This document shows positions 1-64,000 of a stretch of 64,000 nt of DNA, piece after piece. Every line of letters begins with the position of its first letter. Position 1 is the stretch's first letter. The DNA lies in contig OX344751.2 of assembly GCA_947034885.2 (NCBI GenBank), forward strand, positions 43,615,082-43,679,081, read 5' to 3'. This stretch comes from Thuidium tamariscinum. Its lineage: Eukaryota > Streptophyta > Bryopsida > Hypnales > Thuidiaceae. Under the pieces are notes generated by a model. That model did no database searches and was not told the DNA's origin. It saw nothing but the letters and a program-made list of their open reading frames with translations. The position numbers were made by a program, and so were the translations under genes.

Positions 1-1720
1 ACCATCTGTAACCCTACATGCCGTCTACACGGTCACTAGTACTCCAAATTGTGACAACCGAAGCGTCACAAAGCACTGAAAACTAGGGTCATTACTAATT
101 TAGATTTCAAGGCACCTTTCTTTAAAAATACCAATCTAATGAATAATCTTCCAATACAACGAAATTGACATTAATGTGCACCTGTTACTTCAGTTGTAGA
201 TTCATTGTGTAGCAAAGGGTAATGGAGGACACCTCTAAGAATGTTGAAATTAAGAAAGAAACCTAATTAGCTTTGTTAAGAGATCTAAGATGTAGGGCAA
301 GGCTACTCTTGAAGTTGGCCACTATAAGCTCTCTCTACATATTTGTAGGATCCCTAAAGCATGAATCATCCCTCTCACCACTCTTGGAACCCTTTCTGAC
401 CACCGGCAAGAGTTACATGGCCACAACAATTCTTCAATACTAGATGTATTGTTTGGCAGATGGAGAATTTGCTTCTCATTCAATCTGGAATCCTTATATA
501 TTCTCGTCATGCTGGGATTGATGCATTTGAATGAAGGTAATTGGAACATGTCTTTGGGCATTATTCATTTGATTCTCACATCCTTCTGCCAATGTGATTT
601 GTGTCAACAATTGGTCCACAACACTCCTACCTGAGTGTAGAAATTATTTTTTCTCTCAAGGATATCCCAACTAACTAATCCCTCATTAGAAGATCTGATA
701 TTTATGCAACCATCTGCAACTTACTTGGCCTGTTTCACAAATTGCACTATGGAAAACTTAAGACCACAATGCTGATGAAGACCTTCGAGATGAGCCAGCC
801 ATGCAAGCTAAGCAAAAGTAAAAGTGCGTCTCATCTATAAGTTGGGGAAGTATCTCCCGGGCAAATCCGTGGTTGCGTCAACAAAATCGCAAACCATACT
901 TGCTGCCTGAAAAATTCGGTCTTCAGGCTTGTTACGCTAACTAGTATACGATGAAGCATGTTCATATCGGATGGAGGATATAATTAAGCAAAGGACATAT
1001 TCTTCATGAAAACTGACTTGGCAATGCGCACAGTACAGCACCTAGACTACAAAATCAAACTTGCTGTGGCAAGCAAATGTCATGGTCAAAGACATACAAG
1101 CTCAAACAGTGGTAACATCTGGCTCAATCATAGATCGCAGGCAAAAGCGAGCCATGCAGTAAGAGTGCATTTCAGCGTGCTCCTGGTATTGTCATGCCAC
1201 GGAAAGCATAAGTTGATAAGAAAATGACAATTTAAAGCAGATTACTTCCAAAGAAACACGACTCTAAATTAATTGGATTCAAGCACCCAACTGTTCGGAT
1301 ACTTCCAAATCAATGCTTATGAACATAATGAGTGCTTTCAGCAAAAACATAGGTATGAGTACGTCTTCTGCAATTAAGCAACAGGAAGGGATGTGAACTT
1401 TCACAGCCACCATGACCACAGACTTGCCCACAAGCTTCACCTCCATGTAACCCTACCCTGCATGATCCCGGGCACTGCTTTGGGAAGAGCTTTAATTTTC
1501 AACTGCAAAAAAATTGACACAATACTCATCAGCCATCAGCAGTCATCATCACTGTCGTCCAAATTTTTTGGAAATCATTGCAATGAAGTACCGTATTCAT
1601 GCTTGTAGTGAGAGGGAGAGAATTTTGTACCCAAGGTTTGGCTGTGATGATTAGCATCCAAAATAGAAATGGAGCCAAACTGGCCATCACACATCAGATG
1701 TCAGCTGCTACACAGTATGG
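1..1720. repeat. Dispersed segment A, copy 1 (first part)
   Basis: This non-coding segment is diverged but collinear with about 46.6-49.75 kb in the same orientation. Shared blocks include the text around 510-600 (46768 onward), 770-900 (47030-47190), 1000-1260 (48990-49220) and 1390-1545 (49370-49530). The second copy carries a LINE relic with two MITEs that is absent here, between about 897 and 908. The nature of the segment is not recognised, and no coherent reading frame spans it. It continues after an insertion at about 3940-4740. Confidence 0.7.
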
Positions 1721-2388
1721 TAGGTGGCTCGAAAAGAGATCCTCTTCTTCAAATGGTCCAGTAGGGGTCAATGAACGGGGAGTACCGGCATTTAGTAGCA
1801 TTGTAGCCGGTTGATTTTGAGAATTTCCGGTTGAGATAGAAAAGTTTCGGCAGAGGTTCCGGATGAAAAAAAAAGATTTCGGAAATAAACCGGGTAGTAA
1901 AAAAAATGTCGGCTTTTTGTCGTTTATTCTAAGAACATTTTGGAAAATTGCCAATTTAAAATATATGGTTCCGATTTTTAACCGGCTAGGATTACACTTT
2001 GTAGGAAATTTTTTCTATAGGGTTTAGGGTCCTAACTCCTTAGGTACATAGTTACATACGACATAGAGACATAGTATCCTATCTTAAGAATTTAGCTTCA
2101 ATAATTAGTACTTCACTACTTCACTAATTAAGAGTGTAAGTCTGTAAAAAATTTACAAAGACACCCAGACACCTAGCTATCCCAGCCTCCCAAGAGTCCA
2201 AGACCCAAGCTTCCAAGTTCCAACAAGTCAGTACTCAGTAGTCAATAACTAGCTCATGATTCAGGAATAAGGATTATCGTTGAGGCGTTGATGGGATTAT
2301 GGGAAACAGGGCTAATCCCACATCTTGGCTAAATGACCAAATGACTGATCACTGATGGAGTGATGGGGTTAGGGAGGCGCAACCTGTA

Positions 2389-2723
2389 AGGTAAGAGGTC
2401 CTATAATGGACCATCTAAGGGCTGAAACAGAATTTCAGGGAGATAAAACTTCTAGAAATATTTTTCAGTAAATTTTCCTTGAAAGACAAGTAGAATTGAC
2501 ATTTAACGCAAGTCATTTCATATTTTTCTGAGCTTTTTTGAATTAGTTATCAAATTTTGAAGTTGAAAGGACATAAGGTTCTAAAATGGTGCCATAGCTA
2601 AAATGTACACTGTCAGTACAGTAGTACACTACTGAAGGCTATGAAAAAGCAACATGTACAAATACTGTACATTTTAGAGAGGGCACCATTTTAGAACCCG
2701 CTCCATTTAAGAGCCTTCTACCT
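2389..2723 (-). mobile_element. TA-flanked MITE, family 1, copy 1 (335 bp)
   Basis: The ends are inverted repeats, AGGTAAGAGG at the left and the complement of AGGTAGAAGG at the right, with TA on both sides (2387-2388, 2724-2725). The same sequence occurs inverted at 4093-4418 and 9179-9494. An inner inverted block reads AAAATGGTGCC and GGCACCATTTT. There is no coding capacity. The TA duplication fits Tc1/mariner-like or related non-autonomous elements, but the superfamily is not proven. Confidence 0.75.
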
Positions 2724-2987
2724 TAGGGTTTCAGACTTCAGAGAACTTACAAGTTACAACCTCGCAATTTTGCATAGTCATTCAATAATAAGCAATTCAA
2801 CATTTCAGGCTATAGGTTGAATTGTGTATGTATGTTGGTTGGTATGTTACTCACCCCATTTTTTTTTGGTCTTAAGGTGTTTTGATTCTTGTAAATGTTG
2901 GCTTGTTATCACTAATCTCCCCATTTTTTTTTGTCTCATGTTGTTTGATTTTTGTAAATGTGAATGTTGTGGGCATGTCGTACTAAC

Positions 2988-3043
2988 CAGCCTTCTGAAA
3001 ATGCATGGACCCTCTTTTGGATCTGTGCATTTTCGGAAGGCTG
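2988..3043 (+). other. Imperfect hairpin
   Basis: CAGCCTTCTGAAAATGCA pairs with the later TGCATTTTCGGAAGGCTG, with one mismatch and a loop of about 20 nt. It lies directly upstream of the tRNA-like fold at 3045-3098. It could be a small foldback element or part of a short retroposon. Confidence 0.5.
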
Positions 3044-3044
3044 A

Positions 3045-3098
3045 ATCCTTGGCCCTAAGTTAGTAGGGTCAATGCCAGGTTCAAATCCTGCCAAGGAT
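3045..3098 (+). other. tRNA-like fold lacking an anticodon arm
   Basis: An 8-bp acceptor-like stem is formed by ATCCTTGG (3045-3052) and CCAAGGAT (3091-3098). Inside is a perfect T-arm, CAGG-TTCAAAT-CCTG (3076-3090), and a D-arm-like CCCT/AGGG hairpin (3053-3068). GGTTCAAATCC matches the Pol III box B consensus. Only about 7 nt lie where the anticodon arm should be, so this is not a functional tRNA. It may be a truncated tRNA or a SINE head. Confidence 0.4.
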
Positions 3099-3939
3099 AA
3101 TACTTAAAAACAATTTTGAAGCAAAACAAAGCCACTTCAAGAATGAAGAATAAAACCAAAAAAAATTACAACCGGATAGATTTTTACTTTGAAGGAAAAT
3201 TTCCGGTTGGAATAGGACAATGGTGGCAATGCAACCAGGAGAATAAAAATATTCTAGGAAATTGGCCGGCAAATTCTACAACCTCCTGGCACACTTCCGA
3301 CCAATTTTTGAAAAACCCGGGAAGGATGAAATTCTAACAAAAATCTACCGTTTGGCTCATAGAACTCCCCGGACTGTGGTAGGGGTCATGGGCCATGTAA
3401 TGGACAAGTCAATGGTTCTAAAATGGATTGTCAATAATGTGAGTGCATAATTAAGACTTGTCATATGTTGTTTTATACTTTGCCAATGGATGGAATTGGA
3501 GTCAAGAAGGGTGCATTTCAAAACCAGGGTATGTTTACTTAATTTTTATGAATGAAAATTGATTGCCCAATTAACTTCTTCCAAATGTTAAAATAATGTA
3601 AGATTCATTTAAATTTTAATAAGATCACATTTAGGAATTTCATGTATTATTTTTTTGATGCAACATTGCTTATTTGAAGTCAAGCCATATCTTTTTTCAG
3701 ACCACATGTGCATGGTTTTTGTAAGGCCTATAAGTCAAGAATAGGTATCTACCCTAGAATTCTTTGAAAATTCATAAGCAATTCATAAATGCTCTAACAA
3801 ATATGAAACCCACTTGGGTTAAACTCCTCATCAATTCCTCTTCAAGAGAAAAATAAGTTAAAAAAATTCGAACTTTTGAAACCCATCAAAAAGGCCAACA
3901 GCCCTTAAAAGGGTCACTTTTTGAGCCGGCTACCTTGCG

Positions 3940-4740
3940 TCTACTAAGTCACTGTGCACCTCTTGTCACTTGAAGCAATTTCAAAACATCAACCAATTAA
4001 CTTCAACCTAATCTTTAAGAACTCTTACAAGCAGTATCCAAATAACAGATTCAATAGTGACAACCAACCCTCTCTCATTTTACAACAATATAAGGAGGAC
4101 GCTCTTGAATGGAGCGGGTTCTAAAATGGTGCCCTATCTTAAATGTACAGTAGTTGTACATGTTGCATTTTCATAGCCTTCAGCAGTGTGCTAACAGTGT
4201 ACATTTTAGCTAGGGCACCATTTTAGAGCCCTATGCCCTTTCAACTTTAGAATTTGATAACTAATTCTAGAGAGCTCCAAAAAATATGAAACGACTTGGA
4301 TTAGATGCCTATTCAAGCTGTCTTTCAAGGAAAATTCTCTGAAAAATATTTCAAGATGTTTGACCTGCCCAAAATTCTGTTCCAGCCCTTAGATGGTCGG
4401 TTTCTGGACCTCCTCCCTTATAATAATCTGAAGAGAATAATATGCACATTTTGAAACCACAAATTGGCTTGGGAATTGCAATGAAGTTGTGAATGAAGTG
4501 CAATTCAACTTTATAACAAGAACAAAATGAAGAGTTCAAAACCATCCAACAATGTAGATTTCTTCTATACACTATCTACCACTTTATAGAAAACTTTTGA
4601 GAACTTCAATGTGATTCCAGCACAGTGCACAATTCAAAATTCTAATAATTTTTTAGCGTAAATAAGCCTCCCAAAAATCCTCTAATCTAAGCTAAAACTA
4701 CTAGGACCCAAAAATTTAAAAGATTATTGGATCCAATTTT
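3940..4740. repeat. Dispersed segment A, copy 1 (second part)
   Basis: This matches 49770-50170 of segment A copy 2, for example in the text around 4440-4620. The match is interrupted exactly by the MITE at 4093-4418, which copy 2 lacks. No gene was seen. Confidence 0.65.
4093..4418 (+). mobile_element. TA-flanked MITE, family 1, copy 2, with empty site
   Basis: It is a 326-bp inverted copy of the 2389-2723 element, with AGGAGG at the left end, CCTCCCT at the right end and TA on each side (4091-4092, 4419-4420). The related sequence at about 49878-49905 lacks the element and runs straight through the insertion point. That is direct comparative evidence for transposition. Confidence 0.8.
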
Positions 4741-5372
4741 ACTAAATTCTAAACAAAGATACAAAGATACAAGCATGAGAATTTTCAACTCATGTCAACA
4801 CAACTAAACATCAGTCTTCAATTTAAAGTAGACATACCTATTACCACCTTGATTTGCAATCTAGCTATGTTGAGGTCAATTCCAAGAGAGGCACATATTT
4901 TTCATGAGTGTGTGCAAGTTTTATAAACTAAACCCTGGAAGTGGAATTATAATTTTTCAATCAAAATTGTATTATTTTGATGTGAATTTTTAAAGTGGTC
5001 AACCCTAAATTACAAGTCAATCTCTAGACTAGGGTCATAAACAACTCATAAACATCCTATAACCACCTAATCAAGTACCAGATATCCTCTATTAAAGGAG
5101 AGACATGTTACCTCAACTTGTTATAAAATCTTTGCTTTTGATATAGAATGAAAAAAGGGGGGGCATTAGAAGCAAAATGAGGGCACAAGATGGTTGTGTA
5201 AGGGCTCTTCCCCATGTTGGAAACAATCTAGGAAACTCAAAAAAATTAAAACTAATAATAATAATTTATTTTTATGAAAAATTTTAAATTTAAAAAAAAA
5301 TTAAACTTGACTACTGACCTATTAGTGTCCAACTACGTCAGCAACCTACATGTGCTGCAGCTTTTTCAATTA
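4741..5372. other. AT-rich spacer without recognisable gene
   Basis: Low-complexity AT-rich DNA with poly-A/T runs. No open frame with family resemblance, RNA gene or inverted-repeat element was seen. Confidence 0.5.
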
Positions 5373-5645
5373 AGGTGGGTACACCCAAAAGCGCCCTATT
5401 CCTATAAGCACCATCTACAGTGTACATACATTTTCAAAATCAGTCATGTTCACAAGCTGTAGATGGCGCTTTCAGAAACTGACTTTGACTGTTAATAACT
5501 TCTACATACAATATCCAAATCCTGCGTTCTTTGGTGCGTTGGAACATACTTTCACTTGCCAACACGATTGCATAAAAATGTGAACCGGCTAATAACAGAA
5601 ACTAGGCACAGTATGAATAAGTGGCGCTTTTGGGTGTACCTACCT
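5373..5645. mobile_element. TA-flanked MITE, family 2 (273 bp)
   Basis: The terminal inverted repeats are AGGTGGGTACACCCAAAAG at the left and the complement of AGGTAGGTACACCCAAAAG at the right, about 24 bp with one mismatch at the tips. TA flanks both sides (5371-5372, 5646-5647). The interior is non-coding. No second copy of this family was seen in the window. Confidence 0.8.
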
Positions 5646-5936
5646 TAAATAGAGCTCCCGAGCTTGGGAGCTCCAAGATAAATCACAGCCCCTCTTCCAG
5701 CTCATTTCTCTTCTAATGATTTTAGGTGATAATGGGGGAAAATGGAGTGACAAAAATGGGATAGTCTAGTCAGTGGAATTGGATTGGAAATGGACTGGTC
5801 TATCTTTAGCTTAGATGGAAATAAAGAGAGTAAAAAAAATTACAATTCAACACCTCAATTGAGGCCATGCATTCATGTGCATCACTTCCTTGAGTAACAA
5901 AATTAGTATCCAAAAAAGTCGTCTCAATTGGCCTTA

Positions 5937-6629
5937 GAGCATCCCCACGCCTCCGCAAAACATAAGAGGTTTTCTCACCATGTTGGGAGACTGCGAGTTC
6001 CCGGACTGTGGGAACTCGTTGAAACTTGTTGAAAACAGTCCCAGCAGCAAATCTGATGTGGCACAGAGACTGCCACAACAGATAATAATATTTTATTAAA
6101 TTAAAAAAATATTTTTTTATTAAATTTTTTAATTTTTTAATTTTTTTTAAATATTTTTATTTTTTAAATATTTTTTTATTCTGACTAGCAGTGGCTGGTT
6201 TATAGAATGGGGAACAAGGCTGAAACAGTCTCTCAATACCCCAAAAAAACCTCTTATGGAAGATGCAAATTGGGCGATTGGCTAGGCCCGGCCATGGGAA
6301 TTGCCCCACGGCATGCACGGGGAAAGAAAAAATAAGCCTGGCCCAGCCAAATTTGGTGATGGCTTGGCAAAATGGCGAGCCATCAAGTGCACCCGGCATG
6401 TCTTTTTTTTGCCTTTTTTCCAACTTCCGAGGCACTTGGGATTAGAATAAGGCTTTCTCATATCGGAATCTCCTCAGGTGGCACCTCAAAGTCCGAAATA
6501 CCTTGCTTCCCTGCCTCGTTGGCCGTGTTGGGGTGGGGCAAATTTTTTTAGCCGGGCCCAGGCTTCCTTAATGGCTCAGCAAGTGGTCCCTGGCCAGGCC
6601 ATTTGCTCGAGCCAGGCGTGGGGATGCTC
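5937..6629. mobile_element. PIF/Harbinger-type MITE A (693 bp)
   Basis: The ends are GAGCATCCCCACGCC and its inverse GGCGTGGGGATGCTC, with TTA duplicated on both sides (5934-5936, 6630-6632). A 3-bp TTA/TAA duplication and a GAGCATC terminus are known for PIF/Harbinger-derived plant MITEs. Short frames on both strands inside are incidental. It belongs with the elements at 40426, 47510 and 47946. A hAT-like element has inserted at its right target duplication. Confidence 0.85.
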
Positions 6630-6636
6630 TTACAAG

Positions 6637-6775
6637 CAGGGTTTTTTTTGGTACTTTTCATCTACAGTAAAGCCCTCTGCGGCCTCCAACCGGAGGCCAA
6701 TATTGGGAGGGAGCCACAAACACTAGTGAGCCAGAGTGGGAAGCTGACAATAAATCGCTAGAAAAAAAAACCCTA
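6637..6775. mobile_element. hAT-like MITE (139 bp)
   Basis: It begins CAGGGTTTTTTTT and ends AAAAAAAAACCCTA. It is flanked by the perfect 8-bp duplication CTTACAAG (6629-6636, 6776-6783). An 8-bp duplication with a C/TAGGG tip is characteristic of hAT elements. The left duplication overlaps the last base and TTA of MITE A, so this element landed on the edge of the older one. Confidence 0.8.
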
Positions 6776-6959
6776 CTTACAAGTGTGGTTCTGTTTTGTA
6801 TCTTTGTTGTATGACTACACATGACTTCATCATATAAGTTGAAGAAAATAATGTGTGTTCAAGATCAACAACAAAGAAGAAGACAACAAATCCTAAAACC
6901 CAAATCCTAATTGAACAAAATGAAATATGATGGATGAGAGGGTTGGCTTTGCACATTAT

Positions 6960-7620
6960 AATTTTTGTCAAATTATCCAATTCATTGGTGTAGCATATGA
7001 AATCTTCCATTCAAAGTAGGCCTAATAGGGTAAATTCTTGGTTTATCAAGATAAGAGTAAAATTAAAGCCCTCTATTTTTTGTAGTATTTAGGGTATGTT
7101 CTAGAACTTTCCTACCTAATTTGGGATCTCTAATTGCAAATATGGATTCAAAATTTGCAAAAAACCAATCATTCTTGTCTTTTTTGAAGACATAAATCCA
7201 ACCTATTGGGCCCACTTCAAATGGAGGAATTAGCTTCCTGCATGTGTCCACATTCTACCTATCCTATCGGTGATTGCTATTTTAGCTTGAAGATCCATTG
7301 CATCCCTAAATTCTTTGTATAATACCCTACAATTTGAAAATGGTGAATCTCTATGGAGCAAGAGAGGTTCAACAAAGGTTTGCACTATCATGAAATTAAA
7401 TGAAATTGAGACATGTGTTAAAGGTAGCAATACCATGTTTTGTTTTTGTTTTTGTTTTTGTTTTTGTTTTTGTTTTTGTTTTTGTTTTTGTTTTGACACA
7501 AATGAAACGGAATTTCATTGCAAAGAAAAATAATACAACGCCCAGCTACAGGTGGCCTGGGAAGAAACGCAATAGCATGTTTGAGTCCATCATTCTAAAG
7601 TATTAATTAGAATTTTATTT
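6960..7620. repeat. AT-rich repeat related to 30440-30650
   Basis: The sequence around 7280-7430 and 7575-7610 resembles 30465-30650 in the same orientation. The 30.5-kb copy lacks the retroposon at 7441-7568 and so serves as its empty site. No gene was seen. Confidence 0.55.
7441..7568 (-). mobile_element. Short retroposon or truncated LINE 3' end with hexamer tail
   Basis: The insertion is flanked by a 14-bp duplication, GCAATACCATGTTT (7427-7440) and GCAATAGCATGTTT (7569-7582), with one mismatch. On the minus strand it ends in about nine CAAAAA hexamers, preceded by GCAATGAAATTCCGTTTC, a tail type seen in plant LINE 3' ends. The related repeat near 30605-30625 lacks the insertion. The long duplication and tandem tail indicate target-primed retroposition. 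Confidence 0.7.
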
Positions 7621-8867
7621 TTGAAGAGAGAAAATTGCATTAACTTTGAAGGTATGTAAGTTTAGTTTTAGACAATTGGATCTTAGCTAGGAGCAAAAAT
7701 TGTGCCTTCCAAAGCTTAAAAATCAATTTTCTAGACATAAAAACAACAACATTACAGTCTTTAAATTTAAAAAATCCTAATACTTTGTTTCTTGTAGATT
7801 ATGTTTTGTTTGCATGGAAAAACTAGGATTCATTCCATTTGAATTAGTGATGTGAAAGTTATCAGAGCTTCTTGTTTTGCAAAAAACCTTTGCAAATCCT
7901 TGAAAAAATAAAATATTGAATTTTCTTTTGAACTCAATTTTCATAGTTTTCAATAAAGAGTTCCACAAGGGTCAATTTCCTAGATAGAAAAATCTCACCA
8001 TTGGAATAAGTGTACTTCAACTTCATCTTAAAGTTATTAATAATTTAGATTTTTATTCTATCTTGCACCTATTTCTTCTTTAAAATTTATAATAAATGGA
8101 AATCAAGTTGTTGGTTTCTTAAAAATTTCACCCTAGACTTTCAACTCCATTCTTCAATTAAAAAAATTTTAAATTTTAAATTCTAGTATAAACATTATAA
8201 ATTAAAAAGATTCAAAGTCTTATGATTTCACGAAGTACTGTGCAATAGGAAAAACTTGTTTTCTTGTATTTTCAAAGTATTCAACAATTTTCATATCTTG
8301 CACTTGATCTAGTGGTTCAAGTTTCTAAAATTTTATCCACATATTTTTATATTTGTCTAGTGCAAATTCCTATGATTGTGCAAACAAGAACAAAAAAAAA
8401 GATTAGTTTTAAGAAAATTTTCCTTGTAAAAACATGATAGTTTTGTTTGTGTTTTTTTTGCAAAAAACAGCCTGTTCAAATATAAAGCAAAGTAGAGACT
8501 ACAAAAATAGAATCTAATAAAAAAAAATTTGAAAGAAAACATGAAATATTTGATCCTTTGAGTTTGAGATTATCCATCCCCAACTATCCTTCAATTCCTT
8601 GATTAACCCATAAACATGACAAACATAATCTACAAACATGTTTTGTTTGATGGATAACAAGGATCCTTCTAATATGTAGGTAGAAAATGTATCTATTCAT
8701 TTTTAGGTGAGGTCTTCTATAGTAGATTGATTTGTACAGTGAATACTTTTTGGATTTTTCTAAAAGTAAATGATTCACATTGTAACAAGAGAGATGATTT
8801 CCATGGTTAGTGGCTCGTCCGTTTAATGGTTAACAAACAACTTGGCTCACACTAAAGGGTTGCTGTT

Positions 8868-9085
8868 ATGTGAGTATAAAAGTGTGAGCTTCAGAGCCTA
8901 GAAGACTATACACCTATGACATAAAGTATTTATATTATAGTAACCTTCTATATTTAATAGTATATATATGCTATAAGTACCTATATTATAGGTGTTTGTA
9001 TCATAGACACTTTCAATGGTTGCATGATATATACTTATATATATGCTCAAGACTCTCATACTTACACTTTTATGCTCACATACTA
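8868..9085. repeat. Inverted-repeat element (about 218 bp)
   Basis: TATGTGAGTATAAAAGTGTG near 8868 is inverted at the right end (about 9055-9085), with a few mismatches over 30 bp. The middle is AT-rich with TATATA tracts. No target duplication was identified, so it is only a candidate MITE. Confidence 0.45.
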
Positions 9086-9178
9086 GCACCGTTGACTCAC
9101 ACTACTATGGATCCACATGCATCATTTAGAGATTCAACCACACCACCATCTTCCTCTTCCATAGGTAGAAGTGTAGGA

Positions 9179-9494
9179 AGATAGAAGGCTCTTAAATAGA
9201 GCAGGTTCTAATATGGTGCCCTATCTTAAATGTACATTACTTGTACATGTTGCTTTTTCATAGCCTTCAATAGAGTACTAACAATGTACATTTTAGCTAG
9301 GGCAACATCTTAGAGCCCTATGCCCTTTCAACTTCAAAATTTGATAACTAATTAAAAAAAGCTGAGAAAAATATGAAACAACTTGGGTTAGATGTCAATT
9401 CTACTTGTCTTTGAAGGAAAAATATTTATAGAAGTTTTACCTCCCTAAAATTCTGTTTCAGCCCTTAGATGGTCCATTATAGGACCTCTTACCT
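9179..9494 (+). mobile_element. TA-flanked MITE, family 1, copy 3 (316 bp)
   Basis: It has the same orientation and inner blocks as the copy at 4093-4418. The right end is flanked by TA (9495-9496). The left flank is degenerate. Confidence 0.7.
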
Positions 9495-9632
9495 TAACCC
9501 CCGCATTGTACACTCACACATTGGAGCATGAAAAATTCCAACTCACATCTATGCAACAGCCAACATCATTCTTCACTTCAGCTCAAATGAAAATCAAAAG
9601 AGTCAGTCTTGAGAATGAAATTACAATTAATT

Positions 9633-9837
9633 TGTTGAGTATAGTAAGCGAAACAAAATCACAAAGCAATAAACAACACCAAAGTATACTCAAAGAACTA
9701 AGTGTCTTCATAATAAGTTGGTGGTATATACAAGGGGAGAAGGGAGAGAGACAATGAATAGTTCCCTTCTCCCATTGGACAAGAATGATTCCCTAAGCCA
9801 CGTATCACTCACCATTATGGTGAGCGTTCACACTACA
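9633..9837 (-). repeat. Candidate copia 3' LTR (205 bp)
   Basis: On the minus strand a purine-rich GAACGAGGAGGAG tract (9860-9848) is followed by a stretch that starts TGTAGTG and ends CTCAACA. It contains a TATATA box near 9725. It lies downstream of the copia pol relic on the same strand, as a 3' LTR should. No second LTR is present in the window to confirm the borders. Confidence 0.4.
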
Positions 9838-9939
9838 TATCTTAATACTCCTCCTCGTTCAACATAATAATGGTAAAATAAAAGTTTTAATAAGTACTAA
9901 TCGATGAAGGCTATAAAATCAAATTAAACCAATCACTGT

Positions 9940-10130
9940 CGCCAATTCGTGGACTTGGTCGGCTGGTTTCATATGTCGGTGGTCAACCGATCGGTCCGAG
10001 GTTCAATACCCGTCGGCCTCGTCGACTAATCTGGGAAACTTGCGGCTTGGCATCGCTAGTGAGGCAGGAATAAACAGCCGACCTGCTATCCTATCCCTGA
10101 GTTGTGATGTAACAAGATGCAGGCCCCCCC
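9940..10130 (+). repeat. tRNA-related SINE candidate
   Basis: GAGGTTCAATACC near 10000 fits the Pol III box B (GGTTCRANNCC), preceded by a GGTCGGCTGG-type box A-like stretch about 45 bp upstream. The segment is more GC-rich than its surroundings and lies between the copia pol relic and the candidate LTR. No clear target duplication or tail was identified. Confidence 0.4.
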
Positions 10131-10400
10131 AAAATGGTAACAAGCTCCAGCATTGAAACCTAAACCGTGGCTTTCACCACGACCCCACCTTTTTCTATAT
10201 GAAAATTTTGTAAAATTTTATAAATGTTGCCTCGTTAAAACCTTATCTAGGAAAACTTCAATATATTTTAAGGATAAAACCATAGATGAAGGAAAAAGAG
10301 TACAACTCCTTTATCAATCCAATCTCATAGTAAAACCCAGTGGGAAAAATCTATGGAAGGAAATAAAAAAGGGTCAATAAACTTTATAAAGAAAAACTAT
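10131..10400 (-). repeat. copia 3' non-coding region
   Basis: On the minus strand this follows the pol stop. It includes text such as CCACTGGGTTTTACTATGAG and AACGAGGCAAC that is typical of the region between pol and the 3' LTR of plant copia elements. It is non-coding. Confidence 0.5.
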
Positions 10401-11806
10401 TGAATTTCTTGTTCCAAACTACTAAGTCGCCGCATTTCAATGCCATAGACAAGTCAACGATGGGTAGTTGATGGAAGAGCTTTGATAAAAAGATCAGCAA
10501 GATTATCTGCTGATGCAATTTTTTTAACTTCAAGTACTTCGTCTATAATTAAGTCATTAGTAAAGGTGAAATACTTTGGATCAATATGTTTTGTACGATC
10601 ACCTTTAATAAAACTTGCTTGCATTTGAGTAACACAAGCACTATTGTCTTCGTATAAAACAGTTGGAGAATTATCATAAAATAATCTATAGTTTGTTCGA
10701 ATGAACTTGTCAATCGATCTCAACCAAATACATTCACGAGATACTTCATGTAAAGCAACAATTTTTGCATGGTTAGATGATGTGGCAGTAATAGTTTGCT
10801 TTACTGATTTCCAAGATATTGCAGCTTCATGTCACAAGAAAACATAGCCTGTTTGAGATTTAGATGTTGCAGGATCAGATCTATATCCTGCATCAGCATA
10901 TCCAACTAATGTTGGATCAAGTGAATGAGTATAGTGTAGTCCCAAGTCTTCAGTTCCTTTCAAATAACGGAAAAGGTGTTTGATGCCATTCCAATGTCAA
11001 AGTGTAGGTCGAGCACTATGCCTTGTAAGAACACTGACTGCAAATGAAATATCAGGTCTTGTAGACGTAGCCAAGTATAAAAGTGCTTCGATCGCAATGA
11101 GGTATGGATAATTTTCACCAAGTGTTTCCTCCTCCTTCTCGCAAGGACGGTAAGGGTCTTCACCTTGAGAACTGCGACCGACCATAGGTGTTGACAAAGG
11201 ATGTGTATCAAACATGTTGAATCTTTTTAAGATTCGGTTGATGTAGGTTGTTTGAGAAAGAAAAATACTACTATCTTTCAAATGATGAACTTGCAAACCA
11301 ATACAAAAGGTAGTATTGCCAAGTAATTTCATTTCAAACTCTCGAATAAGTAGTTGAGTAGCTGTAGTTAATGCAGATTTGGTACCCACTAGGTTTAAAT
11401 CATCAACATAAACTGCAATGATGACAAAACCATCTTTGTCTTGTTTAATAAAGAGACATGGAAGTAATGAATTATTAATAAAGCCATTTGCAATAAGAAA
11501 TTGTTGTAAGCGTTGGTACCACATGCGTCCAGATTGTTTAAGACCATATAGTGCACATTGTAATTTAACGCCACGATGTTTGCCTGAAATAGTAGTGCTT
11601 GGAGTTGTAGATTCAAGGCCAAGTGGGACTTTCATATAAATATTGGTATGAAGTGAGCCATATAAGTAAGCAGTAACAACATCCATAAGTATCATCTCAA
11701 GGATAGTGTGGACTGCCATTCCAAGGAGATAACGAAAAGTAATAGTATCCATAACTGGTGAATATGTGATATCATAATCAATGCCAAACTTTTGTGTGTA
11801 TCCCTA
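10401..11806 (-). pseudogene. Ty1/copia pol relic: reverse transcriptase C-terminal part and RNase H
   Basis: The minus-strand frame begins at GYTQKFGIDYD near 11806. It passes the reverse transcriptase landmarks YSPV, YGLKQSGR-x-W and the catalytic YVDDL (near 11390-11400), then TSTRPDISFAVSVL. After that comes an RNase H-type region with VGYADAGY and EDNSACV, ending near ADLFIKALP and GIEMRRL. These are copia-specific landmarks; the encoded enzymes would copy element RNA into DNA. The frame is open from 11752 to 10997 and again from 10723 to 10454, with stops and a shift between, for example near 10835. Gag, protease, integrase and the N-terminal reverse transcriptase are missing. The upstream end is cut by the inverted-repeat-bounded insertion starting at 11807. 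Confidence 0.9.
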
Positions 11807-13551
11807 GGGTAGATCACTTCCCGCGTTTTAAAAACCACGTGTGGTATAATATAGCATGGGTTTTATTATTTGAAGGTAAAATTTGTAAGGGACTTACAAA
11901 TAAAATAGGGGATTTTCAAAGTGAAAGATGCATTATAAGTAAAATAGGTAGCTAAAAAAATGTAAAATATTGAAAAATTTTACATGTAATTTAAGGACTA
12001 AAGATTAGGATCCTCAAAATTACATTTATTAGGGTCAGTTGTATTTAGAGATGGCTGTAGAGTACAAAGTAGTCAGAATATTGGTACACGATGTTAGTAG
12101 CTGGCTATAGAGTACATGTGGTCTTGGGTTTTGCAGGTGGAGATGGCACCTTGCCTCAGTTCATGTTCATTTGCCGAGTTGGACACAGAAGAGCTCATTG
12201 AGCTACAAAGGTGCCTGAAATCAGGGTGGTCAACAAAGTATGTAGTCCCCCGTGTTGGTGGTAGCACGGGCAATTCTGGTGTTTGGATAACACCATTATT
12301 GAGATAGGAGGCCAGTTTTGGGGCAGCTCAGTGCATATGAATACATGAACTATTTTTGATGAGGTTGTAGTGTATCTTAGCATTTCTTAACCATTTGTAA
12401 ATGACCTATTCTAAGCACATGTTTTTGTTTCAGGTTTTCTTTTTTTCATGACATTGAATTGCATTTGTGAACCATTCTTCTATGGCATGTGAAAGACAAT
12501 GCCTTTTGTTCATTTTAGTGGATTGATTCTTGTTTTGAACACATGGATTACATTCTCTGTTTTTTCAATGCATTGCAATTTTTGTCAATCTATTGTTTTC
12601 TTCTCTTGCATTGTGTAGGCTGGCTGTAACAGCTACTTCATGGTACATAGTGAGAAACTATGCACCATGATTAATTTTAAAATTTTTTATTTTTAATTCA
12701 CCCCTTCTCCCCCCTCACAAAAAATTTTAAAATTTTAATTTTGGGGGGGAGGAGGGGGGGGGGGGTGAATTAAAAATTAAAAATTAAATTTTTTTTTACC
12801 TACCCACCTCCCCTCTTGTAATTTTCAAGCTGTGTGGGGAATTGCAAACATTATGGGATAAATGTGTATCTGTATTCATGTATGTATTTGTATTCATATT
12901 TTGTATTTGTATTTGTATATATATATATATGTATATGTATCTATATTTGTATTTTGTATACATATACATTTATGTATCCCCATCCAACGGCTCCTGATTT
13001 TTCGTTGAAGGGGGGGGATTTTTTTTCCTCCATCCAACGGCTCTTGATTTTTGGGGAGGGGGGGGACCACAAATTAAAAACCTGGGGGTGACAGGCAAGT
13101 CACTCCAGATAGTCAAACTGTGTTTTGATGCATTGCAGTTCTTGTACATTCAGTTTCTGGATTTTTGTGTATTGTAAGTGGTAACATTGCCATTAGTTTT
13201 TTGGTTCACTTGACAAAATTGTGTATACCGAAAAAAGGTGTGACAATGGAAAAGAATATTGAGCCAAGGAAATATCTTGATTTTTTATGGAAATTTCTTG
13301 GTCCTCTCTCTTACCTTCTTCCTTTTAACTTTCTCCCCAATTCACTTTTTTTCCTTATAAAGAAAATACCCTAGAAAAAAAAGTTCTCACCTACATAATA
13401 TAAGTAATATAGGATGTCATAATATAGGACATTTTTACAAATTATGTAATTATATGGGACCATTTATTCAGACCTTTGAGGTAAATAGCCTCCCAAAAAA
13501 TACCCCCTCGTCGCACGGGGGGGTATGAAATATACAAAGAGTGATCTACCC
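11807..13551. mobile_element. Insertion bounded by 12-bp inverted repeats, truncating copia
   Basis: GGGTAGATCACT at 11807-11818 is inverted perfectly as AGTGATCTACCC at 13540-13551. The left copy abuts the exact point where the copia frame is lost. No convincing target duplication was seen. Inside are a moderately GC-rich stretch at about 12050-12310, G-runs, ATGTAT-like microsatellite and TA-rich tracts. A 63-codon frame at 12116-12307 is not recognised. The copia sequence does not resume after 13551, so the right end may not be the true outer boundary. Confidence 0.5.
12634..13110. repeat. AT/microsatellite repeat related to 42870-43300
   Basis: AGCTACTTCATGGTACATAG and ACTATGCACCATGA at 12640-12670 are found inverted near 43245-43295. 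Both copies contain a TATGTATC-type microsatellite and a GGATG motif next to G- or C-runs. A third related stretch is near 50560-51060. It is non-coding. Confidence 0.5.
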
Positions 13552-13559
13552 GGGAAAAC

Positions 13560-14540
13560 ATACTACATATTTTGTACACAAAGAACCTTTCTAGTGGAGT
13601 CAATACCATGAAAATATGTCTAGTACAATGCCAATAGAACTTCGTGAAGTACTTGTACTCTAACTACTCTGAAGTAAGACGAATTGTCAAGTTTAATAAC
13701 AACTTGAGTACTATTCTAATGTTTAAAGTACGGACTATATTACAAAACTTCATAGAATACTTAGTGATTTTCATAAATGTACACTTCTGAATGAACAAAG
13801 TAGTCTTAGTATTCTATAGCAAAAGTAAGGTACAATCACTGACCTTGAAAAAGTATTATTTGATCAAAAAGTACTAATAGGTATTCGGGTATCTCTGTCC
13901 CCACTTATTGCACTATACTAATCAATACTTTAGTATGTATGCAAAGTATGTTTCTCTTGTGTTTAATACAATTAGAGTTTTTTGAGAACAATTTTAGTAC
14001 TACTCAGGTATCTAATATTACAAAAATACCTTTCTCCAGTACCACGTCCAAAGTTTTAAAACCATTGCAGGTTTCATGAAATGTTTTTAATACATGTTGT
14101 ACTACATTAGTTTTGAGGGCGTAATTAGTATAGTTAAAAATTCAAAACGGATTGTTGAAGATGATACTCATTATATTATTTGGTGAAAATATGATCAAAT
14201 TAGTTTATTTTAACAAGTATGTTTATTATGAACACTGCTACAAGGTGTCTAATTAAATGTGGCTAACTGTTTTTTAGTAACCATTGTAGAGTTCTAGAAC
14301 AACATCAAAACCAATGAACGTTTCATTGCTCTTTTTACTAATGTAGGTTTTTGGTTGTTTTAAATAGACCTTAAAATTCTAAGTGTCTATTTCAAGAAGG
14401 TGTGGACTATTTGTAAATCGGAGGTCATACTCAGTGCAGTTAGAAATTCTAAATGTCTAGCTTAACAAGGTACTTATAGTACTCTATAAGTATTATTATT
14501 TCAATAAGTATTATTAGTTCAAAAAGGCTTACAAAGTTTT
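13560..14540. other. AT-rich leader rich in AGTAC/AGTACT motifs
   Basis: There is no gene here, but short motifs such as AGTACT, AAGTAC and TAGTAC recur densely on both strands, as they do at 16514-16700 and in the 20.8-21.4 kb tandem array. This may be a subterminal or promoter region of the transposon-like block whose transposase gene follows. Confidence 0.35.
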
Positions 14541-14546
14541 CACTTC

Positions 14547-16477
14547 TTGGTAGTGCAATTTTTTTGGCAGACTTGTTTCTTCTTGCGCTTCAAAGAGGCA
14601 CATCCTAAATGTACTGTGCACCAGAGAGCTTTCGAAAGGCTGAAACTGTGGTGGGTGAGAAAACTCAAGGAGAGAAATACTTGTTGCTGTATTTACCATG
14701 TCCTGATGGATTTTATGAAGGTTGCCTTGAGTAACCTTAGGGACAAACTCCGGAGGTTGCATGCAAGCATAAATTGTGCTTGTCAATGTGTGCTTTGTCT
14801 AGGCAATGGAGAGGGAGGCTGCCATGCACATGAACATGTTTTCAAGCGCATTACTTTGATGTGGGAAGCATGTATTTGTCCAAAGGGGGAGTTTGACCTT
14901 TGGCATAGGCTAGAATGCCTTATGGGAGATTGTCCTCACTGTGGATTCCACCTACTAACCTTCTGTGAATTGGAGTTATGTAGTACATCTTCATTTATCT
15001 TGAAGTGGAAGTGCTTTGAGTACTACCAGGTAGGGGTGGATGCCAACACAGGCAAGCCAAAGAAACGCTTGAAGGAAGTGTTCAAGGAGACTATTGCTCA
15101 TGTTTTTTTGTCATACATGGAGAAGACTGTGACAACTTTCATAACACACAATTTCAGAGCAAGGTGGCAGGATGAGCAATGCCAACTAATGATGGCCAAT
15201 GTTCCGAAGGGAGTTGTTGTTTCACACATTGACTACGCGGAGAATTACTCTTTTGCCATTCAAAACGAAGTTCAAAGTTTGTACTACTTTAGTACCTCTA
15301 TCACTATATTGGTTCACATCACCATGTGGAGGGAGGGAGATGAGATCTTCAAGCAAACTCACTTTTATATTTTTGATGATAAGGACCATGATTCAGTATT
15401 TGTCCAACATTATTTGCTTTTACATTGGGATTGGTTGGTTGATTCAGGGTTCTCTCTTGAGGAGCATTGGGTCTTCAGTGATGGTTGCAGCACACAGTTC
15501 AAGTGTACTACAACAATGTACTTTGTAGCACGGTACCCCATGCTCATAGGAGGGTGTATGATGCATTGGAATTTTTTTGAATCAGCTCATGGCAAAGGGA
15601 GTGGGATGGTGCAAGGGCAGTTGTGAAGAGAGCGCTAGCAGCTGAACAAATTCAAAACCCTTTACGGCCATTGCAAAATGCTAGTCAAGTAGTGTGATTC
15701 TTGGAGGAAAAGTATACAGAGCATGTTGTCAGTTCCTATACTCAATCCAAGACATCTTCTCTTTCCAGAGTGTTTTGGCACATTGGAGAGAAGGAGGTGA
15801 ATCACAACAACAATAGCTTGAAGTGCAACACTATTTTTGGTTCAAAGAGTCTATACTCTATCATGGGATTTTCCATGGTGAAGCCTACTCTTCTCAAAAC
15901 TCGTGCATTATCTTGTTTTTGCATTCCATGTGTCGATTGTGACTGGGATAATTGTGACAAGTACTCACATGTGCAACCATGGTAGGTGCAAAGACTAGTA
16001 CCAGTTAGCATTACTACAAATCCAGAACAGGTTGATATGGTGGATGAAGTGGAGAATTGGCTACACGATGGAGTATCTACAGAAATTGGTGACATGGTTG
16101 AAGTTGGAGACAACTTCATGATCCCAGCAGAGGAAGACAATGAAGATGGTGTGCAATTTTACATTCTACAATGTCAGAGGACAAAGTTTGTCTTGCAAGA
16201 ATCACTTATCTGTCCTTAGGGTGGGACCTTTAATTCTGGGGATGCTGTTATCAGGGGCAAGTACTACAAAAAGTTTGGACGTGGAGACAAGATATACGTG
16301 TTTTGTGACAGGGCAATGGATGCACATGTCGATGCTCATCTTGTTCGGGCTTGTAAGTTCCCTATGATTCTTGCCTCACATAGAGTGAAGGGTACTCCTA
16401 TGTACAAGATGTCTGCTGAATCCCAAAAAATGTGTGAAGATGCATTACAAGAATGGTGGGCATTCAATGCTGAGTAG
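14547..16477 (+). pseudogene. Cysteine-rich transposase-like gene (probable DDE type), broken
   Basis: The first frame opens at 14547 with only a TTG. A TTTTTTGGCAG acceptor-like site ends at 14570, so coding probably starts there as an internal exon. The N-terminal part is Cys/His-rich (NTCCC-x-YH at residues 44-51, then CAC-x-CVLC and CPHC). It is followed by H-x-DYAENYSF (D229), FSDGCSTQFK (D312) and FFESAHGKG (about 344-351). This order matches my recollection of a family of animal and plant transposon proteins with D-AENY, SDG-x-x-Q-x-K and SHGKG-x-x-DG motifs; I cannot name its superfamily. A single-base loss near 15605 moves the frame. The second frame continues with DGARAVVKRAL but meets TGA 15695, TAG 15983 and TAG 16217, then ends at TAG 16475 after a conserved-looking tail (VIRGKYYKKFGRGDKIYV). 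It is convergent with the SET gene at 17519. Confidence 0.65.
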
Positions 16478-16513
16478 GACTATAGTTTTCTCTTCAGGAT
16501 TTATGTGTTCCCT

Positions 16514-16700
16514 ACAGTATTTTTGGATACTAAAAGTACCTGAATTGTACTACTATTTAGTATTTCTGGATACTAAAAGTATCTTAATTGTACTACGATT
16601 TAGTGTTTTAGGTACTATAAGTTCTTGAATTGTACAATGATTTAAGAATTTTGGTTAGTAGAAGTACTTTAATCAGTATAGGATTTCAGTATTTTTGTAT
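16514..16700. repeat. Degenerate tandem repeat (about 45-bp unit)
   Basis: Three to four imperfect units containing GGATACTAAAAGTA followed by TTGTACTAC lie directly after the transposase reading frame. The AGTAC content resembles 13560-14540. The region from 16760 to 17500 is otherwise AT-rich spacer between the two convergent genes. Confidence 0.55.
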
Positions 16701-17518
16701 TTTTCAATTACTCAGTATTTTTAGATACTGCAGTTTTCATTGATAACGTTGGATTCCTACTTTTGAAGCTTTAGTTATGTTTGGCCTCATTACAGTGATT
16801 TTTTGAAGTTGTTTAATTTATAAAGCTTATATTCAATTTGTTTTTCAAGACCATTAGTTTATTTAAAAATGTTATTTTATGAGGCTAAACATATCAAAAC
16901 CCTTTAAATGATTCAATATTTGTAAAGCAAAGTCTTCAAAATACACACTACTAACATGATAACGAGTTAACAAAGAATCTTTAAAAAAAGTGCTAGATGA
17001 AAAAATTTCACTTACATTAGAAGTCATTGAATTTAAACAATAAAACCTCTGCAACCTACTCCATAATATACAAACTAACACCTCCACAAGTCTATTCTAG
17101 TGCCACTTTGGTTTGCTGAAAACCAACATTCCTTTCAACTGTAGGCATTGACAGAAACACCAATTAACCTAAGCACTACTCTGTCAAAATTGCATTACAA
17201 TACAAATGTTTTCAAGTTTGAATAGTAAATTGCAAGTACTTAAAATATAAAGTTTTCCAACTTCAAGGAAATGTATTCTAAAAAGTTCTACAAGTACAGA
17301 TTGTTGCAACTATATACACATGACTACTGAGGTCCAACCACCTCAACACTTCTGCTTCTAAAATTAAGTTTGCAAAAGGCGAGTGAAAACATTAGAAGCC
17401 AACTAGAAGCGCATTTCACACAAAACTATATTAGTAGTTCACATTCCGATTTTGAAATACAAATCACTTATATAATCTTGCCCATCATAAGCTGGCTTCC
17501 ACTTGGATTCTAATGTTG

Positions 17519-18480
17519 TCAATAAACCTTTGAAAATTTATCCCTACACATGACGCTTCCACATTTACAAGCAAAGGAAGGCAATTCTGGATCACAATTG
17601 TTGAAATCAATACCATAGTCCCATGTTAGCCCCTCCTGGGTTTCAATGTTACGATTTGAGAAAAAAGCAACGTGGTAGAAGCTCTTCCCACCGCTCTCAA
17701 TCTTAACAGGCATGTCAATCAGGTTTGCATCTCCACATCTCCACAACATTGTGCACTACCAATTAGAAGACCTACGTGCTTAAGCAAAAAACAAACAAAC
17801 TGAATAGGTTGTAGTAGATGTGAAACCTGTGATTGAGAAATTTGGCGACATTTCCAAAGTGAGTAGCATCCAAGCACAACGCTGTGTTGTCATTCGCTTT
17901 CTTCTCTGTAAACCAATCCGCATCAAGTTGCAAGCCGTATGATGGACCACCATCGACTACAAGGTTCCTAATCAGCATCTCTGCATTAGTCAATATCTCC
18001 CCAACCATCTCAAATAGATACGCACCTTTGGAGATAGATTCAACAGCTCGAATCCCCCATCCCATCTGCGCAGTATGGAAAACTTCAACTGAGTACTTCA
18101 TACCCTGCTGAACGACACAATTACCACATTTACTGTGGCATCCACATCTGAAATCACACTCCCTAATGAAAGTCCGATACATGTGACCACTGCTTTGCAA
18201 AAAACGGTCCTTCAACAACCCACCAGGGCTGTATGCAAACTCACCCCCAGTTGACTTTGTACACTGACAAGGAACCCGGCAGTCAAGCAATCATCTCTGC
18301 CACAAACATAGAATTCCCCATTTCCTAATCCAACGACAGAGGTATCCACTTGGGCACTCTCGTGCACCACACTAGTAGCCATATACTTGAAAGAATGCAT
18401 TGGTGAATCATGGGGAGCTACAGGTATTGGACGCGCCTCCAAGCCCCGAGACAAGTCCTCAGTACTGTATAAGTCCCCCT
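17519..18480 (-). pseudogene. Pre-SET/SET module, SUVR-type histone H3K9 methyltransferase
   Basis: The exon starts after an acceptor (CATGTAG) at 18481 with STEDLSRGLEARPIPV and SFKYMATSVV, the pre-SET approach seen in plant SUVR proteins. Pre-SET cysteines follow: C-x-RDDC, CRVPCQC, then GGEFAYSPGGLL and CDFRCGCHSKCGNC. The SET core has GWGIRAVESISKGAY, CLDATHFGNVAKFLNH, CGDANLIDMPV, AFFSNRNI, LTWDYGIDFNN, and the post-SET CKCGSVMCRDK. NH-x-C/DAN and the WDYG tyrosine are the cofactor and catalytic signatures of the family. A short intron (17739-17826, GT..AG on the minus strand) restores NHR-CGDAN, so the module was spliced. Near 18285 a one-base shift separates C-x-RDDCL from DCRVPC. Family resemblance is clear; a specific SUVR orthologue is not assigned. 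Confidence 0.85.
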
Positions 18481-18675
18481 ACATGAGCACATTAAGAACA
18501 ACCCACATTTGTATATAAAAACTACTGAAACAAGAAATTTGTGATGATAAATAAATATTCTCAATTTCAGAAACCTCCACTGTGAAGGCAAATTACAATG
18601 CTTTGCTTGCAGACCTAAAATCGAGCTCATTTAAATTCTGACCCCAACTGCATATCCAAAAACGTAAACAAAACA

Positions 18676-20292
18676 CTAGGAGCGCTGACACTTCTTTGAC
18701 AAAACTTTGTCTACCTGTGTAGACAATGTCAAGTTCCCCTGCTGAGATTTGGTATTCCTCCTGCCTAGAGGTGAAGGAATTGGGGCGGGATCTGTAATAG
18801 GGGCTTCTTCATCGCCACCTCCATCTACCCCCCCATTTACCCCTCCATTTATCCCCCCCATCTGCTATCTTGTTTGACTGAGTAAAATCACTATGCTCTG
18901 AACTATTTGGATTCTCTAGAGACGGTTGGGCTTCCTTGACATCCACTTCCGTGAAATTCTTCTTCCCCGGTTTCTTTTTCTTTGTCTTTCTTTTTTATTT
19001 CTTCACTGCGACTGCCTTCGGGGCCTTTTCCTCAACTTGCTGCTCTGATTCATCGCAGTCAGCCTGTGGCTCCACTTCCACAAGCTTCTCCTTTTCTGCC
19101 TTTGATTCTGCAAGCTCGTCATGCCGAACAACCACATCCCCAAGTCCGCCGTGACTACTTTGCCCCATTTCACCATCTTCGCAAACTTCACCTTTTGTTT
19201 CACTGTAGTCTCTCTTGTTGGAAGCCATCTGCTCCGCTGATTTGTCCTCAGCAAAAACATTACCCTCCCCAACATCTCCCTCATCCACAACCATCTCCTC
19301 CCCAACCTTCACTGCATCAGAAAGAGTACTCTTCCCATCATCTCCCTCATCAGCAGCCATCCCCGCCCCAACATCTCCCTCATCAGAACTCCCATTCTTC
19401 ACATTGCCCTCATGAGAACCAGTTGTGTCTTTAACATCTCCCTCAGAGTTGCACTTGCCCTCCCCAAGAATTACTTCTTCTACAGCTCCCATCTCCTCCC
19501 CTACCTCTGCAGTCACATGTTCATCTAGCTCACAATCTGAGCCTTTCTGATTCAATGCCAAGGTTGCCTCAAGCAACACTCCCTTGGTCTCAGCCTGTGA
19601 CCTTGCAGGCTCCCCGTCAACAACATCTGCATGGTCTGCATCCAGGCTATGTAATAAGTGCACCCCTTCTCTTACAGTTCCATGTACTGCCTCGTTTTCC
19701 TTCTGGATAACACCCCCAATTTCACCGAGTGGATTTGCCTCTAAAGCCTCTCCTTGGAATGTCTCGTCATCCCGTGGTCCACATACTAGCCTTGACAAAT
19801 GAGTTTTAGGGGGAGTGAAGAGGATTGTGTCCAAAAAAGTACCTGGAGGTGATTTCAAGAAGTTGCCATTCCCACCAGATGTATCAACTTCACCCACATG
19901 GCCTTTAATTCTCAAATCGTCAACGTCAGTGGAAATAGTGGTACCAGAGCTGTCGGGCAGGTTCAGGACCTTCCTCGCAAGTCCATCATCACTTGACTCC
20001 GTTTCTGAACTGAATTCAGGCTCTTCGTCCATGTCATTCTTGTTCAAGGCTGCCTTCACAATTTTTTTCTTCTTTCTCAATTTTGCTTTTACAACCGGAC
20101 TATCCACCTCACCTTGGCTTCTCTTCTTCTCATTCGTGTCAATGGCCTGTCGTGCAAAAATGTCTTCTTCTTTTTTTGATAGTGAAGGACGTCCCCAATT
20201 AGTAGCCTTCGGTGAGCAAACAGCTTGGCTAATTGCTCCCTCTGTAAAATTTGCTGGAGAGATTGCGGGACAAGCAAACTCCTGGCCTGAAG
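18676..20292 (-). pseudogene. Acidic disordered linker of the SET gene
   Basis: The frame runs from an acceptor at 20293 through ASGQEFACPAIS, a basic patch (AKLRKKKKIVKAALNK) and a long acidic Glu/Asp/Gly-rich stretch with repeated EGDV-type motifs, to a TAA at 18995-18997. The same frame continues after the TAA with a Lys-rich segment (KRKTKKKKPGKKNFTEVDVK). It is then put out of frame by a run of seven Gs at 18853-18859 and resumes one frame over as INGGVNGGVDGGGDEEAP down to 18676. Such linkers lie between the N-terminus and pre-SET of SUVR proteins, but no WIYLD domain was seen. The 3' splice to the SET exon at 18480 was not resolved. Plus-strand frames here are shadows. Confidence 0.55.
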
Positions 20293-21675
20293 CTACAATC
20301 AACAACAACGAATTGCCTTCAGCTGAACTACAAATCCTAAGCTTTATCAAACAAGTAGAATCACTGAGCCCTAACCTCTACCTCAAAATAAAATAACATG
20401 TACATGTACACAATCAGGCATTAATTACAACACAAATTCAAAAGAACTCCATCCATTCAAAATATATTGGTGTAGTACAGTTGCATCATTGGAAAGTTAT
20501 GATACTTTATGTACATTGTAATACAAATCAAGCCATTGAGTTCACTTAAGAAGAAATTAAGAAATGAAAGTATTACACCGAATACATTTCAGTCGATAGT
20601 ACTGAAGGCGTCGTACACGAGGTACATTCCAATATGAATTATATACTACAACTACCATCTTCACAATGTCGTTTTCTTAACTATCACAATTTGTACACAC
20701 AAAGAAATGAAAATTTGTTTAAAAAGTATCAGCACCAGGAAGAGTACTTTGAAAGACTGAAGAAAAAAAAAATTGACTGCTAATACTCATGTATGTTTGA
20801 TACAAATCAAGTATTTGGAATAATTAATCTTATAAGTATATTTAATACAAACTCAATACAATACTACACATTTATAGAGTATCAAAATTCTAGTACTCTG
20901 TGAATACAAAACTAATAATACTCTAAGTGCATTCCAATACGAACCAGGCTACTAACTCAATACAATACTACATGTTTAGAAAGTATCCAAATCCGAGTAC
21001 TCTGTGAATATAGAACTCATAATACTCTAAGTGCATTTTAATACGAACTAGGATACAAACTCAATACAATACTACACATTGGAAAAGTATCAAAATCCGA
21101 CTACTCTGTGACTAGGAAACTCATAAAACTCTAAGTACTTTCTAATCCAAACTAGGCGACAAAACGCAATACAAAAATACACATTTAGAAAGTATCCAAA
21201 TCCTAGGACTCTGCAAATACAAAACTAATAATACTCTAAGTGCATTCTAATACGAACTAAGCCACTAACTTAATAGAACACTACACATTCATAAAGTATC
21301 GAGATCCTAGTACTTTATGAATACAAAACTAAGAATGCTTTAAAAACATTCTAATAAGAACCAGGCCACTAAGTACGTTTCCAGCAAAATAAAGGAAATT
21401 GAAGTAGTTAAGATTACTGCTTTAGATGCCCTACAGAGTTCTCCGGGTTTCTATTAACTTGTACATTACATACAGACTATTCAAACATTGCATTCAACCA
21501 CTACTGAAGGGTACAGTAATACAAGTAAACCCATTCAAAAAAATATTACCCTAAACCCAAAACCCTACCGCAAACATGAATTGTGCTGTTAAGACTTAGT
21601 GAAACATGAATAACAAAGGAGGAAAGGTATGCATTGCTTGGAGATTGAGAATTGCAAAAAGAAAAGTGAACTTAC
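20293..21675 (-). other. Predicted intron of the chimeric gene
   Basis: The donor is GTAAGT (minus strand, from 21675) and the acceptor GATTGTAG ends at 20293, with phase 1 on both sides. It is AT-rich and contains a five-unit tandem repeat at 20845-21370. It is a prediction from splice consensus and reading-frame continuity only. Confidence 0.45.
20845..21370. repeat. Tandem repeat, five units of about 104 bp
   Basis: Each unit contains ACTCAATACAATACTACACA, then AAAGTATC, GTACTCTGTGAATA, AATACTCTAAGTGCATT and AATACGAAC. Units start near 20848, 20953, 21057, 21162 and 21267 and differ by point changes and small indels. The array lies in the predicted intron of the chimeric gene. Confidence 0.8.
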
Positions 21676-21734
21676 CAGCTAGTGGACATTTAGCTTTGGC
21701 TGCATCTGATCGATCCTGAAGAATTCTCTTCCTC
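21676..21734 (-). pseudogene. Exon end of the RING-like module beyond the insertion
   Basis: On the minus strand the frame reads RKRILQDRSDAAKAKCPLA and then a GTAAGT donor. Joining it to the frame that stops at 22466, by removing 21739-22461 and one TCCT copy, gives an uninterrupted helix-like sequence (LAEERKRILQ). Confidence 0.55.
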
Positions 21735-21738
21735 TCCT

Positions 21739-22461
21739 GGGTGGTTGCAAGAAACACCTGTCCTATTTTGTGTCACACGTCGCATTCTGATTTGTTTTTT
21801 GGCCATAACTTTTGTGTTTTAGCTTTGATTGACTCAAGATTTGGAGGGAAGGTGCTCATAAATATCATAAACCTTCCATAATTTTTTCATAATTTTCAAA
21901 AATATTTTACTATCCATAAATAGACCCCGATTGGTTGTCACACTTGGTAGTTTAGGGGTTTTCTATACCTGAGCTATACCTTTTTTTAATGATTTTGACA
22001 TGAAATTTGGATGAGATGGTCTTCTAATAGACTTCTATCTTTCTAGGGAAGGATTTCTAAAAAAAATTAATTTTGTGAGGTGTGGAGGTCTACAAAGTGA
22101 GCTCCCTTCTACTTGTATTTTGAAACATATAAAATATTATTCTGGTGGGTTTTTTGGTGAATGACCATCTCTATAAAGTTGTCGCAAATGGCTACTTTTT
22201 ATTTTTTGAAAATATCTATTTTTACTATTTTTCCCTAATTAAAACATGAAGGTATGTATTTTCTGGAGGTTTGGCACTTTTCAAGTTCTCCTACTTAGAG
22301 AATTTTTCTATCCATTTCCTTCGGTGAAAACCTTCATCTTAAAGGTATATACACTATTCATATTTTTAAATTTTTTTAAAACTTAATTTTCTAATTTTAA
22401 AGTACTCCCGAAAAAATCAGCCAAACGCAACAAATAGGACAGGTGTTTCTTGCAATCACCC
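21739..22461 (+). mobile_element. Non-autonomous element with 4-bp TCCT duplication (723 bp)
   Basis: The ends are GGGTGGTTGCAAGAAACACC and the inverse of GGGTGATTGCAAGAAACACC, and the identity continues to about 31 bp. TCCT flanks both sides (21735-21738, 22462-22465). It is an exonic insertion: removing it with one TCCT restores the host reading frame. A 725-bp relative lies at 35295-36019 and a longer palindromic one at about 44968-46119. It is non-coding. A 4-bp duplication is unusual, and the superfamily is unassigned. Confidence 0.8.
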
Positions 22462-24269
22462 TCCTCGGCAAGTCCAAGCATCAGAGCCCTTTGTACAAGG
22501 TCTAGACTCGGTTCCCCCCAGCCAAAACTCCGATGCCATTCAGGATGTGACAACGATTTACACCCCCTAGCCACACATCTCTGGCTACTACTGAAGAGAA
22601 CAGACGTACAAAAAGGGTGATACATATGGCGACATGAAGAAATCACAATGTCACAATGCGGGAATGGGAGGGAGCATAGGCAACAAACTGTGACCCCAAT
22701 AAACGTACTGTCAGTACCAAAGCTAGTCAAATTCAAGGTGTTTTCTTCACTAGAGACATATACCATTGGCCTTGGTAAGAAAGAAGTTTGAGCCTTGCCT
22801 CTCTTCAATGACCAGGATTGAGCCAGCAAGGCATCAAACTCCAATCGGTGGCACTCAATCCTATGTTGCACAATGGACAAGGCCGTCTCTGCTAGTTCAA
22901 GGTTGAACTTGGCTTCAACTACGTTTCGCTCTTCAAATGCCAATTGCTCTTGGACCATCTCCAATTTGATCAATTCCCGGGCTACATCTGCTCCACTGCC
23001 CTTCATCTCCTCAATTAACTTCAATTTCACCTCCATCTGACCTTGGAAAGTGCCTACAAGGCACTCTTTCTCCCTCCTCCTCCACTGGCACTTCTCAAGA
23101 TTGGATTAAGCCTCTTTGACTTCAATCTTCAACACTTCCCCTTCCATATGAACGACGCTCATCAGTGACTCGAACTCCGATAGTCACTCTGCTGAACCTG
23201 CCTTGGACAACGTTCCTCCTCCTCGTCGGAAGTCACTACCCTCGCAATCTGCAGACAACCCAGAACCCCCACCTGTCTCCCCAAGCTTGGATCGTGATGA
23301 AACTGGCACTCCTTCCGTTGGGTAAGTTTTCCCACTCCCCCCACGTCCTTCCACTCCTTTCCAGCCTGCCTCCACCTTCACGCCTTCTTGGCTTGGCTCG
23401 ACTTTGATCGATCTCCATTGCCGCCCTCGCATTTGAAGGGGCTTTGAAGAATCCTGCAAAGCACTCTTGAATGCTTGGAGCTTCTTCAGGTCTTTCTCAT
23501 GTCGATTTCGTTGCCTCTTGTTCGTTTCCTCCCCAAACAAATACCAATTCACCTCCTTCCGTCCCTTCTCGTACTCCATTGCCACTCCCTCAACCAAATG
23601 CACCTTCAGAAAGCCAGGTCCCTCGCTAGCGCCATGTTGATACAGAATTGGGTGCAGCTCTTCAATCCTTGCCCTCAAATCGGCATGTTCACATTGCTGC
23701 CAGGAAAACCCATTTCGACCACCTTCACCCAACGGATCCCCAAAGTATTTCCTCACCAACTTGGTTGGTAGTGAACCCTTTTTGTAGCGATGAGGATTCT
23801 GAATAGATTCATTGCAAAGTTGGTACTCCACGGCAAAATCTTCTCGAGTCAGCTTCCATGATGGTGGCTTCAAGTTCGAGATCTCAATGTCCACATCCTC
23901 AGCTGTCTAGTAAACCTTCCCCTTCTTTAATTTTGCCGCGGATCTCTTCCGCTTGCCCTCCATGTCGCTCACTTGTGTGATCTATTCTTCTTCGTCAGAG
24001 CCATCATCTCGTTCTTCGTCACTATGCTCATCCTCCTCAGCGCCTGGGAGGATAGCGTCACTCTTCTGTCCGCCAGTGCTTCGAGGAGCAAGTGGCCTAC
24101 TCTTACGCCCACTCTCTCGGGACTTCGACGCACTCAACTTTCCCTTACCCGCAGGATCCATCCTCTTTGCAAGGTTCCCCTTACCCGAATGCATTCTACT
24201 AGAAGTCTCCATCACTCTCGAACTGAAACTACTGGTAGCAACAATGAAGAGTAAGTGGAACTCCCACAC
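22462..24269 (-). pseudogene. N-terminal module: basic region, unknown domain, coiled coil, RING/PHD-like zinc cluster
   Basis: One minus-strand frame runs the whole length but is cut by four stops: TAG 23982-23984, TAG 23907-23909, TGA 23184-23186 and TAA 23106-23108. A likely start is the ATG at 24212 (METSSRMHSGKG). In order it has a Lys/Arg/Ser-rich stretch ending in an acidic DEERDDGSDEEE, a bipartite NLS-like KRKRSAAKLKKGK, an unrecognised globular region (LKPPSWKLTREDFAVEYQL to EEVNWYLFGEE-like text, about 23880-23540), and a Glu-rich heptad-like coiled coil (about 23100-22850). Next is a zinc cluster CCLC-x(9)-CDIVISSC-x-H-x-YHPFC with a later C-x(4)-C and H (about 22680-22540). The cysteine spacing resembles RING or PHD fingers, which could bind chromatin or act in ubiquitylation. 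No exact family was recognised. Confidence 0.5.
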
Positions 24270-24628
24270 AACTGAGAATGTTCCCCTTCAAAGCTCAGGT
24301 ACCTCCTGAACTATCTGCATTGCTACACCTGAGCCTTTAGTCGCGCCGCATTGAAACGCAAAGCCTAAACCAGAATCCAATTGTGCTCAACAAAACCAAC
24401 TATACACTCAAATGAATCCCCCACAAATTAAAAAGAATCCGGTAAACACTCATCGCAATCTCTCAACCCTCATGGAAATCCCAAATCCAATTTCCCGAAC
24501 ACTGAGGGACTCGCGTACGCAATGCACATTATCTCATAATGCCAATCCTAACGCGACAATTATGCCCAAACAGAATTCCAAAATCGTAGCTTCAAGTGAG
24601 CGCGGGAGGAAGGAAAAAATGAAGCAAA

Positions 24629-24664
24629 CGGTAGTCGTCTCGCAAAGGTGCGAGACGACTACCG
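24629..24664. promoter_or_regulatory. Perfect 16-bp hairpin upstream of the chimeric gene
   Basis: CGGTAGTCGTCTCGCA (24629-24644) is followed by a 4-nt AAGG loop and its exact complement to 24664. It lies about 400 bp upstream of the predicted start. It could be a protein-binding dyad or a tiny foldback insertion; the function is unknown. Confidence 0.6.
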
Positions 24665-24732
24665 CCAAACGGAAGTGGCTGCAGGTGTTCAACCGGTGGT
24701 CACCAGTCAGAGAACAGTTACCCCAAAAAAGG

Positions 24733-24809
24733 CAACCGGTGATCACCGGTTTGATACGTTCAGTAGTAATCATGTTTCAATTGATGAAGAGTGAAACATG
24801 ATTACTACT
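24733..24809. promoter_or_regulatory. Palindrome ACCGGTGATCACCGGT and an adjacent 18-bp hairpin
   Basis: The 16-nt perfect palindrome lies near 24735-24750. It is followed by AGTAGTAATCATGTTTCA (24762-24779) and its exact complement (24792-24809) around a 12-nt loop. A related AACCGGTGGTCACCAG lies near 24690-24706. This cluster of dyads may mark the control region or outer edge of the block to the left. Confidence 0.55.
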
Positions 24810-24833
24810 AATTGGTAAGTGACACCATAATGT

Positions 24834-24950
24834 ATATACTTATTTTGATTTGATTTTAGTAGTTTTGAATATTTAATACTTTTTATGATATACTTATTAC
24901 TGAGTTGATCTTAGTAGTTGTGAATATTTAATACTTTTTATAGTATGATA
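24834..24950. repeat. Direct duplication (about 60 bp, two copies)
   Basis: TATACTTATT..TTTTAGTAGTTTTGAATATTTAATACTTTTTAT occurs twice in succession with a few differences. It sits immediately outside the dyad cluster. The DNA from 24950 to 25550 is AT-rich with no gene seen. Confidence 0.6.
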
Positions 24951-25556
24951 TTGCAATTGTAGTACATTAGCTCAACATGGAAATTTTTAGTTTGTATGTT
25001 CAATGTTGAAATGTGAATAAAAATCACCTATTTTTGTAACACAAGTGAATATAAGGAGTAAAATTAAAATAATATAAATGTATATTAAAAAAAATTATAT
25101 TTAACTCCATGTGCTAGAATTCAATTAAGTATTGGAAATTTGAAGTAGTTACCTCCATTTGATAAAGTATAATAAATTGAAAGGAATTATTAGAATTTGA
25201 AGATTAGGTGTTGGAAATTTGATCTAGTCTTTGGTACATTGGTCTTCAACTATAAATATTAAAGACTATTAAGAATGCACAACACATGATAATATATAAC
25301 CTCCCTCTAGGTTACCCTAAACCTTTAAATCAATTGCTAGTTATTCTCAAACAAATAGTATTGCACTATGTACAATTTTGGAAAGCCTAAGGTATATGTG
25401 GTAAAGAACCAATGGATGAACGAAATAGATAAACTTGTATATTGTGTTTCCGAATGTACATCCTAAAGGCAAAACGTTGATGACATATTATACAAATTAA
25501 AAGACAAATGCAAAAACATTGGTCATCAAATTCGGATTAATAAACGGGATTAAAAA

Positions 25557-25645
25557 ATCAATCTTCACAATGAACCCTAAACTCTATTTGAAAGTTAGAG
25601 TGAGGGACCCTAAACCCTACACCCTAAACCTTAAACCCTAAACAA
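25557..25645 (-). repeat. Degenerate interstitial telomeric repeats
   Basis: CCCTAAA-type units recur (GACCCTAAACCCTACACC, then CTAAACCTTAAACCCTAAAC), interspersed with other sequence. This is the Arabidopsis-type plant telomere motif in C-rich orientation. It directly precedes the palindrome satellite. Confidence 0.6.
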
Positions 25646-25666
25646 ATGGAATTGGGAAACGGTTTG

Positions 25667-27235
25667 TATGTTAGACTGATATGATCTAACACATAAAAAA
25701 AATTGGAATTGATGAAAGGTTCATGTGTTAAATTCATATGATGAAATACTTAAATAAAATTAGAATTAAGAATAATTGGTGTGTTAGATCAATATGATCT
25801 AACACGAAAAAAAATGTATAATTGGTGGATGGTTTGTGTGTGTTAGATCGATATGATCTAACACACACATAAAATTTGGAATTCGTGAATGGTTGACCGT
25901 GTGTTAGTTTGATATGATCTAACACGTAAAAATAATAAAAAAATTGGTGAATGGTTGGTATGTTAGATTAATATAATCTAACACATAAAAATAATAAAAA
26001 ATTGATGAATGGTTGGTGTGTTAGATTAATATAATCTAACACTTTAAAAAAAAAGTATAATTGGAGAATAGTTGGTGTCTTAGATGAATATGATCTAACA
26101 CAAAAAAAAATGTATAATTGGTGAATGGTTTGTGTGTGTTAGATCAATATGATCTAACACAAAAAAAATGTGTAATTGGTGAATGGTTTGTGTGTGTTAG
26201 ATCGATATGATCTAACACACACACAAAATTTGGAATTCGTGAATCATGGTTGACTGTGTGTTAGTTTGATATGATCTAACACGTAAAAATAATAAAAAAT
26301 TGGTGAATGGTTGGTGTGTTAGATTAATATAATCTAACACATAAAAATAATAAAAAATTGGTGAATGGTTGGTGTGTTAGATTAATATAATCTAACACTT
26401 AAAAAAAAAGTATAATTGGAGAATAGTTGGTGTGCTAGATGAATATGATCTAACACGAAAAAAAATGTATAATTGGTGAATGGTTTGTGTGTGTTAGATC
26501 AATATGATCTAACACACACAAAAAATTTGGAATTCGTGAATCATGGTTGACCGTGTGTTAGTTTGATATGATCTAACACATAAAAATAATAAAAAATTGG
26601 TGAATGGTTGGTGTGTTAGATTAATATAATCTAACACTTAAAAAAAAAGTATAATTGGAGAATAGTTGGTGTGTTAGATGAATATGATCTAACACGAAAA
26701 AAAATGTATAATTGGTGAATGGTTTGTGTGTGTTAGATCGATATGATCTAACACACACACAAAATTTGGAATTCGTGAATGGTTGACCGTGTGTTAGTTT
26801 GATATGATCTAACACATAAAAAAAATGTAGAATTGATGAATGGTTGGTGTGTTAGATCGATATGATCTAACACGTAAAAATAATAAAAAATTGGTGAATG
26901 GTTGGTGTGTTAGATTAATATAATCTAACACTTAAGAAAAAAGTATAATTGGAGAATAGTTGGTGTGTTAGATCAATATGATCTAACACGAAAAAAAAAT
27001 GTATAATTGGTGAATGGTTTGTGTGTGTTAGATCAATATGATCTAATACAAAAAAAATGTATAATTGGTGAATGGTTTGTGTGTGTTAGATCGATATGAT
27101 CTAACACACACAAAAAATTTGGAATTCGTGAATGGTTGATCGTGTGTTAAATCAATATGATCTAACACGTAAAAATAATAAAAAATTGGTGAATGGTTGG
27201 TGTGTTAGATTTATATAATCTAACACTTAAAAAAA
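25667..27235. repeat. Palindrome satellite: about 27 hairpin units spaced near 59 bp
   Basis: Each unit has a dyad of the type GTTAGATCAATATGATCTAAC, often extended by GT/AC steps on both sides, and an AT-rich spacer (AAAAATGTATAATTGGTGAATGGTT or AAAAATAATAAAAAATTGGTG type). Variants come in an ordered set: GATC/GATC, GATT/AATC (both arms changed together), GTTTG/GATC, and long (GT)n/(AC)n forms. They recur in blocks of four to six units, a higher-order repeat. Short reading frames inside merely translate the repeat. The palindromes could form cruciforms or hairpin RNA; no function is shown. Confidence 0.85.
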
Positions 27236-27539
27236 AGTATAATTGGAGATTGGTTGAATCAAAAAAGACAAACTAATTGAAGTCATATTCTAGTCAATAA
27301 TATTTTGCTCTATAAAATTTGGCAATTCATAAGAAATATATACATGCAAAAGAATCTTAAGAAGCATTATCACTAATTTTTTCTTCTAAATATGCCTTCT
27401 TTTTATACTAGATGGGTGTTTAAAATAGTTCTTCGTCCATTATTTATCCAAAAAACAACTAATACCGGAATTTCCATAAGAGTTGCCTTCAAAACTATTA
27501 TGCAATTCCATATTACGGATGGTTTAGAGTTACAATGAA

Positions 27540-27905
27540 AGTGTCCATCCCGGGCGGGAACGGTTGTCATGGGATCCTCAACTTTAATTCAAATTCGGTG
27601 ATTCAAATAGCCTCAACCTTATTTAAATAGTATTGAAGCCAGGAATCCGGGCGGCAACATGGTTTGTCCACTACGCCCCCACTACGCCTCACTAAGTCCA
27701 TTCCTAATCTGGTATGATCCAGATCATCACATTAACAAACTTGACCAGGTGACTGTTGTCCACTACCCGCCCACTAAGTCCCCTCCTAATCTGGTATAAT
27801 TCAGATCAGCCACATTAAAACACCTGACCAGTTGACTTGCTGCTTACTGGTTGATCTAGATCGATCAACCCAAAACTGCCCGATCGAGATCGGGAGATGG
27901 CACGC
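27540..27905. repeat. GC-richer segment with a direct duplication and GATC palindromes
   Basis: Two copies of an 80-90 bp unit (near 27664 and 27746) share TTGTCCACTAC, CCTAATCTGGTAT, CAGATCA and TTGACCAGNTGACT-like text. They are followed by TTGATCTAGATCGATCAA and CCCGATCGAGATCGGG. The composition differs from the AT-rich surroundings. No gene was recognised. Confidence 0.5.
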
Positions 27906-28054
27906 TTGTTGTGTTCATTTGATTAATACATTTTAGTACTTTTGAGTACTGTTTTTGAACTATGTACATTCTGGTTTTGCCAAAAGTGTATGGGGTCTAG
28001 TGTACTTCAACCCTTTAAGAAAAATCAGGTGGAGGAGATTTTTATACCCTTTAA

Positions 28055-29222
28055 CCCCTAAAGGACCAATGCCTTTTTTTGTCAAAAACCTCTCAAAACT
28101 GCCATTTCTGTTGCATTCATCCAAGAAAACAAAAAACATATTTTTTTTTTAAGAATCTAACCCGTAGGATCTTGTACTTAACTTGATTGAGATCAAGTGG
28201 TAAAAATTTCATGAAGTTTGATCGTACAGATTGGAAGATATGAGCATTCAAAGTTGGAAATACAAGTTTTTTTGAACTGTGGTTTGCAATTTCAGATGAC
28301 TTTGACTGGAATTTGTATTAAAAAATTGCACTATAGACTTTGAATTTATAATTTTTTGTGTTAAGAAATTGAGTTGAGAGTCTAGGAAAAAAATTTCACA
28401 CAAAAAACACTTGATTTTCATTCTTTAAGAAATTATTAAGTAGATGTAGGTCCAAGATTGAAAGAAAAACTAAATGGTTAATAACTCTAAGATGGGATTG
28501 AAATACAATAATCCCAATGGTGAGATTGTTCTAAAAAGTAAACATAACCTTGTCCAACAATGTTTTTTGAAAAATTGAGAAAATTGCATTCAAAAATGAA
28601 TCCTATAAGTTATTTTTTCAAGAAATTGTTTAGATTGCCCGAAAAACAAGATTGTCCATAACTTTCTCATTATAAGTCCAAATAGAGTGAATCAAAGCTT
28701 CACATGTAGGCAAAAATATATTATTTTAGAAAAAAAAAAATTAAAAATTAAATTTTGACTTTGTGCAAAAAAAAATTCTGCCCGCCGAATGAAAATTTGG
28801 GCTTTTTGTGGTATAACTACTAGAAGAAAAACGCAGAAAAACAGGTTTCAGCAAACAGATCACGTCAGGTAGATTGTGTTGAGACTGCGTTGCTGGAAAC
28901 GCGGAAAAAACACAAAAAAACACAAAAAAACGCGTTTTTTGCGGGTTTTTTTGTGTTTTCAGCGTTTTCCTGCGTTTTCAGCAACGCAGTCTCAACACAA
29001 TCTACCTGACGTGATCTGTTTGCTGAAACCTGTTTTTCTGCGTTTTTCTTCTAGTGAACTTTTGCTCCCAGTCACCAATTGAAATAAAAATTACATTTCC
29101 ATGAAGCTAATCAGTTTTCCTATCTTATGAGAAAGTTTCAAAAAGATTCATTAAAAATTGAGGTCTACGGAACCTGCCCGAACTCCAAATTGTCCCCCGA
29201 GGGGACAATGGTCCTTTAGGGG
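28055..29222 (+). mobile_element. piggyBac-like non-autonomous element, copy 1
   Basis: The terminal inverted repeats CCCCTAAAGGACCAATG and CATTGTCC..TCCTTTAGGGG are flanked by TTAA on both sides (28051-28054, 29223-29226). A TTAA duplication with a CCC-starting terminus is the piggyBac signature (Kolobok also uses TTAA). An inverted copy lies at 51325-52249. Without the nested MITE (28818-29056) and its 3-bp duplication it is 926 bp, against 925 bp for the other copy. It is non-coding. Confidence 0.75.
28818..29056. mobile_element. CACTA-type MITE nested in the piggyBac-like element (239 bp)
   Basis: It begins TACTAGAAGAAAAACGC and ends with the inverse GCGTTTTTCTTCTAGTG. The inverted arms extend about 85 bp (to CAACGCAGTCTCAACAC). 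AAC is duplicated on each side (28815-28817, 29057-29059). A 3-bp duplication and CACTA tip fit CACTA/EnSpm non-autonomous elements, with the left C changed to T. Apparent frames on both strands mirror each other because it is a palindrome. Confidence 0.8.
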
Positions 29223-29226
29223 TTAA

Positions 29227-29869
29227 TTTGTCAATGGTACTCAGTTGTTACGAAACCCTTGCTTTTGGAGTTCATATTGAACTATCTTAATCCCTAAATG
29301 CCTCAATCCTTTTTTGAATTTTTGCAAATATTTGCTTATAGCTTCGTACATATATATCATTTATGAGAATTTAATGAATTTGGTCATCAAGGAAGGTTGT
29401 CTTTTCAAGATTCAAATATTACATTTGATAAATAAGAAGTTAGTTGGGTGAAATAGTACCTTGAAGCCCTTTGTTCATCATCTAGAATATGGATGTCAAA
29501 GGGCTTTAGGGTTAAATGCCTAATTTATAGTTAGAGAGATTTTTTATGACGTAGGGTTATACTACTCAATAGTGTAAAATTGGACTATTTGTTCCACTCA
29601 AATTATTAAACTTGGTATCAATTTTGGAATTGATTCTTAAATATTCAAGTATCAGTGGGAGGTTTGAAAAGGAAATAGAATCTACTTTGAATACAAGGAA
29701 GTATCGGAAAAACATTTTTTTTTTGTAATTGTTCGCCTCATAGTGGCTAATAGTTATTGGAACAATTTTGGGAATAGTCTTAATGCAAGCTTCTAAAGCT
29801 CTCAAATGTCTTCTAATGAAACAAAACTTATGAGGAGATTTAGGGTGCAAGAAATTAGTATGACTTCTA
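29227..29869. other. AT-rich spacer
   Basis: No recognisable gene. The only longer frame (29566-29877, minus) has no family resemblance. Confidence 0.45.
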
Positions 29870-30320
29870 TAATCCAAAATAAACTTTGAAGTCCTTTACT
29901 TAATTTAGTTTTCAATAATTTTGGAAAAACATAAAACCATTGGATGTATATTGTTTATTACAATATTACAACATTACAACTATTGGAATTTTCACTTTTT
30001 AATTACATAAATAAATGATCAACAATTTAGTATTTTGAATCATCTTCTACTTTTTTCTACTTACTATTTTTTTCCTATATGTTGTAAAATTCCAAATGAT
30101 TTGAAATTTTTTCAAGCATGTAGCCAACTTGCCTTGCAATATTAATCAGAAGAAGCAACATCATTTTGGACATATTTTTATATAGATATGACCTCATGAA
30201 TTGCAATTTTGTAGTTTTTTCTAGGGCTAAAGGAAAGATTTTTGTCAATTCAAAAACTAATATTTTGCAATCCACATGGTGGAAATTCTACAAATTCTTA
30301 CCACATCTTTTCAAACCACA
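29870..30320 (-). repeat. Segment B repeat, inverted copy
   Basis: It matches 54715-55145 in the same orientation, and 36030-36310 and 63450-63770 inverted. Shared text includes ATTCCAAATGATTTGAAA and AGTAGAAA..AAAATAGTAAA (inverse). It ends at the uninterrupted site that carries the 725-bp insertion in the 35-36 kb copy. It is non-coding. Confidence 0.6.
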
Positions 30321-32850
30321 ATACTATAAGATCCTATAGTTACATGTGTCCAAAATATTTTTTCTCTAAAATTTGATACTTGTATTAGAAATGGTAGTTT
30401 TGGCGTGATTATAATGAAAGCATAGTCAAGGAGCTTAAGGGGCTAAACTACTCCACAGATTATTGCCATGTCAGCTTGAGGATCCATTACATTTCTAAAG
30501 CCTTTCTATCATGCCCTAAAATTTTAAAATGATGGATCCCTATGTAGAGAGAGAAGCTGAGTAAAGATATGTACTATATTATGAAATGAAAATAAGACAC
30601 ATGTTATAAATAATGATAGCATGTTTGAGTTCACCATTCTAAAGTACTAACAAAAATCCTATAGTTTTTTTTGTGTATTTTAGGCAATAAAGATAATGCT
30701 TAGAATTCAATGAATTTGCAAGGATTAGAGATAATGAGGAATTCTTCATGAAGATGAAAGCATTACTTGAAGTTTATGAAAAAAGTGAATTCACTATAAA
30801 AAAATGGTTTTTCTTATGTCTAAAAAAACACATGAAAGCATTTCTCTTGACGCAAGTAATCATCATTGATGTCTCCTAAAAACTTGCCAAAATGTTGAGG
30901 TGATACATATAAATTTGTTTTTTTGATGTCAAATAAAACAGGGTCTTGAAAGCTTTGCAAAGGACTACATGTGGATGGGTATTAAGTGCCACATAAGCTC
31001 TTTTTGAGACGGACAATGCCACATGGGACAATTTTTATGTAAAACCATTTAAATCATAGTTGTAATGTGGACTTGGAAAATAAGTAACGTGGACCTCAAA
31101 TTATATTGACGTGGAACCCTAGTTGTGCTAATGTAGACCTCAAAGTATGTTGATGTAGCATACTTTATCAATACACTTTTGTGCTACTTAAAATTTTTAA
31201 TGGTATTTTCTGAGACATCAAATTAGATGTTTTTTGAAGCATCAATTAGTGCATATCCCACCTATAAGACAAAGTCAACAAAAAAATAAAATTTAAACTT
31301 AAATAAAAAATTAAATAAAATGAACAAGCAAAATTGTTGAATTCAATAAGAGTTGAAGAAAACTTACCATCTACTATTAAAAGAATTTTTGACGGCAAAA
31401 TGAAGGAATTAATTAATTAAAAATTGATGAGAATGAAAAGGAGGGAGATGATACTTATATCCATTGTTTGTCTATGGTGAAACAAAAGATATGGAATAAC
31501 TAAAATAAGGAAATAACTAGAATATGGATATTTCACCATTGAATATGTTGACATTATTTCAAACATGTCGACGTTATTTCTAACATGTCAAAGTTATTTC
31601 AGACATGTAGACGTTGTTTTAGACATTTTGATGTTGTTTTTGACATTTCTCATTGATTGCAATTGTTGATTTGCATGTCCCATATGGATATTTTTTCTTC
31701 TTACCACTCCACTTGTATAAAGACGACCTTGTTTTCATGCATGATATACATTCAAATCATTCATCCATGTCCTTTTTCTTGCAAAATATGCCATGTTGCC
31801 CTTTCCCTAAATTTTTCACACATAGTCAATTTTTTATAGTGTATTGTAGTAATTTTTACTAATTTATCCATAATTAAAATGGACTTCTTGTTGATGTGGT
31901 AGTCCATGTTTTTTTGGATGTCACAAAAAAACATGAACTTGTTTTTCTAAACATTGTTAAGAACATGTTTGTTTATGATGACATCTACTTGTTCTCCAAC
32001 TTAAGTGCACATGTTTCCCACAACATCACTAAAATATTAAGACTTTTGTAGACATTTTTGTTTAATGCATGATGTCTCAAAAAACATGATATGTTTTATT
32101 AAAAACAACACCTAAAACGTGGTTTTCTTATATTGATTAATGCATGGAGAAGTGGGTATTTTACTAAAAGAAGTCAATTTCATTTTGAAGAGTGTGATTT
32201 TTATAACAAATATTTGAAAACCAAAATCAAAAAGATCAATACAAATAGAAGCAAGTAGAAATAAGAGGACATGATTTTGGTGATGAAGGGGTCTTTGTGT
32301 GCAAAGCAATTGCTAGCTACCTTGGAAAACCTTAAAATATTATGAAGAGGCATTATACCAGTGTATGTCTATATTTATCATGAAGCAAGAAAATTTGAAA
32401 GGTCTTCACAAGAAATTCTTCTCCTTTGTAACTTTTTATCATATTTTCTAAATTCTAAAAACCATTTTGTTTGTTATGACTATAAAAATCATAGAGTATA
32501 TCAAACATTAACCAATCAAAAAATGAGATACAATTAATAACGGAGGTAATACTTTTGCACCCATTAGGAATCATAAATAGAGTAGAAGAGCCTGGTTTTG
32601 TACACTTTATTCCAAAGGTGGGAATAAAGCGCCCTCACACTTCTATATGGACCTTCTGGGTAGGAATGGATACAATAAGTAAAGCACATGTATTAGGTTT
32701 TGTGAAGTTGTATAAGCCATCTCGTCCAATGAAATTGTCTACCAGAATTAGTGAAACTTTTTTCCCTCTATTCCTGCTTGCCCACCCCAAAAAGACAATT
32801 GATAGATCTCCTTTTGTCTTTAGTTTAGACTATAGTTTCTAGCTTTTTGA
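30321..32850. other. AT-rich repeat-derived spacer
   Basis: The 30440-30650 stretch resembles 7280-7610 and is an empty site for the retroposon there. A tandem repeat of about five 24-bp units (ACATGTCGACGTTATTTC type) lies at 31545-31650. Short frames at 31653 and 32555 have no recognisable family features. Confidence 0.5.
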
Positions 32851-32859
32851 TTTGGCTCA

Positions 32860-35800
32860 CATGCAAGCTAGCCCTAAGGCCCTTTTCAAAACTAATACAT
32901 ATGGAACAAGAAACGTAAAGGAGAACAAATTAATTTATTTTCCAAACTGCATTTTCTATCAATTGTTTACAAAAAAGAAGTTAAAAATATAGACACAAGT
33001 TTACAAATAATTCATCAATGTGAGTATTAAAAATTGCTAGTTCAAGCATGTAAAATTGCTTAGTCAACCACATGTCATAAAACCCCATTATATTCTATAT
33101 CACAAATAGACAAGGTATCTTTATGAATAAAATGAAAAAACATTAACTTCCATTTCTTTACATCCAAATGACTACAACAAATACTTGTTGATTTTTTTGC
33201 ATTTGGACTATTACAAGGATTACTATGAACTTTGAAAAGAAAATATTTAAAAGCAAAATAAAACATTAGTAGAGGTATATCTTTAAAATAATATTTTTTT
33301 GTTAGATATCTAAATAAAATTTCTCCAAATTTTATAGAAAAAAATAAGGAAATAAAAATAAAAATATAAACATATTAAAATGCTTGTATTTTTAGAGATT
33401 AAAAACAAATCAAAATTGTTATTAAAAATGGTCATTACTTCCTACTTTAAAGGAGATTTCTAATATATTAAATGCATTTTGCTAAAAATAAACTTTAATA
33501 ATTCCTATACTCATATAAAAAAAACTTCAAACACTTACAAGAGACAAAAAAAATTTAGTTGTAAGAATCTCTTTGGTAGTTTATCTAATTCTAGAAGGTA
33601 CTCTCAAGCTCCTATTTTTTTTTTTTGAATTGCAAATTGTATTACAATAAACCAAATTGGCAAGTGTGCCACTAACAAAGGTGGTTTACAACTAATAAAT
33701 AGTTTTGAAAGAAGCTCATACATGCCATAACAATAGTAGTATAAGTATTTCATGAAAGAAGCTATTTACATTAACATTTTGAGCACAAGGTGATTATATT
33801 GTGAAATGAAGAATTTCTACATGTTAAATTGTCAATACATATGAGAGCATGTGAGCGAATTATTTTAATAGAAACTTGAGAGATGAAGCTTTACCTCAAA
33901 AAATTATTGAAAAGGAATTGGTTTTGAAATCAAGTTTTTAAAATTTTACAATTGATTGGGCTAAATTCTGTATAGAAATTTAGGACCACATAAAGAGCTA
34001 TGATTGCCTTTTACCTTCTAAATAATCTTCATACTATGTAGGGCAAGAAATGACAAGTTGTAGTTTGTGAGGGAAGTTGTTTTTGGTGACACCTAAAATT
34101 AATAAAGGTTGTCACTACAACAATTAAAATCATTATAAGTAGTCTCTTGTTATTGATACCATTTTTTTCTAACTTATGGTGTAGTGGAGTTGATTGTTTA
34201 TTAGTTTGAATTGACTTGATGAAGTGGCTTGGGTTTTAGTTAAACCCTAGAAGTTTTTGTAGATACTAAGTGTGATGAATGAAATTGAATTCTTCTATAT
34301 AAGACAAGAGTGCAATTGTTCATCTTTGGGATTTTGAGTAAAATAAGGACAATTGTCTACAATAATGTAACTTCTAATGAGTGTTTTTTGTTTCTTTCAA
34401 GTGAAGAATTTAGATATTATTAAAAGAATGATTTCTACAGTGACCAACTTGTCTTTCTAGGGTTAAAAAATATTTTGTTGTTTTGCCTTGTATTGGCTAA
34501 CTTATTGCACTATCTTGAACAAAATGATGAGTCATGCAATTGTGTGCACTACCACAAGATAGGGTGTTTTTAGTGTCTTTTTAAATACAATCCTAGTTGT
34601 AAGATTATATATAATGACTTTGAAAGAGATTTTTTCCTAAAAATTCACTAGAAATACATGTATTTCAAGAAATATTTTACTAAAATCCTTCCAAAAAGTC
34701 ATTATTTATAATCTTAGTACTAATTTATATTTAAAAATTCACTTAAAACATCCCATTTTGTGCTAGTGGTGAAATATGCTTTAGTCCCCTACTTTGACTA
34801 AAAATCATATAAGAGTTCAAATGAAAGAAGCTTATTAATTGATTCATAATCATATTCCATCATTACAAATAGTTTGAATGTTAAACTTTAAAGATAGAAA
34901 AGAGATTTGTATGTGATTCCATCAACTTTCATAAAATGAGGGTTATATATTTGGTGTTGTATTTGGCATGAGAAGCCAACCCATTTGTGAACATTTGATA
35001 TGTGTGTTGATTGGTTCTTATATTGATTAATCCCTAAAGTTCTTTTATTATACTTATACCAAAAATACTCCAGTTGTGAATTCCTTGTACAAGTAAAAAA
35101 ATTTAGAAAAAAAGGTTATTGAAAACATATAAGCATAGGTTCTTGTAGTAAATTGGTTTGACAAGATATGAAAACAATTTCAATCATTTTCATGATGTAG
35201 ATTGTAAGATATTAGCGTTTAAATTAACACAAATACTTTTCTTGCCTTGCAAAAAACTGGAAATTTTTTACTTTGTAGGGTCACATTTGTATGAGGGTGA
35301 TTGCAAAAAACACTTGTCTTTTGTTTTTGTCCCCTTGACCTTTACTAGGTAGTTTTTTGCTCATAAATTTTTCATCTTTTGTTCATTTGACTTGAAATTT
35401 GAAGTGTAGATGAACACAAAAGTTTTACATGTTTTCTAATTTTTTCAATTTAAAAAAAATTACTTCACTATTTTTAAACTGCCCCCAATTGGGTGTCTAC
35501 CTTAGCCATTTGGGGGGGGGATTCCTATTTTTGATTCAAAAATGAAAATTTTGATTTGAAATTTCGCATGCAAGGACCTTTACTAAAGTTACACAAGTCC
35601 AAAAGATATTTTTTGAAAATATTATACTATCCAACTTCCACATGTGCTCAAAGTGCACTGCCTTTGCGCAAGTGTAGAGAATACAATTTATTTTTTGCAA
35701 AGATGGAAATTGTTAAAGAGGAGCATCTTTAAGTTAGAAAAAATAAATATTTGAATTTTTTTTTTTAAAATTAATATTTTTAAAAAATCAAAGAAAAAAG

Positions 35801-36310
35801 TGTCTATTTTCATTGTATTTTCTATTGTCCTTTTTTTGTGCATAACTTTTAAAGGTAAAATAATCCATATTAGGTCTGAATTTTAAGAGACATAATATTT
35901 TAATTTCTCTTCAAATTATTCATATTTATTTTATTAAAAAAAATTTATCCCAAAAGTCATAGGACTCATGGAATAGGCCATTTTAAGACAAAATCGGGAA
36001 GTATTTCTTACAATGACCCATAAAAAATTGTCTAAAATGGTGCTTTTGCTTTAGATTTATTTCAATCACATACAAGCTGGCTATATATTTGAAAATATTT
36101 AGATAATATAAAATTGGACAACATATACGAAAGAATAATAAGTAGAAAGAAGTAGAAAATGATACAAAATAGTAAATTTTTAAGAATTTTGTTGTGAAAT
36201 TAAAAAAAATTATGATTCCAATAGTTCAAGTGTTGTAATAAATGATCTACACTTAATGCTTTTTTTTTTTTTCACCAAAATTCTGAAAATCAAGTTTAGA
36301 AATGGACTTC
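32860..36310 (+). repeat. Segment B repeat, longest copy
   Basis: 33420-35290 aligns with 61430-63430 in the same orientation, and 32870-33500 aligns with 50220-51290. Near 35291-36023 it is interrupted by a 725-bp element, and after it the match resumes with 63440-63700. Inverted partial copies lie at 29870-30320 and 54715-55145. No reading frame is conserved between copies, so I treat it as a dispersed repeat of unknown type. Confidence 0.65.
35295..36019 (+). mobile_element. Non-autonomous element with 4-bp duplication, copy 2 (725 bp)
   Basis: The ends are GGGTGATTGCAAAAAACAC and the inverse of GGGTCATTGTAAGAAATAC, flanked by ATGA (35291-35294) and ATAA (36020-36023). Related repeats at about 63440, 55005 (inverse) and 30185 (inverse) lack the insertion and read straight through ATGA. 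Its length is nearly the same as 21739-22461. It is non-coding. Confidence 0.75.
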
Positions 36311-37160
36311 AAAGTTTTAGCGGAGAGATTTTATAACTACCTACAAACTAAAGTCCTTGTAACTTTCATCTCGTTAATAAAAGTGTAATAATTCAAAGCC
36401 ATCCACTTATATATATGAATTAAGGAAACCAAATTCAATTTTTTATTTCTTAAGAAATAAATTTTTCCAAATGAAATTGACATGCTTTGATGCTTAGGTT
36501 GCCCAAAATTACATACCATGCAATAAATTTTGAATCAAGTAGTTAAAAGGTAAGAAAATTGTTGGGCCTTAGTACTATTCCTAATGTGCATGTTATAAGA
36601 AAAAATTTCAACAAAAATAAATAAATAAATCTATCCATAGTAAACTACCTATAATTGCTATGTTGCTAAAAAAAACATAGTTTGGTCCTTTAGAGGTTCA
36701 TACTAACTTCAAGAGTGCATAATTGACATACCTTTAATCTTTTATAATTAGACATTAATTATTATAATATAGTATTTTGGAGTCTTTTGTTTTGTAAACA
36801 AAAATATAAAAGAAAATCAATTGATTATAATAAAGATAACTAACAACCATTAAATTGAAAAATTGATATTTTTGACAACCAAAAAGAAAAGAAAAATTGT
36901 CCTTTTGAAAATCAAACAAAGCCACAAAGGTACAATGGACATTTTTACACTTCTAATTCCCAAAATATAGAAGGCACTATATATCTTCTATACCTTAAAT
37001 AATCTATCCTATAATTATTCATTCCTTCAATATTCTCAAACAAAATTTTCCCTCATACTTTGAATCCAAAAAACTAAACTAATTATAAACGCCATCCCTT
37101 CAACTAATGTTAAAAGTATCATAGATCCAATTCAAAAGTCAAAATACTAGGTCTTTTGAC
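36311..37160. other. AT-rich downstream region of the ankyrin gene
   Basis: No gene seen. It includes the presumed 3' UTR of the minus-strand ankyrin/PGG gene. Part of 37070-37150 resembles the end of the coding exon (AAAAAACTAAACTAA..ACGCCATCCCTTCAA against 37245-37280), a small local duplication. Confidence 0.4.
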
Positions 37161-39364
37161 TTAAACATTTTGTACAGATCTTTGAAGATGAAATAGTTTA
37201 GTAGGCTTATCTATATTGGAGGAATTTTCCACCATACTTTTAACCAAAAAAACTAAACTAACTATACATACCATCCCTCCAATCAATGTTGGAACTATCA
37301 TAAACCATTGATACTTCAACAATGGTGTCAATACAATAGTTCCTGCTATTGCAAATGCTATTATCACAAACAACACTGAACACGCCAAAAGAGTCGAAGT
37401 CACCAAAAGATTTATACGAAGCTTCTCCACAGTTTTCTTGATGAATAAATGGCTCCTTGGTAAGACACTTCGAGCACCACAAACAACAGTTGCAATGGCA
37501 AAATAGAAAGAAAGGGCATTGAATATCCAAAATGCCCGAAGTGAAATGTTGTGCTCAACATCCACATAATTGAGGTCAGAAGTTGAAGAGCTTGAATATC
37601 CTTCTCCAGAATAAGATGTATAATTCAATGGCGGTTGCAACCATGAAGCAAAGGTGACGCTAGCAATGAGTGCTGCACCCACGAGAATGGCATTAGCGGC
37701 ATCTACATAGACTTGGCGATCTCTATAGAGCCTCTCCATGAAGCTTTTAATAGGGTCACACTCCATGAGTGCTGCCTCAATATCTTTGTAGTCTTCTCCC
37801 CCTTCAAATGCAATTTGGATAGGAGGTCCAAGGTCTTTGTTGCATACTTCATTCAATCGAATTTGATCTTTGAAGCCTGAGTCCAAAAGTGCAATCACAA
37901 ATTGTGTATTGCAACAAAGAATAGCCACGTAGAAGGCAGAGAGGCGGTATCCATCCAAAGCTTTCACATCAAGTACTTTGTCTTTAGCAAGATATTGCAC
38001 AATACTTTTGACAACACCAAAATTGTGATGAGGGTATGCTGCAAGGTAATACAACGGCGTCCTTCCCCAGTAATCTATGGCATTGACATTTTGAGAAGGC
38101 AACTTTTTTATGAAGTCCACATCTCCACTTCGCATAGCTATATGGAGGGGATCTCTCCTCTTTCGATCCTTCTTCAACAATTTTTGCAACATGTCTACAC
38201 TTTTGACCATGCAAGCATAATCTAAAGGCATTTGATACAACCAATTTTCGTCATTGACATCAGCGCCTTTCTCCAAGAGTGCATCAATGATGTGGATATC
38301 CCCACCTACAATAGCCAAGTGAAGAGGTGTATATAAAATGCCGGCTTTTAGGGGGGAAATAGCCCTAAAGAAAGTAGCCCTAAAGAAAGGAAGCGAAGCC
38401 CACTCTGAATCCACAAGTGGTCCGTGTCTTAGCTCATGTAGATGAGAGCTTGTTTCTAAGATCTTTTGAACCATCTTGAGATCCCCCATCAAGATTGCCG
38501 CATCCAAGGATGTCATCTTGAACCGCCACTCACGACCTCCTGGAAGGCGAAGGTCGATTTCCAATTCGTCTGAGCTATCCAAACAAGGATCAACTCGTAA
38601 TTTCGCCACAACTGTCGCACACCAAGTTTGAGGCACACAACTTTTGTCACGAGAAATCAGAGTAAGAAGCACATCCACATGAGTCCATTTTAAAAACCTT
38701 CTCCAGTTCTCCCTCAAATTGCGCACTTGTTGCTCTTCCGTCAGTGACCATGGAGAAGAGGCTTCGCCACCATCTCCTCCGCCACTACCATTGCTGCCCG
38801 TCCGCTCTGCAGGTCCAGGCACCGTCTCCACAGCGGAAGTGATCTCTGGCGCCTGCAAAGCAAAAGGCAATCGTGACCACTTCAGCAGTCGTCACTCACC
38901 AACCACACAAATGCCAACACAGATTGCATTTGCTAAAATTCTAGCAACATTTTAGCTAGTATACCACTGTTGCACGCCCATACAATCAGTTTGTTAATTC
39001 GTGCATGGGCACTCCAACCCGCAAAACACAAAATCCAAGCAGAGAACTGGAACGCAAAACTTCATAGTTGCAAGCACACCACTAGAACCCAACCCTTTAT
39101 CCAACGGGTTGCAGCAACGCTTGCTGATAACACTCAAATGTGGCCCAAAGATTCCTATTCAATGGACAACGTTCTGGAGCATGTGAGGTAGAAAACGTTG
39201 CAAGCTCGCTCAAGCAGGTTCCAAAACTAGTCAATCATGTAGCTATTTGAAGACGTTGCTAAACCCGGCCTTCAAACTCCATTCAAATTAAACATTTCAG
39301 TGGTGGCAGTCATTCTTACCTCGAGTGCGGGCACCAGATCGGTGACGACAGCACTGCCTTCCAT
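37161..39364 (-). CDS. Ankyrin-repeat membrane protein with PGG-type domain, two exons
   Basis: Exon 1 (39364-39320) is 15 codons: MEGSAVVTDLVPALE, then a GTAAGA donor. Exon 2 (38852-37161) starts after a TTTGCAG acceptor in the same phase, giving about 578 residues. The N-terminal 50 residues are Gly/Ser-rich. Ankyrin-type helices run from about 130 to 350 (TPLHLAIVGGDIHIIDALL, PLDYACMVKSVDMLQKLL, DPLHIAMRSGDVDFIKKL, GRTPLYYLAA). Then comes the PGG-type segment DRQVYVDAANAILVGAALIA with VTFASWLQPPL (about 393-424) and four predicted membrane helices near 398-420, 453-476, 495-525 and 532-555. Plant ankyrin/PGG (ACD6/ITN1-like) proteins are membrane proteins linked to defence and stress signalling; this role is inferred from family only. 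There are no stops or shifts. The codon composition is more GC-rich than its surroundings, and the sequence before the ATG (AACAAATGG) is a favourable context. The splice model is mine. Confidence 0.85.
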
Positions 39365-40425
39365 TTGTTCTGATAAATGCCCCCCGCAAGATTACAAAAT
39401 GTAAATAAGCCGCGAGCTCCAGAACCCCGTGCACTGACAAGCCGGCCTCAGACGGACCAGCAACTAAGGCAGAAAAGCAAAGAATCAACACAACACAGCG
39501 TTCGCAAGTCGAAATGTCTGCCGCCCAGTCTCACGAACGACACAAACTCGGTCGGATTGAAGAAAGGAAACAAAGGTCCGCGTCAATGGAAACTTAACTC
39601 ATCGTCAATGGATTCACCAATTAAGCTTTACTTCAAGAAACTCAAGCACATCGACCCCACCTTCAGGCCCAGCGTCGCTTCAAGGTCTGTGCGTCAAGCT
39701 TTCTGGCGACTCCTCCTTTTAACGATCTCAAGCAACCCAGAACGAGAATGGGCTCCTATCTCATGAGACACATCGACGTGAAATTTTAAACGAAATTGTG
39801 AGGCGAATAAACCAGCTTGCGAGACTTTAGCAACAAGAGGATCGATTGCAGCGCAAAGTTTACTCTTTGGTAGCCTGGTTCAACTCTACAATGCAGTGCA
39901 GTACACGGGCCCATGCAACTTGGTCATTACTGAAAAGGGGTGCAAGAATTTAGTACTGCGAGCTAGCTGGAATCAATGAAGCTTGTCCCGATTCCCGAAC
40001 TTACAATGTGCCCTTGCGTGCTGCGCCAGCTAACGTGCAGTGAACAGGATTTGACAGGCCAGAATATCTGGATCACAGTTGACACAGTCTGTGCCGCAGT
40101 CCGTATAATTATCTATGTTTAGTAATACTGCATAAGCAAGGAAGATAACTACATAGTACGAGATGGAATAACCATTTGTCTTGTTGTGGCACTTTTGAAT
40201 ATTCAATTACAGCCTGTATAGGATTTGTGTGACTCTTGCTGCCTTGGAGCCATCCGAGGAGAAAGATTTTGGTGGTAACTCGGCAACACTGATTCCACGG
40301 AAAACCTACTCTAGGGTACAGATAGTTTATATCTGTTAAAAAATGAGCTCACTGGGGGTTACAGACAGTGACAGTGAAGTCCTCCTGCAAGAAATCGTGC
40401 AGCAATTGTTTCTTTTATAAGCTTA
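39365..40425. promoter_or_regulatory. 5' flank of the ankyrin gene
   Basis: This is the upstream region of the minus-strand gene, noticeably more GC-rich than most of the window near 39370-39760. It has several short frames without family features. No certain TATA box could be assigned. A PIF-type MITE sits at its far end (40426). Confidence 0.35.
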
Positions 40426-40695
40426 GAGCATCCCCAACGCATCGCTCAAAATCTGACTCAAAATCGGGTCTTTGGAGGGCTCTCCAACTCTGGCCGGGCC
40501 GGGTGTTATTCATCTGCCCCACTGCTGAACAGTGCAAGCAGCCCTCCAAAAGAGAATTTAAAAAAAAAACTCAAGTTTTCCAATTTTTTTTGCTTTCATT
40601 TTGAAGCTACAGAACATTGGTGTTTTTTTTAAAATTCTTTGAGATCTCATTCTCCTTGCTTGAGGAGATCTCTACGTAATTTGAAAATGCATTAC

Positions 40696-40926
40696 AACAA
40701 GGCTCCTTATATCCCCATGGGGTGGAGGGAGGTGCTCCAACCCATGTGGGATATAAGGACTTGAACTATTTTGAACTAAGAATTTGAATTTTGAATTTTG
40801 AAAAATTTAAATTTAAATTTTCAAAATTCAAAATTCAAATTCTTAGTTCAAACTAGTTCAAATCCTTATATCCCACATGGGTTGGAGCACCTCCCTCCAC
40901 CCCGTGGGGATATAAGGAGCCTTGTT
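40696..40926. repeat. Long palindrome 1 inside MITE B (231 bp)
   Basis: AACAAGGCTCCTTATATCCCC at the left is inverted at the right end. The arms of about 110 bp are nearly perfect and meet at AAATTTAAATTTAAATTT near 40811. The arm contains GGGTGGAGGGAGGTGCTCC, related to palindrome 2. Confidence 0.85.
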
Positions 40927-40999
40927 CCATAGTAAACTCACATCTTCTTACATCCACATGAAGTGGAAGTAGGAAGGCATAAGTTTCCATGGGAAGTGG

Positions 41000-41138
41000 A
41001 GCTCACTACATCCTCTTGAGGTGTAGGGAGGAGTCCCAATCCATGTGGGACAAAAGAGAGTTTCAAGTTGACACTCTCTTTTGTCCCACAGTCATGGATT
41101 GGGACTCTTCCCTACACCTCAAGAGGATATAATGAGCT
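41000..41138. repeat. Long palindrome 2 inside MITE B (139 bp)
   Basis: AGCTCACTACATCCTCTTGAG is inverted at the right end as CTCAAGAGGATATAATGAGCT, with few mismatches and a centre near 41068. The arm (GTGTAGGGAGGAGTCCCAA, CCATGTGGGA) is a diverged relative of palindrome 1, so one foldback family entered, or duplicated in, the same MITE. Confidence 0.8.
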
Positions 41139-41451
41139 TTATTTTTTGTGAGAAACTGAAGCCAAGATGGAAAATCAATTCCATGAAATTGCTTTTAAGC
41201 ATTTCAAATAAAAAAAATTGAAATTGGATTGTCAGTTGGGGTCTGCACCTCGACATCGGGGCCGAAAGTGCAGTCAAACTCCCTTCCGGGCCCTGCCTTG
41301 CACCCACAAATTTTCCGTCTGCTTAGTAAATTTGGCCGCGCCCGGCCATATTTTGAGCCTGGTTTTGCGTGCGGTGGGGTACAGAGAGTTGGCTGACCCG
41401 GCGAAATGCCCAGTTTGAGCCATATTTTGAGCTGCGTTGGGGATGCTCTTA

Positions 41452-42860
41452 GACGGGGTATAACTTAACTTCATGGATGCACTGAAGCATTCCACACTCA
41501 CTTGCCCTTGCCGAAGTCTTCAGAGTGGTGGCGAGGTGCATCAGGCTCAGAGAATCATTCTGCTTCTTGGAGCTCGAGCAGTCATGAAACTTGAAGATAC
41601 AATCAGTCTGCGGTAATCAGTCTGGATACTCAAACGTTGCACTACTACTTCCATTTTATCTATCAAATTAATGGAGCATATGATCGAATGGAACAAATCA
41701 AACAGTGAATGAATGTACTGTAATTTGCAAATGGAGAGGGACCCATGACTGTTATTTGCAAATATCTGCTCTGAGCATCATGCAGACTGCATTTTTTCAA
41801 TTTACAATCCAATTCCACAGGCTTCTATCAAATTATCCCATGTACCCTTTGAGGATTGATGAAGAAACACGGACTCCACTATACTGACCTTTCCTCCTTT
41901 GCTTTTCACAACCCATCATTTAAGTACTTTCTTTCTAAATTTTTTATGAGATAAATTTGGTAGTTGTATGATACACGATATAAATGTTTTGAAATTATAA
42001 ACATTATTTGATTTTTTTAAATTCACTTGATTTCAATTGTTGTAGCCATTGCTTTCCAAGAAGTCAACCCATTTTTAATCACTTAAGCAATTATACATAT
42101 TTAGAGTGCAATTTTTTTTACTGTAAAATTTTGTCCACGTATAGAAATAGAGTTTGGAAGGATAGCATATTTTTCTAGAATTTTATTACACGAAATGTAA
42201 TACCTATGAATTTTTCAGTAGAAAATTCTTTTTGACCTATAATGGTCATATAGACCTCTCTATTTGTGACCATAAGCTAGTTGCAAAATCAACCAAGGAT
42301 TGGTTTCATTCATAAGAGCGTTACAACCAATCTTAATGTGCCTTAATTGCTCCGGGAATTGCACCACAACTTTATGGAATGAAAGCAAACTGAAGATTGG
42401 AAATGGGAGGTTATTAGAAATGGATTGGCCACTTTACTTGTTGCACCATTGTTTTAAGGCTTCTTCATTTTATCTATAATTAACGTAAAGAACAAAGAAT
42501 GGATCAAATAAAATGAATGAATCTAATGTTGTTTGGAAATTTTTGTTGTGAACATGAAGACTACAACTTTTTTCTATAAGTTGTCAAGTTCCTACCTTAT
42601 TTGAAGATTCATGAAGAACAATGGACTTCACTATGAAGTATGAAGACCTCTTTGCCTCTACTTTTTACAATCCAACAATGAAGCACCTTCATTTCACCAC
42701 ATAAAATTATTTAAATATTTGGTGGTAAATGATACATGACTTAAAATTAATAGAATTTAAAACATTATGTGACTTTTATTTTATTTTATTTCATCTATTT
42801 TAGCCATTAAATTTTGAATAAGAAAATTTGATTCACTATTTTGAATTTCTTTTTATCCAA
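41452..42860. other. Spacer without recognisable gene
   Basis: AT-rich beyond 41900. Two diverged text blocks near 41700-41890 and 42480-42690 share GAATGAATNTAATG-like text and the order GATTGATGAAGAA..ATGGACT(C/T)CACTAT, so they may be an old tandem duplication of an unknown repeat. Confidence 0.4.
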
Positions 42861-42869
42861 TGTGCTCTT

Positions 42870-43300
42870 TAGCTACACTATGCACCCTAAAGTGCTTGTC
42901 GCTTGTTTCAATTCCCCGGCCTCACACACATCCTTTAAAAAATTAAGAGTCATCTAATTTATTTCCAAAAAATTCCCAAACCCCTTTTCAAAGAAAAATC
43001 AATAGCTATTGGATGTACATACAAAATACAAATATGATATGGGTATTGATACCAATATGGATATGATGCTACTATATACAAATATATATATCTACATATT
43101 TGAGATATGGTTGATATACAGATGATGACATACAAATATGGATACCTCAAAATGGGATTATTCCATCCTGATTGTTTGCAATCCCACCCTCCCAAAATAA
43201 TAAGAGGGGATGGAGGGTTTAAATTTAAATTTAAAAAAAAATTGCAGTCATGGTGCATAGTTTTACACTATGCATTATGCACGATGAAGTGGCTATAAAA
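42870..43300. repeat. AT/microsatellite repeat, inverted relative to 12634-13110
   Basis: ACTATGCACCATGACTGC (inverse) and CACTTCATCGTGCATAATG (inverse) match 12640-12670. The middle contains GATATGGGTATTGATACC and ATATGGATATGATG microsatellite-like text. It is non-coding. Confidence 0.5.
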
Positions 43301-44967
43301 ACCAACCACAATTGACTATATTTGTGATAATAGTTGTTAAAAAGTTTATCAATGTTTATATGTCCCTTCATTCATTTTGCATTAAATCATTAGCCTTTTA
43401 AACTCTCCCACTTTATCTACAATGCATTAGACTATAACTATTTGAAGTCTTCTTCTTCATTAGATTAGATCTCTTTTTTATGCCATTTCATGATTATTTT
43501 TATAATCTACATTGAAACCTCTCATAATGCAAATTCCCTACTTGCATAAATTACTATATTTCAAAATTTGCAAACTCCTTGTGTGCATAAAGTACACTGC
43601 ATTAACCACCAATGGAGTTATTGATACCATCCTATCAAAGTCTTCCAACTCAAGAGTTCATGGCTCAAGGAGAGCAATTGATCTTTACCTTGCACATGTT
43701 GAGGGAATGTTTTGATGTACAGTGGAAACACTCAAAACCGTCCAAATAAGGAATTCAGCATAGTTGGAGGCAACATTTTCTGAAAATGATATTTTTCTAG
43801 TATTAGTGAGTGAAAATCATGAATATTCAAAAAAAGAAATAGATTTTTCGGATACACTATGTAATTTCTACAAATTTTCAAAGTGTTGGGTCCCTAGACC
43901 TGTGGAACCATCCTGTAGGTGTCCCCAAAACTGAACCCTGCAAAAATCAGCACTTAGCCAACCAAATGTCTTTCAGTTGTGTCAGCAAATTACAATCGAT
44001 CATACATGTGATGAATACATTAAGGGAAGTCTACTGACGCATTTGGGTGAATCTACAGTTCACTAGAAGGACAAGGTGCGAGAATGGGTGTTTTGCCCTT
44101 AGACCCAAGAACGGCCACTGGAGATGCCAGAGACCAGTCAGACCACTTGGTTCAATATAGAAAACAGTCAACTATCACTAATTTTTGAAAAATGAACCAC
44201 CTATTGTACAGCATGAGCATGCTGAAATAAATGACCTTTGGTTCTTGAACCTCTTTGTATGCATATTGTTGAAAACTTCTCCCCATTGTTCCCATGCAAT
44301 AAGAGAGGTTTCATTGTAGTACTTGATACATTTATACATAAAAAATGATTAATACTAACATATATAAACAATGAATTTACATAGTATAAATGGTTAAATA
44401 ACATTGATTTCTAACAAAGCTCTTGTTTGCAACACTAGAATCTATTCTACATGCATTGATTTTTAGATTTTAGATTTTTAAAATAATCCTAATATATTCA
44501 AAATAATTCATAATTTTGGGAAATATTTGAAAATTCATTTTATAACTTGTGACAATAGATAAACCATTTACAAGTTTGTATATCTAGATATGTAGATTGA
44601 AAAAAAGATATCATATATTTAGACAATGAACTCTCATCTTCAAACTATCTCAAACCTACTAAGGAATCATGATGGATTGACTATTGATTTCATTATAACA
44701 TAACCTCTTCACCCTTCATCCTCATCAAATGTCAATGAAGTAGGTCTTTCACATTGCCATCAAAAAATTCTTGATGGTTGACAAGAATTGAACTATTTTG
44801 AACATTTTTTTTTTTCAACAATTTGATTAGGGTGTAAAGTGCATCAATTTACAAGGTGTTCAATAATAAATCAAACATCCAGTTTTGGATTTTGAGCAAC
44901 TCCAAACACTAACAACTATGCAACATCATTATATAAAGTGAACATCAATGGGGAATAAAGTAATAAA
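43301..44967. other. AT-rich spacer
   Basis: No gene, RNA or clear mobile element seen. A slightly GC-richer stretch at 43880-44160 has no open frame of note. Confidence 0.4.
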
Positions 44968-46119
44968 GAATCATTGCAAGAAAGACCTACCATTTTTGTA
45001 GAATTTTGCAAAAGTGCACCTACCCTTCCCTATAACTTTTGAATTATGAATCCAATGCCGAAAACAAAAAGTTGATTCTAGGTGTCTTAATTGTAATTGT
45101 ATCCCTTATTTCTCAAAATAAAAATAAATAAATAAATAATTGAAAGTCAATTTTGTTAATTTGTCACACTTCTCAACCACACTTAATTTTAGGTTTAGGA
45201 ATTTTGGATACAATTGAGTTGTTTTAATTAATGATAATTGGCTGAAATTTTTGTGCTACATTCTTGTAGTAGGTGGATATGATCCTACTAATCTTAAAAA
45301 TTCATAACCCTATGTCCTCTACATTTATGCAATTAGGCGTCCCATGTGTGCATACTTTTAAACTTTAAGAATAGTTTTAATCTCATATTTGACTTATTGT
45401 AAATTAAAACCTAGACATATCCCTTTTCTATGGAAAATTCTATCTCCAAGAATCCACCATAGAAAATATATAATTTGACATTTTATTTAGGAAAAAATAG
45501 GAAAAAAAATTTCATAAAAAAATAACAATCACTAGTAGAAAATCTCCCCGGTTCGGTTGATTTGGTCGCGTTGATGATCAACAGATTTCTATTGATTAAC
45601 AGAAATCTGTTGACCATCAACGCAACCAAATCAACAGAACCAGGGAGATTTTCTACTAGTGAATTGGCCATTGGAGAAGACTTTGTGGTGACAAGATTTG
45701 ACCCAAAAAATGGGGTCAAAACTATTCTTAAAGTTTAAAAGTATGCGTGCATGGGATGCCTAATTGCAAAAATATGGAAGACATAGGGTTATGTATTTTT
45801 AGATGCCCTTTGGTAGGATCATGTCCGCTTACTACAAAAATGTACCACAAAAATTTCTGCCAAAAATCATTACTTTAAACAAGTCAATTACATTCAAAAA
45901 CCCTAAACCCCAAAGTGTGACAAAGTAAAAATATTAAATTTTAATTATAAAATGATTTTTAAATTTCTTTTGAAAAATAAGGGATACAATTACAATTAAG
46001 ACACATAGAAATAGATTTTTGTTTGTAGTGTTGGCTTCATAATTCAAAATTTATAGTGGAGGGTAGTTGCAATTTTGCAAAATCCTACCAAAAACGGTCG
46101 GTCTTTCTTACAATGACCC
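44968..46119. mobile_element. Palindromic element with GGGTCATTG-type ends
   Basis: TCATTGCAAGAAAGACCTACC at the left is inverted as GGTCATTGTAAGAAAGACCG at the right. The similarity continues inward for about 500 bp per arm (for example TTAATTGTAATTGTATCCCTT, GGATATGATCCTACTAA, CATACTTTTAAACTTTAAGA and their inverses). The tips match the ends of 21739-22461 and 35295-36019. Near the centre is a CACTA-type MITE (45530-45661). The left tip is degenerate and the target duplication is uncertain. Confidence 0.65.
45530..45661. mobile_element. CACTA-type MITE near the palindrome centre (132 bp)
   Basis: CACTAGTAGAAAATCTCCC and the inverse at the right end are flanked by AAT on both sides (45527-45529, 45662-45664). 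Nearly the whole element is an inverted repeat, with arms of about 60 bp meeting at TTTCTATTGATTAACAGAAA. The 3-bp duplication and CACTA tip place it with CACTA/EnSpm non-autonomous elements. Confidence 0.85.
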
Positions 46120-46599
46120 CAATATTCTAGAGTTAAAGTTCCTTTTTTTTTATTAAAGATATCAAACCACATTGGAATTTTTACCTTTAAGATGAGTCCA
46201 TTTGCCGTTACTTCAAAATTGAAGAATTTTGGTTGTAAAATCTAGTAATCAATTCAATTTTCAAATCTAGATAGAAATGTTTAAACATTGAGAACTATTG
46301 TTTTTATTAGCACTATAGATCAAGAGTCAAATTTCACAATACAATGCGTTCATCAATCAAGATTAGAAATTTATTTTTATTTATTGATTGAAAAAACATA
46401 TACATTTCCTTGATAAGAATGTTCAAACCTATAAAGAACTTTGAAGATTGTCTACATATAATTATTAACTATAAGGAGGTGGTTTCCTTTTGCTCCAATA
46501 GAAAGTGAGAGCCCCACGCAAGGCAACTTCCTAGCCATCCAAATGGCTTTTACATTTGTCAAGTCATTCAATGGCTTTGTGCAAATGAAACAAAATTCA
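46120..46599. other. AT-rich spacer leading into segment A copy 2
   Basis: No gene seen. The border with the dispersed segment is gradual and not exactly placed. Confidence 0.35.
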
Positions 46600-47509
46600 C
46601 TCTAAGAGATTTAGAGAGGGATTATTCCTATCTTCAAGAGCAAATGGTTTCAACTTGTTAAGAATGTTGTACACCTCATCATTTTTAAACTACAAATGTA
46701 GACTATAATAGTCATGGCGTAAAATAAAAAATTTCCTTGTCATTCAATTTGAAACTCCACACCATCTTGTCATGTTAGGATTGATGCATATGAATGAAGG
46801 TAAATAGGACACATCTTCAAGCCTTATTCATTTTGATTCTCACATCTTTGTGCCAATGTAAATTGCATCAACAGGAGCTTAGATCAACTTCACCATAGAT
46901 ACTCCTCCATGAGTGTAATAGTCATAACAAATTTGTTTACTCCAAAAGAAATATCAACTATATAATCTTTCATCCAATGATCTGATCAGGATACAAGTGT
47001 AGGCAACTCACGAATTGCACCATCAAAAACTTAAAACCACAATCTTGATGAAGACCTTTGAGACAAGCCAGCCATGCGAGCATAATGCAAAATGAATAGT
47101 GCACCTCATCTATAAGTTAGGGAAGTATTTCCAGATGAATTGAAGAGCAAGTCCGTGATTGCTTCTCCAAATTCGCAAACCATACTTGCTGGTGAAAACC
47201 AAGAGGGCAGGGAGGGGCACAAAGCCCCATAATTTAAAAAACAAGCAGGATTACATCAAATGCGAAGGGACCTTGAAATGCCAGATCCCCTCAGGAGAGG
47301 TGCAAAAAAAGGGGGCACTACTCCTCTTCAAACTGGTTTCTAAGTAAAGACAGTTTATCCTTGTTTCTAATCTGAGATTGAATCCTTAACCAAATGGCCA
47401 TGCCTGAGTGAATTGTTTCTAACCACAAGGTACTAATGACCTCACTAATGCTAAAATCAATGTGGTCGTATTTGGTACTACATCTGTCCACCCAAATTTG
47501 CCTCAGTAA

Positions 47510-47942
47510 GAGCATCCCCATGCCTGCTCTTCAAAGGGCTCCAAATTAATTATATGGAGTGTTTGCCCTGTGAACTGCCCCATGCCAGGCACTTCAAAGC
47601 AAATTTTTACCCAGCAGAAACTTCAAATGAACAACCACACTGTATTGTTGTGTTTCTTCAACGTGGCTCACTAAATCTCGATTTCTTCAATCTGGCACTT
47701 TCACAGAATTTTCAGCCATTGGGAGCGTGGAGGCCCAACACTTGGCCTGACAGGTAGTTTTTTTCCTTGGGGGATGTGTTTACCCAACACTTGACCTGAC
47801 AGGTAGTTTTTTTCCTTGGGGGATGTGTTTAGTGAGTTTATTTGGAGTGTTGGCATGGGGCATGAGGCACTTTCACCAACCATGACCCCATGTCAAAACT
47901 CATTTAACGCCCCTGTTTGAAGGCTGTGGCATGGGGATGCTC
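47510..47942 (+). mobile_element. PIF/Harbinger-type MITE C (433 bp)
   Basis: The ends are GAGCATCCCCATGCC and its inverse, with TAA at 47507-47509 and 47943-47945. It is nearly identical to the inverse of MITE D except for an internal direct duplication of about 48 bp (CCTGACAGGTAGTTTTTTTCC..ATGTGTTT occurs twice at 47740-47830). Short frames inside are incidental. Confidence 0.9.
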
Positions 47943-47945
47943 TAA

Positions 47946-48331
47946 GAGCATCCCCATGCCACAGCCTTCAAACAGGGGCGTTAAATGAGTTTTGACATGG
48001 GGTCATGGTTGGTGAAAGTGCCTCATGCCCCATGCCAACACTCCAAATAAACTCACTAAACACATCCCCCAAGGAAAAAAACTACCTGTCAGGCCAAATG
48101 TTGGGCCTCCACGCTCCCAATGGCTGAAAATTCTGTGAAAGTGTGCCAGATTGAAGAAATCGAGATTTAGTGAGCCACATTGAAGAAACACAACAATAGA
48201 GTGTGGTTGTTAATTTGAAGTTTCTGCTGGGTAAATATTTGCTTTGAAGTGCCTGGCATGGGGCAGTTCACAAGGCAAACACTCCATATAATGAATTTGG
48301 AGCCCTTTGAAGAGCAGGCATGGGGATGCTC
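47946..48331 (-). mobile_element. PIF/Harbinger-type MITE D (386 bp), inverted partner of C
   Basis: The ends are GAGCATCCCCATGCC and its inverse, with TAA at 47943-47945 (shared with C) and 48332-48334. It is an inverted near-identical copy of C with a single copy of the 48-bp unit. The pair forms one long foldback structure within the LINE frame. Confidence 0.9.
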
Positions 48332-50200
48332 TAAACTAGATCTCAGAAGATCCCATGGCTGTCCCGGATACACATATCTCCATGCTGCCTGCTTGGTGCC
48401 TCTGTTTGGGAGACCCAACAAGGCTTGATCTGTGTTTCTGATTAGTGCCTCTCTGTTAGCTGAAGCTAAGGAATTGAATCTGAACCACACTTCCTTGGTG
48501 AGTCTGCATTCCCAAAGGAGATGTGTGGAGGTTTCTCTGTGATGACCACACAGTGGGCAGCTACAATTAGCTGTCTGTATCCTCTTACTCAACCATTCTC
48601 CTTTGACTACCCCCTTCTTTAGAATTTGCCAGATCAGCATCGCTTGTTTTCTAGGTCTCATGGGATGTCAAATCCTGTTGAATACACTTGTGCATTGTGC
48701 CTGGTTTATGAGTTCTTATACTCCAGTCGGACATTCTCCTTTAGTTTTGAGGCCTTCGAGATATCCACGCTTCGCTGTATAACCAAAAAATGGTTCTTCC
48801 CTGAGGTGTCCCATCTTTAACCAGGTCCACTTGCCCGGGTCCCACGTTAAGTTCTTGCTAACTGAAAAAATTGGTCTTCACACTTCAATCGTACACTACC
48901 TAGCATACATGCAAGCTCCTTTGCTCCAGACTGAAGCATGTTTGTATCCAATGGAGGACATTATCAAAATATTTTTAATGAAATCTAATTGGGCAATGCA
49001 CACAGTACAGCACTTAGACTACCAAATCAGCTTGCTGGGGCATGCAAATATCATGGTCAAAGACATACAAGCTCAAACAGTGGTAACATCCGGCTCAATT
49101 GTTGCTCACAGGTGAAAGTGAGCCATGCAATAAGAGTGCATTTTGGCATGCTCCTGGTATTGTCATGCCACAGAAAGCATAGGTTGATAAAAAAAAGGAC
49201 AATTTAAAGCAGATTACTTCCAAAGAAAAACGACTCTAAATTAATTGGATTCAAGCACCCAACTGTCGGATGCGTTCCAAATCAATGTTTATGAACATAA
49301 TTAGCCCTTGAAGCTGAAACACAAGCCTGAGTACATCTTCTGTGATTAAGCAACAGGAAGGGGAATGCGAACCTTCACAGCCACCATGACCACAGAATTT
49401 GCCCACAAGCTTCACCTCCATGTATCCCTAGCTTCCTTGTGTGCTCCACCATGACCCTCAGCACTGCTTTGGGAAGAGCTTTAATTTTCAATTGCAAAAA
49501 ATTCAATGCAATACTCATCAGCCATCACCAGTCATCACCAACCCTTTTTTTTTACTTTTTGAGAAAGTGCCAAGATGGCAATCACTTCAAATTTGGTGAA
49601 GCATTGTATTTTTACATTCATCCATCTTTTGGACTAAAAAAACACTTCTCCATCATATTTATACACTTTTTGAGTAACAGCTAAAGAAAATAAACTAAAA
49701 ATGAAAACGGAGCCAAACTTGCCATCAGACATCAGATGGTGTACATCCTCTTGCTCACTATGCAACTCATCACAGAGGCGATTTCAAAACATCTTCCAAT
49801 TAAACTCAATCTTTTGTAACTTTTACATACAGTTTCAAATAACAGATTCACAAATGAGTTACAATCCTCTCTCATTTGCCACAACATTACATAATAGTCT
49901 GCCCAGAATAATATGCACATTTTGAAACTGCAGAGTACCTTGGAATTGCAATGAAGTGCAATTCAACTTCATAACAAGAGCAAAATGAATAGTTCCAAAT
50001 CAAGCAACAAGTTGGATTTTTTCTATACACTATCTACCATTTCATAGAGATCCTTGGGGAACTTTAATGTGATTCCAACACAATTTACAATTCAAAATTT
50101 TGATCCAAAATTCCCCTAATCTTAGCTAAAATTGCTCAGATCCAAAAATTTGAAAGATTATGGGAACATGTTCTAATATTGCATGATTCCTCATATCATG

Positions 50201-51320
50201 TTATTCTAATAAAACTAAGGCCATGTTTGAAATTAACGCAAATGGAGCAACAAATATGAAGGTGCACAAATCAAGTTATTTTCCAAACTACATTTTCTAT
50301 CAAGTGTTTACAAAGATTAAGTTCAAGAAGTAGACACAATTTTACAAACAATTCATTAATGTGAGTATAAAAAATTGCTATTTCAAGCATGTGAAAATGC
50401 TAAATCGACCACTTGTTGTAAAGGCCCATTATATTCAATATTCCAAGTAGACAACGTGTATTTATGAATAAAATGCAAAAACACTAACTTTCATTCCTTC
50501 ATTATCTATTGTGATTACATGAATGTAGCATTAGCTCACACACATACCTTCCGAAAAACGAGGAGCCGTTGATCACTTTGAAGAAAAAAATTTCTCCCTT
50601 CTCAGATGCCGTTGATCTTCAAAAAAACATCCACCGTTGATTGGAAACGATCTTGGCCATTGGATCATGTGGCATACTGATATGGATATGGATATGGATA
50701 CTAATACTAATATGGTATATTATATATGAGATACGTTATACCAGATACCGGATACGATATATAGTCTATGGATACAAAATATATAACCCATATCGTTTGC
50801 CTTTCCAAGTTGGTCTAAGAAATATAAATATGGTTGGAGGGGAGATACCAAAATTAATTTAATTCAGATTTAAATCATTGAATTAATTCAAATTGTACTT
50901 GTGAATTATTTATTTTTGTAAACACTGAGGAGGAATTTTTTGTAAATTTAAATTAAAATTTTTTGGAGGTGTGTGTGTTAATAAAAATTAAAAATTAAAA
51001 AAAAATTCAGCTAGGGTCTTTTGAGTGGATGGTGAGGGAGTTGTCCCTCACTATCCACTCAAATGACAACCTATCTATAGACATCCAAATGATTGCCACA
51101 AACATTTGTTAATTTTCTTTCATTTGAGCTATTACATTGATTACTATGAACTTCGAGAAGAAAACATTTGAAAGCAAAATAAAACATCAATGGTAATACA
51201 TCATTAAAAATAATGTTTTTGTAAATATCTAAATAAAAAAATTCTCCAAGAATTATGAGCAAGAATTTTTTTTAAAAAGAAGAAAAAAACATATTTAAAA
51301 TTTTTTTATGTTTTTTGAGA
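50201..51320. repeat. Segment B partial copy and AT microsatellite
   Basis: 50210-50520 and 51080-51300 match 32870-33400 in order and orientation. Between them lies an inserted stretch (about 50541-51060) with GCCGTTGATC repeats, a GATATG microsatellite and the hairpin TGAGTGGATGGTGAGGGA / TCCCTCACTATCCACTCA near 51015-51062. It is non-coding. Confidence 0.55.
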
Positions 51321-51324
51321 TTAA

Positions 51325-52249
51325 CCCCTAAAGGATTGAAGTCCCCTTGGGGGACACTTGGAATTTCGGGCAGGCTTGTGTGACTTGAATTTTTTATATT
51401 ATTTTTTGAAACTTTTTTTGAAGATAGTAAATCAGATTAGCTTTCCAAAAATATAATTTTTATTTCAATTGGTGCTTGGAAGCAAAAGTTATGCCATTCT
51501 ATGTCCAAAAAGCAGTTCGCCGGGCAGAAAAAAAAAAACCACAAAATTTTTTTTTTTTTAATTTTTTAATTTTTTTTCTTGAAGATTTTGTTTTGTTCTA
51601 CATCTGAAGCTTTGTTTCATTTTATTTGAACAAGTAATGAGAAAGTTATGGACAATCTTGAATTTCGGGCAATCTAAGCACCATCTTCAAAAAATAACTT
51701 ACAGAATTCATTTTTGAATGCAATTTTTCAAATTTTCCAAATTTTCTTCTTAGATAGGGTTTAGAATGTTTGCAAGAACAAACTCACCGTTGGGATCATG
51801 GTTTTTCAATTCCATCTTAAAGTTATTAACAACTTAGTGTTTTGTTCAATCTTGGACCTACTTCTACTTAACAATTTTTTAATGAATGAAAATCAAGTAG
51901 TAGTTTTTTGAAATTTTTTTCCCTAATTTCCAACTCAAATGTTCAACATAATAAATTTTAACTTCATGGTCCATAGTGCAAAAAAATTCAACAAATGGCA
52001 ATCAAAGTCATCTGAAATTGCAAGTCAGAGTTCAAAAAAACTTTCTTTTCCAACTTTGAATGCTAATATCTTCCAATCGGTACAGTCAAACTTCATGAAA
52101 TTTTTACCATATGATCTCAGACAAGTAATTTACAAGATCCTACGGTTAGATTCCAATAAAATTATTCTTTTTGTTTTTTTTGGAGGAAGTAGCAAACATG
52201 GCAGTTTTGAGTGGTTTTCAAGCCAGAAAATGCCTCAGTCCTTTAGGGG
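51325..52249 (-). mobile_element. piggyBac-like non-autonomous element, copy 2 (925 bp)
   Basis: CCCCTAAAGGATTGAAG at the left and CTCAGTCCTTTAGGGG at the right are flanked by TTAA (51321-51324, 52250-52253). It is an inverted copy of 28055-29222 without the nested CACTA MITE, for example CTCAAAACTGCCAT in inverse orientation near its right end. Confidence 0.8.
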
Positions 52250-52253
52250 TTAA

Positions 52254-54248
52254 AAACAAGATGTGTGGGACCTCAAGAATTATCTAAAAAAAAGACATTG
52301 AAGAAAGTTGGATCTACTATAAAGATTAAAATTTAATTTAATTAATAGTCTTTTCTTTAATCCTAAATAATTTATCCTAAATAATATTTTTTGAACATAA
52401 ATATTTAACATTTAACTTTTACATGTTATTTTTTACTTTTATTTTTGCTTTGAAAAAAGAGAGGTGGCAACGTAAAAGGTTTATAATTCAATTATGACGT
52501 GATAACTATTACATTCAAATTACATCATGACCTAGTTATTAAATGAAAAAATTAAGAAGAAACTGCAATGTAATTCAATATGCATCCAAATGCAAATCCC
52601 TCCAAGCTAACTGGACATGACATGACATGGAAAATTGAAAAACACATAAAGTAGGTAGTAGTGTAACTTGAAAAAAAAAGGTACTAAAATGGGAGATGTC
52701 AATGCAACAACAATGAGGTTAAAGGTCGACATAACTTCTATAACCACAATCAATTTGTAGCTTATCTACTCTAAAGTTTATTGAAAGGAATTTTTAATGT
52801 GATTTTTTCTCCAAATTATATATTGAATAGTGAAATTGGATTGCCCCTCTTTAATTTCTTGACATTCTATGCTATATAAATATGTACTATTTTTGTAGAA
52901 GGATTCAACAATGTAGGAACCATGTGTAGTGCATGAGTTGGTGCATTAGTTCATGGCTTAGGTTTAGACACTCACATGTCACATGTGCCTCTATATGGAC
53001 AAGCAATGATGTCATGAGTTAACTTTTCCAGGTAAGGATTGTTAAGGCAATCTAATTTGATTATTTGGTGTAGTGTATTTGAGGTTTATTTTTAAGGAAA
53101 TCAATATTTGCAATAGACATTCTAATACAAAATCTTGAATTGAACATTCATTTTAAATGAGCTACCTAATGGAAAATCATTCATTTTCAAAATAAGATTT
53201 CGGATGCTGAAAATAGACTTCTAAAAGGATTTTTCAAATATATAAACTGTAAAAAATAATAACTTGGTTAGGTTTTATTTAACTTATGTTTAGGTTTTAA
53301 AGAGGGTTAAGGCAAATCCTTCATTCATGCTCTTGTCACTACAAATTGCATTTGAAGTCTCTTCTTGTCAATTTCTTTACTTTGATTTATGTGCAATCCA
53401 TTCATTCTTTAGTATCATTTAGCATCAAAAATTGAGCTAGCTTCTTCTTCATACTGTCAATATGCACATAAACTCTAACTCTAACCCTACCTTAATGTAG
53501 ATAAAAAAAGATACATTAGGGGTACCATATTTTCTTCCTACTTTCCTTGTTGATTCTTGCACAATTGTGATCAAGGTTTGCGTGATTATGAGCCCCAAAT
53601 TCTCATCATAAAGATTTCTTTTTCTTATCTAGGTACATATTAATTTGTTGCAAGATCATTTATTATGTAGTCTTGCTCTCGGAAACCCTCATTTTGGAGT
53701 AGCAAATATGGAGACTTTTCTTTTCTTTTGCATAACATTCAGTAGCACTTGCTGGGTTTGCCTTTGCTTGTTGTGGAGTTCCTATGATGGAAATCATCCG
53801 TCTTCAGAATCCGGGTCAGTGAGAGTGAAGGGGGCGGGCACTGACGAGGTGCCTGCCAGAAAAGGCTCTGATCCGCCTCTCACACAGGAAGCTGGGATTT
53901 CATGTGGAGTCGTGATGATGGCCCTTTTCAAAGCCTGGTTGGGTGGGCCGAGTTCAAAAAAACATTTGCGTTTGTATCCCTTCGAAAATGTGAGTAGAAG
54001 TTTGATTATCGATGCAAAAATAACACATGTACCAAATTATTCCCCAAAGAACACATGTACCTTTCAAATAAGTTAGTACATGGTTTGGCACTATTTCATG
54101 CACCTCAAAAGAGGGAGTACTCGCTTGACAATATTTTTAGTCAAATTTTTTGAAATTATAAAATCTTCAAATTTACAAATTTGTAAATTTGAGGATTTTT
54201 CAATTCTTTTAATTCCAAATTAAAATTTCATAGACTACTTAATGAAGT
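52254..54248. other. AT-rich spacer
   Basis: 52255-52370 resembles 59690-59790 (GGATCTACTATAAAGAT and GGATCTATTATAAAGATG). Only the frame at 53645-54076 stands out. Confidence 0.4.
53645..54076 (+). CDS. Unrecognised ORF, 143 codons, possibly a gene scrap
   Basis: The middle of this frame (about 53790-53960) is clearly GC-richer than the AT-rich surroundings, and its amino-acid composition is not obviously repeat-like (SESGSVRVKGAGTDEVPARK, GVVMMALFKAWLGGPSSKKH). The start is a TTG, not an ATG. No domain was recognised. It may be an exon remnant or chance. Treat it as a weak candidate. Confidence 0.2.
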   Translation: MLQDHLLCSLALGNPHFGVANMETFLFFCITFSSTCWVCLCLLWSSYDGNHPSSESGSVRVKGAGTDEVPARKGSDPPLTQEAGISCGVVMMALFKAWLGGPSSKKHLRLYPFENVSRSLIIDAKITHVPNYSPKNTCTFQIS

Positions 54249-54288
54249 AAGAGATGCTTAAATGGAGCGGGTTCTAAATGTGTTTCCT
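54249..54288 (+). repeat. Shard of TA-flanked MITE family 1
   Basis: TTAAATGGAGCGGGTTCTAA matches the right end of 2389-2723 and the left end of 4093-4418. The rest of the element is absent. Confidence 0.6.
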
Positions 54289-54367
54289 ATCTAGGAAAGG
54301 GTGCATGCTCCTCAAAATATCTAATACTCTCATTGACGAGGTAGGTAGGTATGAACACTTTGTTTAA

Positions 54368-54640
54368 CCCCTAAAGGACCAAATTGCATTTTTTGGCAGC
54401 TTACTATAGATGAAATTTTTGTTTTTTTCTTTGAAATTTTCATAAACTATACACCCAAGGAATATCTTTGAGGCCCAACAATTTTCATAACTATTGACTT
54501 CATGGTTAAAAAGTTATTGCATAATATGTGATTTTCGTTGTTTGGTGAGCAACCTTGGCAACTCAAAAAACTTCTTCAAAAAACACTTTTTTAAGAAATA
54601 AAAATTTGAATTTGGTTTTTTAGAAGCTTTGAATCATGCT
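54368..54640 (+). mobile_element. piggyBac-like element, partial copy 3
   Basis: TTAA (54364-54367) is followed by CCCCTAAAGGACCAAATTGC and weakly related AT-rich sequence. No matching right end was found, so the extent is a guess. Confidence 0.5.
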
Positions 54641-54714
54641 ATTTGGATTAATGAGATGCAAATTATGAGAAATTTTAGTTTGTAGGTAGTTTGTAGGAAG
54701 TTATTGAAATGTCT

Positions 54715-55145
54715 ACTCTAAAATAAACTTTGAAGTTCTTTATTTAATTCAATTTTTTTTTTTGAAAGAAAACAAAAACATTGGGGGTTCATTGTTTATT
54801 ACAACATTACAACCATTAGGATTGGCATTTCTTAATTTAATAAATTAATTGTTAACAATTTAGTAATTTGAATCATTCTATATTTTTTTCTACTTACTAT
54901 TTTTTTTGTACATATTGTACAATTCCAAATGATTTGAAAATTTTCAAGCATGTAGACAACTTGATTTGAAGAATGAATCCAAAGAGTTACAAACATTTTG
55001 GACTTTTTTTCATACAAATGTGACCCTTTGAAGTACAGCTTCCCAGATCTCCATAGTGGTAAAAAATTGATTTTTGCAACTTCAAACAATAATATCTTGC
55101 AATGTACATGGTGGAAATTTTTGAAATTTTTGGAAATGTACATTT
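54715..55145 (-). repeat. Segment B repeat, inverted partial copy
   Basis: It is collinear with 29870-30320. Its inverse reads through the ATGA site that is interrupted at 35291, so it is an empty site for the 725-bp element. Confidence 0.6.
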
Positions 55146-56460
55146 ATATTTCTATTTGATTTAATTAAAAATTTTAAAATTGAAATAATAATTGATTAAA
55201 ATTAAAATTTAATATATAACAGAAAATCTGAATAATTTTTTTTTTTTAGATTGATTCAACTATTTATTGACATATGAAATTTGACAGTCTAGAGACAAAA
55301 AGAAAGAATTGGTAGGGTGAATTGTGCCAAGAGTCATAAAAGGTGATTTTGAACTTCAAAACATTTGCTTTATATAGATATAAGCATTTAGATTATTTCA
55401 ATACTCTAGACTTCAATATCTTTTACACTCTTCTCAATGATAACAATTGTTTGAAATTAAAAAATCTCACCTAGAAAGTAAAAAAATTTGAATTTCAAAA
55501 GATTCAAAATTCTCAAATAATTATTGATCTCTAAATTATAAACTTAATTATTTATAAATCAATTGTACATAATTAATTTGGAAGACACATATGATTATTG
55601 TTTTTGATATCTTGTTAAATTTAAGGAATTCAAATTTGTAGATGTCACATCCCTTTTTTTCAAAATGAACTATTTCTTTTTCTATTGAATAATTTGTACT
55701 TGACTAAGCTTACATTCATACCAAGGATCATTTCAAGGTCACTAGAAATTAGCATGGATAAAAAAGAGAACTAGTCTTCTTCCATTGGGTCTCATTTTTG
55801 CTCTCCTTATTAACAATTAATCAACTAATAATTATTCAACTTCAAATTGTTCAAAGTTTTCAAATCTACAATTCTATATGTTTTTGGATTATCAAATACT
55901 GAAATTTTAATTTATAATATTAAAATTGATCAAGTTAGTAATTTATAAATTCTTCAATTGTAATTTTGAATATTTGAACTTCTTAAATTATAAAAAATTC
56001 AATTCAGAAATTCATCAATGAACCAAATTATTTATTAAAATTTTAAACAACAAAGTATTTTCATTCAAATGTTTCTCTCAACTAATCCATTGACTCAAGT
56101 TTGTTGTTTGAGTCAATGAGCACAATTTAAATTTAAATTTATTTTTATTTTAAAACATTAAAAAAAAAAAAAATAACCTTCCCAGACGGCCGCACTTCCT
56201 AGACGGCCACAGCGATCCGCCACAGCTGGCTGATCTTCTGGCCGGCCAGCCAACTACCTTCCAAATTTATTTTCCAAATGAAAAATTAAAAAAAAAACAG
56301 GAAAACTTCACCCTTTCCAGCCACATCCAAGAGAGAGTTGCCATCCATGAAACAGAGGGAGGTCACCTAACTTACTCCACCTTAACTTCCACAGTTTTTC
56401 ATGTTCAGGCCTGCTGACAGACTGGCGGGCTGCCCACGAATTAGAAGCAAAATCAGTAAC
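55146..56460. other. AT-rich spacer with a short GC-rich island
   Basis: Very AT-rich to 56170. Then a GC-rich stretch at 56180-56260 has repeated AGACGGCC and GGCCGGCC motifs after a poly-A run, possibly the end of a short retroposon. No gene seen. Confidence 0.35.
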
Positions 56461-56470
56461 TACTAATTTG

Positions 56471-56508
56471 GGATGAAATGGTGTGGAATATTCCACACCA
56501 TTTCATCC
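56471..56508. repeat. Perfect 38-nt palindrome
   Basis: GGATGAAATGGTGTGGAAT is followed with no loop by its exact complement. No target duplication or larger inverted structure was seen around it. Confidence 0.75.
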
Positions 56509-57008
56509 ACGGGAAGGCAGCTCTTCTCACTGCTATTGAATGTTATGTGATTTGTTTTGGGTTTTGAACCAATTCATGTAATTTTCTGCGTTCATTGATT
56601 CTTGTGATGTGAAACTGATAACCCCATCTGCATTATTTTGTTTAGAGTATGATGAATCAAATTGATCATTTTAAAAATTAATTGCCTTTCAAGATTTAAT
56701 TGTGGTCTGTATTTCATTCTTTATGAGAATTGCATTCAATAGGTGTACATGAGTGTGAATTTGGGCTTACTTTTTCGAATGAGAATGTGTATTCAACGAA
56801 GAGTATGCAAACGCCCTGGCATTGACTGAGATATAGAACCCACTGCCAATAGATGTTCTCAGCTGTTCTCAATAAGCCAAGTTGCAGTGGAGGTTTGTGG
56901 AGAAAATCCAGCAGCACTTGGCAAGGTAAGTGCTCTTGTTTGCTCAAAGAGGATGGAATCTGTTGTGCCCTAAAACAACTTGCAGTAACTCAAGTTACAT
57001 TACAACAC

Positions 57009-57020
57009 TGGTATCAAGCT
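57009..57020 (+). other. Possible LTR-retrotransposon primer-binding site
   Basis: TGGTATCAAGCT resembles the TGGTATCAGAGC site complementary to initiator Met-tRNA, and is preceded by TTACAACAC, an LTR-like end. No gag or pol frame follows, so this is a weak call. The 56520-57690 region otherwise holds no recognised gene. Confidence 0.25.
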
Positions 57021-57696
57021 TTTGCCATGATTTCGCAGTCTAATAATGTTGTTTAGGGTTTCAAGAAGCTTAGGTATTCACAGAGTTTGGGTTTTGCTTC
57101 TAGTTTGTAAAGTTCTCTAGAGCTAAATGGTCAGATATGGGGTGAGGATGTGAAATTCGTGAGAGCATCATTGTGAAATGCGTTTGTTGTCTTTAGATTA
57201 ATCTGAGTGTACGCCTCGTGTCAATATAATACTTCCGTAGTTGAGTTAGCATTTCATTTAATGCAGCATTTGTTTTAATTGGTGTTGATTAATTTGGTTT
57301 GTGCATTTTGATTTGTGCATTTTGATTTATGCCGCATTTTCTTTAAATGGATTTTGGTTTAATTTTAATTTTTTTTCATGTGTTTGTGTGTTTTGTATTA
57401 TTGTGCATTTGTTCAATTCTGATTTGGTTATGGTTTGATTCAGTATATTTGTTTTGAAAGGTTTATGGTGCGTTTGATTGATTGGTTTTTTGTTTAGTGG
57501 TCTGCAATGGGTTGGGTCTCATTCAGTGGCTGCATTCAATGGCAGGAGGATGTGTGGAGAATGGTGTCGTTCGACTGGATATGTCTTCCGTGATCTGCTT
57601 GAATGACTCCATTGTGTCTGATTGCCTCTGAGGAGCTAATGCATCGAGAGTGGTGGAGTTTGTTCTAGTGTACAATTTTGATGCTTAGTATGAGTA

Positions 57697-57916
57697 AGGG
57701 AGAGGCACCCAATGGCGTCCCTGTACCCAATGCCGTCTGTTTCTACAGCACACAATCATTTCAGGCTATAAATGTAGGTAGGCAGTACATGGCTTATTTC
57801 TTTTGACTTAAAACAATAAGCAGTCTATAGTCTCGCTACATTTTTGTTCTAGAATGAATGACTGACTTAGAAATGGACGGCATTGGGTACAGGGACGCCA
57901 TTGGGTACCTCTCCCT
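57697..57916. mobile_element. TA-flanked MITE, family 3 (220 bp)
   Basis: AGGGAGAGGCACCCAATGG (continuing CGTCCCTGTACCCAATGCCG) is inverted at the right end with one mismatch over about 43 bp. TA flanks both sides (57695-57696, 57917-57918). The high arm identity suggests a young insertion. It is non-coding. Confidence 0.85.
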
Positions 57917-57918
57917 TA

Positions 57919-60440
57919 GTGTGCAAAGGCCCGGGAGAGTTTGAGATAATGCCGTTCAACACTCGACGCATGAGTTGAAATGTAGGTGGAGAATGAAGTC
58001 TAATTAGGTTTTACTAGTGGAGACAGAGAGAGTGAGAGTGAGAGAAGATGGGGGATTCAGGGATTGTTTCCTACCCTGAAGTCCATCATGAACCCGCATC
58101 ACGTTCGCGACTGTGCACGAAGTGATTTCCTCCGTCGACACCTATTCTTGGCTTCACAAGGTTGCTTTCAGCTGCAGCAAAGACATGTGTCTGGGTCTGC
58201 TTAATGAGCACACTCAACTGGCACTACGTCTGGGGTATAAATGGGCTTTCTAAACGCACTCTCAGGTGTTCACAACTGGACCTGTGGAAATTGGACAATC
58301 ATATGTGCTCAGAGCAAGACAGATTCTGAGGATATACTAGGAATGTGCGATTACAGAACTTGTCATTAGAGAAGGTTCAGTGTGCTCAGATATCTAGCAG
58401 CATAAAGAAATTATACATCCTATATTGAGCTTGATGAGATTTGGCATTGGGACACCATTTGTTTTGTTAGGTTAGTGTTGAAGTTTATGAAAGCTTGATT
58501 GGTTGATAAGGATGTGTGTGGCTTGTGGAACACATAATGACACATGCAATTGTGTGGTGCATTAGGTATATAGACTATTGCATGCATCGAGTCAATATGT
58601 TGCGTCACATGGGGGTGGCCTCCTTATAAACTTTGATCAAGAAATCAAACATGCCAAGTACTTTGCATACTATCGTTTTTAGCTACCTTTAAAGTAGGAG
58701 TAGTTTCTTCTCTTACTGTTGAAGGGATTGCCACTGGTGGGGATGGGCATTAGGTAGAGGTTACCACTTCTGTCACTTAAGCATTTAAACCAATGTGTAG
58801 GAGTGTGATAATTGGGAGATTGATATAGAGCTACGGAGAGGTCACTTTAGATACAAGAACCTAACTCTTAGAGGACATCATGAAGAGAATCTTCCCTGTG
58901 ATTCGTGGGAAAGTCCTATCATTATAGTGATCATGAAAATGCCTCTATATGTAACATAGAGAGGACTTTGAGTGATCACTGCAACATCCTTTCAGTGTTG
59001 TCTAAAAGTTCATGAATTAGACTACTTCAATAAAAACTAAGTTTATAGAGACACAATTTATAGCTGGCTGATTTGTGATACTTGATTTGCAGCATGATTT
59101 CCAAGCAAAGTTATATGATCAGGTATGTAACCGATGACCTAATTCTAGATCTAAACATTCGTTTGGTCAATTAGAGCTAAATGATATTTAATCATTTTGC
59201 AGCAAAGAAGGCACTGTAAGGATCTAATGACAAAGCTCAAGCTTGTGAGAGACTAATAGAAGGTCTGCAAGACTCCATTGATGAAGGTTTAGAGCAGCCA
59301 TCGAGCTTTGCTGCAACAATGGAGGATGCAATTGCAAAAAGTGGCTCAATTACATCTTCGATATATCTCTTACCATTCTTTATTATATTCCAATCACGAA
59401 CAAGCTCACTAAATCCTGAAGCAAGCCCAAACAAGAAACTCTAAATCCCAGTGACATTGCAATGTAGTGTGAATTCGATTTTACCAAATCCAAAGACAAA
59501 GCCCATAAGTCTTCCCAACTGTCTCACCTACACCACAGCTACGCCATCGCCACCTTCAAACTCATGACCTAATTTCGGAAGCTTTAGGAGCTGGAGTGTG
59601 GACAACCTCCAGGAGAATGCGAATGCTCCCTCTGTCAAGAGCGTAAGCGTCTCCCTCATAACAAATCAAAATTGTAATTTAATCAAGACACGTGGGCCCT
59701 AAAGAATCACCTACAAAATCATACATTAAAGAATGTTGGATCTATTATAAAGATGAAATTTTCTATTAATAATCTTTATTTTTAAAACAAATGAAAAATG
59801 AAAAATCTACATTCATATTGAATAAAATATTCATTTTAGAGGGTATTCGTTTTTTTAGAAGAAATTGCATTGGTTTCAAAGAGGAGAGAGAGATTTGAGT
59901 TGGAATTGTAAGTCTGCCTAAATACTATTGTTCGAAAGGTGAGGTGGAGTGAGTTCGGTGGACGGATATGTGATGAAGCCGCAGTGACAATGGAACTGAG
60001 CCTCGGTGCATGCATCAGGATGTGGATTCATTTCTTGTTCATCATGTGGGTTTGTTCCTCAGGTGGTTTGCTAGTGAGGAGGGGTTATTTGATTGTTTTT
60101 GTACCTTCATTTGTGGTGGAACAATTTTATGCTTTTTGAAGGTATGTAACCTCAAGTGTTCATTCACACATCGATTGATATATGAAGACAAGCTTGTTTT
60201 TTATTGGCATTCTGAATTGGATTGCGAAGTTACATTGGATTCTCTCTAATTGCACATCCCCAATACATTTTGACTCTGGCAAATACTAAACTCTTTCTGA
60301 GGACACACTCTCTAGTGAAGAACGGAGTGTCATTAAGTAGTGTCCTAACGAGTGTCATCAGAGAGTGGATTGTATACACATCTGATTGCATAACTGCCTC
60401 ATGTGCAAGTTGTGAACACATGTGACAACTTATTTCCCCG
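57919..60440. other. Region of decayed low-copy sequence, no gene recognised
   Basis: The composition is less AT-rich than the repeats. Short frames (58000-58120 with MGDSGIVSYPEVHHEP; 59226-59420) have splice-like borders, but none was recognised. It may be old exon remnants ahead of the kinase scrap at 60513. 59690-59790 resembles 52255-52370. Confidence 0.35.
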
Positions 60441-60512
60441 CTGAAAGTAGTGCAATTTCCTATAGCTTCCATTTGCATTGTGTTTAAACCCTTCATTTTG
60501 GATTGGTCGCAG

Positions 60513-60608
60513 CTGGATAATCTCCTTCTGAACGCAAAGGATAACTTGAAGATTTCAAATTTTGGCTTGAGTGCGCTACCTCCATTGAATGAAGACGACT
60601 CCGTTGAT
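60513..60608 (+). pseudogene. CIPK-type protein kinase scrap
   Basis: DNLLLNAKDNLKISNFGLSA followed by LPPLNEDDS matches the subdomain VI-VII region of plant CBL-interacting kinases (ENLLLD-x-KGNLKISDFGLSALP). The catalytic HRD part is missing upstream, no activation-segment CGTPNYVAPE follows, and the metal-binding Asp of DFG is Asn. It is an inactive fragment of about 32 residues. Confidence 0.6.
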
Positions 60609-60659
60609 TGGCCATTCGAAATAGAAACCAAACACCAAAAGGAGGGATAAGCACTTCTG

Positions 60660-61430
60660 TACCCTCGCAGAACTACTGCGAGGAGGCCAGTTGAATAGGT
60701 TCTCAATCTCATGATCAACTGCATCAACATCCTTGGTGATCTTCCTTCAAGATGTCCTGTTGTTTGCTACATCTTTCAGAGTGTCCTCAATTACCCACTG
60801 CTTGATATTCAAAAGAACCTCTTCTTCGAACACATGATGATATTGCATGCACAAAATGAAACGAAAACAAAGTATATAACCAACTCTCAAGTCAAATTCA
60901 GAACCAGTGCCTTGCAAGACTCATCCATGAAAATAATCTAGAAAAAACATAATCAGAAATTCAAATTTTGGCAATTTATGGCAATACTAATGCAGCGGGG
61001 GAGGAATTCAAAAAGTGACTCAGGTTCATTTGTTTAAAAATAAAATAAAAAATAAAATAAAATAAAATAAAAAGTGACTCAGGACTTGTCAGAAAGACTT
61101 GGAATCCAACGTACTTACATCTTGAAAACTCTCAAATTGACACCATCCCAAAAAAAGTGGAGACTCTTAGTGATGAGCTTTCATTATTGATCAATGTGAA
61201 GATTACTGGGATTAAGATCTTTGGGCTTAACCCTGGTCCTCTTCCGCGAAACCTTCAAACAACCACGATAAACCCACCCTGAAGCTCACGCCTACACCCG
61301 CCACACCCACAATGCAAAATCCACGCCCCGAATGTGTCCAGATGTTCCCTTCACGTTTTTGTCGTGTGAATTCATCAGGTTCCCTTCATGAGAGCAATAG
61401 GGTCTCCTGAAGGGACCCTTAAAAAATGGT
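60660..61430. other. Spacer with AAAAT tandem tract
   Basis: The tract at 61034-61075 is made of AAAAT/AAATA units and is flanked by a duplicated AGTGACTCAGG (about 61015 and 61073), which suggests insertion of a short A-rich retroposon tail. 61200-61420 is more GC-rich without a recognised gene. Confidence 0.4.
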
Positions 61431-64000
61431 AAATGTTTTCTACTTTAAAGGGGTTTTCCAATATATTAATTTTATTTTGATCAATTCTATTAATCCCTTC
61501 ACATAAAAAAACAACCACTTTAAGCATTTACAAGAGACAAAGATTTTGCTAGTTGTGGATACCTCTTTACTAGTTTGTGTAACCCTAGAAGTTGCTTCTA
61601 AATCCCAATTTCTTTTTCTAAACTAGAAATTGTATTACAATGAACCAAACTGACAAGGTTGCTACTAATAAGGGTGGTTTACAAATAATAAATAGTTTTG
61701 AAATATATCTTTAAAAATATCCAAGATGTAGAATAGTTACAACTACCATTTCTATAGATCTTGAGTCATTTGGAGTAATAATGCAAAAATCATAGCATTG
61801 GAAAATCAACAATCTCATATATGTTATAACAATAGTAGTGCAAGTATTTCTAAAAATTAGCTATTTACACTAACATTTTGAGCTGATGAGCATGAAGCAG
61901 TTGTGTAGTGAAATGAAAAATTTATGCATGTCAAGTTGTCTTGCAAGTTGTCAATACATATGAGAGCACAAGCATGAATCATTCTACGAATCATTCTAAT
62001 AGAAACTTGAGAGATATAACTTCACCTCAAAAAGTTCTGAAATTTGAAAATGAATTGGTTTTTTCATCAAACCAACAAAATTTACAATTGATAAGGTTAT
62101 CCTATACAAAAATTTAGGACCACATAAGGAGCCATGATTGCCTTTTGACTTTTTAATAATCTCCATACTATGAAAGGCAAGAAAATGACAACTTGTAGTT
62201 TGTGACAAAAGTTGTCTTTGATGGCACCCAAAAATGAATGAAGGCTGTGACAATAACAATATCAAAATTATTATAAGTTGTCCCTTGCAACCAATACCAT
62301 TTTTTTTTCTAACTAATGGCTTACAAACACTGATTGTTTATGAGTTTGAATTGGCTTGATGAAGTAGCTAGGGCCTTAGTTAAATCCTAATAGTATTCTA
62401 CGCACACTAAGTGTGTGATGAATGAAAGTGAATTTTTCTATGTAAGACAAAAGTGCAAATGTTCATCTTTGTGATTTTGAATGAAAAGGGACAATTGCAT
62501 ACAATAATGTCACCTCTGATGAATGATTTTGGTTTCTTTCAAGTAAATGATTCACATAGTGTCAAAAAGAATGATTTTCAAGGTGATCAACTCCTCTTTC
62601 TAGGATCAAGGTACACTTTGTTCTTTTGCCTTGTAGTGGCTACCTTATTCTTCCATTTAGAATCAAATGACAACTCATGGAATTGGGTGCACTACAATAT
62701 GATGGAGTGATTTAAGTGAGTTTAAAGTACAACCCTAGTAGTAAAATTATAAATAATGACCTTTAAACGAGAATTTTTTTTGTAAGAATTTACTAGAAAT
62801 ACATGTGTTTTTGGAAATATTTTACTAAAAACCTTCTAAAAAGTCATTATTTATAGTCTTAGTACTAAACTATACTGAAAAACTTACTTAAAACACCCCA
62901 TTTTGTGATAGTAGTGAGATATGCTCAAATCCCATACTTTGACTGAAAATCATATAAGATCTCTAATAAAAAAAGCTTTTCAATTGACTCATAATCATAC
63001 CTCATCATTGCAATCAGTTTGAATCTTAAAACTTTAGAGGTAGAAATGAGATTTGTAATTGATTCCATCAACTTTGATGAAATGAAGGTCATGTATTTAG
63101 TGTAGTATGTGATATGAAAATCCAACCCATTTATGGATGATTTGTGCTTATGTTTTTTGTATTGATTAATCCCAACAATTTTTTGACTATGTTTTTACCA
63201 AAAACACTCCAAAATTGTCATTTCTAGTACAAGTACCAAATTTTAGAGAATAAAAAAAATTTAGACACATATGAATATATGATTTTGTGGTAAACTGGTT
63301 TGATGAGACGTGGAAATTTTTTTAGAAATTTCCGCAATGTAGGTTGTAAGATAATAGCCTTTGAATTCACAAAACTTCTTTTATAATCCTTCAAAAAATT
63401 GGGCAAATTTCTAGTTCAAAAGGTTAGTGTATTTTTATGAGAAAATGTCCAAAATAGTAATTACTCTTTCGATTCATTATTCAAGGCAAGTTGACTTGTA
63501 TACTTATAAATATTTAGATCATTTTAAATTCTACAACATATAGGAAAGAATACTAAGTAGAAAATGATACCAAGCAAAATACTAAATTTTTAAGAATTTT
63601 GTTATGGAAAAAAAATGCTATTTCCATTGGTTGAAATATTTTAATAAACAATCTACAATGAATTTTTAAATTTTTTTTTTCAAAACCCCTAAAAATTGAG
63701 TAAAGAAAAGGACTTCAAAATTTATTTCAGTAGAGATGTTCTATAACAACCTACAACTAAAACTCCTCCTAACTTTCATTTCATTAATCAAATAGAATTT
63801 GTCAATGCCTTCTACTTTAATATAAATTTAGAAAACAAGTTTCAATTTTTTATTTCTTCAAAAGTGATTTTTTTTTTTAAATTGACCCACCTAGTGACCT
63901 AGGTTGGCAAGAAATCAATGAAAATTACATATGATACAATAACTTTTGAACCAAGTAGTCCAAAGTTATGAAATTTATTGGGTCTTGACAAATCTCTTTA
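61431..64000 (+). repeat. Segment B repeat, second long copy (runs off the window)
   Basis: It is collinear with 33420-35290 and then 36024-36520, with no insertion at the ATGA site near 63440. Reading frames are not conserved between the copies. No gene seen. Confidence 0.65.

Follow-up and report, generated by a model that had tools for sequence, protein, structure and literature searches.

H3K9 methylation is usually regarded as a mark imposed on transposons, and the present locus raises the question of whether a transposon can carry a methyltransferase gene of its own. In the stretch of Thuidium tamariscinum DNA that was analysed (64,000 nucleotides, the window), the initial annotation had described a cysteine-rich plus-strand transposase gene with the motifs D-AENY, SDGC-QFK and HGKG, convergent with a minus-strand gene ending in a SET domain. 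Both descriptions held. The transposase open reading frame (14508–15626) contains DYAENY, SDGCSTQFK and HGKG and continues to 16474, interrupted by three in-frame stops and, near 15600, by a frameshift, and its first exon falls in the left arm that is missing from the window copy. Of 11 copies examined, two keep exon 2 open, with frames of 656 amino acids. As candidate catalytic acids of an RNase H fold, D-AENY/SENY and SDGC-QFK were found in three transposase lineages and HGKGE in two, the exon of family L039 ending before this motif. The transposase gave no Pfam match over the cut-off and no relevant PDB match.

The window exon of the convergent gene matched the SET domain PF00856 at 1.9e-7. 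When the SET exon of another copy was taken together with the last exon of the window, PF00856 was matched at 5e-17 over 105/105 positions and Pre-SET (PF05033) at 1.4e-12. The closest PDB sequences were those of G9a/GLP (best match EHMT2, 1.9e-37), and the NH, WDY/FDY and post-SET stretches could be aligned to EHMT2. Judged by these matches, the predicted SET domain is a complete one of the Su(var)3-9 class, G9a/SUVR-like, with pre-SET, SET and post-SET. Upstream in the same gene lie a conserved N-domain (query 23187–23906), which had no Pfam match over the cut-off, and a RING-H2-like finger (about 22520–22700), whose C3H2C3 pattern keeps eight ligand positions across two families, the ligands being assigned by eye; its score against zf-RING_2 was 1.7e-3 and 19 bits, below the cut-off of 27.3. 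No WIYLD match was found in the ORFs scanned, with E up to 1. In L039, the one distant SET family that was read, F stands by eye in place of the active-site-type Y of the close family and G9a, and the intron NHR|CGDAN has the same position and phase, with a transposase 42% similar. None of 11 compared close-family copies was open in all six exons. The features of the locus are collected in Table 1.

Table 1. Positions of the transposon copy and its parts within the window
Feature	Positions	Strand	Remarks
Decayed, left-truncated transposon copy	13568–28013		Alignment with copies from elsewhere begins at 13568 or slightly further in and, where the compared sequence is long enough, extends to about 28013
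AGTAC-rich left internal noncoding stretch; probable transposase intron region	13568–14510		16 AGTAC in 13560–14510, 11.3-fold over outside
Transposase exon 2 (D-AENY, SDGC-QFK, HGKG), decayed	14571–16474	+	3 in-frame stops, 1 frameshift; start inferred from CAG acceptor
43-bp AGTAC-rich tandem repeat between the convergent genes	16515–16695		Within stretch aligned in copies
RING-SET gene, whole; pseudogene in window copy	17519–24212	-	Exon model by eye from splice signals, frames and copies
Exon 4: SET end and post-SET (CKCGSVMC)	17519–17738	-	
Exon 3: pre-SET and most of SET	17827–18478	-	1 frameshift near 18290 in window copy
Exon 2: long acidic linker	18715–20292	-	
AGTAC-rich SET-gene intron with 104-bp tandem repeat	20400–21440		14 AGTAC, 9.0-fold
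Exon 1, last piece, past the nested insertion	21676–21734	-	
Nested 723-bp TIR element (GGGTGGTTGCAAGAAACACC...) in exon 1 of SET gene	21739–22461		Arms 21739–21768 and 22432–22461
Exon 1, first piece: charged N-terminus, N-domain, helical-looking stretch, RING-H2-like finger	22466–24212	-	4 in-frame stops in window copy
Short hairpins upstream of SET gene	24629–24809		Perfect arms 24629–24644/24649–24664 and 24762–24779/24792–24809
58-bp tandem array with internal dyad	25650–27256		Length varies among copies
Right 21-bp TIR (GGGTCTAGTGTACTTCAACCC)	27993–28013	+	Start of C11a left arm matches inverted, 21/21 bp; 16-bp core also found

To define the element, copies were sought in the 363 Mb genome of this moss. 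Alignment of copies, which the initial annotation had proposed as a way to shared outer ends and target duplications, yielded both. Full copies are 16–17.3 kb long and end in 21-bp terminal inverted repeats (TIRs; GGGTTGAAGTACACTAGACCC) that begin with GGGTT; the repeats match over 21 bp in copies C11a and C2a and over 20 bp in C7a, and an exact 16-bp core was present at both ends of six copies. All six copies with both ends are flanked by 4-bp target duplications (TTGG, TGGA, TTGC, CAAT, TTAA and TTAG), none of which extends to 5 bp, and in each of them one inverted-repeat pair encloses both genes. The boundary originally drawn at 24810 had to be given up, as the right end lies 3.2 kb further out, while on the left the window copy is cut at 13568, with loss of the left TIR and of about 2.8 kb of the arm (C11a has 2,801 bp more on this side). 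TIRs had been reported as not found, which is correct for the boundaries then assumed; the right one is nevertheless present in the window and both are present in other copies. These terminal inverted repeats and the fixed-length target duplication are features of a DNA transposon, and the copy in the window is thus a dead, truncated member of a family of large TIR DNA transposons that presumably move by cut-and-paste. The transposase of the family, encoded by at least two exons, would have the 21-bp inverted ends as its substrate and generate the 4-bp duplications.

The ends were compared with those of known superfamilies. Kolobok and piggyBac were rejected because a TTAA-specific duplication is expected and only one of the six is TTAA. 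CACTA (EnSpm) has CACTA/G termini with a 3-bp duplication, Mutator a duplication of 7–12 bp, and Ginger TG...CA ends with TIRs of 40–270 bp (PMC10741241), and these were rejected on the GGGTT termini, the 4-bp duplication, and the GGG ends with a 21-bp TIR, respectively. Viral-contig scans, phage and plasmid searches, Rfam at the gathering threshold and NCBIfam for five ORFs gave no useful result.

Inside the element, the AGTAC-rich surroundings noted at first were confirmed: in three noncoding stretches that adjoin the two genes or lie within them, the motif has 8.7 times its frequency elsewhere in the window. The hairpins upstream of the SET gene were rejected as a right terminus, since they are internal; the first-arm strings of the two were present in 6/10 and 10/10 copies, respectively. 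The nested element is flanked by its own 4-bp target duplication, TCCT (21735–21738 and 22462–22465), and its site is empty in 9 of 10 copies, that of the tenth not being displayed. The decay that had been ascribed to both genes was borne out by their stops and frameshifts and by this insertion, but several of the supposed breaks were found to be introns.

We then determined how regularly the two genes occur together. Same-strand fragments within 3 kb were merged before counting; the counts refer to the matches listed for transposase, SET (150 of 157) and N-domain and are lower bounds, and absence of SET means none among the matches listed. A convergent SET gene was found downstream, within 12 kb, at 82 of the 108 transposase loci listed, compared with about 0.25 expected, and chance neighbours were therefore rejected. 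No same-strand and no upstream SET was found around these loci, and the transposases do not consistently lack a SET neighbour, which the initial annotation had named as evidence against its reading. In the two closest groups (A and B), all 32 transposases have a convergent SET within 26 kb, a distance read after the count; the two missed at 12 kb have it at 25.2 and 21.1 kb. The identities of paired transposase and SET genes to those of the window are correlated (Spearman 0.76, 82 pairs). Furthermore, SET lies downstream, on the same strand and in line, at 98 of 130 N-domain loci listed; neither SET nor transposase was near 25 of these 130, and 26 of 140 SET loci listed stand alone. The SET matches listed are scattered over 11 contigs, as are the transposase matches, and a syntenic host SET gene was rejected on this dispersal. 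With the same two genes face to face in dozens of copies, a mobile element appears to travel with its own chromatin-writing tool. Together with the shared TIR pair and the duplications, these counts make it almost certain that the two genes belong to one element carrying its own SET gene.

SET is present over families with transposases 41–55% alike to that of the window. Among the matches listed, however, a related clade of transposases (L040) has SET within 20 kb at 0 of 39 loci, with an N-domain match within 30 kb at one of the 39, indicating that the pairing characterizes one lineage and does not extend to all of the transposase family. SET-less loci also occur outside this clade, since 24 of 76 distant transposases (within 20 kb) and 13 of 29 lower-identity matches lack SET among the matches listed. 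In a tree of 15 chosen rows, which carries a long-branch join warning among the SET-less rows, one branch with support 95/95 parts SET-bearing from SET-less transposases, suggesting a single gain or loss of the SET gene. From its place in one part of the tree, its presence in very diverged families and the shared intron, we take the SET gene to be a fixed, old component of the element. Related transposase loci lack a nearby SET, which suggests that SET is not needed for transposition.

What could the SET protein do? In the mechanism that we propose, the N-domain would bring the RING-SET protein to element chromatin (this targeting is a guess), the SET domain would methylate H3K9 in nucleosomes of the element itself or of the sites it targets, and the RING-H2-like finger may cooperate, possibly by acting as a ubiquitin ligase. 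In this way the element would determine the state of its own chromatin, so as to be tolerated by the host or to select heterochromatic sites. Such self-marking is a tentative proposal, somewhat short of an even chance. In the window copy, C to T changes per site were.078 at CG,.077 at CHG and.016 at CHH, with a bias in the same direction in 11/11 copies, indicating that the copies were methylated; to our knowledge any silenced plant transposon shows such decay, and the signature is therefore no proof of self-marking.

The finger, kept in two families, could also serve the opposite end. As a decoy or dominant-negative, the RING-SET protein might interfere with the H3K9 pathway of the host, for instance by binding its methyltransferases or attaching ubiquitin to them, and so let element copies escape silencing. 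Epigenetic counter-tools are known from Vandal regulators and fungal TET/JBP carriers (PMC12730594). Such anti-silencing seems unlikely, although it deserves weight, as in the close family the SET domain retains NH, WDY and the post-SET cysteines, which a mere decoy need not, and the CG and CHG decay shows that copies did not go unmethylated. The constantly convergent arrangement of the paired genes, which allows mutual regulation, is compatible with methylation of a non-histone partner such as the transposase, limiting or licensing transposition; with histone H3K9 enzymes as the closest PDB sequences and no partner known, we consider this improbable.

Large plant transposons often capture gene pieces, and the SET gene could be a captured SUVR-like host fragment carried without function. 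Many frameshifts among copies in the acidic linker exon fit such a passenger, as does weak selection within the close family, where the nonsynonymous/synonymous ratio of SET (0.42 shared, 0.51 singleton) is not clear-cut. A gene that spans families so diverged, retains its intron, finger and SET motifs in L039, the one distant family read, and sits on a single branch of the transposase tree is nevertheless hardly expected of a passenger, and we rate this slightly lower still. That a transposase remnant lies by coincidence next to an independent element, or to a host SET gene unrelated to it, was conceivable while the reading drew on the window alone; against 82 of 108 pairs, shared TIRs and target duplications, its probability is negligible.

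Collectively, these data favour, with a probability of roughly 0.8, a dead copy of a TIR transposon whose family has an old, fixed RING-SET gene and may set its own chromatin state with it. The one-element reading of the initial annotation is thus supported in substance; what we infer beyond it is the enzyme activity, targets and benefit of the SET protein, and with them the marking, hiding or taming of chromatin suggested there. We regard it as an even bet that a plant transposon lineage gained a RING-H3K9-methyltransferase once, before its families split, and kept it as a working organ, a self-encoded writer that may link ubiquitin to H3K9 methylation and that determines silencing or landing sites, with the SET-less lineages as a natural control. 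That a transposon lineage encodes an enzyme of the class writing H3K9 marks, and has retained it while its families diverged deeply, matters for the question of whether elements tame or hide themselves, or sabotage silencing. With SET-bearing and SET-less relatives in the same genome, effects on copy number, insertion sites and silencing are directly comparable.

Several known systems share parts of this arrangement. SETMAR, whose structure (PDB 3bo5) was among the PDB matches of SET, also has SET and transposase in one locus, but there a transposase has become fused to a host gene, whereas the SET gene here is part of a mobile element. Arabidopsis SUVR4 and human G9a/GLP share the Su(var)3-9-class pre-SET, SET and post-SET; SUVR4, compared by description, has an N-terminal ubiquitin-binding WIYLD domain (PMC7218100) where the element protein has a RING-H2-like finger and N-domain. 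Sola elements have 4-bp target duplications, a DDD transposase and some members over 15 kb, and occur in the moss Physcomitrella (PMC10741241, PMC9033089); by description alone they resemble the Thuidium element in duplication length, large size, moss host and similar-looking acidic motifs, and the passages on Sola in these two sources mention no SET gene. Fungal DNA transposons of several superfamilies carry TET/JBP, a DNA-methylation enzyme, and Vandal elements of plants escape silencing by a protein unrelated to RING-SET (PMC12730594). The TET/JBP carriers resemble the Thuidium element in bearing a chromatin or DNA-methylation enzyme, but theirs is a dioxygenase acting on methylcytosine in fungi and here it is a histone methyltransferase-class protein in a plant. 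In gene content the element resembles HarbingerS and the SET-bearing MuDR of oomycetes (Kojima and Jurka 2014, cited in PMC12730594), DNA transposons in which the transposase is accompanied by a gene for a SET histone methyltransferase. Compared by description, those have an oomycete host and Harbinger or MuDR transposases, whereas here we find a land plant, 4-bp duplications, GGGT termini and a SET domain combined in one protein with an N-domain and a RING-H2-like finger. SET-bearing transposons therefore have precedent, and the Thuidium element differs from them in its host, its termini and its RING-SET fusion.

The evidence is best explained by a DNA transposon with terminal inverted repeats (TIRs) of which an H3K9-type writer is a fixed component. 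In the window (C3:43615082-43679081; genome 363.2 Mb, 19 contigs), the Cys-rich transposase ORF proposed in the initial annotation was confirmed, with the motifs DYAENY, SDGCSTQFK and HGKG and a frame that carries on through three stop codons and a single frameshift near 15600. The facing SET gene was also borne out, with pre-SET, SET and post-SET in its last exons, as was the richness in AGTAC, which was 8.7-fold in three stretches compared to the remaining window. A land-plant host is suggested by the SUVR-like SET gene together with a copia-type RT and an ankyrin-type ORF.

Features of the window (SET-gene exons are a by-eye, transcript-free model based on reading frames and splice signals)
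Feature	Position	Strand	Description
Copia-type remnant	10454-11803	minus	RT (RVT_2) and RNase H-like; near truncated left end
Transposase frame	14508-15626	plus	extends to 16474
AGTAC-rich stretches	13560-14510, 16480-17480, 20400-21440		third is a SET-gene intron
SET-gene exons	24212-21676 (interrupted), 20292-18715, 18478-17827, 17738-17519	minus	
Nested TIR element	21739-22461		723 bp, 30-bp TIRs; inside SET-gene exon 1
58-bp tandem array	25650-27256		dyad (TGTTAGAT...ATCTAACA)
Right end	27993-28013		only end retained
Ankyrin-type ORF	37161-38891	minus	576 aa; likely host gene, presumably PGG type
LINE-type zinc-knuckle ORF	48167-48667	minus	by eye

Besides the window, 10 of the 16 loci of the close family (group A) were taken with flanks and aligned to it. 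All ten alignments began at 13568 or slightly inside, and their right limit was about 28013 wherever the fetched stretch extended so far. An additional left arm was common to nine of the ten (2,801 bp in copy C11a); we infer that C11a 2528-3478, within it, is the first transposase exon, so the window copy, without this arm, would be unable to make a whole transposase. Copy alignment, suggested initially as the route to outer ends and target duplications, yielded both: the six copies with both ends (15,959-17,292 bp) started with GGGTTGAAGTACACTAGACC(C), had its inverse at the far end, and were all flanked by identical 4-bp sequences (TTGG, TGGA, TTGC, CAAT, TTAA and TTAG), none reaching 5 bp. 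The site of the nested element was empty in all of the copies in which it was read, nine out of ten. TCCT flanks it on either side (boundaries read from the sequence), and its GGGT ends and target length equal those of the large element, of which it may be a non-autonomous cousin. A 73% relative lies at 9333-9947 of L014, just outside C11a. A 10-bp motif of the 58-bp array is present in 18 places in the window; the ten fetched stretches, some of them truncated, have between 6 and 21 each. These motifs are possible binding sites.

Genome searches gave at least 117 matches for the transposase ORF (110 of 406 candidates scored), 157 for the SET exon (150 listed) and at least 141 for the conserved N-terminal domain (N-domain) of the RING-SET protein; merging the matches listed left 108, 140 and 130 loci, respectively. 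In answer to the question that the initial annotation posed about other transposase copies, a SET gene lay downstream and convergent within 12 kb at 82 of the 108 loci, compared to 0.25 expected by chance, and at none was it upstream or on the same strand among the matches listed. Pairing was found at 15/16 loci in group A (transposase identity at least 84%), 15/16 in group B (60-78%) and 52/76 in group C (at most 55%). The unpaired A and B loci, C4:32385432 and C11:13007600, had a convergent SET 25.2 and 21.1 kb away, past the 20-kb limit, so all 32 are paired if 26 kb is allowed. Identities of transposase and paired SET to the window's genes were correlated (Spearman 0.76, n = 82). Among the 140 SET loci, 58 had N-domain and transposase correctly placed, 31 the N-domain only, 25 the transposase only and 26 neither; the last include places on C7 and C8 that are probably host genes, lying in open frames (606 and 630 aa) and accounting for two of the top three PF00856 scores. 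Contig C11 (17.5 of 363 Mb) holds 7/16 group A and 8/16 group B loci versus 3/76 of group C, and may be a sex chromosome or otherwise poorly recombining. A second N-domain gene (open frame about 500-550 aa) seems to lie behind the RING-SET gene in some families (C11:13396151 and 13407600; C2:35047797 and 35038939), so larger elements may exist.

No SET was found within the 10 kb of L040, a related copy. Its transposase as query gave at least 69 matches, merged to 68 loci (68 of 488 candidates scored). At 39 loci of at least 43% identity, no convergent SET was found within 20 kb among the SET matches listed and ten others, and one had an N-domain match within 30 kb; the remaining 29, below 43%, had SET at 16 and none at 13. 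The two transposase searches combined gave 140 distinct loci, 82 with SET among the matches listed. When 15 selected transposases (10 SET, 5 SET-less) were placed in a maximum-likelihood tree, with a long-branch join flagged among SET-less rows, a single branch split the groups (support 95/95), suggesting one gain, or one loss, as the simplest history. Acidic ORFs face the transposase at L040 8641-9707 (minus strand), and some other convergent gene may thus be present in the lineage without SET.

The RING-SET protein comprises a charged N-terminus, the N-domain, a helical-looking stretch, a RING-H2-like (C3H2C3) finger, an acidic linker, pre-SET, SET and post-SET. The joined SET exons matched PF00856 (5e-17, 105/105 positions) and Pre-SET (1.4e-12), and the top PDB match of the SET was EHMT2/G9a (1.9e-37), in an alignment that takes in the NH, WDY/FDY and post-SET stretches. 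The distant family L039 (transposase 42% identical) carries the same gene (SET match 1.1e-24); in pairwise BLAST against the close family its N-terminal part matched at 9e-14 and its finger at 6e-17, with all eight ligand positions conserved, and the position and phase of an intron (CAC AG|A TGT) are common to both. By eye, its SET has phenylalanine where the close family and G9a have tyrosine, a substitution from which a different activity may be predicted.

Eleven close-family copies (ten fetched plus the window's) were scored for stops and frameshifts against one reference copy. Transposase exons 1 and 2 were free of them in 5/11 (absent in 2) and 2/11 copies, SET-gene exons 1 and 2 in 2/11 and 1/11 (the reference itself), and the SET and post-SET exons in 7/11 and 10/11; no copy of the 11 was open in all six. 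Nonsynonymous/synonymous ratios among 11-14 copies (shared, singleton) were 0.42 and 0.51 for SET, 0.31 and 0.74 for the N-exon, 0.65 and 0.50 for the transposase and 1.43 and 0.56 for the linker; such within-family ratios do not tell function from drift. That the SET gene is a passenger seems improbable to us, as, to almost the same degree, does action of its product on a non-histone substrate. Of 186 private changes in the window copy, 135 were C-to-T or G-to-A transitions, at 33/422 CG, 49/640 CHG and 53/3345 CHH sites, and CG and CHG exceeded CHH in 11/11 copies under a stricter filter, with few events in some. CHG methylation in plants is coupled to H3K9 methylation. The pattern seen here is the one that methylation at CG and CHG sites leaves behind. 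It indicates that the copies had been silenced and does not reveal the silencing agent. An anti-silencing role of the SET protein is a more serious possibility, if still unlikely; over all of these we tentatively favour (probability roughly 0.45) self-marking, in which the element-encoded protein would mark the element's own chromatin.

Searches of titles and abstract openings turned up no family of plant transposons that has a SET gene of its own, which is weak evidence of absence, most subscription papers and Repbase reports lying outside their reach. PMC12730594 describes HarbingerS and MuDR elements of oomycetes that bear SET genes. Compared by description alone, the element resembles Sola in its 4-bp target, size and presumed moss host, Sola being known from the moss Physcomitrella (PMC10741241 and PMC9033089). 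Arabidopsis SUVR4 binds ubiquitin via its WIYLD domain, altering SUVR4 output, according to the available text of PMC7218100; WIYLD was not found in the ORFs scanned for the protein described here, which has a RING-H2-like finger instead, and by analogy this suggests that ubiquitin may again be part of the mechanism.
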